A stretch of DNA of 64,000 bases. Origin: Arachis hypogaea (taxonomy: Eukaryota; Streptophyta; Magnoliopsida; Fabales; Fabaceae). The stretch lies in assembly GCF_003086295.3 (NCBI RefSeq), contig NC_092054.1, positions 54,171,353 to 54,235,352 on the forward strand, given 5' to 3'. Made by a program: the position numbers and the translations under genes. Below are positions 1-64,000 of this stretch, one piece after another. Under the pieces are notes generated by a model. The model saw only the letters and a program-made list of their open reading frames with translations, made no database searches and had not been told where the DNA came from. Within the stretch, counting starts at the first letter, position 1; each line of letters starts with the position of its first letter.

Positions 1-2598
1 TTTAATTCTAACTTCTGGTCATGGTCAGGCTCTGGGTTGTTTGGAGCTGGCAACAATGGGAAAGCACTGTCATTGTCCTCTGAGAATGTCCCCACACTTG
101 GACCTTGTCCTGTGTGCTTCTCTTCTAACTCCTTCTGGTGAACTTCAGCCACGGTTTATCTATAATGTCACACTGGAAGATAGAATGATCTTCTGAAGGG
201 TGCTTTATAACTCCATTCAGATTGAAACTTACTAATCGGCCATTTATTTCAAAAGAGTATGTTCCTGAAAAAGCATCCAATTTGAACTTAGATGTCTTTA
301 GGAATGGTCTTCCAAGTAGGATTGATGATGGCTTCTCTGAGTCATTTTGGGGCATCTCCAGAATATAAAAATCAGTGGGGAATATGAGTCCTTTAATGCC
401 CACTAATACATCTTCAGCAACTCCAACCACTGTAATAATGCTCTTATCTGCTAACACAAAACGAGCTGCCGACCTTTTTAAGGGAGGTAGCCTCAAAATA
501 TCATATATAGACAAAGGCATTATACTCACACATGCTCCTAAAACACACATGCAGTCAAAAATTATCACACCACCAATAGTATAATTAACTATACAAGGGC
601 TTGGGTCACTACACTTTTCAGGTAAACCTCCCATTAAAGCAGATATGGAACTACCTAAAGGAATAGTTTCTAATTCATTAATTTTGTCTTTATGTATAGA
701 TAAATCTTTTAGAAACTTTGCATCTTTAGATAGCTGTTGAATAACATCAAAAAGAGGAACAGTTACCTCAACCTTTTTGAATATCTCTACCATTTTGGGA
801 TCAGGTTCCAGCTGCTTCCTGGGCTTCCTTGCAAGTTGTGGAAATGAAATAGGAGTGGTGTCTTCTGTAATATCTGCGCCCTGTGGTGCTTCCTCCTGTG
901 GTTGAACTTCTTCTTTTTCAGCTATGTCCTGTATGTCCTCTTCCTCTTCAGCATCTTCTATTTCCACTACCTCTTCAGCTGAGGCGTGTTCTGGTAGGCT
1001 TGGCTCCTCTTGATTCCTCTCCTGTAGTGTGGTACCAGACCTCAGGGTGATGGCATTGATGCCACCCTTGAGATTGGGTAATGGTTGAGAGGGGATTCCA
1101 TTGGAGCTCAAAGGCTGGCTATTGGAGTTATTCATTAATCCAATCTGTGAGACAAGAGCTTGCAAAGTTGCGTTTAGACCATTTAGAGTGGCATTAATGT
1201 TATTTTCCATTGTCTGTTGTCTCCAATCAATGGATTATAGTAAATCATCATTAGAAGATGCGGAAGGATAAGTAATCTGAGAGGTCTGCTGTTGGGTATT
1301 CTGGGGTCCTTGGGACTGTCTCAGGTGAGGCGCTCTGTACGGCTGGTTCTGGTTCTACTGCCTGTTGTTGTTATTATTCCATCTCTAATTTCCCTGATTG
1401 TCTCTGCCTCCTCTGTTGTTGTTGTGCCTCCAATTCTGGTTAGAATTGTCCTGCCATCCATGGTTGTAGTTGCCACCTTGATTGTACCCTTGGTTGGGGC
1501 GGTCATAGAAGTTATGAGTGGCTACTACGGTGTTGTCTTCCTGCTGGAGCTGCGGATACTCATCAGTATAGTGGCTATAATCAGCACAGATTCCGCAAAC
1601 TCTCTGTGGGACTAACTGTTGGTTTTGCTGTGGCGGAGAAGGTTGAGCTTGCTGAACTTGTTGTTGATTCAAATGCATCTGCTTCAGCAAGTTGGTCATT
1701 TCATAGATACTCTGAGTCAGAGTAGCAGTCTGTCTGCTAGAGGATACTTCTGCAACGGCTTTTGAACGGCCTTGTTTCTGCCTATGATTCCGAGTAGATT
1801 CAGCTAAGTCACTGATCAATTGCCATGCCTCATCAGTGGTCTTGTACTTTTTCATAGACCCATTGCTAGCACTTTCCAATGTGGTCTTATCTTGGGCCTC
1901 ATGCCTTGTGTGACGTAACCGAGTAATACTATCTTGTCAATCATATGGTAGGGGCATGCTTCCAGAAGATTATTGAAGCGCTCCTAGTATTCATAGAGAG
2001 TCTCAGATTCATCCTGAACAATCATGGAAATGTCTTTTTTCAGTTTATCAATAACTTCAGCTGGAAAGAATTTTTCAAAGAATTCTCTTCTCAGTGTATC
2101 CCAGTTGGATACAGTTACTGCAGGTTGAGTGTAGTACCACTCTCTTGCCTTCCCCTCAAGAGAAAACGAAAAATCTTTCAGCAAAATTGAAGTTTCATCT
2201 GCACCATCACGCTTGACAGTAGAACAGGCTGCTTGAAAATCTCTCAGGTGCTTGATAGGCTCTTGAGCAGGCAAGCCATGAAACTTGGGCATCAAATTGA
2301 GCAGTGCGGTCTTTATTTCAAAGTCTGTAGCCACCGCTGGATGATGCGCTTGAAATGGTTGCATTGTAAAATCAGGGGCTCCAGCCTTTTGGAAAGTAAC
2401 TCTCCTAGCTGCTGCCATGTTACCTGCACGTAAATCAGCCAAATCAGTAGAACGGGTGCTGGTTTCTTTCTTAAGTGACGTTTCAGATCTGCCCTCAGAG
2501 AGGACTAACCGACGCCGAGCTTACCTTATTCGTGAAATAGTTCTTTCAATTTCAGGATCGAATAATAGCAAGCTTGGATCAGGAAGTGAACGCGTCAT
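1..2598 (-). pseudogene. Athila-type gag-protease, decayed, continues past the left edge
   Basis: Gag-protease of a minus-strand Ty3/gypsy element, colinear with the better copy that starts at 11433. The start codon is at 2598-2596 and opens MTRSLPDPSLL as in that copy. In order: a capsid region (about 2440-1900), a Gln-rich linker, a zinc-knuckle region (about 1610-1560), an Asn/Arg-rich stretch, an acidic segment, and a retropepsin-like domain (about 690-250). It is dead. There is a stop at 2521-2523 (CAA to TAA relative to 11433), frame breaks near 1880-1980 and near 125-170, and the last zinc-knuckle Cys is Tyr. The protease active-site Asp is Val (CVLGACVS against CDLGACVS). Pol would lie left of the window. 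Family assignment is firm; exact break positions are read by eye. Confidence 0.88.
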
Positions 2599-2690
2599 CT
2601 AACGAAAGAAACAAGCAGCTCATGGTAGCAAGATAGAATAAAATGAAAATAAATAAAATCCAATTAATAACTTTAGCACTCTATTGCAAC

Positions 2691-2708
2691 CCCCTGGCAA
2701 CGGCGCCA
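2691..2708 (-). other. Primer binding site, tRNA-Asp type (degenerate)
   Basis: On the minus strand this reads TGGCGCCGTTGCCAGGGG, beside the LTR edge at 2714. It matches the complement of a plant tRNA-Asp 3' end apart from one extra base within the G run, compared with the intact site at 11323-11340. It marks the 5' end of the minus-strand element whose gag starts at 2598. Confidence 0.85.
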
Positions 2709-2713
2709 AAAAT

Positions 2714-3493
2714 TGACGTGGCAGAAATTGGCGAGTCAAGAATTGTTGTAAATATGTGTTGCAAGTATAGTTCTTAACTCTTCTCTATATCCCAATGCAA
2801 AGAACAATAGAAAATAAAAATCCTAAGAACTATGAATGTGTAGAGAGAAAACCTAGAGGAGGAGTAAAACAAGATCTAAAAACTAAAACTGTGTAGAATG
2901 AATGTTGTTTTTGGTTTCTGCATGTCCTCTGGCTCTAGTATGATTTTTCGGGCCGAAAACTGGGTCAAAACAGGGCCCAAAATCGCCCCCAGCGAATTCC
3001 TCAGATTATGCAGATCGCGCATGTCACGTGATCGCGTCATTCATGCGGACACGTCATGCGGCGTTTTACTTTGCCACGCGGTTGCGTCGTCCACGCCTCC
3101 GCGTCACTTGTGCTATTCCAATCCGCACGGTCACGTGAGCCATGCGGCCGCGTCACTGCGATTTCCTCTCTTCCGCGCGGTCGCGTGAGCCATGCGGCCG
3201 CGTCACTTCTCGCTGGTCATCTCCTTAATTTCTTGTGTTCCTTCCATTTTTGCAAGCTTCCTTTCCAATCTCCAACTCATTCATGCCTTATAAAGCCTGA
3301 AACACTTAACACACAGATCACGGCATCGAATGGAATAAAGGAGAATTAAAATACATAATTAAAAGTCTCTAGGAAGCAAGTTTTCAATCATGTAATAATT
3401 TTAGGAAGAAAATATAAATGCATGCTAATCATATGAATAAGTGGGTAAAGATCATGATAAAACCACACAATTAAACACATTATAAACCATTTC
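2714..3493 (-). mobile_element. 5' LTR of the minus-strand Athila-type element, internally deleted and truncated
   Basis: The reverse complement aligns to the 1447-bp LTR at 9871-11317. The inner edge is TG at 2714 next to the PBS. About 650-670 bp of the U5 side are missing, with the join near 2780 between the sequences matching 10555 and 11250. The outer end stops at about 3493, before the terminal TGATAAACCACT motif. The GC-dyad array (about 3010-3215) is retained and carries both copies of a 52-bp unit that the 5' LTR of the 9871 element has lost. The 28 bp up to 3521 are unassigned. Confidence 0.8.
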
Positions 3494-3521
3494 GATGCGT
3501 ATGTCTAAAATTAATTTTTTT

Positions 3522-4983
3522 TGACGTTAGAATTTTTGCCAGTAAAGAATTTTATAAAAACAGTTGCGTTGTAGGTATAGTTTCTAAACCAACAGAAATC
3601 CCTTCGTACAAACGTTTTGGTTGTCACAAGTAACAAACCACTAAATAAATTGATAACCGAAGTATTTAAACCTCGAGTCGTCTTCTCAAGGAACTGCAAG
3701 GAAGTATGTTCTTATTACTGGTTATGAAGATTGTAAATTGGGATTTTGAAGGTAGGGGGCAAGTAATTTAAATATCAATTAAAATAAGTAAAAGACTGTA
3801 AAATAAATAAATGACTGTAAAACACAATTTTTGCAAGGTATGAGAAATTAGAAATCCTATCCTAGTTATCCTTATCAATGATGATGAAAATTGAATCTTA
3901 ATTCCACTTAGTTAACCTTTACTAGAGCAAGGGAAGGTCAAGTGACTAATTAGTTAGATCCTCAAATCCTAGTAAATCCCTAAGGATAGATTGGGATTAT
4001 TGAAGTTCAATTCAATTAGCAAAGATAACGATTATCAGTCATGTTGAGTTTGATAACTCCTGAGTTACTGATTTCTTAACCAAGACCAAAAGGAGAAAAA
4101 TAAATCTACTGGAATAAAAATGTCTTCAGATTGGGAATAACAATAACATAAATAAAAGAGAGCAATTGTAAACTGAAATACCTCAAATAACATTAATTCG
4201 AAAGAGTAATCTGTAACATAGAAGAATTCATAAATAAAATTGAGAAAATAATAAAAAGGAATATTGAACCTGATAAAAAGAGATAATCCTGAAAGCAAAA
4301 GAAATCCTAATTCTAAATCCTAAGAGAGAGAGGAGAGAACCTCTCCCTCAAAACTACATCTAAATCATGAGAAGTGAATTATGAGAGCGTGTGATCATGA
4401 ATGAATGGATTCTCCCACTTTATAGCCTCTAATCTGTGTTTTCTGGGCCACAAACTGGGTCAGAAACAGCCCAGAATTCGCTGATTGCGAATTCAAACAC
4501 GCTGATTTTTTGTCACTGCGACGCGGTCGCGTGGAGCATGCGTTCGCGTTGCCTAGTTTCAGGGCAACTATAGCATATTATATACCAAATCGAAGCCCCG
4601 GATGTTAGCTTTCCAACGCAACTGGAAGCGCATCATTTGGACCTCTGTAGCTCAAGTTATGACTGTTTGAGTGCAGAGAGGTCAGGCTGGACAGCTTTAG
4701 CAGTTTCTTCAGTTTCTTGTATTCCTTCCACTTTTGCATGCTTTCTTTCCATCCTCTAAGCCATTCCTGCCCTGAAAACACTTAACACACATATCAAGGC
4801 ATCTAATGGTGATAAGAGAGGATTAATATTAGCAATATAAAGGCCAAAGAAGCATGTTTTCAATCATAGCACAAAATCAGGAAGAAAAACATAAAGCATG
4901 CGATTAGTATGAATAAATGGGTAAAGAGTTGATAAAAACCACTCAATTAAGCATAAGATAAACCATAAAATAGTGGTTTATCA
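3522..4983 (-). mobile_element. 3' LTR of a second minus-strand Athila-type element
   Basis: Bounded by TG at 3522 and TCA at 4983; the minus-strand start is TGATAAACCACTA, as in the 9871 element. A purine-rich tract and hairpin lie just inside it (4984-5022), so this is the 3' LTR of an element extending right. A candidate TATA box reads GGCTATAAAGTGG on the minus strand at 4415-4427, with the GC dyad ACGCGGTCGCGT about 100 bp upstream near 4520. Overall sequence differs from the 9871 LTR except at the ends and short U5 motifs (TTTAAATACTTCGG, GACGAC). I could not identify a target duplication. Confidence 0.75.
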
Positions 4984-5022
4984 ATCTCTCCACACTTAAA
5001 CATTAGCATGTCCTCATGCTAA
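4984..5022 (-). other. Terminal polypurine tract with upstream AGGA-loop hairpin
   Basis: On the minus strand an 8-bp perfect stem (TTAGCATG/CATGCTAA, 5003-5022) with loop AGGA precedes TTTAAGTGTGGAGAGA and then the LTR start. The purine run is the expected plus-strand primer of an LTR element. The hairpin and its spacing match 21091-21127 and 45529-45566. Confidence 0.75.
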
Positions 5023-6440
5023 GCTCAAGAGAAGCTATAAGAAAGTGAAGATGAATGGTAGAAAGTATGAAATGCAACCTATCTATATGAATGCAACTAC
5101 ATGCTAAGATGTTCCTACCTACTTGGTTAAAAGTAAATAAGTTCTCCGAGACAAATATGAATTAAATTCCACTAATTCAAATTATATAATAAAAGACAGG
5201 TAAACTTGTAAGAAGATAGCTCATGAAAGCAGGGAACATAGAATTAAGCATTGAACCCTTACTGGTAGTGTATATCACTCTAACTCTCAAGTGTCTAGGG
5301 TCAATCACTCTACTCTTCTCTAGTCATGCTTTCTAAAACTTTGTTCTTCATCTAACCAATCAACAAATATTTAGATATCAATGCAAACATCATGAGGTCT
5401 TTTTAGGGTTGTAATGAGGCTGAGGTAAAGGTAAGGATATATGTATGGCCAAGTGAGCTTTATAAAGTGAATCCTTGATTAGTCTAAGATCTCACCTAAC
5501 ATATACATACTTTATATAAATTAAAATACTTTACCTAGCTACCCAAATTTTTTTCCACTTTTGTATTTCATGCTCAAGTATCAAACTTATTTTTGAATTT
5601 TGTCCCATGTGCATTAATTCTTTTTATTTTGTATTTGGGGTAATATTATTTTTCTTCTCTTTTCTTTTCTTCTCCCTTTTTTTTTGTATCCCCTTATTTA
5701 ATTACTTAATATATTTTTTTTTTCAATGCACATGGTAATTTAATTATTTTGATTTCATATGAGCATGCTTCCCAAATTTTCAAATAACTTATTCAATTTA
5801 ATTCCCTACTTTTTCATATCATCCCATGTTCCCATAAAATTTCCCACACTTAAATTATACACAATATCTATCTTAAGCTAACTAAGGATTTAACTTGGGA
5901 TTTTTATTTTGTTTTTCTGCTTAAGGCTAGTAATGTGGTTATGAAACAGAAGGGGGTTAAAAGTTGAAAGTGGCTAACAAGGGTGATGTAAAAGGTAGGC
6001 TTATTTGGGATAAGTGAGCTAATAACAAATAATGGCCTCAATCATATGCAAGCATGTAAATACACTAAATAATGGACATATAGAATAGAACAAAGCAAAG
6101 ATTGCAATCATAAAGAAGAAAACACACAAGAATAAAAATTTATGGTTAAATAATGTAACCATGTAAATAAGCTCAAAATCTCACAGGTTGTGTGTTCTTT
6201 GGCTCAAAAACCATGTTCCAAATACAACTTCAAACAAGTTTTAATAGAAAAGTTTTTAATTTAAATTAGTGAAATACAATAAAAATTTTTTGAAAAAGAA
6301 AATATTACTTCAACCAAGTAGTAACTAAATGCACAAAATCAAATAAACATGCAATTAACCATGCAAATGAAATAATGAACAAGGAAAATAAACCATTGGT
6401 GTTGAGATAAAAGAGTAACTAACCCATGGAGTTCGGTATC
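5023..6440. other. Non-coding spacer between env-like remnant and 3' LTR
   Basis: About 1.4 kb of AT-rich sequence with no supportable ORF. It is the reverse-complement counterpart of 19683-21090 and shares segments such as the ACACAACCTGTGAGA motif near 6180. Homopolymer T/C tracts lie at 5640-5730. Confidence 0.7.
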
Positions 6441-6480
6441 GACCTCCCCACACTTAAAGATTGCACCGTCCTCGGTGCAT
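6441..6480 (-). other. Internal AGGA-loop hairpin plus purine tract
   Basis: On the minus strand a 7-bp perfect stem TGCACCG/CGGTGCA (6462-6479) with loop AGGA is followed by TTTAAGTGTGGGGAGG. It is the counterpart of 19645-19682, at the end of the env-like ORF. It is retained although most of that ORF is gone. Confidence 0.75.
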
Positions 6481-6597
6481 GCTGAGATGTGCAGGTGGAC
6501 GGGTTGTTCCAACTGGCGCTTTTCTCCAAAGATTATGCAGATGGACTTGTCTTGTTTCCCCATGTAAACGTCTTCCGGTTCCCTTCCGGGTGGCCAT
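6454..6597 (-). pseudogene. Env-like ORF remnant (first and last codons only)
   Basis: A 47-codon minus-strand frame starting MATRKGTGRR and ending at the stop inside the hairpin-purine module. The start region resembles the env-like ORF at 18417 (MPTKKGKEK), including a pyrimidine tract and CAG directly upstream (6598-6625). The end matches that ORF's C-terminal hairpin region. The roughly 370 codons between are missing, so this is an internal deletion. It is unlikely to be functional. Confidence 0.65.
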
Positions 6598-7818
6598 CCT
6601 GAAAGAAAAAGGGAAGAAAAGTAACCCAGAAATAGAGATAAGAAAATAAATGAAGTATGAGTGGGTTAATGCCAAATGAAAAGGGTCTCATTTACATGGA
6701 AGCTTCAACATGTACGTGAGAAAACAATAGAAGCACATGGCATACCAATGGTGCAAAATTTGCAACAATGGGGGAGAGAGTGGGGAAGAAGAGATAATAT
6801 AAATTCATGTCAATGAAAAAGTAATACAGATTACTCAATCAGAATTAAACAAGTCACTAAGCACCAAGAAAATACCAGAAAAGATGTAACAGTTGAATAA
6901 GAACATTTGAACACTAATGGTAAAATAATAAATTTAGAAAAGAAAAATAAAAATATGCAATGAATGAAAGTATGCAAATAAATAAAATGAAATAAAATGA
7001 AAGTGAAAAAAAAAGGATGAGAAGTTAAAAAGATAAAGTAAGAAAGAAAAAAAAGAAAGAAGGAAATATAGAAGAAAAATTAGGATTTGGGAAGGAAAAA
7101 GATAAGATATTTTTGGCAAAGTTGGATGAGCTGTGTGACACGAGCGACGCGGACGCGTGGCGGACGCGTTCGCGCGACTTGCGCTTAAATTAATCCACGC
7201 GGTCGCGTCGGTCACGCGGACGCGTGACGCATTTTGTGCTACTGGCGCGAGGGCAGCCTCGCGCTCGCACAACTCTCTGTTCAAAATGCATTATTGCCAA
7301 ATATCAGAGTGACGCGGTCGCAGTCGACGCGATCGCGTGAGTCGTTAAGACAGGGATGTGACGCGGACGCGTGAGCCATGCGTCCGCGTGGTAAGACTGG
7401 GCGTTCAGCACCAGTCCAGCACCACTCCAGCATAACTTTCGGCTATGCACCCTTTTCACGTCGATTTTCATGTCACGCGGCCGCGTGGGTGACGCGGACG
7501 CATGGGAGGCCAAAGTTCCCACATGACGCAGACGCGTTAGCGACGCGGTCGCGTGGATCAATTTGCGCCAAAGGCACGCCTCCAGCCACGGTATCGCGTG
7601 ACTCTCTGTTCGATTTTTTTTCCCAATGCACTGGCGACACGGACGCGTCAGTGACGCTGCCGCGTCGCGTGCGTGCTTTTTTTTTTTAATAATGCAGTAT
7701 GCAGAATGCAATGCTAATATGAATGTTATGCAAAATTCCAGGTTCAATACAATAAAATAAAATAAAGCTCAAAAACAAATAAAACTAAATAAAAATGAAA
7801 ATGGAACGATCATACCAT
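6598..7818 (-). repeat. Spacer with GC-dyad array between pol and env-like ORF
   Basis: Reverse-complement counterpart of 17000-18416. The part at 6600-7110 is purine-rich on the plus strand. The part at 7130-7680 holds many copies of dyads of the form ACGCGNNCGCGT in an otherwise AT-rich context (for example near 7310-7340, 7365-7390 and 7480-7555). Short ORFs across the array are by-products of its composition. No gene is supported. Confidence 0.75.
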
Positions 7819-7868
7819 GGTGGGTTGTCTCCCACCTAGCACTTTTAGTTAAAGTCCTTAAGTTGGAC
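7819..7868 (-). other. Post-pol double hairpin
   Basis: A perfect 6-bp stem GGTGGG/CCCACC (7819-7836), with loop AGACAA on the minus strand, lies beside a second short stem GTCC/GGAC (7854-7868) with loop AACTTAA. The same two-hairpin arrangement follows pol at 9453-9505 and 16946-16998. Confidence 0.7.
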
Positions 7869-7885
7869 ATTTGATGAGCTTCCTG

Positions 7886-8330
7886 TTATGGTGGCTTATG
7901 CTTGAACTCATCCAGGAATCTCCACCAATGTTTGTGATTCCAATATCCTCCGGGATCCCAAACTAGGCACAGAAAGCCTTCAAGTAAGTTAAAACAAGTG
8001 ACAAGGCCCCAATAGTGTTGATTGCCAGAATGAATTCTGGGGTCCCAAATCTTGCTTTTGCACCCGTCTTCTAGCTGATTAACATGATTCCATCCGGGTG
8101 GTTCAGTCTTAGAATTCTTACTGAAGCGACCAAACAACTTTTCAGACCCATTCAATTGAGCTTTACACCAACCCTTGTGCTTCAATTTGGAGCATGCAAC
8201 CATATTTAACTTTGCATGACAACTCTTACCACTGACCATCTTCCTCTTACTCTTAATACCACAAAGAGCTCTAAGCTGACCATCTGTCTCAAGTAAACCA
8301 TATTCAAGTGGAATGAGAAAGCTAAGAGAC
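7886..8330 (-). CDS. Orphan Trp/Lys-rich ORF of unknown function in the post-pol position
   Basis: An open minus-strand frame of about 148 codons that ends PPGG-free, with C-terminal WNHKHWWRFLDEFKHKPP. It has several Cys and Trp (CSKLKHKGWC, IWDPRIHSGNQHYWGLV) and no signal peptide or zinc-ribbon spacing I recognise. It lies just 5' (in its own sense) of the post-pol double hairpin, where the other elements have the end of integrase. Its upstream end is cut at 8330 by the junction with a plus-strand element, so the true start is lost; the open frame runs a few codons further into foreign sequence. It could be a lineage-specific accessory ORF or captured host sequence. I do not recognise it. 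Confidence 0.45.
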
Positions 8331-9444
8331 CTGCATGTGTTATTTAGGAGCATGTGTGAGTATAATGCCTTTGTCTATATATGATATTTTGAGGCTCCCT
8401 CCCTTAAAAAGGTTGGCAGCTCGTTTTGTGTTAGCAGATAAGAGCATTATTACAGTGGTTGGAGTTGCTGAAGATGTATTAGTGGGCATTAAAGGACTCA
8501 CATTCCCTACTGATTTTTAAATTCTGGAGATGCCCCAAAATGACTCAGAGAAGCCATCATCAATCCTACTTGGAAGACCATTCCTGAAGACATCTAAGTT
8601 CAAATTGGATGCTTTTTCAGGAACATACTCTTTTGAAATAGATGGCCGATTAGTAAGTTTCAATTTGAATGGAGTTATGAAGCACCCTTCAGAAGATCAT
8701 TCTATCTTCCAGTGTGACATTATAGATGAAACCGTGGCTGAAGTTCACCAGAAGGAGTTAGAAGAGAAGCACACAGGACAAGGTCCAAGTGTGGGGACAT
8801 TCTCAGAGGACAATGACAGTGCTTTCCCATTGTTGCCAAACAGAGAGATAAAGCATATCTTGCAGAAGATAGTCAAACCTCATAGAAGAGATTGGAGCAC
8901 CAGGCTACAAGATGCACTTTGGGCGTACAGAACCGCATACAAGACACCCATTGGGATGAGTCCTTTCCGCTTAGTCTATGGAAAGGCTTGTCATCTCCCT
9001 GTTGAAGTCGAGCACAAAGCCTTTTGGGCAGTAAAGGAGTGCAACATGGGAATTGAGGAAGCCGGAGCTGAAAGGAAATTGTAACTGCAAGAATTGGAAA
9101 GCCTTTACCTAGAAGTTTATGAGAATTCAAGACTATACAAGGAGAAGATGAAGGCTGTACATGATCAGCACATTAAGAGAAAAGAGTTTCAACTTGGAGA
9201 CTTAGTCCTCCTTTACAAATCTCGACTGAGGCTCATGCCAGGCAAGTTGAGCTCAAGATGGGATGGTCTATACAGAGTAGAGAAGGCCGAACCGTACGGA
9301 GTTTATCACCTAAGCCATCCTTCCAGCTCTGAACTTATCAAAGTTAATGGACATCGTTTAAAGCTGTACCATGGAGAGCGGATGCAGAAAAACAAGGAGC
9401 TCGAGATCTTCCTCTTGGAAGATCCTCACATAGCCGAAGAGTGA
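8331..9444 (+). pseudogene. Protease-integrase deletion fusion of an Athila-type element
   Basis: Starts inside the retropepsin domain (CYLGACVS, active-site Asp replaced by Tyr) and runs parallel to 13490-13985. At about 8838 it jumps to the C-terminal part of integrase ([12 protein letters not shown]), removing the equivalent of about 13990-16330: all of RT and RNase H, the integrase zinc finger and the first two catalytic Asp residues. The join keeps the frame, giving an open stretch 8530-9084. A stop at 8518-8520 and a frameshift near 9085 break it. The rest (9094-9444) matches the end of pol (PYRVEKAEPYGVYHL). Confidence 0.85.
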
Positions 9445-9452
9445 GCTAATGG

Positions 9453-9505
9453 AGCGTCCAACTTATGGACGTTAAAGCAAAGTGTTAGGTGGGAGACAAC
9501 CCACC
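9453..9505 (+). other. Post-pol double hairpin
   Basis: Stem 1 AGCGTCC/GGACGTT (9453-9473, one G-U pair) has loop AACTTAT. Stem 2 GGTGGG/CCCACC (9488-9505) is perfect with loop AGACAA. It begins a few bases after the pol stop codon. Confidence 0.7.
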
Positions 9506-9865
9506 ATGGTATGATCGTTCTTTTCTTTATTTTTAGTTTTTCTATTTAATAACTCTTCTCTTTATTAGTACATTTCGTGCATTTGCATTTACATACTTTT
9601 ATTTAAAAAAAAAGGGTTACGCGACGCGACCGCATCATTGATGCATCCGCGTCGCAAGGAGATGGGAGAAAATAAAAACAAACAGAGAGTCACGCAGGAG
9701 CGTGGCTGGAGGCGTGCCAATGGCACAAATTGCCCCACGCGACCGCGTCGCCGACGTGTCTGCGTCACATGGGAACATTGGCCTCCCACGCGACCGTGTG
9801 ACCCACGCGGCCGCATGCCCTAGAATTCGACGTCAAAAGGGTGCACGACCGAAAGTTGTGCTAGA
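9506..9865 (+). repeat. Post-pol spacer with GC dyads, interrupted by the 9871 element
   Basis: Counterpart of 17000-17345. It contains dyads such as ACGCGACCGCGTC and ACGCGGCCGC (about 9620-9820). It is cut at 9865-9870 by the insertion of the element at 9871-22626 and resumes at 22632. Confidence 0.8.
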
Positions 9866-9870
9866 GTGGT

Positions 9871-11317
9871 TGATAAACCACTATTTTATGGTTTATATTG
9901 TGTTTAATTGTGTGATTTTATCATGATATTTACCCACTTATTCATATGATTAGCATGCATTTATATTTCTTTCCTAAATTTATTACATGATTGAAAACTT
10001 GCTTCCTAGAGACTTTTAATTATGTATTTTAATTCTCCTTTATTCCATGCGATGCCGTGATCTGTGTGTTAAGTGTTTCAGGCTTTATAGGGCACGAATG
10101 AGTTAGAGATTAGAAAGGAAGCTTGCAAAAATGGAAGGAACACAAGAAATTAAGGAGATGACCAGCGAGAAGTGACGCGGCCACATGGCTCACGCGACCG
10201 CGCGGATTGGAATAGCATAAGTGACGCAAAGGCGTGGACGACGTGTCCGCGTGGAGAAGCAAAATGCCGAATGACGCGTCCGCATGAGTGACGCGATCGC
10301 ATAATGTGCGCGATCTGCATAATCTGCAGAATCGCTGGGGGCGATTTCGGGCCCTATTTTGACCCAGTTTTTGGCCCAGAAAAGCAGACTAGAGCCAGGG
10401 AACATGCAGAAACCAAGAACAACATTCATTCCGCATAGTTTTAGTTTTTAGATCTAGTTTTCCTCTCCTCTAGGTTTTTTTTCTCTCTACACATTCATAG
10501 TTTTTAGGATTCTTATTTTCTATTGCTTTTTGCATTGGAATTTTGAGAAGAGTTATTACCTCATCAAGACTTCGTCATTCTAGTTCGTTTTCTTTACTTG
10601 GCTTTACTCTTCCGTGTCCTTTAATTTACTTAATTCTACTATTGGATTATTTTAGAATTTATTAATACAAGAGTTATTTTTATTTTTAATTGATTCTTTT
10701 GAGTTTTATTTATCATGTCTTTCTTTAATTCCCTTTCCTATGTTATGAGTTACACATTCACAATGAGTGAGTAGTTCCCTAACTTGATGGGGAGTTGATT
10801 GAAAGGAACCCTTGAGTTGGAATGCTCAAAGGAGAAATTATAATTGGGTTTATTATTGGATTGCCCTCTAATCACTAACGCCAGTCCTTCCAAGTAAGCG
10901 GACTGGGACTTTTGAATAGAAACAGCATTTCAACTTGTTTGACTTTCCCTTACCTAGTAAGGGATAACTAAACAGAACAACCCCCAATTATCAATTAATC
11001 TTGAGAGTAATGCAATAAGAATAGGGCTTCCAACTAATCTACTCCCAGTCAAGGCTTTTATTTAAATCACATTAATTCTCTGATTTAATTTCCTGTCATT
11101 CAACTCAAATCTTTTTGAAAACCATCCGATTAATAAAATAGCACACTTTCCTACAACTCGTTGGGAGAGGACCTGAGATTCATACTCCCAGTATTTTAAT
11201 TTTAATTTTTGTGACACCCTTTTTTAAATTGATAAGCGGATTTCTAGTTGGTTGAGAACTATACTCGCAACGCATATCTTATAACAATTCTTAACTCGCC
11301 AATTTCCGCCCACATCA
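9871..11317 (+). mobile_element. 5' LTR
   Basis: 1447 bp, from TGATAAACCACTA to CGCCCACATCA. A GC-dyad array lies at about 10175-10320. The sequence CAGACTAGAGCCAGGG near 10388 occupies the place of the TATA box in the LTR at 45567 (AATATAAGCC), so the promoter may be degenerate. It is about 52 bp shorter than the 3' LTR because one dyad-bearing unit is missing. Confidence 0.92.
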
Positions 11318-11322
11318 ATTTT

Positions 11323-11340
11323 TGGCGCCGTTGCCGGGGA
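11323..11340 (+). other. Primer binding site complementary to tRNA-Asp
   Basis: TGGCGCCGTTGCCGGGGA, 18 nt, 5 nt inside the LTR. It is a perfect complement to the 3' end of plant tRNA-Asp(GTC) as I recall it (TCCCCGGCAACGGCGCCA). A tRNA-Asp primer is usual for Athila-type elements. Confidence 0.92.
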
Positions 11341-11432
11341 GTTGCAATAGAGTGCTAAAGTTGTTGATTGGATTTTATTTATTTGCATTTTATTTTATTT
11401 TACTACTATGAGCTGCTTGTTTCTTTCGTTGG

Positions 11433-13268
11433 ATGACGCGTTCGCTTCCTGACCCAAGCTTGCTAGTATTCGATCCTGAGATTGAAAGAATTATTTCACG
11501 AATAAGGCAAGCTCGGCGTCAGTTAGTCCTCTCTGAGGGCGGATCTAAAACGTCACTTGAAAAAGAAACCAGCCCCCGTTCTACTGATTTGGTTGTTTTA
11601 CGTGCAGGTAACATGGCAGCAGCTAGGAGAGTTACTATCCAGGAGGCTGGAGCCCCTGATTTTACAATGCAACCATTTCAAGCGCATCACCCAGCGGTGG
11701 CTACAGACTTTGAAATAAAGACCGCACTGCTCAATTTGATGCCCAAGTTTCATGGCTTGCCTACTCAAGAGCCTATCAAGCACCTGAGAGATTTTCAAGC
11801 AGCCTGTTCTACTGTCAGGCGTGATGGTGCAGATGAAACTTCAATTTTGTTGAAAACTTTCCTGTTTTCTCTTGAGGGGAAGACAAGAGAGTGGTACTAC
11901 ACTCAACCAGCAGCAATTGTATCCAACTGGGATACACTGAGAAGAGAATTCTTGGAAAAGTTCTTTCCAGCTGAAGTTATTAATAAACTGAGGAAAGATA
12001 TTTCCATGATTGTTCAGGAAGATTCTGAAACTCTCTATGAGTACTGGGAGCGCTTCAATAATCTTCTGGAGGCTTGCCCCCACCATATGATTGACAAGAT
12101 AGTGTTACTCGGTTACGTCACACAAGGCATGAGGCCCCAAGACAATACCACATTGGAAAGTGCTAGCAATGGGTCTATGAAAAAGTACAAGACCACCGAT
12201 GAGGCATGGCAATTGATCAACGACTTAGCTGAATCTACTAGGAATCACAGGCAGAAACAAGGCCGTGCAAAAGCTATTGCAGAAGTATCCTCTAGCAGAG
12301 AGACTACTGCTTTAATTCAGAGTATATGTGAAATGACCAACTTGCTGAAGCAGATGCAATTGAATCAACAACAAGTTCAGCAAGCTCAACCTTCTCCACC
12401 ACAGCAAAACCAACAGTTAGTCCCACAGAGAGTTTGTGGAGTCTGTGCTGATTATAGCCATTATACTGATGAATGTCCGCAGCTCCAGCAGGAAGACAAC
12501 ACCGTGGCAGCCATTTATAACTTCTATGACTGCCCCAACCAAGGGTACAATCAAAGTGGCAATTACAACCATGGATGGCAGGACAATTCTAACCAGAATT
12601 GGAGGGAGAACAACAACAACAGAGGAGGCAGAGATAATCAGGGGAATCAGAGGTGGAATAACAACAACAACAGGCAGCAGAACCGGTACCAGCCTTACAG
12701 AGCACCTCACCTGAGGCAATCCCAAGGACCACAGAATACCCAACAGCAGACCTCTCAAATTACCTATCCTTCTTCTTCTGCTAATGATGACTTACTACAA
12801 TCAATTGATCGGAGACAGCAGACCATAGAAAATAACATTAATGCCACTCTGAATGATCTGAACGCTACTTTGCAAGCTCTTGTCTCACAGATTGGTTCAA
12901 TGAATAACTCCAATAATCAACCTTTGAGCTCCATTGGAATTCCCTCTCAACCATTACCCAATCCCAAGGGTGGTATTAATGCCATCACCCTAAGGTCCGG
13001 AACCACACTGCAGGAGAGGAACCAGGAGGAGCCAAGCTCACCAGAACACGCCTCAGCTGAAGAGGTAGTGGAAATAGAAGATGTTGAAGAGGAAGAAGAC
13101 ATACAGGACATAGCTGAAAAAGAAGAAGCTCAACCACAGGAGGAAGCATCAAAAGGCGCAGACATTGTAGAAGACACCACTCCTATTCCATTTCCACAAC
13201 TTGCGAGGAAGCCCAGGAAGCAGCTGGAACCTGATCCAAAAATGGTAGAGATATTCAAAAAAGGTTGA
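11433..13268 (+). CDS. gag: Gag polyprotein, Athila-type
   Basis: 611 codons; makes the capsid and nucleocapsid of virus-like particles. The start at 11433 follows the PBS by about 90 nt and matches the start in the minus-strand copy at 2598. The capsid (retrotransposon gag) domain is at roughly residues 100-270, with FHGLP, WYYTQP and LRREFLEKFFPAEV. A canonical CCHC zinc knuckle, C-X2-C-X4-H-X4-C, is at residues 335-348 (CGVCADYSHYTDEC). An Asn/Gly/Gln-rich region and an acidic segment (about 540-575) follow. The frame closes just after FKKG because a run of A has one more base than in the copy at 1-2598, disconnecting gag from the protease frame. Athila elements normally make one Gag-Pol reading frame, so this is an inactivating frameshift. 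Confidence 0.9.
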   Translation: MTRSLPDPSLLVFDPEIERIISRIRQARRQLVLSEGGSKTSLEKETSPRSTDLVVLRAGNMAAARRVTIQEAGAPDFTMQPFQAHHPAVATDFEIKTALLNLMPKFHGLPTQEPIKHLRDFQAACSTVRRDGADETSILLKTFLFSLEGKTREWYYTQPAAIVSNWDTLRREFLEKFFPAEVINKLRKDISMIVQEDSETLYEYWERFNNLLEACPHHMIDKIVLLGYVTQGMRPQDNTTLESASNGSMKKYKTTDEAWQLINDLAESTRNHRQKQGRAKAIAEVSSSRETTALIQSICEMTNLLKQMQLNQQQVQQAQPSPPQQNQQLVPQRVCGVCADYSHYTDECPQLQQEDNTVAAIYNFYDCPNQGYNQSGNYNHGWQDNSNQNWRENNNNRGGRDNQGNQRWNNNNNRQQNRYQPYRAPHLRQSQGPQNTQQQTSQITYPSSSANDDLLQSIDRRQQTIENNINATLNDLNATLQALVSQIGSMNNSNNQPLSSIGIPSQPLPNPKGGINAITLRSGTTLQERNQEEPSSPEHASAEEVVEIEDVEEEEDIQDIAEKEEAQPQEEASKGADIVEDTTPIPFPQLARKPRKQLEPDPKMVEIFKKG

Positions 13269-16200
13269 GGTAACTGTTCCTCTATTTGATGTTATTCAAC
13301 AGGTACCTAAGTATGCAAAGTTTCTAAAAGATTTATGTATACATAAAGACAAAATTAATGAATTAGAAACTATTCCTTTAGGTAGTTCCATATCTGCTTT
13401 AATGGAAGGTTTACTTGAAAAGTGTAGTGACCCAGGTCCTTGTATAGTTAATTGTACTATTGGTGGTGTGATAATTTCTGACTGCATGTGTGATTTAGGA
13501 GCATGTGTGAGTATAATACCTTTATCTATATATGATGTTTTGAGGCTCCCTCCCTTAAAAAGGTCGGCAGCTCGTTTTGTGTTAGCAGATAAAAGCATTA
13601 TTACAGTGGTTGGAGTTGCTGAAGATGTTTTAGTGGGCATTAAGGGACTCACGTTCCCCACTGATTTTTATATCCCGGAAATGCCCCAAAATGATTCAGA
13701 CAAGCCATCATCAATCCTACTCGGAAGGCCATTCTTGAAGACCTCAAAGTTTAAATTAGATGTTTTTTCAAGAACATACTCTTTTGAAATAGATGGCCGA
13801 ATAGTGATCTTCAACCTGAATGGAGTTATGACGCATCCTCCAGAGGATCACTCTATCCTCAAGAGTGACATTATAGATGAAACCGTGGCTGAAGTCCATC
13901 AGGAGGAACTTGAAGAGAAGCACACAGGACAAGGTCCAAGTGTGGGGACATTCTCAGAGGACAATGACAGTGCTTTGCCATTATTACCAGCTCCAGACAA
14001 CCCAGAGCCTGACCATGATCAGAAGTTAGAGCTAAAACCCCTTCCTCCACACCTCAAATATGCTTACCTTGAAGACAAGCAGAAGTTTCCAGTTATCATT
14101 GCAAGGGAGCTCACTTCTCAACAAGAAGAGTAATTACTTGGTGTGCTGAGGAGACACAAAAAGGTAATTGGTTGGAGTTTGGCAGACATAGTAGGTATCA
14201 ACCCTCAAGTCTGTGAGCATAGAATATTTTTAGAAGAGGGAGCAAGACTTGTCTGTCAACCATTGAGAAGACTGAACCCCACTATCCTCGAGGTTGTCAA
14301 AAAGGAAGTGACCAGACTACTGGAGGCAGACATCATCTACCCCATCTTAGACAGTGAATGGGTGAGCCCGGTACAAGTAGTGCCAAAGAAGTCTAGAGTT
14401 ACTACAGTGAAGAATTAGCATGGAGAGCTCATAGCAACCAGAATTCAGAACGCCTGGAGGGTCTGCATTGACTATAGATGCCTCAACCAAGCCACCCGTA
14501 AGGATCACTATCCTCTTCCATTCATTGATCAAATGCTGGATCGCCTGTCAGGTAAATCACATTATTGTTTTTTAGATGGTTACACAGGTTATTTCCAGAT
14601 TCATATAGCTCCTGAGGATCAGGAAAAGACCACTTTTACATGTCCTTTTGGGACTTATGCTTACAAGAGAATGCCCTTTGGCTTGTGCAATGCACCAGCT
14701 ACTTTTCAGTGGTGCATGATAAGTCTTTTCTCTGATCTTATTGAGGACTGCATGGAAGTTTTTATGGATGATTTTAGTGTTTATGGTGATTCCTTTAGCC
14801 TTTGCTTAGATGGATTATCTAGAGTATTAGATAGATGTGTCAGTACAAATCTTGTATTAAATTTTGAAAAATGTCACTTTGTGGTTAAACAAGGGATTGT
14901 ACTAGGACATGTTATGTCTAATACTGGTATTTCTGTAGATCCAGCAAAGGTGGATGTTATTTCTAGTTTACCTTACCCCTCTTCTATGAGGGAAGTCCGT
15001 TCGTTCCTTGGCCATGCAGGTTTTTACAGGAGATTCATTAAGGACTTCAGTAAGGTAGCACTTCCCTTATCCAAGCTACTGCAGAAAGATATTGAGTTCG
15101 AGTTCAGTAAAAATTGCAAACAAGCGTTTGATAAGTTGAAAACCGTCCTGACTCAAGCTCCAATTGTGAGAGGGCCAGACTGGAGCCAACCATTTGAAAT
15201 AATGTGTGATGCTTCCAACCATGCCGTAGGAGCAGCACTGGCTCAGCATGAAGGTAATGATCCTTTTGTTGTTGCTCACGCGTCTAAAACTTTAGATGCC
15301 GCTCAGTCGAATTACACTACTACTGAGAAAGAGCTTCTTGCTATTGTTTTTGCTCTGGATAAATTCCGAGCCTATTTACTTGGTACTAAAGTAGTAGTGT
15401 ATTCAGACCACACAGCTCTAAAGTATTTATTAGCTAAAAAGGAGTCCAAACCAAGGCTTATACGTTGGATACTGCTATTACAAGAATTTGATTTGAAAAT
15501 TAAGGACAGGAGTGGTAACCAGAATTTAGTGGCAGACTACTTGAGTCACCTTGAACATATTACAGATGACTCCACTCCTATAGCTGATAATTTCCCATTT
15601 GATAACCTGCAAGCAGTATCTTAGATAGCCCCTTGGTATGCACCTGTAGCTAATTATCTAGTTAGCCGCACCTTCCCTCCGAACTTTTCTAAGTATCAAA
15701 GAGACAAGCTGAAAAGTGAGTCTAAATATTATATATGGGATGACCCATATTTATGGAGATGTGGTGCTGACCAGGTAATTAGACGGTGTGTTCTTCAATC
15801 AGAATTCCAGTCCATCTTAGAGGCCTGTCACTCATCTGAGAGTGGAGGACATTTTGGCCCTCAAAGGACTGCTAGAAAAATCTTAGACTATGGATTCTGG
15901 TGGCCTATTCTTTTTAGAGACGCTGCTGAATTTTGTAGATCTTGTTTTCCCTGCCAAAAATTTGGTAATATATCCAGGAAGGATGAGATGCCTCAATAAA
16001 TTATGCTTTTCTGTGATATTTTTTATGTTTGGGGCATTGACTTCATGGGTCCATTTTCAAATTCTAATGGTTATTTATATATATTGTTAGCTGTAGATTA
16101 CGTTTCCAAATGGGTGGAAGCAATTCCTACCCGCACTGATGATGCTAACACTATTGTTTCCTTTGTGAGAAACCATATTGTTTGTCACTTTGGATCACCA

Positions 16201-16937
16201 CGAGCAATCATTAGCGATCAAGGCACCCATTTTTATAACAGGAGACTAACCGGATTAATGAAGAAGCATGGGATAATTCATAAGGTTGCAACAGCATGCC
16301 ACCCTCAGACTAATGGGCAAGCCGAGGTGTCAAACAGAGAAATAAAGCGTATCTTGCAGAAGATAGTCAAACCTCATAGAAGAGACTGGAGCACCAGGCT
16401 ACAAGATGCACTTTGGGTGTACAGAACCGCATACAAAACACCCATTGGGATGAGTCCTTTCCGCTTAGTTTATGGAAAAGCTTGTCATCTCCCTGTTGAA
16501 GTAGAGCACAAAGCCTTCTGGGCAGTAAAGGAGTGCAACATGGGAATTGAAAAAGCCGGAGCTGAAGGAGATTACAACTGTAAGAATTGGAAAGCCTTCG
16601 CCTGGAAGCTTATGAGAACTCAAGACTATACAAGGAGAAGATGAAGGCTGTACATGATTAGCACATCAGGAGGAAAGAGTTCCAACTGGAGGATTTAGTC
16701 CTCCTTTACAAATCTCGACTGAGGCTCATGCCAGGCAAGTTAAGATCAAGATGGGAAGGTCCATACAGAGTAGAGAAGGCCGAACCGTACGGAGTTTATC
16801 ACCTATGCCATCCTTCAAGCTCTGAACTTATCAAAGTTAATGGACATCGTTTAAAGCTATACCATGGCGAGCAGCTGAAGAAAAACAAGGAGCTCGAGAT
16901 CATCCTCTTGGAAGATCCCCACATAGCCGAAGACTGA
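13265..16937 (+). pseudogene. pol: Pol: protease, reverse transcriptase, RNase H, integrase (broken)
   Basis: Domains in order: retropepsin (CDLGACVSIIP, about 13490); RT, including [11 protein letters not shown] and the catalytic FMDDF (about 14690-14775); RNase H with [28 protein letters not shown] and VADYLSHL (about 15205-15550); integrase with an HHCC finger (CHSSESGGHFG to CRSCFPCQK, about 15828-15960), first Asp near [10 protein letters not shown], second in ISDQGTHF and the Glu in [11 protein letters not shown]; then a C-terminal tail ending at 16937. One frame carries most of it, interrupted by stops at 14131-14133, 14416-14418, 15622-15624 and 15997-15999. A frameshift near 16570-16600 moves the tail to another frame. 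All catalytic residues I checked are present, so decay is by stops and indels, not loss of motifs. Confidence 0.92.
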
Positions 16938-16945
16938 GCTAGTGG

Positions 16946-16998
16946 AGCGTCCAACTTACGGACGTTAAAGCAAAGTGCAAGGTGGGAGACAACTCACC
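16946..16998 (+). other. Post-pol double hairpin
   Basis: Stem 1 AGCGTCC/GGACGTT (16946-16966) has loop AACTTAC. Stem 2 GGTGGG/CTCACC (16981-16998) has loop AGACAA; one C-to-T change turns a G-C pair into G-U without breaking the stem. It lies 9 nt after the pol stop. Confidence 0.72.
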
Positions 16999-16999
16999 A

Positions 17000-18390
17000 T
17001 GGTATGATCGTTCTTTTCCTTATTTTTTATTTTCTTATTCAATAACTCTTCTCTTTATTAGTACATTTCGTGCATCTGTATCTGCATATTTTTATTTAAA
17101 AAAAAAAACGTTACGCGACGCGACCGCATCATTGACGCGTCCGCGTCGCAAGGAGATGGGAGAAAATAATAAACAAACAGAGAGTCACGCAGGAGCGTGG
17201 CTGGAGGTGTGCCCGTGGCACAAATCGCCCCACGTGACCGCATGCCCCATGCGACCGCGTGCCCCACGCGGCCGCGTGCCCCACGCGGCCGCGTGACCTG
17301 GATTTCGACGTAACAAGAGTGCACGACCGAAAGTTGTGCTAGAGTAGTGCTGGATTGGTACTGAGCGCATAATCCTTTCCACGCGGCCGCGTGAGCGACA
17401 CGACCACGTCATATCCCTCTACCAGCCCACTCACGCGATCGCATGCCCCATGCGATCGCGTCACCCAAAATTTGGCACGAATATGATTTTGAATAGAGAG
17501 TTGTGCGAGTGCGAGGCTACCCTCGCGCCATTAGCCTTAAACGGGCCACGCGACCGCGTTAATTAGTTTCAACGCAAGTCGCGCGACCGCGTGCCTCACG
17601 CGACCGCGTCGCTTGCGCCGCACAGTTTTCCTGATTTGCCAATTATCTTATCTTTTTCTCCCCAAATCCTATTTTGTCTTTTCCCTCCTTATTTCTTCTC
17701 CCTCCCTTCCTTCCTTCTTCCTTCTTTCTCACTTTTTTTTACACTTTCTCTCTCTCACCCCCCATTAACAAGGTTTTTCTTGTTCTCCTTCCCTCCTTAC
17801 TTTTCTATTATTCTTCTTATTTTTATATGTGATCTTCTTTTCTCTTCGTTTTACCTTCATTATTCATATTGTCTTTTTCTTCCTTTTTCCTTTTTATTTG
17901 GTGTTATAAATTTATGTGAGTCATTAATTCTCATTCTATGCTTGTGGATTGTTATAAATTTGTTTGACAATTATATATATTACTTTTTCAAGGGATGCTT
18001 GCATGTTCACTTTCATACTTTCCATAACTTAATTATCGTGCATGCTATGTGTTTGTAGAAAGGCCCATATGGCATTATGCATTTTTCTACATTATCCTAC
18101 GATTCAATGCTTGATTTTCACAAATTCCCTTTACTATTGTATTAATTGGAAATTAATTGTCAATACAAACGTGATGGTTTGTTACGAGTAATGCTTGATC
18201 TATGCTACTCATGCCTTTGCCAGCATGCCAATAAACGCCTTGCATTTACTTGTCATCATATGCCCTAGCTATCTTCCATTAATGACTTTTCACATGTAGT
18301 CATGACCATGTGTTAACATCATTTACCTTTAAATGTGCATTCATAACCATCCTTTTCCGTTCTCTTCCTTGCTCTATCTCTTTGAATTTA
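17000..18390 (+). repeat. Spacer with GC-dyad array and pyrimidine-rich leader
   Basis: 17113-17620 holds many dyads (ACGCGACCGCGT, ACGCGGCCGCGTG, ACGCGATCGCAT), the same motif class as in the LTR at 10175-10320. 17640-17900 is a C/T-rich tract (plus strand). No convincing ORF; the 155-codon frame at 17591-18058 is the translation of this tract. In Athila elements this region separates pol from the env-like ORF. Confidence 0.75.
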
Positions 18391-18416
18391 ATTTTCTTTC
18401 TCTTCCCTTTTTCAGG
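18391..18416 (+). promoter_or_regulatory. Candidate 3' splice site directly before env-like ORF
   Basis: A pyrimidine tract ends in CAG|G one base before the ATG at 18417. The same layout (pyrimidines, CAG, G, ATG) precedes the env-like ORF at 32831 and the remnant starting at 6597. This suggests the ORF is expressed from a spliced subgenomic RNA. The donor is not identified. Confidence 0.5.
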
Positions 18417-19670
18417 ATGCCCACCAAGAAAGGAAAGGAGAAAGCCACACCCAAACAACCAGCAAGAAGAGGAACGAAAATAGCATTAGTGGCAGAACCT
18501 TCTTCAACTGCAGTTAAGCCCTCAACAAAGAAAATTAAGAGGATTATAAAAGTTGATGATAAAGAAAGACCCTTCTCAGCAAAGGACACTGCGCGATTCC
18601 CCAATCGCTACTGTGAGCAGATGTTCCCCATCCTGGCAGAAAGGAGTTACAACAATGAATACCTTCTTCTCCTCCCAAACCATATTGCTACATTTGTTGA
18701 GCCGCAGATTACACGAAGACAATGGGATTTCCTACAGAGACAGCCAAGGCAGTTCAATCTTTCTTGGGTAGTCGAGTTTTACTCCAACTTCCACCTACCA
18801 ACCCTGCAATCTGTCTACGTCCGTCAGAAGCAAGTCCCCATTACAGAAGAGGCCATTCAACAAGCTCTAGGTCTTCCCCCCGTTCCAGAAGGATTGGATG
18901 CCTTTCAAGAAGCCGCACTCAAGCGCCAGCTGTACCAATTCGACTGGGACGCCGTTCTCAGAGTCATCGCACTACCTGGCAGCCGATGGATCTACGGATA
19001 CCATCGTACCCGCCCTAAGGGAATTTCGGCTTCAGCACTTACCTTGGAGGCTCGCGTATGGGCACAGATCATGTCCCATTACGTCTTTCCGAGCACTCAC
19101 GAATCCTCCTTCACTGCGGACATGGCCGTTCTACTATGATGCATCCTTACAGACCAACCTTTGAATCTACCAAGACATATCTGGAATGCCATGGGACACG
19201 TATAAATTGCGGGCAACTCACCTTTCCCCGCCCTGGTCTCAGATCTTGTCTCAGCCGCCGGAGTCTCCTACAGAGCTGAGGACACCAAAGCCATGCTTCT
19301 CCGGGATGATCAGTATGTCCCTAACGGGAAGTACCTTAGACTTCCAGCAGCCACTATCAGCCAGCCTACTGAACCAGTTGAAGATATTCCTTCTTCAACA
19401 CCACAAGCATCCACTACTGACCAACTGCTCCAGCAGATACTTGCAAGGTTGGATTGGCAGGAACAGAAAGCTAAGATGAGAGAGCACCGTAACAAGCGCC
19501 GATTCACATACCTCAAGGAGCTGATTATGGGAAAATTCAAGGACTCAGACACCCCCGACTCCACTTCCTTTACCAGTACAGGGAGCCACGATGGCCCCGA
19601 CGATGGAGATACTGCTACCAACCCACCTTTGTTCCTGACAGATGGCACCGAGGACGGTGCAAAGCCTTAA
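18417..19670 (+). pseudogene. Env-like / putative plant transposon protein ORF, two stops
   Basis: 418 codons in one frame from MPTKKGKEK to the stop fused to the downstream hairpin module. The basic, Lys/Pro-rich N-terminus is followed by a globular region with NRYCEQMFPIL, WVVEFYSNFHLP, TEEAIQQALGLP, FDWDAVLR and IMSHYVFPSTHES, shared with 32831-33360/42857-43767. I associate this block with the Pfam family named putative plant transposon protein (PF20167, from memory). The C-terminus is Ser/Thr/Asp-rich. No signal peptide or clear membrane segment is visible, so a true envelope role is doubtful. Stops at 19137-19139 (TGA) and 19203-19205 (TAA) break it. Confidence 0.8.
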
Positions 19671-19682
19671 GTGTGGGGAGGT
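19645..19682 (+). other. Internal AGGA-loop hairpin plus purine tract
   Basis: Perfect stem GCACCG/CGGTGC (19645-19660) with loop AGGA, 6 nt, then TTAAGTGTGGGGAGG. It overlaps the last codons and stop of the env-like ORF. It is nearly the same module as the true PPT at 21091-21127, placed 1.45 kb upstream, so it could act as a second plus-strand priming site or an RNA processing signal. Confidence 0.7.
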
Positions 19683-21090
19683 CGGTCAGCACCTGACTTC
19701 CGGAGGTAATTTCTCTTTCCTAAACACCAATAAATGAGGATATTTAGTTAGATTTTTCTTTTGTAGAATAGGATAAATTGCATAGTAATAGGTTATTTGC
19801 ATGCATGTTCTGTTTGATTGAAAAGACAATAGGTTTCTTCGAAGACCCTATCTTTGGAACAAAATTTCACTAATTTTAATCAAAATTTTTATGTTAAATT
19901 TGCTTGAAGTTGTATTTGGATCATAATTTTTGAGCTAAAGAAAACACAACCTGTGAGATTTGAGCCTTTATGAATGGTTACATTATTTAACCATAACTAT
20001 TTTATTCTTGTGTGTTTACTTCTCTATAATTGTAATCTATATTTTGTTTCATCCTATATGTCCAATGTTTATTATATTTATATGTTTGCATATGATTGAG
20101 GCCATTATTTGTTTAGCCCACTTATCCAAATTAAGCCTGCCCCTTTCAATTATCTTTGTTAGCCACTTTGAGCCTTTAAATCCTATTTGTTCTATATTTT
20201 ACCACATTACTAGCCTTAAGCAGAAAAATAATTATATATCCCAAATTGAATATTTGGTTAGCTTAAGATAGAATTGTGTGAGTCAATCAAGTATGGGAAA
20301 TTGTGGGAACAAAAGATAATAAGGGAATGTGTTATGATAATGTAATGAGAATTTGGATATCTACTCATGTGGAACTATAAGAATTAAAAATCTATGTGCA
20401 TTGATAAGCTATGTTTATTTTTATGTTAATTAAAAAAAATTTCAATAAATAAATAAGAGGACAAAATTACCCCAATGTTAAGTTAAGAATTCAAAGGTCA
20501 ATGCATGTATGATAAAATTAAAATAAAAGGTTGAAACATGAGTATGGAATGTGAAAGGAATTTCTGGGTAGCTAGGTATGCATTCTAAAGTTATATAGAA
20601 TATACATAGAGGTTAGGCGAAAGCTTGGGTTAATTAAAGATTCAATTTATGAGCTTACTTAGCCATATATATATCCTTACCCTTACCTTGGCCCCATTAC
20701 AACCTTGAAAAGACCTCATGATGTTTGCATTGGTATATTAAATATTGTTGATTGGTTAGGAGAAGAACAAAAATTTAGAAAGCATGATTAGAGAAGGATA
20801 GAGTAATTACCCTATACACTAGAGAGACTAGAGTGTACATATATCTTCAGTGAGGGTTCAATGCTTGAAATTTTATGTTCCCTACTTTCATGAGTTGTCT
20901 TCTTGCATTTTTAGCTGTTCTTGCTGTATAAGAATTGAATTAGTGGAATTTAATTTGTAATTGTTTTGAAGAGCTTATTTACTTTTGATCAAGTGGACAA
21001 GAATCATATAGTTGCATTTACATATATAGGTTGCATTGCATTGCATGAGTTTCACATGTTCCTGCTCATTTATTTTATCTCCTTCAACTA
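19683..21090 (+). other. Non-coding 3' spacer
   Basis: AT-rich, 1.4 kb, no supported ORF. Counterparts are at 5023-6440 and 43811-45528, sharing ACACAACCTGTGAG and GAGGCCATTATTT-type segments. Confidence 0.7.
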
Positions 21091-21127
21091 AGCATGAGGA
21101 CATGCTAATGTTTAAGTGTGGGGAGGT
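21091..21127 (+). other. Polypurine tract with AGGA-loop hairpin
   Basis: Stem AGCATG/CATGCT (21091-21106) with loop AGGA, 4 nt spacer, then TTTAAGTGTGGGGAGGT ending at the 3' LTR boundary. The purine tract is the plus-strand primer of the element. Confidence 0.85.
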
Positions 21128-22626
21128 TGATAAACCACTATTTTATGGTTTATATTGTGTTTAATTGTGTGGTTTTACCATGATCTTTACCCACTTATTC
21201 ATATGATTAGCATGCATTTATATTTCCTTCCTAAATTTATTACATGATTGAAAACTTGCTTCCTAGAGACTTTTAATTATGTATTTTAATTCTCCTTTAT
21301 TCCATGCGATGCCGTGATCTGTGTGTTAAGTGTTTCAGGCTTTATAGGGCACGAATGAATTGGAGATTGGAAAGGAAGCTTGCAAAAATGGAAGGAACAC
21401 AAGAAATTAAGGAGATGACCAGTGAGAAGTGACGCGGCCGCATGACTCACGCGACCGTGCGAAAGAGAGGAAATCGCAGTGACGCGGCCGCATGGCTCAC
21501 GCGATCACGCAGATTGGAATAGCATAAGTGACGCGGAGGCGTGGACGATGCATCCGCGTGGAGAAGCAAAATGCCGAATGACGCGTCCGCATGAATGACG
21601 CGATCACATGACGTGCGCGATCTGCATAATCTGCAAAATCGCTGGGGGCGATTTTGGGCCCTATTTTGATCCAGTTTTCGGCCCAGAAAAGCAGACTAGA
21701 GCCAGGTAACATGCAGAAACCAAGAACAACATTCATTCCGCATAGTTTTAGTTTTTAGATCTAGTTTTCCTCTCCTCTAGGTTTTTTTTCTCTCTACACA
21801 TTCATAGTTTTTAGGATTCTTATTTTCTATTGCTTTTTGCATTGGGATTTTGAGAAGAGTTATTACCTCATCAAGACTTCGTCATTCTAGTTCGTTTATT
21901 TACTTGGCTTTACTCTTCTATGTCCTTTAATTTACTTAATTCTACTATTGGATTATTTTAGAATTTATTAATACAAGAGTTTTTATTTTTATTTTTAATT
22001 GATTCTTTTGAGTTTTATTTATCATGTCTTTCTTTAATTCCCTTTCCTATGTTATGAGTTACACATTCACAATGAGTGAGTAGTTCCCTAACTTGATGGG
22101 GAGTTGATTGAAAGGAACCCTTGAGTTGGAATGCTCAAAGGAGAAATTATAATTGGGTTTATTATTGGATTGCCCTCTAATCACTAATGCCAGTCCTTCC
22201 AAGTAAGCGGATTGGGACTTGTGAATAGAAACAACATTTCAACTTGTTTGACTTTCCCTTACCTAGTAAGGGATAACTAAACAGAACAACCCCCAATTAT
22301 CAATTAATCTTGAGAGTACTGCAACAAGAATAGGGCTTCCAACTAATCTACTCCCAGTCAAGGCTTTTATTTAAATCACATTAATTCTCTGATTTAATTT
22401 CCTGTCATTCAAATTAATTTTTTTTGAAAACCATCCGATTAATAAAATAGCACACTTTCCTGCAACTCGTTGAGAGACGACCTGGGATTCATACTCCCAG
22501 TATTTTAATTTTAATTTCTGTGACACCCTTTTTTAAATTGATAAGCGGATTTCTGGTTGGTTGAGGACTATACTCGCAACGCATATCTTATAACAATTCT
22601 TAACTCGCCAATTTTCGCCCACATCA
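21128..22626 (+). mobile_element. 3' LTR
   Basis: 1499 bp, TGATAAACCACTA to CGCCCACATCA. It has two copies of a 52-bp dyad-bearing unit (about 21425-21530), where the 5' LTR has one. The relative at 2714-3493 also has two, so two is ancestral here. Confidence 0.92.
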
Positions 22627-22631
22627 GCGGT

Positions 22632-23392
22632 GCTGGATTGGTGCTGAAAGCACAATCCATCCCACGCGGCCGCGTGACCGACGCGACCGCGTCATATCCT
22701 TCTAATGGCCACTCACGCGATCGCATGCCCCACGCGATCGCGTCACCCAATATTTGGCAATTAATGATTTTGAATAGAGAGTTGTGCGAGTGCAAGGCTG
22801 CCCTCCGCCAGTGGCATAAAACAGGTCACGCGACCGCGTGACCGACGCGACCGCGTGACCGACGCGACCGCGTGACCGACGCGACCGCGTCAATCAGTAT
22901 CAGCGCAAGTCGCACGACCGCGTGTTCCACGCGACTGCGTCGATTGCGCCACACAGCTTCCCTGATTTGGCACTTATCTTATCTTTTTCTCCTCAAATCC
23001 TATTTTCTCTTTTCCCTCCTTATTTCTTCTCCCTCCCTTCTTCCTTCTTCCTTCCTTCTCACTTTTTACACCCTCACTCTCTCCTTCTCTCCCTCATTAA
23101 CAAGGTTTTCTTTTTTTTCTTCACTCCTTAATTTTCTATTTTTCTTCATATTTTTCTATGTTATCTTCTTTTCTTTTCTTTTTACTTTCATTATTCATAC
23201 TTTCTTCCTTTTTACTTGGTGTTAGATATTTATTTGAGTCATTATTTCTCACTATATGCTTGTGGATTGTTCTAAATTTGTTTGGCAATTATATATTACT
23301 TTTTAAAGGGTTGCTTGCATGTTCAATTTAATACTTTTCATACATTATTTCACCATGCATTCTATGTGTTTGTGAAAAAGCTCATATGGCAT
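22632..23392 (+). mobile_element. Right-hand continuation of the element split by the 9871 insertion
   Basis: Resumes exactly where 9865 stops and is colinear with 17346-18070: dyad array (22660-22940), then C/T-rich tract and leader. It includes a 17-bp unit repeated perfectly three times (22840-22890) that the 17550 region lacks. It ends at 23392, where an LTR-like block begins; the env-like ORF that should follow is absent. Confidence 0.82.
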
Positions 23393-25069
23393 TGTAAAGA
23401 TTATACCACATGCATTCCCAAATCAAAGTGTTGGTAGGATTATATGTCACTATATCCATCCAAACCCCAATTTGGTCCAGTATGAGAAAGCATTTCTAGC
23501 ATGATCTCCTCATTCCTCTTCCAAGGTTCCGAGGAGATTAAATTATGGAGAGCTTCTCTTCCAAGATAGCTAACCAATTGGATGAAGAACGAATACTTTC
23601 TAGTAAAATCAAGAGAAAAGAAAGAAGAAGAATAATGAAAACTATTATTGATCCATCAAATTACAACAGAGATCGCTAACCCAATGAAAAGGGGTTTAGT
23701 TGTTCATAGCTCTGAAAATGGAAGATGATAAAGAAGAATGCATTCTGAAAATAAACTAGAAGTTACAGAGAAAGTAAAATATACAAAGTGTAGTTCTCAA
23801 GTTCCAGATCCCTTTTTAATTCAAAACTATCCCTATATATACTACTCTTCTGATCTTCTAGTTAGCTCTTCAAGTCTTGGATATGGGCCCTTGATCTTTA
23901 GTTGAAGCAGTTAGAGTCTTTAGTGGGCTCAGCTTTGCTTGCAAAGAAATTGTGAGTTAGGCATGATGGGAAGTTAGTTAGGACGTTAGTGGCATTAACG
24001 TTAAGTGTAAACTTGGGTTCGAGAGTGTTAGTGATGATAACTTTGTCACTAATGTTCTAAACTAGTTGATCCATGTTAACTTCAACGTTAGTGGTACTAA
24101 CGTAGCCACTATCGTAGCCTCTTAGCCCTTCGTAAACGTTATTGGCACTCACCTTTACCAATAACGTTGCTCTTTGTCCCTTTCTTCCACGTTAATAGTC
24201 CATGTTAGTGTAACTAACGTGGCCTTTAACGTGGGCATGCAAAGGCTCGAGAGCATTAGTGACACTTACCTTTGTTACTAACGCTTCAAAACGCCCCTTC
24301 CTTCTACGTTAGTGCTTCACGTTAATGGCATTAACGTGACCGCTAACGTGGGTGTATATGCCATCTCCAACGTTAGTGACAAAGGTGAGTGTCACTAACG
24401 TTGGCCTATCATTCATTGCTCCATGTTACCCTTCACGTTAGTGGTCTTAACGTGACCACTAACGTAGGCAATTTAGCTTGGTCTAGCATTAGTGACAAAG
24501 GTGATTGTTACTAACGCTTGCGACTTCCTCTTTACTGCACGTTAGAGTCCACGTTAATTGGATTAACGTGGCTCTTAACGTGGCTTAGTGTGGCATTTTG
24601 GAATGTTAGTGGTGTTCACTTTCACCACTAACGTTGGAGCTCCCCCTTTCTTCCACGTTAGTTCCCACGTTAGTGTAACTAACGTGGGTTATGATGGCAT
24701 TCGAAGGCATTATTGGTGGTAACTTTACCATTAACGTTGCAAGCTCGCTCCCATTCCACGTTAGTGGTCACGTTAGTGAAGCTAACGTGGCTGCTAACGT
24801 GATTCTTCTTTGCTTCCTTTGTCCTGAAATCAAACAAACAAGGTGCATCAAAGCTTTGTTTCAAGTCATGAGATCATGCATCATCCATATTATCATTCAA
24901 TTCATGCATAATTCTCATGAAATCATGTAAAGTTCACAATGTTTGCTTGAATCAAGATGTAAGTGTATATTCACCCAAAACTTGCTTATTTACTAAGAAA
25001 ATTCATGAAACTATCCTAAAATAGTAAAGAAAAAGGTCAGTGAAACTGGCCAAAATGCCCTGGCATCAA
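23393..25069 (-). mobile_element. LTR-like block (unclassified), minus orientation
   Basis: Minus-strand order fits an LTR: start TGATGCCAGGGC at 25069, a U3-like part full of inverted repeats, a TATA box (TATATATAGGG at 23841-23831), a transcribed-type leader, and an end TTTACA at 23393. It abuts the truncated element on the left. I could not find a matching target duplication or a second LTR, so the right boundary rests on the TG alone. Confidence 0.5.
23976..24800. repeat. Cluster of CACGTTA...TAACGTG inverted repeats
   Basis: At least six strong hairpins. 24367-24404 has 15-bp perfect arms and an 8-nt loop. 24664-24688 has 10-bp arms with loop TGTAA. 24549-24571 has 10-bp arms with loop TGG. 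24318-24338 has 10-bp arms with a 1-nt centre. 24769-24789 has 8-bp arms, and 24434-24454 has 7-bp arms. The arms share ACGTTA/TAACGT but vary in matched pairs. The cluster lies just upstream (minus sense) of the TATA box at 23841. Confidence 0.8.
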
Positions 25070-25512
25070 CTGGACAGAAGCTCACTATGATTCTTCACAA
25101 ACATAAGATTCAATATCTGAAATTGTTTCTTTGCTAAAATTTTCTAAAACCTGATGTAATTACTCTAGTTTTACTGAATAATGTTTATTTTGTCTTTAGA
25201 GTCCACATGTAAATTTGTTGAGTGAAAATGATTCTGTGGTTCAAACATAGACAAGCTATCGAAGCTCTGTAAATCAACCAAGTGATAATATGTAATTTTT
25301 GTTTCTCTTACCATTTCTTTATTTCTTGTGCTACCATAATTTGATTCTAATTTCATATTTGTTTTTTAGAATAAAAACCCTTGATTTTATTCAAAAAAAA
25401 AAAAGCAAGAAAAAAAGAAAAAACTGCAATTATGTAAATTCTCATACAACAAAAGTTGAGTTTTTATTCAATGCTTGAGGTGCTGTGGTGAGATGATTTC
25501 AGTACATTACAG

Positions 25513-28360
25513 GTTCAAAGAATAAGAAGAAACATTGCATGAACCAAACCCTGTTCAAGAAGAAAGAATAGAAAAAGAAATCCAATTGAAGGAAAGGATG
25601 TGCAACACAACTGTTGATATCGATAATAATCCTAAAGAACAAATGATTGTTCTTCAAAAACAAACACATTCTCAATATGAACCACTGGACATGTGAGTTT
25701 TCCAATTCACTTTTAATGTTCTAATCATTGAGTTAATCATTTGCACCTGAATCTTTACTGTATATTAACTTCTTCATTGTTTGTCTTCATTAGAGTTCCA
25801 CTTCAAGTATTTGCTCTTTTTTCGGAAACTTCTGTCTCAATCCCTAGGCAAACTCAACAACCTGTTACAGAGTCTCTGATAAACCCCAATTTTGTGATTT
25901 ATCTTGTGCATAATTTAGGAGATTTTATCAACTTTTCTCACATTTATTCAATGAAATAGCATGGTTTTGTAACTCTCCCTAATTTTGTGCTTAAGTGTGA
26001 AAACATGCTTTTTAGGCCATTAATTTGCTAATTTTAATCCACTTTAATTCCATTCGATGCCTTGATGTGTTTGTTGAGTGATTTCAGATTCATAAGACAA
26101 GTATTGGATGGAAGAAGTGAAGAGAAAAGCATGCAAAGTGGAGAATTCATGGAAAAATAAGGATTTGGAGTGCATTCATCGACGCGCATGCGTGACAGAC
26201 ACACACGCGTGGAGATGAGGTCGCCAGGCGACACGTACGCATGACATGACGCGTACGCGTGAGAAGTAAAACGCCAAGCGACGCATACGCGTGACCCATG
26301 TGTACGCGTCAGAGCTCGCACATGACCTCATTAAAGTGAAAATATTGGGGGCGATTTCTGAGCTTTCCAGGCCCAAATCCAACTGATTCTAGAGACTATT
26401 TCATGCAGAATTAAAGATTGGACAAGAGGGGGCACTTATATTAGTTATGATGAGCCTTTAGTTAGTTTTCTAGAGAGAGAAGCTCCCTTTTCTCTCTAGA
26501 ATTAAGTTAGTTTTAGGTTAAATTCTCTTAGATCTAGGTTTAATTCCCTGTTTTCATCTTGTCTTCTCTACAATTTCTTGTTCTATTGTCTTGATTTTCC
26601 TATTTCCTCTTGTTAATTTCTCATTTTGGTTACTTTTTATGTTGTTGAACTCTTGTCAATTTCAATTTCTTTTAATACAATTTGAGGTATTTCATGTTAA
26701 TTTTTCTTCCTTTAGTTGTTGTTGTTGATTTCTTGTATTGGGTAGTAGTAGATTTCATTGATTCCTTGCAATTTTACCATGCTTTACCTTTTATGCCTTC
26801 CAAGTGTTTGACAAAATATTTAGTTGGATGTTAGAGTAGTTTTTTGAGCATTCTTGGCTTGGAAAGAGAAATTGGGCAATCTTGAGTCATTAATACACAA
26901 TTTAGATTGGTGATCTAGAGTTTTTAGTTAATATTATTTTCATTGACTTTAATCTCTTGCTAATTCAATTAGTGAGTTGATTAGGATTTTTGGATTGAGA
27001 TTAACTAGTCTTATTTGACTTTCTCTCATGGAAGATAACTTTACACCTTCTCCCAACATTGGAGATGACGAAATAAGATAAATTCTTGTTAATCACTGTT
27101 ATGATTAGTGACTAGGATAGAAAGCTTATGTTCTCAATCTTTGCCATGAATGTCTCTCTTTATTAATTGCTTTCTTTAATTGTTTGCTTGGTTTATTTTC
27201 TTGTCCTTTTATTAATCAACCTCCCCTTTTGATACCATAACCAATAATACGCATACCTCACTGCAATTCCTTGAGAAGACGACCTGAGGTTTAAATACTT
27301 CAGTTATTTTATTAGGGTTTGTACTTGTGACAAATAAATTAAACTTTGATTGAGGATTGTGGTTGGTTTAGAACTATACTTGCAATGAGATTTCATTGAG
27401 AAATTCTTTACCGACAAATTTTCTTACATCAGTCTCCCATAGAGGAATATATGGAAGAAGAACCTATTAATGCATAAGTATTAATTAAATTCTTTTTCTA
27501 ATAGTTTTGCTGCATAATTCTTTTTGTGTAATCCTACAGTCCTTCACAACCTAAACAACCTGCTATGAAGTCTCCCACAGAGGAATATACAGAAGAACAA
27601 CCTCAACAACCTGAACAAGAAGCTCACGAGGAAGCTCTACAAAAGGAAGCTCAACATGTAGCTCCTCCTAATGTGTTTGTTCTACTTAATAAAATTCTTT
27701 TTTAAAATTTTCTTTGCATTCTTAAACTATTTTATGTGTCACCATGCAGTCATCCATATGCTCAAGACTTGAAAGCTGAAATAATAATAGTTGCTAATGC
27801 TGCATTGAAGGATGACTTTGGTGTATCATCATTTAGCCTTGCCTTTAGTCAATCAAGTGATGAAGCTACAATTACCTAGGAGTGGGAACCACCTGCTAAA
27901 ATGAAAAAATCTCAAGACAACCCAGAGTTGGAACAATTGGTTGAGGTGATGAATACTAGGATTGCAGCAGCATTGAAATATGCTAAGGAGGAAAGTCTTC
28001 CACCAAAAAAGGTGCATCCTACTCTGAGCTTCCTTGAGAAGTTCAAAACTCTGGTAAAACAAAAGGAAACACCAGAGGAACTTAAGGAGAGATGCTATCA
28101 CAGGGACACAAATAACAAGACTTATAAAGATGACAACACTAATGAGTGGAAAACGATATTCAGGTTGAACAATGAATCTCAAATAGAGACAACCAGAATG
28201 CACTTTGCATATTTAAAAGCCAAATCATATATTGAAAATTTGGTAATCCTATATTAACATTAATAATTTTCTTATGATTTGTTGTGCCATATATGTAATA
28301 ATTTTGGGTTTTTTGTTTTCGTAGGTGGTCTCTGCAATGTGTCTCATTCTGAATAGGAAG
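25513..28360 (+). pseudogene. Ulp1/MULE-type transposon gene fragment with exon-intron structure
   Basis: Exon-like blocks bounded by AG and GT: 25513-25692; 25793-25876 continued at 27437-about 27476; 27540-27672; 27750-28242; 28325-28360. The long block reads LEQLVEVMNTRIAAALKYA, LKERCYHRDTNNKTYKDDN and FRLNNESQIETTRM, then splices in phase to VSAMCLILNRK. I recall such proteins in legumes annotated as Ulp1 protease family, of Mutator-like element origin; that is memory, not a search. The catalytic Ulp1 part would lie downstream and is removed by the LTR at 28361. A stop at about 27879, others in the first block, and a solo LTR in an exon show it is dead. Confidence 0.55.
25877..27431 (+). 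mobile_element. Solo LTR (1555 bp) with perfect target duplication
   Basis: Starts TGATAAACCCCA and ends TTCTTACATCA, flanked by GTCTC at 25872-25876 and 27432-27436. It interrupts an exon-like block whose two sides join colinearly. It carries GCGTACGCGT-type dyads at 26178-26310 and the U5 motifs TTGAGAAGACGACC and TTTAAATACTTC. No PBS or PPT is attached, so it is the product of LTR-LTR recombination. Confidence 0.9.
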
Positions 28361-30975
28361 TGGTGCGGATTTTTTCAAACCACAATTTACTAGCAAGTGC
28401 ACCGGGTCATACTAAGTAATAAACTCAAGTGAGTGAGTGTCGATTCCACGAGGATTAATGGACTAAGCAAGTGATAATTGTTTAATTGTTCTAGTTAGAC
28501 AAGTTAAAATGGGAGTTTTGAATATCAAATAGCATAAAAGACAGTAAATTAATAAAAGCAAATAGTGAAAGATTGAGAAAAATGATATGAGAATGGAGTT
28601 AAGGATTGGGAGATGTTTAAATGTTCGGATTAATATTCGATTTCAACTACCTTGATCATGCAAAGATTGAGTTTTTGACAAACCCTAAGTGATTGAATTC
28701 CTATTTCTAGGCAATTCAATCTCTTCTAATCCAACCAATTGTTAATTCCTTGATCAATCAATTGTACAAGAGCGGTAAGTTCAAATTCTGATTTATAAGC
28801 CACACAAACCCTAAAAACTCAAAAATGATGCAATTATATGTCACGTATCACATTAAGTCCAAATAATTAATGAGATGTAAGAAAGGGTTTCAAGCTGTAA
28901 TTCTAATGATATAACTTTTCCAAGATTTAAAAGAATTCAATTTAGATTGCAGTTATTTTCCAATACACATTAATCCGTAAGATGACAAATGAAACCAATT
29001 CTTAAACATAGACCACTGCATTAATCAAGAGTAGAAGAACAAATAATTATTAATCCATCAAAGTAAATAGAGCTCCTAACCTTAACAATGGAAGTTTAGT
29101 GGCTCATAGTGTGGAGAAAAACTAGGAGAGAAAAGTGTGAATTGCGAAATGGGAAATTAGGAGAGGAGAGATGGGTGAGGGTGAATCTCTATCCTTTTTA
29201 TAGTTCTAATTGAAATTGATTTGAAACTTAAATTAAACCTAACAAATCCTTTTCTAATTGTTATTTAATTCACAAAATCAAATATATGCCTTCCATTGAT
29301 TTGTTTGCGCGAGTGGAGACCACCTTGTTTTCGCTCTCAGAGCTAAACGCCGGTGATTGGGCATTTAGCGCCCACTGTCCAGAAAGCTTTGCACATTTTA
29401 CGAGGCCCTTGGTGCTAAATGATGAGTCGTGGTGTTTAGCGCCAACTGTCCAGAATTAAAATTGAAGTGGGCGTTTAGCACCACAATGGCAGTAATGTCT
29501 TCTCTTGTTCCCTGATAAACCATAAATTTATGGTTTATTTTGTATTGAATTTGGTGGAATTCATCAACTTTTCCTACACTTATTCACTAAAATAGCATGG
29601 TTTTGTGAATTCTTCCTAAGTTGTGCTTAAGATTGAAACATGCTTTTTAGGTCCTTAATTTGCTCATTTTAATTCACTTTAATTCTATTCGATACCTTGA
29701 TGTGTTTGATGAAGTGATTTCAGGTTTCCAACGAAAGTATGGATTGAAGGAGTGAGGAGAAAGCATGCAAAAGTGAAGAATTCATGAAGAAATGAAGTTT
29801 GGAGTATTTTATAGCCATGCGTACGCATAAGCTTTCATGCGTACACACGATTGCATTTTTATATCCATGCATACGCATGGTCAAGCATGCATACACATGA
29901 ATGCAATCACGTGACTATTAATGAAAAGATGCTAGGGGCGATTTCTGGACCTGCCAAAGTCCAATCTAACTCATTTCTGAAGCTATTTAAGGCCAAATTC
30001 TAGGGTAGATTAGATTAAATTCATCTTAGATTTATGTTTTAATTCTTGTCTTGATTTAGTTTTTCTTGCAATTTTTTGTTGCTACATCTTTGCTCTTTTA
30101 GATTTACTTGTTGTTTCCTTTATTTTGTTATTTTTGATTTTATGAACTCTTTTTTATTTTAATTTTCATTTAATACAATTTGATGTTTTTAAGTTATTGA
30201 TGTTTATTTGATTTGTTATTATTGTTATCTTGCAGTTGTAGCCTTAGATTTTGTTATTATTGCACTTTTACCATGCTTTTCTTTTATGCCTTCTAAGTAT
30301 TTGATAAAATGCTTGGTTGGATTTTAGAGTAGATTTTAGCACTTTTGGCTTTGGGATTGAGTAATTAGAGACTCTTGAATTGTCAAAGCCTAATGTTAAT
30401 TGGTAAATGAAGGTTGCTAGTTGGCTTGAATTCCACTAAAGCTAGTCATTCCCTAGGATTTGATTATGACCTGTGGACTATAGCCAATTATCCCCACTTG
30501 ACTTTTCTTCAATTATTAGAGGTTAACTAGGTGAGGACAATAGACAATTACCATCACATTGGAGGATGATAATGAGGATAGGACTTCTAATTCTCATCCC
30601 TAGCCAAGGTTTTCTATGTTGATTAATTGTCTTAGTTCAATTTACATTTCTTGCTCATCATTCCAAAACCCCAAAAATACCTCATAACCAATAACATGCA
30701 CACTTCCCTGCAATTCCTTGAGAGACGACCCGAAGTTTAAATACTCTTGGTTTTTATTGGTTTGCACTTGTGACAAACAAAGTAAACTTTGGTTGAGAGT
30801 TGATTGTTGATTTGGATCTATACTTCGACAAGATTATTGTTGTGAAAATTCCTAACCAACGATTTTCCTCCGTCATTCCCCTTCTTTTTGAACTCTCCAA
30901 ATCTTACCCGAATGCTACCTGTAATCATAGAATGCATCAACAACTCAAAGTTCACTGAAATCCTCTAACAAATCA
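28361..30975 (-). mobile_element. LTR, minus orientation, split by a solo LTR
   Basis: Begins TGGTGCGGATTTTTTC at 28361, inside the Ulp1-type pseudogene. It contains AACTAGCAAGTGCACCGGGTC, a U5 motif shared with 33361 and 57498, and a minus-strand TATA box near 29194-29203. GCGTTTAGCGCC-type dyads lie at 29340-29490. It resumes after the 29513-30875 insertion and ends about 30975 at ATCA. Net length is about 1.24 kb. The right end is tentative; no target duplication was found. Confidence 0.6.
29513..30875 (+). mobile_element. Solo LTR (1363 bp) nested in another LTR
   Basis: TGATAAACCATAAATT to TTTTCCTCCGTCA, flanked by TTCCC at 29508-29512 and 30876-30880. Dyads such as ATGCGTACGCAT lie at 29818-29912, with a TATA-like TATTTAAGG near 29985. 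U5 has TTGAGAGACGACCCGAAG and TTTAAATACTC. Confidence 0.9.
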
Positions 30976-31325
30976 GTACACGAAATTTAAACTCACACAA
31001 CTGAACTAGCAAGTACAACGGGTCGTCCAAATAATATCTCAAGTGAGTGAGGGTCGAATCCCATGAGGATTTTTGGATTGAGCAATCTGTGGTTATCCTG
31101 CAGATCTTAGTCAGGCGAATAGAAGGATAGTTGTTGTTTGTTGTAGGCACATAAATAAGCATTAACAATCAAACTTAGAGATAGTAATTAGCAGTAGTTA
31201 AGGCTTTAGAGATGCTTCTTCTTCTGGATTACACGTCATACTCTCTACTCCAATGATGAATGATTCCTTCAATGGCAAGGCTGTGAGTAATTAAGCCATG
31301 GGTTGTGGTCGTATCCCTTACCTTT
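30976..31325 (-). mobile_element. LTR fragment (U5 side), minus orientation
   Basis: Contains ACGAAATTTAAACTCACAC, GAACTAGCAAGTACAACGGG and TCGTCCAAATAATATCTCAAG, the shared U5 signature of the 28361, 33361 and 57498 LTRs. A weak hairpin CTCA/TGAG is at 31038-31051. It breaks off near 31325 where GC dyads of another element begin. Confidence 0.5.
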
Positions 31326-32830
31326 TACCTAATTCACGCGATCTCGTCAACAACGCGACCGCGTCACTCCCCTTTTCGCCAAAATCACGTGATCGCGTGC
31401 CCCATGCGTTCGTGTGGATTCAAAAATACTAACCCCATTCACGCGAAACCCTACCCATTTCGCGTCACCTAAAAACCCCCACCCCCTCTGCAACCTCTCT
31501 TCTTCCATCCCCCAACCACCACCACTCCTGGCCGCCCAGCTCCGACCGCCGGGCCGAACCACACCCACCGCCGCACCACACCGCTGACGCCCCCCTTCTT
31601 TTTCTTTCCCCCCTTCTCCTTTCTTCCTCCTTCCCCGATTCTCCTCCACGACCCCCACAGCCACCACCGAGCTGCCACCGAACCGCCACCATCCCCACCC
31701 AGAACCACCCACCAGCCACCATGCCACCCAATCCCCCCTCACCTCTTCTCCTTAACCCTTAACCACCCACAACCCCCAAACCGCCCCTGCCCCTACCTCG
31801 AACCACCGCCGCGCCGCCACCCATCGCCGCCGCGTCACCAACACCACCACCATATTCCTACCATCTCCCTGATCCATACATTTATTCCTCTGCGCACCAG
31901 GTTCCACCAAACACTGAGTCCTGCATGATTGTAGTGGATTTTAGGTGGTTAGGTAGCTAGGATGTGGTTAGTGGATTTAGGCCTGATAATTGCACCGTTC
32001 CTGCTACCTGTTTTTATCTGATTCGCAATTCTGAATTTGATGTGATGATGCGCTGTTCATATGTTGTTCTTCATATTTGATGTTGCTATTAAAATGTTTT
32101 TTAATGTTCTTGTTATTTGTTAATCTTTTCAGTACTATTTAATTTCATATGAACTGATTTTTCCTGCTGTTTACTACCCGGGAACATCCAATTTTAGCGA
32201 GAATGCTGCCCAATTTTCTGCAAATTTATGGTTTAATCTACCCCCATTCATGTATTGGTTTGAAAATTTAGTATTTTGCATTACTTGGCTACAACCAAAC
32301 CAATTCATGAATGCACGGGCTAGCATTCTTATTCCTTTTGGTTTCCTGAGTAATAAATTGCTTATTGATGATTTCATTCTCATTTTACACTTACTTTATC
32401 TATAGGAATTATCATCAATAAACTGCAATCCTTGCTTAAATATGAGTTAATTGTTCTTCAAGTTTGAGAATTTATTGTTTACTAGGAAAACCATTCTCAT
32501 GCCACTCACTTTAACTTCCTTTTTAACTCCTAACCAGTTTAGCTTTCTAACTTCTCTTTTTGGTTTTTACCTAACCACTTTAACTTTCTAACTCAAGGCA
32601 TGATTACTATTTTTTCTAATTAACTTGAATTCCACTTCTATTACATTTTGGATTGTGATTTTTACTCTCAGACTTTTAACTCGAATTCAATCCAAAATAT
32701 ACACATATTTACCTCATTTCATGCTCCTATTGCTCTTTTGCCTTTATGCTTACATTGACAAAACCCTACTTGCCTACCTGTTTTCCTGCTTTAGTTCTTC
32801 AATTATATCCTGCTACTTCTGTTTTTCAGG
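31326..32830 (+). other. Pol to env-like spacer of an Athila-type element, with C-rich tract
   Basis: 31330-31430 has ACGCGACCGCGT-type dyads. 31440-31870 is strongly C-rich on the plus strand (CCACCACC, CCGCCGC runs) and yields long Gly-rich shadow ORFs on the other strand. The rest is an AT-rich leader ending in a pyrimidine tract and CAG|G directly before the ATG at 32831. The element's 5' half (LTR, gag, pol) is missing on the left. Confidence 0.65.
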
Positions 32831-33360
32831 ATGTTTGATCCCAAAAGTAAGGGAAAAGGCAAGGCAACTACAGGCAAACGGAAAAGAGGAGAATCTTCTA
32901 CCTCTATCCTGGATATCCTTCACGACAATTCCTGGCGGGAAAAGAACTTTACCCAGCAGGAAAAGGCCGACCAGCTCCTCACTGCCACAGATCAAGTCAA
33001 ATTTGTAAACAGATACTGTGAGCTAAAGTATCCCGTGTTTGCCACTTCCAGGAACCTCTACCTGGAAAGAACTTTTAAAACTTCAGAAGAACTCACCCAG
33101 TACACTTTCGAACAGATAAAATAAAGAGGCTAGTTCTTCTTGAAAAGGAACTTGACAGAGGTCAATGCATCCTGGGTCAGAAATTTTTACTGTAACTATT
33201 TCAAGACTTCCCTGGATGCAGAGCACCTCAGAGAGAAACAGATTTTAGTCACTGAGGAAGCTATTGAGGATATCCTCCAGCTTCAGCCTAAGTCAGATAA
33301 GCCTGACGATTACCAAAAGGCTGAAGAGGATATGCGATACGTGAGATTTGACTGGGACGC
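32831..33360 (+). pseudogene. Env-like ORF, N-terminal half, interrupted by the 33361 element
   Basis: Starts MFDPKSKGKGKATTGKRKRG (basic), then NRYCELKYPVF, WVRNFYCNYFKTS, TEEAIEDILQL and VRFDWD. It is homologous in order to the ORF at 18417. Stops at 33122-33124 (TAA) and 33131-33133 (TAG) lie in an otherwise continuous frame. It is cut after GACGC at 33356-33360 by a complete LTR element; the remainder is at 42857-43767. Confidence 0.82.
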
Positions 33361-35005
33361 TGGTGGACGAAATTGTGATCACATTAATGTAGTACTCTTT
33401 GTTATTGTATGGAATCATTATTATGGCTCTTTACTATGTGTGGACACAACTCCGTTCAACTAACCAGCAAGTGTACTGGGTCGTCCAAGTAATAAACCTT
33501 ACGCGAGTAAGGGTCGATCCCACAGAGATTGTTGGCTTGAAGCAAGCTATGGTCACCTTGTAAATCTCAGTCAGGCGGATTTAAACATGATACTTTATTA
33601 GATTAAAATAAACAATAAAAGGGATAGAGATACTTATGTAGATTCATTGGCAGGGATTTCAGATAAGCGAATGAAGATGCTTTTCGTTCCTCTGAACCTC
33701 TGCTTTCCTGCTATCTTCATCCAATCAGTCTCACTCCTTTCCATGGCTGGCTGTATGCAAGGGCATCACCGTTGTCAGTGGCTACATCCCCTCCTCTCAG
33801 TGAATCATATGCTCACGCACCCTGTCACGGCACGGCTATTCATCTGTCGGTTCTCGATCATGCTGGAATAGGATTCACCCTCCTTTTGCGTCTGTCACTA
33901 ACGCCCAACACACGCGAGTTTGAAGCTCGTCACAGTCATTCAATCATTGAATCCTACACAGAATACCACAGACAAGGTTTAGACCTTCCGGATTCTCTTG
34001 AATGTCGCCATCATTCTAGCTTACGCCACGAAGATTCTGGTTAGGAGATCTAAGAGATACTCATTCTAGCTTAATTCATGTAGAACGGAAGTGTTTGTCA
34101 GGCACGCGTTCGTAAGGGAGAAGGATGATGAGCGTCACACATAATCATCACCTTCATCACGTTCTTGGGTGCGAATGGATATCTTAGAAGCGAAATAAGA
34201 AGAATTGAATAGAAAACAGTAGTACTTTGCATTAATCTTTGAGGAACAGCAGAGCTCCACACCTTAATCTATGGAGTGTAGAAACTCTACCGTTTGAAAA
34301 TACATAAGTGAAGGTCCAGGCATGGCCGAGATGGCCAGCCCCTCTGATCTAAGAACCAGGCGTCCAAAGATGTCAAATACAATAGTAAGAGGTCCTATTT
34401 ATAATAAACTAGCTACTAGGGTTTACATGAGTAAGTAATTGATGTACAAATCCACTTCCGGGGCCCACTTGGTGCGTGCTTGGGCTTGGGCTTGAGTGTT
34501 ACACGTGCAGAGGCCATTTGTGGAGTTGAACGCCAGTTTCTGTGCCAGTTTGGGCGTTCAACTCTGGTTTTGGATCCTTTTCTGGCGCTGGACGCTAGAT
34601 TTGGGCAGAAGGCTGGCGTTGAACGCCATTTTACGTCGTCAATTCTTGGCCAAAGTATGGACTATTATATATTGCTGGAAAGCCCTGGATGTCTACTTTC
34701 CAACGCAATTGGAAGCGCGCCATTTCAAGTTCTGTAGCTCCAGAAAATCCTCTTTGAGTGCAGGGAGGTCAGAATCCAACAGCATCAGCAGTCCTTTTTC
34801 AACCTCTGAATCTGATTTCTGCTCAAGTCCCTCAATTTCAGCCAGAAAATACCTGAAATCACAGAAAAACACACAAACTCATAGTAAAGTCCAGAAATGT
34901 GAATTTAACACAAAATCTCTTTAAAATCATCCCTAAAAGTAACTAGATCCTACTAAAAACATACTAAAAACAATGTCAAAAAGCGTATAAATTATCCGCT
35001 CATCA
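33361..35005 (-). mobile_element. 3' LTR of the non-autonomous element
   Basis: TGGTGGACGAAATT to CCGCTCATCA. Minus-strand TATA box TATAAATAGG at 34403-34394. About 120-240 bp upstream of it are GAGTTGAACGCC/GGCGTTCAACTC arms (34523-34534 and 34553-34564) and further GGCGTTGAACGCC dyads. A U5 hairpin CCTTAC/GTAAGG is at 33497-33512. Confidence 0.92.
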
Positions 35006-35042
35006 CAACGCCAAACTTAAATTGTTGCTTGTCCCCAAGCAG
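35006..35042 (-). other. Terminal plus-strand primer region with GGGA-loop hairpin
   Basis: Minus strand: stem TGCTTG/CAAGCA (35026-35041) with loop GGGA, then TTTAAGTTTGGCGTTG and the LTR start. Same architecture as 21091-21127 with a different stem sequence. Confidence 0.72.
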
Positions 35043-36053
35043 CTGAAAATCAAAATAGGATAAAAAGAATAGAATATACTATAAATTCCAAACTATCAAT
35101 GAAACAGAGCTTCAATCATATGAGCGGGACTTATAGCTTTTTGCCTCTTGAATAGTTTTGGCATCTCACTTTATCCATTGAGGTTCAGAATGATTGGCAT
35201 CTATAGGAACTTCAGATTTCGAATAGTGTTATTGACTCTCTTAGTTCAGTATGATGATTCTTGAACACAGCTTCTTTATGAGTCTTGGCCGTGGCCCTAA
35301 GCACTTTGTTTTCCAGTATTACCACCGGATACATAAATGCCACAGACACATAATTGGGTGAACCTTTTCAGATTGTGACTCAGCTTTGCTAAAGTCCCCA
35401 ATTAGAGGTGTCCAGGGTTCTTAAGCACACTCTTTTTTTGCTTTGGACCTTGACTTTAACCGCTCAGTCTCAAGTTTTCACTTGACACCTACACGCCACA
35501 AGCACATGGTTAGGGACAGCTTGGTTTAGCCGCTTAGACCAGGATTTTATTCCTTTAGGCCCTCCTATCCACTGATGCTCAAAGCCTTGGGATCCTTTTT
35601 ATTTGCCCTTGCCTTTTGGTTTTAAGGGTTATTGGCTTTTTCTGCTTGCTTTTTCTTTTTCTTTCTATTTTTTTTCTAATTTTTTTTTCGCCTATTTTTT
35701 TCTTCTTTTTTTTTCTGCAAGCTTTGTTCTTTGCTGCTTTTTCTTGCTTCAAGAATCATTTTTATGATTTTTCAGATTATCAAATAACATGTCTCCTAGT
35801 CATCATTCTTTTAAGAGCTAATATATTTAACATTCTTAAACAACAACTTCAAAAGACATATGCACTGTTCAAGCATTCATTCAGAAAACAAGAAGCATTG
35901 TCACCACATCAATATAATTAAACTAAGTTCAAGGATAAATTCAAAACTCATGTACTTCTTGTTCTTTTGAATTAAAACAGTTTTTATTTTAAGAGAGGTG
36001 ATGGATTCATAGGACATTCATAACTTTAAGACAGAGTTACTAACTACTAATGA
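35043..36053. other. Non-coding 3' spacer
   Basis: Counterpart of 59202-60333. A T-rich, C-interspersed tract lies at 35630-35730. No ORF is supported; the frames at 35616-35921 translate the T tract. Confidence 0.7.
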
Positions 36054-36312
36054 TCATGTAATGAAGACACAAACATAGATAAGCACATAACATAGAAAAT
36101 GAAAAACAGAGAAAGTAAGAACAAGGAATGAGTCCACCTTAGTGATGTCCTTGAGCTCTTCTATGTCTCTTCCTTGCCTTGGCTGCTCCTCCTTCATTGC
36201 TTTTAGATCTTCTCTGATTTCATGAAGGATGATGGAGTGCTCTTGATGTTCCACCCTTAGTTGCTTCTAATAATTGTGTGGAAGAAAATGTATCCCCTGA
36301 GGTATCTCAGGG
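36054..36312 (-). pseudogene. Env-like ORF, C-terminal remnant
   Basis: Minus-strand frame with HQEHSIILHEIRED and RQGRDIEELK, matching the C-terminal end of the intact ORF at 60334-61485. About 930 bp of upstream coding sequence (equivalent to 60586-61515) and a further stretch of about 45 bp are missing. The remnant abuts a tRNA-derived sequence at 36313. Confidence 0.8.
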
Positions 36313-36358
36313 ATCTCTTGATTTGCAGTCAAATGTTCTACCACTGAGCTATAGATCC
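36313..36358 (-). pseudogene. tRNA-Cys(GCA) 5' half embedded in retroelement
   Basis: Minus strand: starts GGATCTATAGCTCAGTGG, continues TAGAACATTTGACTGCAAAT and ends near the variable loop (AAGAGATC). It holds the acceptor 5' strand, D arm and anticodon arm with anticodon GCA of plant nuclear tRNA-Cys, with about six transitions against the sequence I recall. The T arm and 3' acceptor are absent, so it is not a gene. Flanking element sequence overlaps it by GGGAT. Best explained as filler from template switching onto tRNA-Cys or a tRNA half. Confidence 0.78.
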
Positions 36359-36374
36359 TTTACATAATTGTTTT

Positions 36375-36412
36375 ACCACACCAAACTTAGAATGTTGCTC
36401 GTCCTCGAGCAA
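36375..36412 (-). other. Internal AGGA-loop hairpin plus TAAGTTTGGTGTG
   Basis: Minus strand: perfect 7-bp stem TTGCTCG/CGAGCAA (36395-36412) with loop AGGA, 4 nt, then CTAAGTTTGGTGTGG. It duplicates the terminal module at 35006-35042, which has a different but also paired stem. In this family it lies upstream of the env-like ORF, not after it. Confidence 0.7.
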
Positions 36413-36589
36413 AAGAAGAGGGAATAGATCAAGAAGAAGATGTGGAAATAAAAACTAGGATTATGAGGAGGTAAGGTGGGGATCCTGTGGGGTTCACAGA
36501 TCCTGAGATGATCCTGTGGTGTCCACAGATCCTGAGGTGTCAAGGATTTACATCCCTGCACCCATTAGGCATGTAAAATGCCCTTGCAC

Positions 36590-36775
36590 TCAACTCTGGG
36601 CGTTCAGCGCCAGGTTGGTGCCCATTTTGGGCGTTCAACGCCCCTTTGCTGCCATTTCTGGCGTTGAACGTCAGAACCATGCTTGTTCTGGGCGTTCAGC
36701 GCCAGGATGCTCCCATTCTGGGCGTTCAGCACCAGAACTATGCTCTGTTCTGGCGTTTGAACGCCAGACAGATGC
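36590..36775. repeat. Array of GGCGTTNNNCGCC dyads
   Basis: About six dyads (GGCGTTCAGCGCC, GGCGTTCAACGCC, GGCGTTGAACGTC, GCGTTTGAACGC) at a period of roughly 33-38 bp, with ATGCTCC/TGCTTG linkers. Counterpart at 61965-62150; the same dyad type occurs in the element's LTRs. Confidence 0.75.
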
Positions 36776-36907
36776 TCCTCCAGGGTGTGATTTTTCTTCT
36801 GCTGTTTTTGATTCCGTTTTCAATTTTTATATTTATTTTGTGACTTCTCATGATCATGAACCTATAAAGACACATAACTAAGAAAAATATAGTTAGATAA
36901 ATAAACA

Positions 36908-36954
36908 TTGGGTTGCCTCCCAACAAGCGCTTCTTTAATGTCAATAGCTTGACA
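36908..36954 (-). other. Double hairpin after gag-pro
   Basis: Minus strand: TGTCAA/TTGACA (36939-36954, loop GCTA), then TTAAAGAAGCGCTTG, then TTGGG/CCCAA (36908-36923, loop AGGCAA). It is laid out like the post-pol block at 16946-16998 with different stem sequences and a shared linker TTAAAG. Confidence 0.72.
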
Positions 36955-36972
36955 GTGGGCTCTCATGGAGCC

Positions 36973-39300
36973 TCACAGATGTGTAGAGCTTTGTTGAGAC
37001 TTTCCAACACCAAACTTAGAGTTTGGATATGGGAGTTCAACACCAAACTTAGAGTTTGGTTGTGGCCTCCTAACACCAAACTTAGAGTTTGACTGTGGGG
37101 GCTCTGGTTGACTCTGCTTTGAGAGAAGCTTTTCATGCTTCCTCTCCATGGTTGCAGAGGGAGATCCTTGAGTTTTGAATACAAGGGAGTTCTCATTCCA
37201 TTGAAGGACTATTTCACCTCTGTCAACATCAATCACAGCTCTTGCTGTGGCCAGGAAAGGTCTTCCTAGGATGATGGATTCATCCTCTTCCTTTCCAGTA
37301 TCCAGGACTATGAAATCAGCAGGGATGTAAAGGCCCTCAACTTTTACCAATACATCTTCTACGTGTCCATAAGCCTGTCTTCTTGAGATGTCTGCCATCT
37401 CTAGTGAGATTTTAGCAGCTTGCACCCCATAGATTCCCAGTTTCTCTATTACAGAGAGGGGCATGAGGTTTATTCCTGAACCAAGGTCACACAGAGCCTT
37501 AAAGATCATGGTGCCTATGGTACAGGGTATTATGAACTTTCCAGGATCCTGTCTCGTCTGAGGCAATGTCAGTTGATCCAGATCACTTAGTTCATTGATG
37601 AAGAAGGGAGGTTCAACCTCCCAAGCATCAATGCCAAACAATTTGGCATTCAGCTTCATGATTGCGCCAAGAAACTTGGCAGTTTGCTCTTCAGTGACAT
37701 CCTCATTCTCTTCAGAAGAAGAATACTCATCAGAGCTCATGAAGGGCATAAGGAGGTTCAATGGAATCTCTATGGTCTCTAGATGAGCCTCAGAGTCCTT
37801 TGGTTCCCCAGAGGGAAGCTCCTTATTGGTCACTGGACGTCCCTGGAGGTCTTCCTCCTTGGGATTCACGTCCTCTCCTCTCCTCACAGGTTCGGCCAGG
37901 GCACTTATGTCAATGGCCTTGCACTCTCCTTTTGGGTTCTCTTCTGTATTACTTGGGAGAGTACTAGGAGGGATTTCAGTGATCCTTTTACTCAGCTGGC
38001 CCACTTGTGCTTCCAAATTTCTAATGGAAGACCTTGTTTCATTCATGAAACTTACAGTGGCCTTAGATAGATCAGAGACTAGATTTGCTAAATTAGAAGC
38101 ATTTTGTTCAGAGTTCTCTGTCTGTTGCTGAGTGGATGATGGAAAAGGCTTGCTATTGCTAAACCTGTTTTTTCCACCATTATTAAAGCCTTGTTGGGGC
38201 TTTTGATCCTTCCATGAGAAATTTGGATGATTTCTCCATGTTGAGTTATAGGTGTTTCCATAAGGTTCACCTAAGTAATTTACCTCTGCTATTGCAGGGT
38301 TCTCAGGATCATAGGCTTCCTCTTCAGAAGATGCCTCTTGAGTACTGTTGGATGCAGCTTGCATTCCATGCAGACTCTGAGAAATCATATTGACTTGCTG
38401 AGTCACTATTTTGTTCTGAGCCAATATGGCATTCAGAGTATCAACTTCAAGAACTCCCTTCTTCATAGGCGTCCCATTGCTTACAGGATTCCTTTCAGAA
38501 GTGTACATGAACTGGTTATTAGCAACCATGTCAATGAGTTCTTGAGCTTCTGCAGGCGTTTTCTTTAGGTGAATGGATCCACCTGCAGAGGTATCCAATG
38601 ACATCTTAGATAGCTCAGATAGACCATCATAGAATATATCCAGGATGGTCCATTCTGAAAGCATGTCAGAAGGACACTTTTTGGTCAACTGTTTGTATCT
38701 TTTCCAAGCTTCATAGAGGGATTCACCTTCTTTCTGTCTGAAGGTTTGAACATCAGCTCTAAGCTTGCTCAGCTTTTGAGGAGGAAAGTACTTGGCTAAG
38801 AAAGCCGTGACCAGCTTATCCCAAGAGTTCAGGCTATCTTTGGGTTGAGAATCCAACCATAATCTAGCTCTGTCTCTTACAGCAAAAGGGAAACGCATGA
38901 GCCTGTAGACTTCAGGATCTATTCCATTAGTCTTAACAGTATCACATATCTGCAAGAATTCAGTTAAGAACTGAAAAGGATCTTCAGATGGAAGTCCATG
39001 AAACTTGCAGTTCTGCTGCATTAGAGAAACTAACTGAGGTTTCAGCTCAAAGTAGTTTCCTCCAATGGCAGGAATGGAGATGCTTCTTCCATGTAAATTG
39101 GAATTAGGTGCAGTAAAGTCACCAAGCATCTTCCTTGCATTATTATTATTTTCGGCTGCCATCTCCTCTGCTTGTTCGAAAATTCCTAAAAGGTTATCTC
39201 TGGATTGTTGTATTTTAGCTTCTCTTAATTTTCTCTTCAGAGTCCTTTCAGGTTCTGGATCTGCTTCCACAAGAATGTTCTTATCCTTGCTCCTGCTCAT
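36973..39300 (-). CDS. gag-pro: Gag-protease of the non-autonomous element, intact
   Basis: 775 codons without a stop. The start is MSRSKDKNILVEADPEPER. The capsid domain is at roughly residues 95-240 (KFHGLPSEDPFQFL, LWLDSQPKDSLNSWDKL, FLAKYFPPQKLSKLR). There is no CCHC zinc knuckle; the stretch ending VNYLGEPYGN and WRNHPNFSW stands where Athila-type proteins usually have one. Retropepsin lies around residues 590-720 with CDLGSGINLMP (Asp near residue 603) and ESIILGRPFLATARAVID. The C-terminus repeats NSKFGV four times. The protein can plausibly form and mature particles, but the frame ends where RT should begin, and the double hairpin follows at once. Being intact in a recent insertion suggests selection or recent activity. 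Confidence 0.92.
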   Translation of the reverse strand: MSRSKDKNILVEADPEPERTLKRKLREAKIQQSRDNLLGIFEQAEEMAAENNNNARKMLGDFTAPNSNLHGRSISIPAIGGNYFELKPQLVSLMQQNCKFHGLPSEDPFQFLTEFLQICDTVKTNGIDPEVYRLMRFPFAVRDRARLWLDSQPKDSLNSWDKLVTAFLAKYFPPQKLSKLRADVQTFRQKEGESLYEAWKRYKQLTKKCPSDMLSEWTILDIFYDGLSELSKMSLDTSAGGSIHLKKTPAEAQELIDMVANNQFMYTSERNPVSNGTPMKKGVLEVDTLNAILAQNKIVTQQVNMISQSLHGMQAASNSTQEASSEEEAYDPENPAIAEVNYLGEPYGNTYNSTWRNHPNFSWKDQKPQQGFNNGGKNRFSNSKPFPSSTQQQTENSEQNASNLANLVSDLSKATVSFMNETRSSIRNLEAQVGQLSKRITEIPPSTLPSNTEENPKGECKAIDISALAEPVRRGEDVNPKEEDLQGRPVTNKELPSGEPKDSEAHLETIEIPLNLLMPFMSSDEYSSSEENEDVTEEQTAKFLGAIMKLNAKLFGIDAWEVEPPFFINELSDLDQLTLPQTRQDPGKFIIPCTIGTMIFKALCDLGSGINLMPLSVIEKLGIYGVQAAKISLEMADISRRQAYGHVEDVLVKVEGLYIPADFIVLDTGKEEDESIILGRPFLATARAVIDVDRGEIVLQWNENSLVFKTQGSPSATMERKHEKLLSKQSQPEPPQSNSKFGVRRPQPNSKFGVELPYPNSKFGVGKSQQSSTHL

Positions 39301-41177
39301 ACAAGGAAGAATGGACAGAAAAATAATAATAATAATAATAGAGATCCTTTATACCACAGTATAGGGATCCCTTTGTGAGTGGAAGAAAAGAGGGGGAGAT
39401 AAAGAATGTGATGTAAAGGAAGAAACACAACTGTGAGAATGGAAGAGATGTGAGATGAGATGTTAGGATATGAATGAATAAATAGAATAGGATGCGGGAG
39501 GTATAATTTTCGAAAATTATTTTGAAAAAGGGTTAGTGATTTTTGAAAATTGGTTTTTGAAAATTGTTAGTATTATTTTTCAAAAATTTTTTTTTTGAAA
39601 TAAAAAAAAAATAAAAAAATAAAAAATAAAAATAATTAGTTAATTAAAAAGAAATTTTTGAAAAAGAGGGAGATATTTTCGAAAATTAGAGAGAGAGAGT
39701 TAGTTAGGTAGTTTTGAAAAAGTTAAGAAACAAACAAAAAGTTAGTTAGTTAGTTGAAACAAATTTTGAAAAGATAGGAAGTTAGGAAGTTAGAAAAGAT
39801 ATTTTGAAAAGATATTTTTGAAAAAGATAAGATAAGAAGATATTTTTGAAAAGATATGATAGGAATTAGTTTTTGAAAAAGATTTGATTTTTAAAATCAC
39901 AATTAATGACTTGATTCATAAGAAATCACAAGGTATGATTCTAGAACTTAAAGTTTGAATCTTTCTTAACAAGCAAGTAACAAACTTCAAATTTTTGAAT
40001 CAAAACATTAGTTATTTATGTTATTTTCGAAAATTATGATATAAGATAGGAAAAAGATTTTTGAAAAATATTTTTGGAATTTTCGAAAATAACTAAGAAT
40101 TTTGAAAAAGATTTGATTTTTGAAAAAGATTTTGAAAAAGATAAGATTTTCAAATTGAAAATTTGATTTGACTCATTGGTAACAACTTGATTTTTAAAAA
40201 TTTTTGAAAAATTCAATCCAAATTTTCGAATTTGATGAGAGAAAAAGGGAAAGATATTTTTTTGATTTTTGAAATTTTTATGAAAAACATGAAAAATATG
40301 CAATGCATGAAATTTTTAGATCAAAACAATGAATGCATGCAAGAGTGCTATGAATGTCAAGATGAACACCAAGAACACTATGAAGATCATGATGAACATC
40401 AAGAACATATTTTTGAAAAATTTTTAATGCAAAGAAAACATGCAAGACACCAAACTTAGAATTCTTTAATGCTTACGCACTAAGAATTCAAGAATGCATA
40501 TGATAAACATGAAAAGACACAAAACAAAAAAATCATCAAGATCAAACAAGAAGACTTACCAAGAACAACTTGAAGATCATGAAGAACACTATGAATGCAT
40601 GATATTTTCGAAAAAATGCAATATGCATATGCAAGTGACACCAAACTTATAACATGACTCAAGACTCAAACAAGAAACATGAAATATTTTTTATTTTTAT
40701 GATTTTCCAATTTTTTTGGATTTTTATTTTATATTTTTCGAAAATTATTGTGAAAATAAAAAAATAAGGATTCCAAAATTTTTAATATGAATTCCAGGAA
40801 TCTTGCCATGTTAGTCTTAAAGCTCCAATCAAAGGGTCAAGCATGGCTTAATAGCCAGCCAAGCTTCAACATATAATTACATGGGCTGGAGTGATTAGTT
40901 GAATACCAATCCCAAAGTAGTTTGGGTATGGCTTTACAGCCAGATATGATTCAACATATTTCATGAAACACTAGAATTCATTCTTAAAAATTTTGAAGCC
41001 ATAGAATAATTTATTTTTGAAAACATTTTTTTTTTCGAAAATTTATTTGAAGAAAAACGAAAACAAAGAAAAATTTTTTTTGAAAAAGTTTTTGAAAAAA
41101 TTTTTGAAAATAAAATAAAGAGAAAATTACCTAATCTGAGCAACAAGATGAACCGTCAGTTGTCCAAACTCGAACAA
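39301..41177 (-). other. Long 5' leader, TTTTGAAAA-rich
   Basis: 1.9 kb between PBS and gag with no supported gene. It has an (AAT)n run at 39321-39342 just before the gag start, dense TTTTGAAAA and TTTTCGAAAA dyads across 39500-41110, and an imperfect duplication around 40830-40965 (GGCTTAATAGCCAG and GGCTTTACAGCCAG followed by TTCAACAT). CACCAAACTTA, the motif of the hairpin modules, recurs at 40449 and 40640. Confidence 0.7.
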
Positions 41178-41195
41178 TCCCCGGCATCGGCGCCA
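41178..41195 (-). other. Primer binding site, tRNA-Asp type
   Basis: Minus strand TGGCGCCGATGCCGGGGA, one mismatch to the site at 11323-11340. It lies 6 nt from the LTR edge at 41202. Confidence 0.88.
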
Positions 41196-41201
41196 AAAAC
41201 T

Positions 41202-42856
41202 TGGTGGACGAAATTGTGATCACATTAATGTAGTACTCTTTGTTATTGTATGGAATCATTATTATGGCTCTTTACTATGTGTGGACACAACTCCGTTCAA
41301 CTAACCAGCAAGTGTACTGGGTCGTCCAAGTAATAAACCTTACGCGAGTAAGGGTCGATCCCACAGAGATTGTTGGCTTGAAGCAAGCTATGGTCACCTT
41401 GTAAATCTCAGTCAGGCGGATTTAAACATGATACTTTATTAGATTAAAATAAACAATAAAAGGGATAGAGATACTTATGTAGATTCATTGGCAGGGATTT
41501 CAGATAAGCGAATGAAGATGCTTTTCGTTCCTCTGAACCTCTGCTTTCCTGCTATCTTCATCCAATCAGTCTCACTCCTTTCCATGGCTGGCTGTATGCA
41601 AGGGCATCACCGTTGTCAGTGGCTACATCCCCTCCTCTCAGTGAATCATATGCTCACGCACCCTGTCACGGCACGGCTATTCATCTGTCGGTTCTCGATC
41701 ATGCTAGAATAGGATTCACCCTCCTTTTGCGTCTGTCACTAACGCCCAACACTCGCGAGTTTGAAGCTCGTCACAGTCATTCAATCATTGAATCCTACAC
41801 AGAATACCACAGACAAGGTTTAGACCTTCCGGATTCTCTTGAATGCCGCCATCATTCTAGCTTACGCCACGAAGATTCTGGTTAGGAGATCTAAGAGATA
41901 CTCATTCTAGCTTAATTCATGTAGAACGGAAGTGTTTGTCAGGCACGCGTTCGTAAGGGAGAAGGATGATGAGCGTCACACATAATCATCACCTTCATCA
42001 CGTTCTTGGGTGCGAATGGATATCTTAGAAGCGAAATAAGAAGAATTGAATAGAAAACAGTAGTACTTTGCATTAATCTTTGAGGAACAGCAGAGCTCCA
42101 CACCTTAATCTATGGAGTGTAGAAACTCTACCGTTTGAAAATACATAAGTGAAGGTCCAGGCATGGCCGAGATGGCCAGCCCCTCTGATCTAAGAACCAG
42201 GCGTCCAAAGATGTCAAATACAATAGTAAGAGGTCCTATTTATAATAAACTAGCTACTAGGGTTTACATGAGTAAGTAATTGATGTACAAATCCACTTCC
42301 GGGGCCCACTTGGTGCGTGCTTGGGCTTGGGCTTGAGTGTTACACGTGAAGAGGCCATTTGTGGAGTTGAACGCCAGTTTCTGTGCCAGTTTGGGCGTTC
42401 AACTCTGGTTTTGGATCCTTTTCTGGCGCTGGACGCTAGATTTGGGCAGAAGGCTGGCGTTGAACGCCAGTTTACGTCGTCAATTCTTGGCCAAAGTATG
42501 GACTATTATATATTGCTGGAAAGCCCTGGATGTCTACTTTCCAACGCAATTGGAAGCGCGCCATTTCAAGTTCTGTAGCTCCAGAAAATCCTCTTTGAGT
42601 GCAGGGAGGTCAGAATCCAACAGCATCAGCAGTCCTTTTTCAGCCAGAAAATACCTCTGAATCTGATTTCTGCTCAAGTCCCTCAATTTCAGCCAGAAAA
42701 TACCTGAAATCACAGAAAAACACACAAACTCATAGTAAAGTCCATAAATGTGAATTTAACACAAAATCTCTTTAAAATCATCCCTAAAAGTAACTAGATC
42801 CTACTAAAAACATACTAAAAACAATGTCAAAAAGCATATAAATTATCCGCTCATCA
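41202..42856 (-). mobile_element. 5' LTR of the non-autonomous element
   Basis: 1655 bp, nearly identical to 33361-35005. The main difference is a duplicated CAGCCAGAAAATACCT segment near 42640. TATA box at 42244-42235 (minus). Confidence 0.92.
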
Positions 42857-43767
42857 GACGCAGTCAAGCAGCGAATAGCCCTTGATCCTACTGCCCCATG
42901 GGTCATGGGAAAGAATACAGTGATGCCTAAGGAAATCAAGTTGATATATTTGAATGATGAGGCTCGGCTTTGGCAGCAGATCCTGAGTAACTACGTGATG
43001 CCGAGCACTCATGAGACAGAGGTGACCGCTGCTATGATCACCCTCATCTGGTGTGTGATGGAGGGTAAGGAACTGTATCTTCCACATTTCATCAGGTATT
43101 TTATGGCCAGGGTCCATGTCAGAGGCACTCTCCCATTCCCTTATCTGATCACCCAGCTAGGCCGCCGAGCTGACGTCCCTTGGGAGCTTGCTGATGAGAA
43201 GCTAACTGCTGCAGACTGCAAGAAGATCATACCTCACAGTAGGAAGTTCCAAGCCTTGGGTTATAGGCCACCTTTCCTTATTGCTTCTGCTGAGGCAGCC
43301 ACATCTTCAGCTGCCCCTTCTGCATCCACTGCTACACCAACTCCATCCACTGCACCTCCACCTGCTCCTGAGCCCATTTATCATCTCGTGCACCGACTCT
43401 TCGCACGTCTGGATTGTATGGAGCGTCGCAACAAGCGACACTATGAGCACCTAAAGTTGATGATCCGATCCGGCAGCGACATCCCTTCCGAGCCTGACAC
43501 CGCTTCTGAGCCATCTGATGCGGAGGCAGATGATCATGAGGAGGAGGCACATGCCCAGGCTGAGCAGGGAGGACCTGAGAAGGCTGCACCATACCATGAG
43601 GAGCCCCACCAGATCCAGGCCACAGATCCAGAGATTCCTCTACAGACAGAGCCTCCGCTTTAGCAGGCAGTTCCTCCTACACTTACCGAGACTGCAGACC
43701 CTCAGCCTGCCGCAGAGTCACAGGTAGCCCATCCTTCCGGAGATGACACTTCTTCGCACCCAGCTTG
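42857..43767 (+). pseudogene. Env-like ORF, C-terminal half
   Basis: Continues in frame from 33360 across the inserted element. It contains LNDEARLWQQILSNYVMPST, LIWCVMEGKELYLP and YLITQLGRRADVPWE, then an Ala/Pro/Ser-rich linker, HRLFARLDCMERRNKRHYEHL and an acidic tail. A TAG at 43661-43663 interrupts it, and the frame closes at 43765-43767 beside the hairpin module. The domain order equals that of 18417-19670. Confidence 0.82.
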
Positions 43768-43771
43768 AGTG

Positions 43772-43810
43772 AGCATCGAGGACGATGCTATTATTTAAGT
43801 GTAGGGAAGT
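43772..43810 (+). other. Internal AGGA-loop hairpin plus purine tract
   Basis: Perfect 7-bp stem AGCATCG/CGATGCT (43772-43789) with loop AGGA, 4 nt, then TTTAAGTGTAGGGAAGT. It starts 5 nt after the stop of the env-like ORF. Confidence 0.75.
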
Positions 43811-45528
43811 CGCCATCTCTGGCGTACTTTATTTTGGTGAACCACTTTTCAGACCCTCTTTTTATCCTATTTTGCTTATTTTTCTGTATTTTTTTTATTT
43901 TTATTTTTATCTTATCTTGTCTTCCAATACTTGCACACTTTTTCTTCTTTTGCTGAAATTTTACTGTATTTCTACATTTTACACTTTGGTTTATATATTT
44001 ATCTTAGATATTCAGTTTAGTCTAGTTGCAATTTTAGTTATTAAGTTGTGATATAGAATATATAGATTAATTAGTTTAGTTTACCCTTTTAGCATACGAT
44101 AACTTGGATTAATTGGAAATAAAAAGAGTAAACTAAAGACTTTAGTATAACAGAATCACAACAATCCACACACTGTATATATATAGCAATAAATGATTGG
44201 TTAATTTACACAACATTTTTCAAGGAAGAATACTAAGATTTTAAGAGCCACCCTAAGATTCACATTGAGAATAATGGGAACCCTTGATTTCTACTTGCAT
44301 GACATACATAACTGATATATGGTTTTTGAGGCAGAGAACACACAACCTGTGAGTTTTTGAGCTTAATTGTATGGTTACATTTAACCATAATTATTTCATT
44401 CTTGTGTGTTTGCCCTTCTTTTTTATTCTGGTGATCTTTACTTTGTTTTAATCGATATGTCCAATATAGAATATAGATACATACCAATATATGATTAAGG
44501 CCATTATTTAAATTGTTCACTGATCCCAAATTAGCCTACCTTTTACATCACCCTTGTTAGCCCCCTTGAGCCTTTTAATCCCCTTCTGTTCTATAACCAC
44601 ATCACTAGTCTTAAGCAGAAAAAACAAATTAAAATCCCAAGTTGAATCCTCAGTTAGCTTAAGATAGGAGATTGTGTATCCACTAAGTGTGGGAAAATAT
44701 GGGAACATGTGTTGATAGGAAAGGATTAAGGTAATAAAATAATCAGAAATTTGGGAGCATGCTCATGTGAAATCAAAATAAACCAAAACACCATGTGCAT
44801 TGATATATGCTTATGTTTCAAAAAAAAAATCCTTTTAGTTAAATAAGTAAATAAGGGGATAAAATTACCCCAATAATAAGTTTAGTAGAGATCAATGCAC
44901 ATGGAAGTAAAAGCAAAAACAAATTTGGTACATGAGTATTTGACACAAAAATGGAAAAATTGGGAAGACCAGGATAGTTTTGAATTTTTATGTATATGTT
45001 AGGTGAGATCTTAGACTAATTAAGAATTCAACTTATAGCTCACTTAGCCTTATATATATACCCCTACCTTTACCTTGGCCGCATTACAACCTTTAAAAGA
45101 CCTCATGATGTTTGTATGTACACATTGTATATTTGTTGATTGGTTAGATGAAGAACAAAGTTTTAGAAAGCAAGAATAGAAAAGAATAGAGTGAATAACC
45201 CCAAACACTGAGTGACTAGAGAGTAAACACGAAATCCAATAAGGGTTCAATAGCTCATCACCATATATCTCTGCTTAATTGTTTAATTGTCTTGCAAGCT
45301 TATGAAATATTTTAACCCAACTCAATTGTGACAGTGCTTTAACATGATTTAGATTTTGCTATACATATATAATTCCTTGAAAATATGAATCAAATTAACC
45401 ATATGTAAGCTTTATATATATAGGTGGATAATAATTAAAATTGCATGATTCATATAGGTAGATTGTATTTAGAATAAATTGTATTGCATAAGATTCCACC
45501 ATTCTAACTTTACCCTTTCCCTTGGATT
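43811..45528 (+). other. Non-coding 3' spacer
   Basis: AT-rich with poly-T tracts near 43860-43920. Parallel to 19683-21090 (shared ACACAACCTGTGAGTTT and AAGGCCATTATTT). No ORF supported. Confidence 0.7.
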
Positions 45529-45566
45529 TAGCATGAGGACATGCTATTGTTTAAGTGTGAGGAGGT
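45529..45566 (+). other. Polypurine tract with AGGA-loop hairpin
   Basis: Stem TAGCATG/CATGCTA (45529-45546), loop AGGA, then TTTAAGTGTGAGGAGGT up to the LTR. Confidence 0.78.
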
Positions 45567-47046
45567 TAATAACCCATATTTTATGATGTATTTTATGCTC
45601 AATTTAAATGATTTATTCAATCCTTCACCCACTTATTCATGTAAATTGCATGGTTTTACTATTCCTTCCTTATTTTCTGATATGTGTGAAAAACATGTTT
45701 CCTATGCTTTAAAAATATTAATTTTAATTATCCTTTATTACCACTCGATGCCGTGATTTGTGTGTTAAGTATTTTCAGATCTCATAGGGCAGGAATGGCT
45801 TAAAGGACAAAAAGAAAACATACAAAAATGGAAGGAAAGCACAAAATTGGAGTTTTGAAGAAAGGCAGCGACGCGAACGTATGGACAACGCGAATGCGTG
45901 CATAGCGCGAAATGGCATCGACGCAAACGCATGGAAGACGCGGACACGTGCCCTGAGCAGAACGCAACTGATGCGTACGCGTGATTGACGCGTGACTGAT
46001 GCGTACGCGTGACAAGGAAAACTCCCAGATGACGCGAACGTGTGACCCACGTGAACGCGTGACAGACGCCACGTACAAGAATCTGCAGAAAACGCCCCCA
46101 GCGATTTCTGGACCCTTTTTTGGCCCAATTCTGAATCCAGAAACACAGAATATAAGCCAGAGAATGGAGAAATCAAGTAACAACTTAGAGACGATATACA
46201 ACACTCACACTTTAGGATTAGATGTATTTTTAGAAAGAGAGGTTCTCTCCTCTCTCTTAGGATTAGGATTTCTCTCAATTTTAGGATTATTTCTCTCCAG
46301 TCACAGGTTTAATATTCCTTTAATTTATTTTCTACCTTATTTGATTCTATTACTTTAATTGTCATTTATCTTTTCAATTTGGCTTATGAACCATTTATGT
46401 TATGATTTTCTTAATTAATATATTTTGAGGTATTTCAGATTTGATTTTGCTTTAATTTATTTATGAATAATTTTAATTTAATTTAAGATATTTTTTTCCT
46501 TTTGGCCTTGGTTAAGTAATTAGTAACACTTGAGTTATCAAACTCAACTGTTGATTGAAATTGGAATTCTTTGCTGATTAATTTGTACTCCAATAACTCT
46601 AATCTTTCCATATGAGTTGACTTGGACCTGATGATCAAATCAATTTAATCACTTGACTTTCTTTTGTTTAGTAATGGTTAATTAAAGTGGGAGCAAAATT
46701 CAATTTTCAACACACCTGATAAGGATAGCTAGGATAGGACCTCAATTTCTTATACCTTGCCAAGAGATTTTATTATTATTAATTTAATTTTCTTGTCATT
46801 TAAATTACTTGTTCCTTATCACAAAAACCCAAATACATACAATTTTCCATAACCAATAATAAATCATACTGCCCTGCAATTCCTTGAGAGACGACTCGAA
46901 GTTTGAATACTTCGGTTATTTATTTTTATTGGGTTTGCTTAAGTGACAAACAAGTTTTTGTATGAAAGGATTATTGCTTGGTTTAGAAACTATACTTGCA
47001 ATGAGAATTTATTGTAAATTCTAAACCATCAATATTCAGTTCATCA
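45567..47046 (+). mobile_element. 3' LTR of the Athila-type element that hosts the 33361 insertion
   Basis: Starts TAATAACCCATATT (TG decayed to TA) and ends TCAGTTCATCA. GCGTACGCGT and ACGCGAACG-type dyads lie at 45867-46070, with a TATA box AATATAAGCC at 46149-46158. U5 carries CAATTCCTTGAGAGACGAC and TACTTCGGTTAT. About 1480 bp. Confidence 0.78.
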
Positions 47047-48650
47047 ATGGTATATTTCTTTGATCTTTTGATTTTATAAATTTTGTAAGAAATAAGAAGA
47101 AAAAGAAACAAAAAAGCACAAAATAAGCTGAAAAGGAGAAAAGAGAAATTCTGGGGCACATTTTGGAGCCTTAGGCCATGCTTTTGAAAGCGTGGCCCTT
47201 GATTTAAACAAAGAATGGGCTCTTGGTGTGAAAACACCATGACGCACATGCGAACAAGACGCTTACGCGTCGGGCAAGAATTTTTGAAGACCCACGCGTA
47301 CGCGTGCATGACGCGTACGCGTGGAAGTGGTTGGCGCTCATTTTCAAAGAGAACGCTATGTTGCAAGAGTGAGCATTTTCAAGCAAAACAAAAAAGTGGA
47401 ATGGGAGTATAGCCATCGACGCATACGCGTGCATGACGCGTACGCGTGGATGTGGCTTACCTGAAGAAGGACGCGCAAGTGTGGGCTGAGCGGCAGCGTG
47501 GAAGTGACAAGTTCAAAGGGCCATGCGTACGCGTAAGGGACGCGTACACATGGGAGTGCTCAATTAAAGAACGCTACGCTCATTTGGTGAATGATGCAAG
47601 GGACGCGTACGTGGCGATGGGTGAAAATGCAAAAGCACGCGCAAGCGTGAGGGACGCGTACGCGTAGGTGCCCGAACGCTCTGTTCTCTAAATGAACGCT
47701 ACGCTCTCCTGGAAGCTGCAACTCTGGCTCAACTAATTCCAATTCAAGCCCATTGAAGCTCCAAAGCAAGCAGAGTCCAATTGACATCACTTAAAGGCAT
47801 AAGGATCATCTAGAATAGGAATTTTGCATTTAATTGTAATTTGTTTTCAATTTGAATTTCATTTAGTAGTTTAGAAAGCCTATATAAAGGCATCAGTTTC
47901 ATTTTAGAAAGCTAACACGCACAGTATGAGTAGGAGTAGAATAGAAGGCTCAGGCTGGAGGATTAGAGACTCCAGATCTCTCTTGGAGGATTAGAGACTC
48001 CAGAGAGCTTAGCATAGTTTGATACACTTTTATCTTTCTGCAATTGTCAATTTGGCTTATGCAATTGTTTTCAATTTAGCTTAGCATAGTTTGATACACT
48101 TTATCTCTCGGTGGTCATACCACCATCTATCTGACTGCCTCAATGCAGCAGATGAACACACAAACATCTCTGGAGTTGCCTTAATGCAACAAATGACTTT
48201 TCAACAGGCCCTCTGCCTGTTCTCTATCCTATTTATCATATTACTCTTTTCTTTTTATCTCTTTAGTCTACTCTAATTACTCTTTTCTCTTTGTCTCTTT
48301 ACTCTGCTCTAGTTTCTCTCTTTAACGTATGTATTTATAGCTTATTTAAATATTGGTATGAATAGTTAGCATGTCCCAAGTATAGAGGTTCATTAAGTCT
48401 ATACTGAAATAGTTTAACTTTTCATATTATACTTAGCCCTATGCGCAACTCAAGAACTAACTATGTTGCTCCTAGTTCGTTCACTAATCTCTGTTAGTTT
48501 CTATCATTAAAACCTTATAGACTTTTTTTTTTCGATTTTTATCTTTTCTTCAACCTTTTATCTTTCCTTTGTCTTTGCCTCACTAATATGTTATTACCAC
48601 TCCCTAAGAATTTTATGAAGGTAATTATGAGATTCTGAGCTTAAAGTTGT
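47047..48650 (+). mobile_element. LTR-like promoter block, plus orientation
   Basis: GCGTACGCGT and GAACGCTACGCTC dyads at 47238-47705, a good TATA box CCTATATAAAGGC at 47879-47891, then a leader with duplicated GGATTAGAGACTCCAGA and AGCTTAGCATAGTTTGATAC (48010-48105). Layout fits U3-TATA-R of an LTR; neither end is defined and no PBS follows. The right limit is approximate. Confidence 0.5.
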
Positions 48651-50442
48651 CTTTCTAAAGTTTTTACGAAAAACTGCCTTTTCTGCATTATTTTATTATT
48701 TTTTATTAAAATATTATTTATAATTAAATATTGTTATTTAATATTTTATTATTAATTATTATTTTATTAATATATTTTCAAAAATTACCCATTTTTAACT
48801 TTTAACATTTAAAATTCACGTTTTACCACCCGTAACTTTTAATATTTCTACTTTAACTACCCTAACTTTAGGAAATTACAAAATAACCCCCAAACACCAA
48901 AATAATTACTTCCTTGCCATTTTTAAGATCTAAAGCCTGTTCTTCAATTTTCTTCACCACACTCAAAGTGTTCTTCGTGTTCTTCGTAAATTCTTCAGAT
49001 TCTTTCTCTGTTTTCACCCTTTTTTCAATCTTTCAGTAACCGATTTTTACCATAATTCAAAATAAAATTGTAGAAACTAAAGCCCCATATTCTCCCCTTG
49101 ATTACAACACAAATTCAACCCCAATATAAGGATTAGGGTTCCAAATTCCAGCAGCCACAAGAACATGCATTTATAGCTAGAATATCATCAAATTTCATCA
49201 AATTTTCACCAAAATTTCAACAAGAATCACTCATATAAACAATCAATTTCAAGCATAACCAAACTATATCATAATCACATAAATCAAACACAATTAATCA
49301 AGATTAAATTTACTAAACCCTACCTTGATTTGCTTCCTCAAATCCGGTAATGCTTTTAGGTGTTCTTTTTGCACTTTTTCCTCCTAAAACACATCAAGAA
49401 CAACTTTGAATCCATAAAACCTCAACTGACCAGACCTTAATCAACATATTAGAAAGGGATTCCTCACCTTAAACCTGCTTGAAACTAACGTTTCTTGGCC
49501 CACAAGTCAAGCTAAGCATGATTCCTAACGAAGAATATCAAGAAAACACATGTTTAACCATGTTTTCTTGAAAACTGAATTGAAGATGGAGAGAGACAAC
49601 CATCTCACCTTATTTTAAGCCTTGATATGTTATATGGTTATGTAGAGGAAGAAGAGATGATCATTTTGGTCGAATTGGAATTTTGATTTGAGTTTTAATT
49701 CAGAAGAAATCAAGCTTTGAAGATTAAGAACCAAGAACCTTTCTCTCTTTTCTTTCTCTCTTATTTTCGGCCATTCAAGGTGAAAATGAGCATCTTGGAG
49801 TGTCTTGAGGGTGAGGGAAAAGCGTTCTTGATGATGATTGGCTAGTTTGGGAGGTGGTTGAAAAATATCTCAGGTGTATAATTACTAAAACTAGATGTAT
49901 CGAAATACTCGTAAAAATATCTATAAAAATTCTTTTCTGAGCTATTAGCATCAATGACACTAGTAACATATATCATATGAGAATAGAACATGTATGATGA
50001 GGCATTAGCATTGCTAACATCATCTGAGAGTGCTGGTGTTAACCTGCACCAGTAGACTGTGAACCCGGTTAAACCGATCTCCTATTTTTAACTAAAACAG
50101 ATCAAGTAATATTATAATATTATTCAAGCATCTCTAATATTAATATAATAATAATATTATATTACTATTTCTCTTCTCTCATGAATCGAGACCAGTTCGT
50201 CAAACTAAGACTAATTACGGAAATAAGAATCAAAAGCTCCTAACTGATACAGTTCAAAAACTAGGTTCTCCGCGACTGTGTCATCAAACTTATCTCAAAA
50301 GAGGTTCTTGGTTATTGATGACATAACGATGATATAGATTGAGGTGCTTGATGATATATCAGAGATGTTCTCTCCACTGATCTTCCAAAAAACTCCGTAT
50401 CTTCAGAAAAGATCTTGTGTACCCAAAAACTGGGTTGTTACA
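48651..50442 (-). mobile_element. LTR fragment (3' LTR) of a short minus-strand element
   Basis: Ends GGGTTGTTACA at 50442, beside a purine tract (minus) at 50443-50460. AT-rich with no ORF; resembles long chromovirus-type LTR sequence. The left end is cut or undefined around 48650. Confidence 0.45.
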
Positions 50443-50893
50443 TTCTATCCTCCTAAAAGAAAAAATTTGCCCTCAAAATTTCAGCCACGTGCAGAATCCA
50501 TCTTCAAGCAGTCTATTTCCTTCAAGCCATCCCGACGAAGAGATCGGTCCATTCCTTACAGCACCCAAATCTCACATAGTCATAGCCATGGAGATCATAA
50601 TAGCTATGAAGAAAGTTGTGCCTCGCATCGATTTATCATTCGGAACTCGATTAAGCCATGCCTGTTCACAATCATTGAGGTCTTATCTGCACCCAACAAT
50701 CAACATTAAGGTGATCAGTCTTAATATCTCAAGTTAAGCATGAACATTCCCAAAATGAACACTCACAGACATTCATGCCAAATGTATCTTAAAGATACCC
50801 TAACGGCATGAGACACACAAGCAGAGTATGCAGTAAATCATAGTCAGTCCATTCCCCAGGCTCTACTGGGAACGAACTACTCTGATACTAAAT
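50443..50893 (-). mobile_element. Short (450 bp) interior with PPT-like and PBS-like ends
   Basis: Minus strand: PBS-like TAGTATCAGAGT at 50890-50879 (two mismatches to the tRNA-iMet site at 57170-57181) beside the LTR start at 50894, and PPT-like TCTTTTAGGAGGATAGAA at 50460-50443 beside the other LTR. No gag or pol lies between, so it is a deletion derivative or a TRIM/LARD-like element. The small frames here are not convincing. Confidence 0.55.
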
Positions 50894-51615
50894 TGTAACG
50901 ACCCAATTTTCTGGTATGTCATGATCATACTAGAAACTGAGCGCTACCAACTTGTCTTCCTAATTATTATCTATTATTTATTATATGAGCCTGATTCATT
51001 GTTAAAAGCGTATTTATTTTGCGAGGTACCTTTTTTTTTTTGAAAACGTTTAGATTAATAAACAAAATCATTCATAATCAGTTCACAAATGATAACAGAT
51101 AAAATAGTTATAAACAACCACACATAAATACATCTCAAGTAGTTGGCAACATTCAGTGATCTAGCCTTTATTAGAGTATAGACTTTTAGTTAGAACACTC
51201 CTAGATATAGCTAAATAATAACTATGTACATATATATACATACAACATCCTAGGCCCTGACCTGTTCAAGAAGTCCCTAAGTTGGCACCTAGGCTAGCCT
51301 AGACTCTATACTCACTTAGTCCCTCTAAACTACTAAAGCGCGGGAAAGTATGTTATAAGTCTTCAAAACTCAAGTAAGGTGGAACGTCATCAAAAGTGGA
51401 ACATCATCTACTACTCCTTTGCACGATCAGATATTGCCATATGACGTCTCTCCGGTACCTCATCAAGTAGCCACATAACAGGAGTCTCGTACACAGGATT
51501 TAGGTTAAAGTTCACATACAAATGGGGTGCAGATGTTGACTGGTCTCACAGTATATATATATAAACAGATAACAGAGTTCACTCTAGACTCAGAAGACTA
51601 TCTAGAGTGGAATTG
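50894..51615 (-). mobile_element. 5' LTR fragment of the short element
   Basis: Starts TGTAACGACCCAATTTTC, a common LTR edge in plant chromovirus-like elements, and is cut by the LTR that starts at 51616 (preceding five bases GGAAT). Confidence 0.5.
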
Positions 51616-51974
51616 TAAGAACCACAGCTAATCAACCGGTTAACTAAGTAATTAATTGCCCTAATTAGAATTTGAAAAGTTAGAGTGAGAATTTGAGGAT
51701 TTAAAGGTGATTTTTGGACTCAGTAGGTCTTTTTGAGTTAGAAAATGTGCTTTCTGCGAAAATCGTGAAAAATTGTGAACCAGTTGAACTGGTCAAGTCT
51801 GCCCGGTACCGCATGAGAAAAAGTGAAAACCGGCAAAAACCTTAGAAAAATATTAGAAGTTGAAAACCGGGCATTAATTCTAAAGGTTTGGCCCAAAATT
51901 GGGCCAAACGGGCTAAAAACACTAACGGGTTGGACCGGGCCCAAGTTGGGCCCAAGCCCGACATATATAAACAC

Positions 51975-54013
51975 TAGGGGTGTTCAAAACCGAACCTGAC
52001 CGATCTAAACCGACTAACTAAACCGAAAAAACCAAAAACCGAAAAAACTGAAAACCGAAAAAATCGAAAAATACAAATTTGCTGTTTTTATTGCGGTTCG
52101 GTTTGGTTTTTGGTTCTGACCATGAAAACCCAAACCGAACCGAACCGAACCGGTTTATGAAAAACCCTAAAAACCAACCCCCATCCCCTCCCAGACCCCA
52201 AACGTGAACACCCCCCAGCCCCCAACTCCCCAAGTCGTGACCTAAAGTCACATAACCCCCCTCACCCCGAATTTCGAAATTTAGCTTCTCTCGCTCTCTT
52301 CTCTCAGTCTTGCCTTTGCATAATTGCAATCTCGCAGTCGCTCTCTGCTGTTCTCAGTCTCGCCCTCGCAGTCGCTCTCTACTGCTCTCAGTCTCTCCCT
52401 CGTAGTCACAGAGTTGCAATCCCACCAGCCACCAACACCCGAAGCCTTCTTCCCAGTTCCCAGCGAGCACCGACCCAGCAGGCAGCAGCGTTCTCTTCCC
52501 AACATCGCCAGCGAGCACCGACCCACCAACCCAGGAATGTTCTTCCCAGCAGCGCCGAGCCACCGACCCTAGTTCCCACCGAGCCTCCATCGTCTTCTGT
52601 AATAGAGGCTAAGCCTCATGTTTGTTTTTTTGTTCTGAATCTATTTTTATTTTTAAATGCTGGTTTAGTCTTATTGATTCTAATTTATAATTAATACTTA
52701 GTTGAATTGTTCTGATTTTATGGTTGAGTTGTTGATTCTGATTTTGTTTTTTAATTCTAAACTTTTTGTTCTATTTTGATTTAGGGGTTTAGGGTTAATT
52801 CTGATTCATGGTTTTCAATTCTATTTGTATATTTTGGTTCACAGGTTTAGGGTTGTTGGTTCTGATTTTTTGGTTGAAGGTTGTTAGATTTTTATTCTCT
52901 ATTCTGATTTTATTTGTTGTTGATTTACTAAAATTGCTTTTGATTGTTGTTCATTGTTCATTGTTCAATGTATTGTTATGACATAGCCTGAATAGTTGTT
53001 TTTTCAATTCCCACTATATGGAATGGATGTTAGCAAGCAAAGTTGTATTTACTGATCATGATATCTGGAAAGCTGTTTTTGGTTTGAAGACCATATATTT
53101 AGAACTCTCCATGGATGAATCATAGGCCACAGTATGAAAATCAATTATTTTCAATGGTCTTTTTCATCCTTCCTTCTAGTCTATTCTAGAGTATACTAGG
53201 TGTTTTGTTTTGTTTGCATGCTTTAGAACTCTATGAGCTAGTGACCCTTTTTCTCTATTGATTTTAGCACTTTATTGCTGGGTTCAGTGTTCATTGTTTT
53301 ATTTGTTGTTCATTCTTTAAGGAAATTGCTTCAAATTGCTGGTTCACTGGTTCAGTGAGTTTCTCTCCATGCATCAATCCTAGACCACATGTTTTGTCTA
53401 CTCCAACGAAAAGGCACCTCACTTAACCAGTCAACTGTGATAAAATTCTTATTTAATTAGTTTATTTTACAATTAAATAAAGATCTCTATTTTGAAGCTT
53501 TTAATGCAGTTATATATTAGAGATACACTTGACTTGTAGGTCTCTAATTAAATTTGCTTGGATATTATTGTATTCAGGAAGAGAACAGAGAAGGAGAAAT
53601 TAGAGTGTATATCATTAACTTATGTAGCAAATACTGATATACAATTGAATCTGTTATCATGTAATTGATTTTCCTATACCATTCTTACATACTCTTATCC
53701 AGTAAAATTTTTTCACTCTCAAAGGGGAGAGAGGTGGGGCTTATATAATATTTCTTATATCATTGTATATGTTCATTGTTTATTTTAAGGTTATGACTTT
53801 GTGAAATAGTATGGTAATATTTCTTTTGAATTGATTGAAAAAAACAAAAAACCAAAAAACTGAACCAAACCAAACCGATTTTAATTGGTTTGGTTTGGTT
53901 CAGATGATCTTGATAAAAAAACTGAACCAAACCGAACTGCAGTTTAATTAAACGATTGGATCGGATGATTGTTCGTTCAAAAACCGAACCAAACTGTACC
54001 GCGAACACCCCTA
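51975..54013. mobile_element. hAT-type non-autonomous DNA transposon (2039 bp)
   Basis: Terminal inverted repeats TAGGGGTGTTC at both ends. 8-bp target duplications ATAAACAC (51967-51974) and ATACACAC (54014-54021), one mismatch. Subterminal arrays of AACCGAACCG/GGTTTGGTTTGG (52090-52155, 53855-53945). No transposase frame. The interior 52270-52600 is C/T- and GC-rich with internal duplications (CGCAGTCGCTCTCT, GCGAGCACCGACCCA) unlike the AT-rich surroundings. Confidence 0.8.
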
Positions 54014-55227
54014 ATACACACTAAGTAAACCCTTTTCACCTTCATTAAACACACACACATCGGAATTGAAAGAAGGAGAGGAGAAGAGATTGAGTACTAT
54101 TCATCTCAATCTTCCAAAGTTCATATCTTGAGCTAGAAAGCTCCAATCGCCGCACCATTTGTGGCTAAGCGTTCCTCGTGAAGAGCTCTATAAAACCCAT
54201 ATAAGAAACTAGAGAGATAACTACGAAATCCTTTCCATTCTTCTCTCCAAAGATTTTGATTCTTAGGGTTTGTGCTTAAGTGAGCTTTTGTGATTCTTGG
54301 TGTATAGGTTTGCTCTAATCCTTGCTTAGCCTTGGATTCTTGCTAGTAAATCGGTTGGAGAAGGTAAGAGCCATTAAAGCCTTGTGAATTTATGTTTAAT
54401 TAGAACTCTAGGTTGATTTGAGGTGATTTATATGTATCTAGTTTGATTATTGTGGCTTTGGGAGCTTTTGGAACTTAATTGTGCTTTTTGGAGTGGAATT
54501 GAAAGCTTGGATTGTGGTTGGAAGCTTGTTTATGCTACGTTGAAATTTGGGTGCATAAAGGGAATCGGCCAAGGTATGGTTTCGATTTTCTCTATGTAGT
54601 ATATAATATTCATGGACACTTAGGCTAGTGACCTATAGGATAGGTATGGATAATAATCGTTGATGAATTGTGAATATTGATGTATGATGATTTATTGTGA
54701 ATTAGTGATGATATGGTGATGATGATTGATTGTATGAATTTGATAAGTAAATTGTGATAAAATGTGTGAGGTTGGAATGGATGAATTGGTAAAGTGGTTG
54801 CAAAATGTGAGAAAAGATTGATTAGAATGTGTATTATGTGGTAAATTGGTGTTGAGAAGGAGAAGGATGATTATGTGAAGGAAAGTGTAGTAATGTTGGG
54901 GTATTATGGCACAACAAGCTATTTTTGATGAAAGATGGGTGTGTGAATGGTTTGGTATGATTTAGAATGTGTATGGTAATAATTTGTGTATATGGTGAAG
55001 TTTGGTAAATTTGGAATTTTGACGAACTTTGATCGATCATAACTTCTGCCTCGATTTTCAAAATTGATTGAAATTTATTTAGAAATAAAAGTATTTGAAA
55101 ACCCTTTAAATCGATATAAAGTTTGTAAAAATTGGAATTCTATAGAGGGAGTTATGATCATTCAAAGTTGGTGTTAAAAATCTGAAATTCTGCAAAGTTG
55201 CAGAATTTCATGTTTTCTGATATGTGC

Positions 55228-55560
55228 AGGCGCACACTCTCGTGCGGACGCACACCCTGCAAGAATTTCAACCTATGCGGATGCACACATACCTGTGCGC
55301 ATGCACAGGCAGGGGAGTGCGCTCTGTTTGCAGCGCTAGCACAGCTTGTGCACGCACATATCTAAGGGAGAATGCCAACCTGTGCGGACGCACACGTTGG
55401 GAAGGTCAGTCTGTTGGGGGCGCTGGCACGAGTCATGCGAGTGAACAGACCAATTTGAGGTTTGACACTTGTGCGTACGCACACCCCTGTGCATACGCAC
55501 ACTCTTAAAAATTTCCAGGACGTGCGTACGCACACACCCCTGTGCGGCTACACGCGTCCT
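55228..55560. repeat. TGTGCGNACGCACA dyad cluster inside LTR
   Basis: Several dyads (TGTGCGTACGCACA, TGTGCGGACGCACA, TGTGCATACGCACA). Unlike the other LTRs here, they lie downstream of the TATA box I identify, in what should be transcribed leader. Confidence 0.7.
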
Positions 55561-57169
55561 GTTTTTCAAATTTTGCTTATCTTTCAACTATTCTACCTTC
55601 CCAACAAGGTTATGAGTTCCTAAAACACAATTTTGAGATTTCTGGGACTAGTATTGAGTATTAGAACATGGGATTTGACTTAAGGGTTCTAGAACTTGGT
55701 TTTATGATAAATTAGAAAACGGAGGCCTAGGTTTCTGGTGTGCTGATAAGGGGTTTGACGTTAGGTGAAGGATGAATGATATATGAGATGAGGAATAATG
55801 AATTGTTGATTTTTGGATACTGAGTTATGGATGGACAGTGGTTGAGATGAGTCGGGGACTTGGATTGAGGTGATGGATCTCTGTATACTGAAAAATACTT
55901 TTTGAAAACCACTGAAATAATGATTTTCTGAGATCATGAGACGCTATACGCCCAGGCAGGGGCTGAGGTTGGATCCCGCCTGTTCGAGGTAGCGGCGGCG
56001 GCATAAGGGCGGTGGTTCGTCCCGCTTGCGCTTAGAAGTGAGGTCGGTGGCAATAGATTCCCGCTCGCATCCCTTCGGATCTATAGGGCGTGCAGGCGCC
56101 GGTACCTGGACAGTGATCCTGCAGGCACTATATCTCGGGGGTTTCCATATGAGAAATCTGAAGGGCGACGTCTCCATGGAGATGTGTCGGGTTGGCAGTT
56201 GAACCGACAATGTGATATCACAGCCAGTAGGGCAGGCATTCATCATATGCATTTTCTATCTGCTTGTATGCTTTGTTTACTTGTAATGGCTTGCCTAATT
56301 GAATAACATTCTTACTTGCTATCTGAATTAATTGCCTTATATGCTTCTACCTGTGCTTTACTTGCATTGTATACTACCTGTGTTTTCTTCTGGGATTGAG
56401 GAGGTTCGGAAGGTGGTGGCGATGGGATCGCATGGAGGATAGGTTGGTGAAGGCTGTGGGACAGCAGTGTTTGTTTAGAATAGAAATCCCATAAGATAGA
56501 TAACCCTATTTAATTATGTTAAGGTGGAAATAATTATGCTTATTTGTTTTAGAATGCTTTTGAGTTGAATCTTGTGATGAATATGGAGCTTAGGATTGCC
56601 TTTGGTGTCCTGAGGTCTTATATCCTACATCACTGGGCACTGTTACCATACTGAGAACCTCCGGTTCTCATACCATATTTTTGTTGTGTTTTTCAGATGC
56701 AGGTCGCAACCCACCTCGGTGAGTTGCTTTGGATGGTGGCAGAAGCGGAGGATCTTGGATTCTTTTGGAGTATTTTTGGTTTACTTTGTTTATACATCTC
56801 TCTTTTGTATTTTGTTTAGCCTAGAGGCTTGTATTTGAAGGAACAAACTTGTATAAGCTGTTTTCACTGTATGATTCTGTATACCTGTATATGGCTAGCC
56901 GTCTTAAACTCCGCGTGTCGAGGCTAGTTCTTATCATATTATATACTTATATCTTGTTGTATCTCATCTGTTTCTCATGCCTTAAGATAGTACGTTTTGC
57001 GCTTTTGAAATCCTGTTTTTTTTAGCTATATCCTTCATCAAGCTTCTAGATTATACCATTCATTCTTTATATATATATGATGTAAGAGCTTGGAACTGTC
57101 GTAAGCTCTGATTAACCTTTGCTTTACGATGCGAGGTAAGGCTTAGGCTAATTAGGGTGTTACATTTAG

Positions 57170-57181
57170 TGGTATCAGAGC
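57170..57181 (+). other. Primer binding site, tRNA-iMet type
   Basis: TGGTATCAGAGC, 5 nt after the LTR end at 57164; complement of the initiator tRNA-Met 3' end. Confidence 0.9.
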
Positions 57182-57389
57182 GGTTCGTCCTCGTGAGCCT
57201 GAGGGATGGACCGTTTGTGCTTCATTGCATACTCTGTGTGTCTTTTCGTTGATGCTATTAGGTTATCTGTTGGATATTGCATAGCATGCTTGCTTGTGAA
57301 TGCCTGTTTGGGATAATTGAAGCACTATACTTTTGATATTGAGACTGATCACCTTGATATCAATTGTTTGGTCCAGACAGGAACTCTAC

Positions 57390-57497
57390 ATGGCCACTCG
57401 CGGGCGAGGTCGAACACGTACCCGAGAGAGAGCAACCAGCTGACAATCATGCTGGATTCGTGGCGGTAATGGCGAATCTCGCTAATACCATGGAAGC
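57390..57497 (+). pseudogene. gag: Gag N-terminus of chromovirus-type element, cut by insertion
   Basis: Starts MATRGRGRTRTRE at 57390. A frame break near 57430-57440 moves the continuation to another frame (HAGFVAVMANLANTMEA). This matches the start of Tekay/Del-like gag as I recall it. Coding stops at 57497, where the LTR of the next element was inserted. Confidence 0.7.
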
Positions 57498-59164
57498 TGG
57501 TGCACGAAATTGCGATCATCATCAATGGTGCCAAAGACTTGGTGCTCTTAAACGTGAATCACACTTTGTCACAACTTCGCACAACTAACCAGCAAGTGCA
57601 CTGGGTCGTCCAAGTAATAAACCTTACGTGAGTAAGGGTCGATCCCACGGAGATTGTCGGCTTGAGCAAGCTATGGTCACCTTGTAAATCTCAGTCAGGC
57701 GGGTTCAGATGGTTATAGAGAATTGATAATTAAAACATAATTAAAATATAAACTAGGATAGAGATACTTATGTAATTCATTGGTGAGAATATCAAATAAG
57801 CGTATAGTTCCTCCTGAACCTCTGCTTTCCTGCTGTCTTCATCCAATCATTCATACTCCTTTCCATGGAAAGCTGTATGTTGGGCATCACCGTTGTCAAT
57901 GGCTACATCCCGTCCTCTCAGTGAAAATGGTCCAATGCGCTGTCACTGCATGGCTAATCATCTGTCGGTTCTCGATCATACTGGAATAGGATTCAGTGAT
58001 CCTTTTGCATCTGTCACTACGCCCAGCACTCGCGAGTTTGAAGCTCGTCACAGCCACCCCTTCCCAGATCATACTCGGAATACCACAGACAAGGTTTAGA
58101 CTTTCTGGATCTCAAGAATGGCCGTCCATGGGTTCTAACTTATACCACAAAGATTCTAATATCTCGAACTCGGTCCCCTGTATTAGATACCTAAGAGATA
58201 CTCATTCTATCTCATCTTCATGTAGAACAGAAGTGGTTGTCAGGTACGCGTTCATAGGTGAGAATGGTGATGAGCGTCACATAATCATCACATTCATCAT
58301 GTTCTTGGGTACGAATGAATATCTTAGAATAGGAATAAGCTTGAATTGAATAGAAAAATAATAGTACTTTGTATTAATTCATGAGAAACAGCAGAGCTCC
58401 ACACCTTAATCTATGGTGTATAGAAACTCTACCGTTGAAAATACACAAGTGATAATGGTCCAGGCATGGCCGAATGGCCAGCCCCCATAAAGGTCTAAGA
58501 TAGTGTAAAACTGATCAAAAGATGATCAAAAGATGTAAATACAATAGTAAAAAGTTCTATTTATACGAGACTAGTTACTAGGGTTACAGAAATGAGTAAA
58601 TGATGCAGAAATCCACTTCCGGGCCCACTTGGTGTGTGCTTGGGCTAAGCATTGAAGTTTTCACGTGTAGAGGTCTTCCATGGAGTTAAACGCCAGTTTG
58701 TAACCTGTTTCTGGCGTTTAACTCTACTTTGCAACCTGTTTCTGGCGTTTAACTCCAGAATAGGGCAGAGAGCTGGCGTTGAACGCCAATTTGCGTCATC
58801 TAAACTCGAGCAAAGTATGGACTATTATATATTTCTGGAAAGCCCTGGATGTCTAATTTCCAATGCAATAGAGAGCGCGCCATTTGGAGTTCTGTAGCTC
58901 CATAAAATCCACTTTGAGTGCAGGAAGGTCATAATCCAACAGCATCTGCAGTCCTTCTTCAACCTCTGAATCTGATTTTTGCTCAAGTCCCTCAATTTCA
59001 GCCAGAAAATACTTGAAATCACAGAAAAACATACAAAATCATAGTAAAGTCCAGAAATGTGAATTTTATTTAAAAACTAATAAAAATATACTAAAAACTA
59101 ACTAAATCATACTAAAAACTATGTAAAAACAATACCAAAAAGCGTATAAATTATCCGCTCATCA
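57498..59164 (-). mobile_element. 3' LTR of the second copy
   Basis: TGGTGCACGAAATTG to CCGCTCATCA, 1667 bp. TATA box (minus) TATAAATAG at 58565-58557. Long arms GAGTTAAACGCCAG and CTGGCGTTTAACTC at 58683-58696 and 58711-58724. U5 hairpin CCTTAC/GTAAGG at 57622-57637. Confidence 0.9.
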
Positions 59165-59201
59165 CAACACCAAACTTAAATTGTTGCTTGTCCCCAAGCA
59201 A
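59165..59201 (-). other. Terminal plus-strand primer region with GGGA-loop hairpin
   Basis: Minus strand: perfect 7-bp stem TTGCTTG/CAAGCAA (59184-59201), loop GGGA, then TTTAAGTTTGGTGTTG and the LTR. Confidence 0.75.
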
Positions 59202-60333
59202 CTGAAAATAAAATAGGATAAAAAAATGAGAATATCCTATAAATTCCAAAATATCAATGAAACTTAGCTCCAATCAGATGAGCAGGACTAGTAGCTTTTT
59301 CCCTCTTGAATAGTTTTGGCATCTCACTTTATCCATTGAAGTTCAGAATGATTGGAATCTATAGGAACTTAGAATTTAGATAGTGTTATTGATTCTCCTA
59401 GTTCAGTATGTTGATTCTTGAACACAGCTACTTTATGAGTCTTGACCGTGGCCCTAAGCACTTTGTTTTCCAGTATTACCACCGGATACATAAATGCCAC
59501 AGACACATAACTGGGTGAACCTTTTCAGATTGTGACTCAGCTTTGCTAAAGTCCCCAATTAGAGGTGTCCAGGGTTCTTAAGCACACTCTTTTTTTGCTT
59601 TGGACCTTGACTTTAACCGCTTAGTCTCAAGTTTTCACTTGACACCTTCACGCCACAAGCACATGGTTAGGGACAGCTTGGTTTAGCCGCTTAGGCCAGG
59701 ATTTTATTCCATTAGGCCCTCCTATCCAGTGATGCTCAAAGCCTTGGATCCTTTTTATTACCCTTGCCTTTTGGTTTTAAGGGATATTGGCTTTTTGCTC
59801 TTGCCTTTTGGTTTTAAGAGCTTTTGGCTTTTTTTGCTTGCTTTTTCTTTTCTTTTTTTTTTCCTTTTTTTTTTTGCCATTTTTCTTTTCTTCTCTCTTT
59901 TTTTTTCTCAAGCTTTTGTATTCATTGCCTTTTCTTGCTTCAAGAATCAATTTTATGATTTTTCAGATTATCAACAACATTTCTCTTTTTTCATCATTCT
60001 TTCAAGGGCCAACATATTTAACATTCATAAACCACAATATCAAAAGACATATGCACTGTTCAAGCATTCATTCAGAAAATAAAAAGTATTGTCACCACAT
60101 CAAAATAATTAAACTAGTTTCAAGGATGAATTCGAAACCATGTACTTCTTGTTCTTTTATTTTTAGAACAGTTTTCATTTAAGAGAGGTGATGGATTCAT
60201 AGGACATTCATAACTTTAAGGCATAGACACTTAAATACTAATGATCATGTAATAAGGACACAAACATAAACATAAAGCATAGTAAACAAAAAACAAGAAA
60301 ATAAGAACAAGGAGATTAAGGAATGGGTCCACC
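59202..60333. other. Non-coding 3' spacer
   Basis: Colinear with 35043-36053. T-rich tract at 59760-59920. No ORF supported. Confidence 0.7.
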
Positions 60334-61485
60334 TTAGTGAGGGTGACGTCTTTCTCTTCTTGAAGAACCAATGGTGCTCTTGAGCTCCTCTATGTCTCTT
60401 CCTTGTCTTTGTTGCTCCTCCCTCATAGCTCTTTGATCTTCTCTAATCTCATGGAGGATGATGGAGTGCTCTTGGTGCTCCATCCTTAGTTGTCCTATGT
60501 TGGGACTTAATTCTCCTAGGGAGGTGTTAATTTGCTCCCAATAATTCTGTGGAGGAAAGTGCATCCCCTGAGGCATCTCAGGGATTTCATGGTGAGGAAT
60601 TTCCTCATGCTCTAGTTGAGGTCCATGATCTCTTGTTTTCTCCATCCTTTTCTTAGTGATGGGCTTATCCTCATCAATGAGGATGTCTCCCTCTATGTCA
60701 ATCCCACCCGAATTGCAGAGGTGGCAAATGAGGTGAGGAAAGGCTAACCTTGCCAAAGTGGATGACTTGTCAGCCACCTTGTAGAGTTCTTGAGGTATAA
60801 TCTCATGAAACTCTACTTCCTCCCCAATCATGATACTATGGATCATGATGGCCTGGTCTATAGTAACTTCAGACCGGTTGCTAGTAGGAATGATTGAGCG
60901 CTGAATAAACTCCAAGCATCCTCTAGCTACAGGCTTAAGGTCCAGTCTTCTTAATTGAACCGGCTTGCCTCTTGAGTCAACCTTCCATTGAGCTCCTTCT
61001 ACACATATGTCCATGAGGACTTGGTCTAACCTCAGATCAAAGTTAACCCTTCTAGTGTAGGGGCGTGCGTTTTCTTCCATCATTGGCAAGTTGAACGCCA
61101 GCCTTACATTTTCCGGACTGAAATCTAAGTATTTCCCCCGAACCATGGTGAGCCAATGCTTTGGATTCGGGTTCAGACTTTGATCATGGTTCTTAGTGAT
61201 CCATGCATTTGCATAGAACTCTTGAACCATTAAGATCCCGACTTGTTGAATGGGGTTGGTGAGAACTTCCCAACCTCTTCTTTGGATCTCAAGTCGGATC
61301 TCCGGATACTCATTCTTTTTGAGCTTGAAAGGAACCTCAGGGATCACTTTCTTCTTGGCCACAACTTCATAGAAGTGATCTTGATGGACCTTTGAGATGA
61401 ATCTCTCCATCTCCCATGACTTAGAGGTGGAAGCAATTGCCTTCCCTTTCCTCTTTCTTGAGGATTCTCTGGCCTTAGGTGCCAT
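60334..61485 (-). CDS. Env-like / putative plant transposon protein, intact
   Basis: 383 codons, uninterrupted. Basic N-terminus (RESSRKRKGKAI), then MVQEFYANAW, KYLDFSPENVRLAFNLP, TIDQAIMIHSIMIGEEVEF and LARLAFPHLICHLC. The C-terminal third is Gln/Glu/Arg-rich and coiled-coil-like (HEIREDQRAMREEQQRQGRD). It shares block order with 18417-19670 and 32831-43767, so I place it in the same PF20167-like group (from memory). No signal peptide or membrane helix is evident. A hairpin-TTTAAGTTTGG module lies about 35 nt upstream of the ATG; no splice-acceptor-like CAG is present here, unlike the other copies. Function is unknown; survival without stops, while the adjacent gag has several, is notable. 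Confidence 0.82.
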   Translation of the reverse strand: MAPKARESSRKRKGKAIASTSKSWEMERFISKVHQDHFYEVVAKKKVIPEVPFKLKKNEYPEIRLEIQRRGWEVLTNPIQQVGILMVQEFYANAWITKNHDQSLNPNPKHWLTMVRGKYLDFSPENVRLAFNLPMMEENARPYTRRVNFDLRLDQVLMDICVEGAQWKVDSRGKPVQLRRLDLKPVARGCLEFIQRSIIPTSNRSEVTIDQAIMIHSIMIGEEVEFHEIIPQELYKVADKSSTLARLAFPHLICHLCNSGGIDIEGDILIDEDKPITKKRMEKTRDHGPQLEHEEIPHHEIPEMPQGMHFPPQNYWEQINTSLGELSPNIGQLRMEHQEHSIILHEIREDQRAMREEQQRQGRDIEELKSTIGSSRRERRHPH

Positions 61486-61519
61486 TTATGGTTATGGAAA
61501 AACAAAAAGCAATGCTTTT

Positions 61520-61560
61520 TACCACACCAAACTTAAAATGTTTGATCGTCCCTGAGCAAA
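61520..61560 (-). other. Internal hairpin module (partly decayed)
   Basis: Minus strand: imperfect stem (61541-61548 with 61553-61560, one mismatch and one G-U pair), loop GGGA, then TTTTAAGTTTGGTGTGG. Counterpart of 36375-36412. Confidence 0.6.
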
Positions 61561-61964
61561 AGAATAAAGAAAGAAGGAGAAGAAGAAAAAGAATAGAGGA
61601 GAGGGAGAGAGGTGTGTATTCGGCCAAGGAAAGAAGAAAGGGTTGTGTTGTGTGAAAATGAAGAAGGAATAAGGGGTTTATATAGGGGTGGGGTGGGGTT
61701 TAGGGTTCAGCCATTAGGGTTGGGTTTGGAAGGGAAAAGAGTTTAAATTTTGGAGGTAGGTAGGGTTTTTGGGGAAGAGAGGATGGATGTGAGTGGTGAA
61801 GAGATGATGGGGAAGAGTGAGTGAGGTGATTGGTGAAGGGTATTTGGGGAAGAGAGTTATGAAAAGGTGTGAAGAGGAGAGAAGAAGTGGTGGGGTTCCT
61901 GTGGGGATCCTGTGGGGTCCACAGATCCAGTGGGGCCAAGGACTTAATATCCCTGCTCCAATTA

Positions 61965-62150
61965 GGCGTGTAAAACGCCCTTGATGTGCAATCCTGGCGT
62001 TTAACGCCAGACTGCTGCTTGTTTCTGGCGTTAAACGCCCAAATGTAGCTTGTTTCTGGTATTTAACGCCAGGTAGATGCTTGTTTCTGGCGTTAAATGC
62101 CAGACAGATGCTTGTTTCTAGCGTTTAAATGCCAGAATGCTCCTCCTCCA
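61965..62150. repeat. Tandem GGCGTTTAACGCC dyad array
   Basis: About five units near 31-34 bp each: a dyad such as CTGGCGTTAAACGCC followed by an ATGCTTGTTT-type linker. Counterpart of 36590-36775, where the dyad centre is CAG/CAA instead of TAA. Confidence 0.78.
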
Positions 62151-62282
62151 GGGTGTGCTATTTTCAATGCTATTTTTCATTATGTTTTTGATTTTTCAGT
62201 AGTTTTTGTGACTCCACATGATCATCAACCTAATAAAACATGAAATAATAATAAAAAATAAAATAGATATAATTCAATAACA

Positions 62283-62329
62283 TTGGGTTGCCTCCCAACA
62301 AGCGCTTCTTTAATGTCAATAGCTTGACA
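62283..62329 (-). other. Double hairpin after gag-pro
   Basis: TGTCAA/TTGACA (62314-62329) and TTGGG/CCCAA (62283-62298, loop AGGCAA on minus). Identical layout to 36908-36954. Confidence 0.72.
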
Positions 62330-62347
62330 GTGAGCTCTCATGGAGCC

Positions 62348-64000
62348 TCACAGATGTTCAGAGCATTGTTGGGACCTCCCAACACCAAACTTAGAGTTTG
62401 AATGTGGGGGTTTAACACCAAACTTAGAGTTTGACTGTGGGGGCTTTGGTTGACTCTGCAGTGAGAGAAGCTTTTCATGCTTCCTCTCCATGGTTATAGA
62501 AGGAGATCCCTGAGTTTTAAACACAAGGTTGTCCTCATTCAGTTGAAGGATCAACTTTCCTCTGTCCACATCAATCACAGCTTTTGCTGTGGCTAGGAAG
62601 GGTCTTCCAAGGATGATAGATTCATCCTCATCCTTCCCAATGTCTAGGATTATGAAATCAGCAGGGATGTAAAGGCCTTCAACCTTTACTAACACATCCT
62701 CTACTTGTCCATAAGCCTGTTTTCTTGAGTTATCTGCCATCTCTAATGAGATTCTGGCAGCTTGCACCTTAAAGATCCCAAGTTTCTTCATTACAGAGAG
62801 TGGCATTAAGTTTATTTCTGACCCTAGGTCACACAGAGCCTTCTCAAAGGTCATGGTGCCTATGTTACAGGGAATTAGGAATTTACCAGGATCCTGTTTC
62901 TTTTTTGGTAAGTTCTGCCTATCCAATGCATTTAGTTCATTAGTGAGCAAGGGAGGTTCAGTTTCCCAAGTCTTATTACCAAATAATTTTGCATTCAGCT
63001 TCATGATTGCACCAAGGTACTTAGCAACTTGCTCTTCAGTAACGTCTTCATTCTCTTCAGAAGAAGAATACTCATCAGAGCTCATGAAGGGCAGAAGGAG
63101 GTTCAATGGAATCTCTATGGTCTCTAGATGAGCCTTAGATTCTTTTGGTTCCTCAAAGAGAAACTCCTTATTAGTCACTGAACATCCCAGGAGGTCTTCC
63201 TCACTAGGATTCACGTCCTCCTCCTCCCTTGTAGGTTCGGCCATGATGGTCAAATCAATGGCCTTGCACTCTCTCTTTGGATTTTTTTCTGTATTGCTTG
63301 GGAGAGTACTAGGAGGAGTTTCAGTGACCCTTTTACTCAACTAGCCCACTTGTGCCTCCAAATTTCTAATGGAGGACCTTGTTTCATTCATGAAACTTAA
63401 AGTGGCCTTAGATAGATCAGAGACTATATTTGCTAAGCTAGATGGATTCTACTAAGAATTCTCTGTTTGTTGCTGAGTGGATGATGGAAAAGGCTTGCTA
63501 TTGCTAAACCTGTTTCTTCCACCATTATTAAAGCCTTGTTAAGGCTTTTGTTGATCCTTCCATGAGAAATTTGGATGATTTCTCCATGAGGGATTATAGG
63601 TGTTTCCATAGGGTTCACCCATGTAATTCACCTCTGCTATTGCAGGGTTCTTAGGATCATAAGCTTCTTCTTCAGAAGATGCCTCTTAAGTACTGTTGGA
63701 TGCAGCTTGCATTCCATTCAGACTCTGAGAAATCATATTGACTTGCTGAGTCAATATTTTGTTCTGAGCCAATATGGCATTCAGAGCATCAATTTCAAGA
63801 ACTCCCTTCCTCTGAGGCATCCCATTACTCACAGGATTCCTTTCAGAAGTGTACATGAACTGGTTATTAGCAACCATGTCAATGAGTTCCTGAGCTTCTG
63901 CAGGCATTTTCTTTAGGTGAATGGATCCACCTACAGAATGGTCCAATGGCATCTTTGATAACTCAGACAGACCATCATAGAATATATCCAGGATGGTCCA
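62348..64000 (-). pseudogene. gag-pro: Gag-protease of the second copy, several stops, N-terminus outside window
   Basis: Colinear with 36973-39300. Protease CDLGSEINLMP and ESIILGRPFLATAKAVID are intact in an open stretch 62348-63340. Upstream, one continuous frame is interrupted near 63343, 63450 (two adjacent stops), 63540 and 63688. Compared with the intact copy, the single stops fall on Gln codons. NSKFGV occurs twice at the C-terminus against four times in the other copy. No zinc knuckle is seen. Confidence 0.85.

Follow-up and report, generated by a model that had tools for sequence, protein, structure and literature searches.

Here, we describe a compact hairpin that stands just before the polypurine tract (PPT) of Ty3/gypsy-type retrotransposons in peanut and whose two arms change together from family to family. 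A polypurine tract primes plus-strand DNA. Because the arms change together between families, and because the hairpin recurs at the duplicated tract, it probably takes an active part in the copying of these elements. Our main reading, to which we assign a probability of about 0.6 from sequence comparison, is that a pyrimidine stretch, the hairpin and the PPT would together form a cis-acting module for plus-strand priming, duplicated in Athila-like elements. How the reverse transcriptase (RT) of a plant retrotransposon chooses one short tract as its plus-strand primer is an open problem, and a covarying compact hairpin tied to the tract is a testable structural determinant of that choice. The combination of hairpin, TAAG and G-rich tract is also a signature by which PPTs and the boundaries of 3′ LTRs can be located, and the host elements are very abundant (30404 exact tracts of one subtype in the peanut genome).

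The window, a 64,000-nt stretch of Arachis hypogaea DNA, contains LTR retrotransposons of Ty3/gypsy type, as seen from self-comparison, LTR ends and Pfam matches. They form two main lineages, A and B, with subfamilies, in place of the four lineages first proposed; the gag proteins of A and B are 26% identical. The elements and LTRs are as follows.

9871-22626, plus strand: lineage A element with gag, RT-RNase H, integrase, a PF20167 ORF, both modules and LTRs
9871..11317, plus strand: lineage A 5′ LTR
21128..22626, plus strand: lineage A 3′ LTR, starting with TG at 21128
33361-42856, minus strand: lineage B element with GCGTC on either flank and both modules
33361-35005, minus strand: lineage B 3′ LTR

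In the lineage A element, the Pfam matches run PF03732, PF00078, PF17917 and PF00665, for gag, RT, RNase H and the integrase core, in the order typical of Ty3/gypsy elements. Downstream of pol lies the PF20167 ORF, a candidate for the extra, env-like gene of Athila/Calypso-type elements. The LTRs are flanked by GTGGT and GCGGT, which approximate a 5-bp target-site duplication with one change. After the 5′ LTR and a gap of 5 nt comes a PBS-like stretch, TGGCGCCG...GGGGA, a putative site for tRNA-Asp. Its distance from the LTR is that of Calypso and Diaspora, for which the available part of PMC1142308 gives a PBS for tRNA-Asp 5 bp after the LTR. The lineage B element at 33361-42856 has a single internal ORF of at least 150 aa, with gag and, below the Pfam cut-off, a protease match, and no pol ORF is found among its listed ORFs.

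We define the module as a unit of about 39 nt, consisting of a short, mostly perfect hairpin, a spacer and the PPT, with a pyrimidine-rich stretch before it; its conserved loop region is mostly GAGGAC and, in general, GNGGRC. Internal and terminal modules are paired as 19645/21091, 43772/45529 and 6441/4984 in lineage A, and as 36375/35006 and 61520/59165 in lineage B.

19645..19660, plus strand: lineage A internal hairpin, GCACCG-AGGA-CGGTGC, inside ORF 19206-19667
19667..19682, plus strand: lineage A internal PPT, TTAAGTGTGGGGAGGT, whose TAA serves as the stop for ORF 19206-19667 upstream
21091..21106, plus strand: lineage A terminal hairpin, AGCATG-AGGA-CATGCT
21112..21127, plus strand: lineage A terminal PPT, adjoining the 3′ LTR (21128)
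43772..43789, plus strand: internal hairpin, AGCATCG-AGGA-CGATGCT
43795..43810, plus strand: internal PPT-like tract
45529..45546, plus strand: terminal hairpin, TAGCATG-AGGA-CATGCTA
45551..45566, plus strand: terminal PPT
6462..6479, minus strand: internal hairpin, TGCACCG-AGGA-CGGTGCA
6441..6457, minus strand: internal PPT
5003..5022, minus strand: terminal hairpin, TTAGCATG-AGGA-CATGCTAA
4984..4999, minus strand: terminal PPT
36395..36412, minus strand: lineage B internal hairpin, TTGCTCG-AGGA-CGAGCAA
36375..36390, minus strand: lineage B internal PPT-like tract, CTAAGTTTGGTGTGG
35026..35041, minus strand: lineage B terminal hairpin, TGCTTG-GGGA-CAAGCA
35006..35020, minus strand: lineage B terminal PPT-like tract, adjoining the 3′ LTR (33361-35005)
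61539..61560, minus strand: decayed internal hairpin of a second lineage B element, 6/9 arm positions paired
61520..61536, minus strand: internal PPT-like tract of the second lineage B element, with a PF20167 ORF (60337-61485) next
59183..59202, minus strand: terminal hairpin of the second lineage B element, GTTGCTTG-GGGA-CAAGCAAC
59165..59179, minus strand: terminal PPT-like tract of the second lineage B element

As the original prediction held, and at the coordinates it gave, nine hairpins have stems of 6–8 pairs, a loop of AGGA or GGGA and a G-C closing pair, followed by TTAAGT or CTAAGT, and a tenth (61520-61560) has decayed, with its closing pair broken. G-C closure and an RGGA loop had been described as invariant; they are present in 9/9 window hairpins but do not hold as a genome-wide rule, since the loop is AGGG at locus L022 and TGGG at L011, and the closing pair is open at L013 and L023. 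The tract itself had been called a purine run. A G-rich tract follows in 9/9, but that of lineage B (AAGTTTGGTGTTG) is not clean purine. Duplication of the PPT is evident in the lineage A element, where the tracts at 19667 and 21112 have TTAAGTGTGGGGAGGT in common within one LTR-bounded element; the stretch from internal to terminal module is about 1.4 kb without ORFs of at least 150 aa. In an informal look, nothing beyond the module was seen to be common to internal and terminal copies.

A chance origin was rejected on the strength of window shuffles and a 264-kb loop survey. When both strands of the window were scanned for a G(RGGA)C loop with at least 5 pairs, exactly the nine hairpins were returned and no others; all are found with Watson-Crick pairs alone (9/9), and all are then followed by T(A/G)AGT (9/9). 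Approximately dinucleotide-preserving shuffles of the window (n = 200) gave a mean of 0.79 hairpins (maximum 5), with a tract behind in 0. Of the 41 G(A/G)GGAC sites on the two strands of the window, 9 carry a stem of this kind. In a survey of four-base loops closed by at least 6 Watson-Crick pairs, which covered 264 kb with the window, GAGGAC and its complement account for 16/97 occurrences and are the commonest loop besides AT repeats. A known Rfam RNA was also rejected: at the gathering threshold, nothing matches over the module, and the only matches in the window are two to snoR71, elsewhere. Scans of viral contigs gave no module relatives from plants; a control motif, GAGGAC...GC...TTAAGTTTGG, had 52 matches in them, not independent because several are near-identical, with at least 4 closing pairs in 1/52. 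The scan of genome contigs returned 9 records, all of them labelled as bacterial MAGs. Folded one sequence at a time, the ten window modules beat shuffles by only a modest margin (z -0.17 to -3.61), and in 2/10 the predicted minimum differs from the hairpin. Column conservation, computed without register shifts, was no higher in the hairpin in 2/4 sets; hairpin columns versus flank gave 0.67 versus 0.65 for A terminal modules and 0.71 versus 0.72 for B internal modules.

The arms change together, as had been claimed. In 35 distinct modules selected by tract and loop, with no stem condition, the mean perfect run is 5.89 pairs; exchanging arms at random among the modules lowers it to 1.71 (maximum 3.23). 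For 28 distinct hairpins, 91.5% of cells pair, versus 27-46% when the arms are slid, and the covariation score is 0.749, versus 0.11-0.20 slid and 0.201 shuffled. The number of pairs that change on both sides (7/8, shuffle mean 6.5, reached in 298/500 shuffles) and the number of further pair types (13, shuffle mean 14.1, 428/500) are not above shuffles. Three of the five covariation measures exceed all 500 shuffles and two do not, in a control that ignores the relatedness of the modules; slid registers are lower on 5/5. The MAFFT alignment A2 of the modules placed gaps within the 3′ arm.

A wider set, again without a stem condition and with identical modules counted once (75 reduced to 52), has five perfect inner pairs in 41/52 distinct modules, whereas 2000 arm shuffles gave 7 on average and 18 at most. 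The count of 41 is slightly low, because in five of the 11 broken rows (L103, L104, L107, L108, L109) the anchor had been set on a wrong hexamer. Re-inspection showed seven arm pairs kept in L103, the full stem in L104 and damage in L107–L109. Seven distinct inner arm pairs occur among the 52 modules, and every one of their five positions has three Watson-Crick types; in a fixed register this implies at least 10 two-sided changes on any tree. Insertion of whole pairs (there are stems of 5 and 6) could cover several of these at once.

Hairpin and tract are also found together in peanut sequence sampled in other ways. In a motif-blind sample of twenty 10-kb stretches (200 kb), 11/12 RGGA hairpins precede a PPT-like tract; ten were flagged by script (A- or B-type tract), and the eleventh, L027, has a TTAAGGTGGG tract recognized by eye. 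The twelfth, L012, has no tract behind it. L012 is a Tat-like element in which pol is present, and its 3′ LTR lies outside the sampled stretch. Another set comprised 20 loci picked solely by the exact A-type PPT 17-mer: five perfect inner pairs are present in 17/20, the closing C being changed to T in two of these, and 3/20 are damaged (L090, L095, L098). This 17-mer occurs 30404 times in the 2.557 Gb genome, versus 3 times for the reversed control, and two arm-variant forms, GCACC/GGTGC and GCATC/GGTGC, have 11338 and 347 copies. The gap from loop to tract is 9–11 nt in 35/35 modules (6–18 allowed). Pyrimidines make up 82% of the 21 nt that precede the arms (30 sequences; random expectation 50%), and the loop shows more conservation than the arms. 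The module is kept at both internal and terminal tracts, although what comes after these tracts differs. Counting against a priming module are 41 PPT-like sites without the loop motif, not de-duplicated, versus 35 distinct sites with it. Many of the loop-less sites lie in lineage B gag repeats and leaders, some are unrelated look-alikes, and hairpin-less TAAGTTTGGTGT copies occur in lineage B.

The module is found in chromovirus-type elements as well. At L011, pol is followed by GAATTTTG-TGGG-CAAAATTC, after which come a G-rich tract and what resembles the start of an LTR; the hairpin comes directly after pol, and no second copy was seen in the 2.3 kb scanned. Among the matches listed, some L011 protein relatives carry the chromodomain PF00385. 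Duplication had been presented as part of the signal, and Athila-like elements do have two modules, but the hairpin is not tied to duplication, as L011 shows. The RT-RNase H of lineage A and that of L011 are 41% identical; that A, B and L011 have the module in common despite this distance, and despite that between the gag proteins of A and B, would favor a priming module. Overall, the module sits at internal and LTR-proximal tracts in Athila-like elements and before an LTR-like end in chromovirus-type elements, in non-coding sequence and in varied frames. We also examined 20 chromovirus-type relatives of L027, chosen by similarity to a 186-nt piece containing the hairpin. The full stem AAATTTTG...CAAAATTT is present in 15/20, the loop being AAGG in one of these and AAGA in another; a further 2/20 keep seven arm pairs and close with G-T, and 3/20 are damaged; because they were chosen by similarity and have a single arm type, these relatives indicate persistence, not covariation.

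The hairpin at 19645 falls in the last codons of ORF 19206-19667 (GTEDGAKP*), which raises the possibility that it is preserved by constraint on a conserved C-terminus, with E-D between fixed residues. Among the 17 listed of 36 related proteins, 14 reach this C-terminus, and in these the tail is GTEDGAKP in 5 and one or two residues different in 9; NFEDEI is also found in some chromovirus-type tails. We nonetheless consider this explanation very improbable. LTR-proximal hairpins are located past the last ORF found, and at 43772 the stem is kept even though an in-frame stop precedes the E-D codons by four codons, so that the E-D frame is not coding there. Lineage B hairpins have no one open frame. 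Protein tails, moreover, read the hairpin nucleotides in three frames: a single DNA hairpin sequence can encode each of the polyprotein tails NFEDEI, NFRGRK and KFSRTK. For sources other than peanut this evidence is indirect, as it comes through proteins. The count took in tails of 8 residues or more from 122 proteins (120 of 7932 scored, plus 2), and among the matches listed 11/26 distinct tails are hairpin-encodable, with phases 4/5/2; the controls gave 5/780 for shuffled tails and 2/130 for control-loop tests. Trifolium repens and T. pratense are represented among the 11 in phases 1 and 2 only; the other eight encodable tails, which include every one of phase 0, come from non-Trifolium-labelled proteins. 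A third protein search for relatives returned 3 proteins, the query itself included. With three frames all able to encode the hairpin, coding fails to account for it, and the existence of non-coding and frame-shifted copies refutes coding as the sole cause. Equally hard to credit is simple common ancestry, in which a young duplicated sequence has had too little time to diverge. All window copies do come from one broad superfamily, and the genome-wide abundance of the exact 17-mer speaks for it, but the arms differ between families and stay complementary, and such two-sided changes refute common ancestry or recent duplication as the explanation.

It is also possible that no selection acts on pairing, and that reverse transcription itself, through fold-back or template switching, rewrites one arm after the pattern of the other. 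Correction from a template should leave nearly pure Watson-Crick pairing, and such pairing is seen: the inner-pair cells (n = 260) include 4 G-U and 2 A-C. A census of 50 modules, to which we give no weight because they were preselected for at least 4/6 pairs, had 2 G-U and 3 A-C of 300. The sixth pair, which is A-T or T-A in related A-type stems and has a T-T form in L007, fits recopying too. We regard such mutational upkeep as improbable, for it leaves unexplained the conserved loop, the fixed PPT spacing and the presence of the hairpin at PPT-chosen loci, and no common loop is seen among the other listed hairpins of at least 7 pairs in two elements. The rarity of G-U, like that of A-C, is a clue to pairing on both strands, but no proof. 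Since G-U is no more tolerated than A-C, a role in RNA only is not favored; the proposal of a structured RNA signal coupled to the PPT is sustained for the coupling (covariation, 17/20 PPT-chosen loci, spacing) but not for action as RNA. Neither outcome named beforehand as refuting that proposal appeared, with slid and shuffled arms as the controls and plants other than peanut covered through their proteins. Rather unlikely is a structured signal for some other step, such as Gag recognition or packaging, RNA stability or 3′ end formation, that happens to adjoin the PPT and was duplicated along with it. Covariation is silent on what a structure does, a loop more conserved than its arms resembles protein-binding hairpins, and the internal module lies near ORF ends; a signal of this kind sits poorly, however, with the fixed 9–11 nt spacing and with retention of the module at both internal and terminal tracts though the sequence beyond them differs. 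Pairing of the loop with the leader was rejected, as GTCCTC/GTCCCC occurs 3 times in the A element and 0 times in B, with no common complement.

In the priming reading that we prefer, hairpin and PPT would cooperate to prime the plus strand, and the hairpin would most likely act by defining where the primer begins at its 5′ end. An RNA hairpin might shape RNase H cutting. Alternatively, the complementary hairpin in minus-strand DNA, once the upstream RNA is removed, might stack beside the RNA:DNA duplex of the PPT and shield it. Duplication of the module in Athila-like elements could then provide a second, internal plus-strand start. A role as integrase site would not explain the internal copies, because no LTR junction is present there. 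Against a priming module, an RNA hairpin should melt while the RNA is hybridized to minus-strand DNA. Ty3 counts against it as well, priming from its PPT with no such hairpin mentioned in the available part of PMC5371799. A more far-reaching version, which we put forward tentatively and with less than even confidence, is that the GNGGRC-loop hairpin 9–11 nt before the primer is an ancestral cis-element of plant Ty3/gypsy elements (chromoviruses and Athila-like), pairing on both strands, including single-stranded minus DNA, so that the primer has a fixed 5′ edge and the downstream PPT is protected from displacement by strands that start at the internal PPT.

An extra PPT is known; the hairpin described here was not found in the open-licence papers searched, and the founding Athila/Calypso paper could describe it. 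Athila4/Calypso has an extra PPT in the linker (Wright and Voytas 2002, cited in PMC2829016), and PPTa of the sugar-beet chromovirus Bongo3 overlaps a stop codon (PMC3605345). The peanut elements resemble these in having a second PPT at or after the coding end, with a TAA overlap at 19667 as in Bongo3; they differ, compared by description, in that the accessible passages of PMC2829016 and PMC3605345 mention no hairpin, conserved loop or covariation. HIV-1 and Ty1 also have a second internal PPT, with no such hairpin described in the excerpts available of PMC2829016 and PMC5371799, and the peanut elements have a candidate for such a second internal plus-strand start. Extra PPTs have been discussed as a second plus-strand start, in a role called unclear in the part of PMC2829016 at hand. 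A search for PPT-associated hairpins is explicitly asked for in PMC3601003, as far as its available text goes, and the hairpin is not described in the available portions of PMC11963269, PMC11381356, PMC5371799, PMC3350952, PMC2864245 and PMC6911290.

Retroviruses, Ty1 and fission-yeast Tf elements have a U-box or T-box, or a TCTT element, upstream of their PPTs, and such conserved pyrimidine boxes have been proposed to help define the plus-strand primer (PMC10085805, in the passages available). The peanut module similarly has a pyrimidine-rich stretch upstream of the PPT, but differs from what is described there in having a covarying hairpin between the two. Sireviruses (Ty1/copia), according to the accessible part of PMC2829016, have multiple PPTs and an inverted repeat around the PPT/3′ LTR junction. 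The likeness lies in the multiple PPTs and in an inverted repeat placed precisely at the PPT. In Sireviruses, however, the PPT sits in the loop between an upstream arm and an arm within the LTR, and the upstream PPTs have no repeat (PMC2829016, same passages), whereas in peanut the PPT is outside the hairpin and the internal PPTs carry the hairpin too. Both arms lie upstream of the PPT in 9/9 intact window copies.

In the window and 14 of the twenty 10-kb peanut loci sampled without regard to the motif, each of the five matches to the Rfam family snoR71 (RF00097) falls inside a gag or gag-like ORF, on the opposite strand; the ORFs concerned in L022, L023 and L012 are putatively gag-like.

11985–12092, reverse strand, window
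38659–38766, forward strand, window
9524–9631, forward strand, L022
6122–6229, reverse strand, L023
862–969, reverse strand, L012

The two window matches occupy about the same position in the gag domain of the two lineages, whose gag identity is only 26%. What this Rfam model captures may therefore be gag sequence and not a snoRNA.

The tract motif CTAAGTTTGGTGT is also present without a hairpin in lineage B, both singly in the leader and at the end of gag, in tandem repeats with a 33-nt unit that contain the palindrome ACCAAACTCTAAGTTTGGT and translate as SKFGV.

37003–37098, reverse strand, tandem repeats, gag end
62381–62443, reverse strand, tandem repeats, gag end
40459 and 40650, single copies, leader

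In lineage A elements the linker between the two modules has a third TAAGTGTGGGA site, without a hairpin.

5853, reverse strand
44683, forward strand

The lineage B element at 33361–42856, flanked by GCGTC and with LTRs 99% identical, encodes gag and a weak protease match. No pol ORF was found among its ORFs of at least 150 aa; despite this, both modules are kept. Its content is as one would expect of a non-autonomous element.

Finally, GC-rich, 17-nt palindromic repeats of the CACGCGGCCGCGTG type occur between integrase and the PF20167 ORF (which follows pol in lineage A), in the LTR and also outside the element.

17227–17295 and 17433–17461, palindromic repeats
10272–10327 and 22828–22890, further sites
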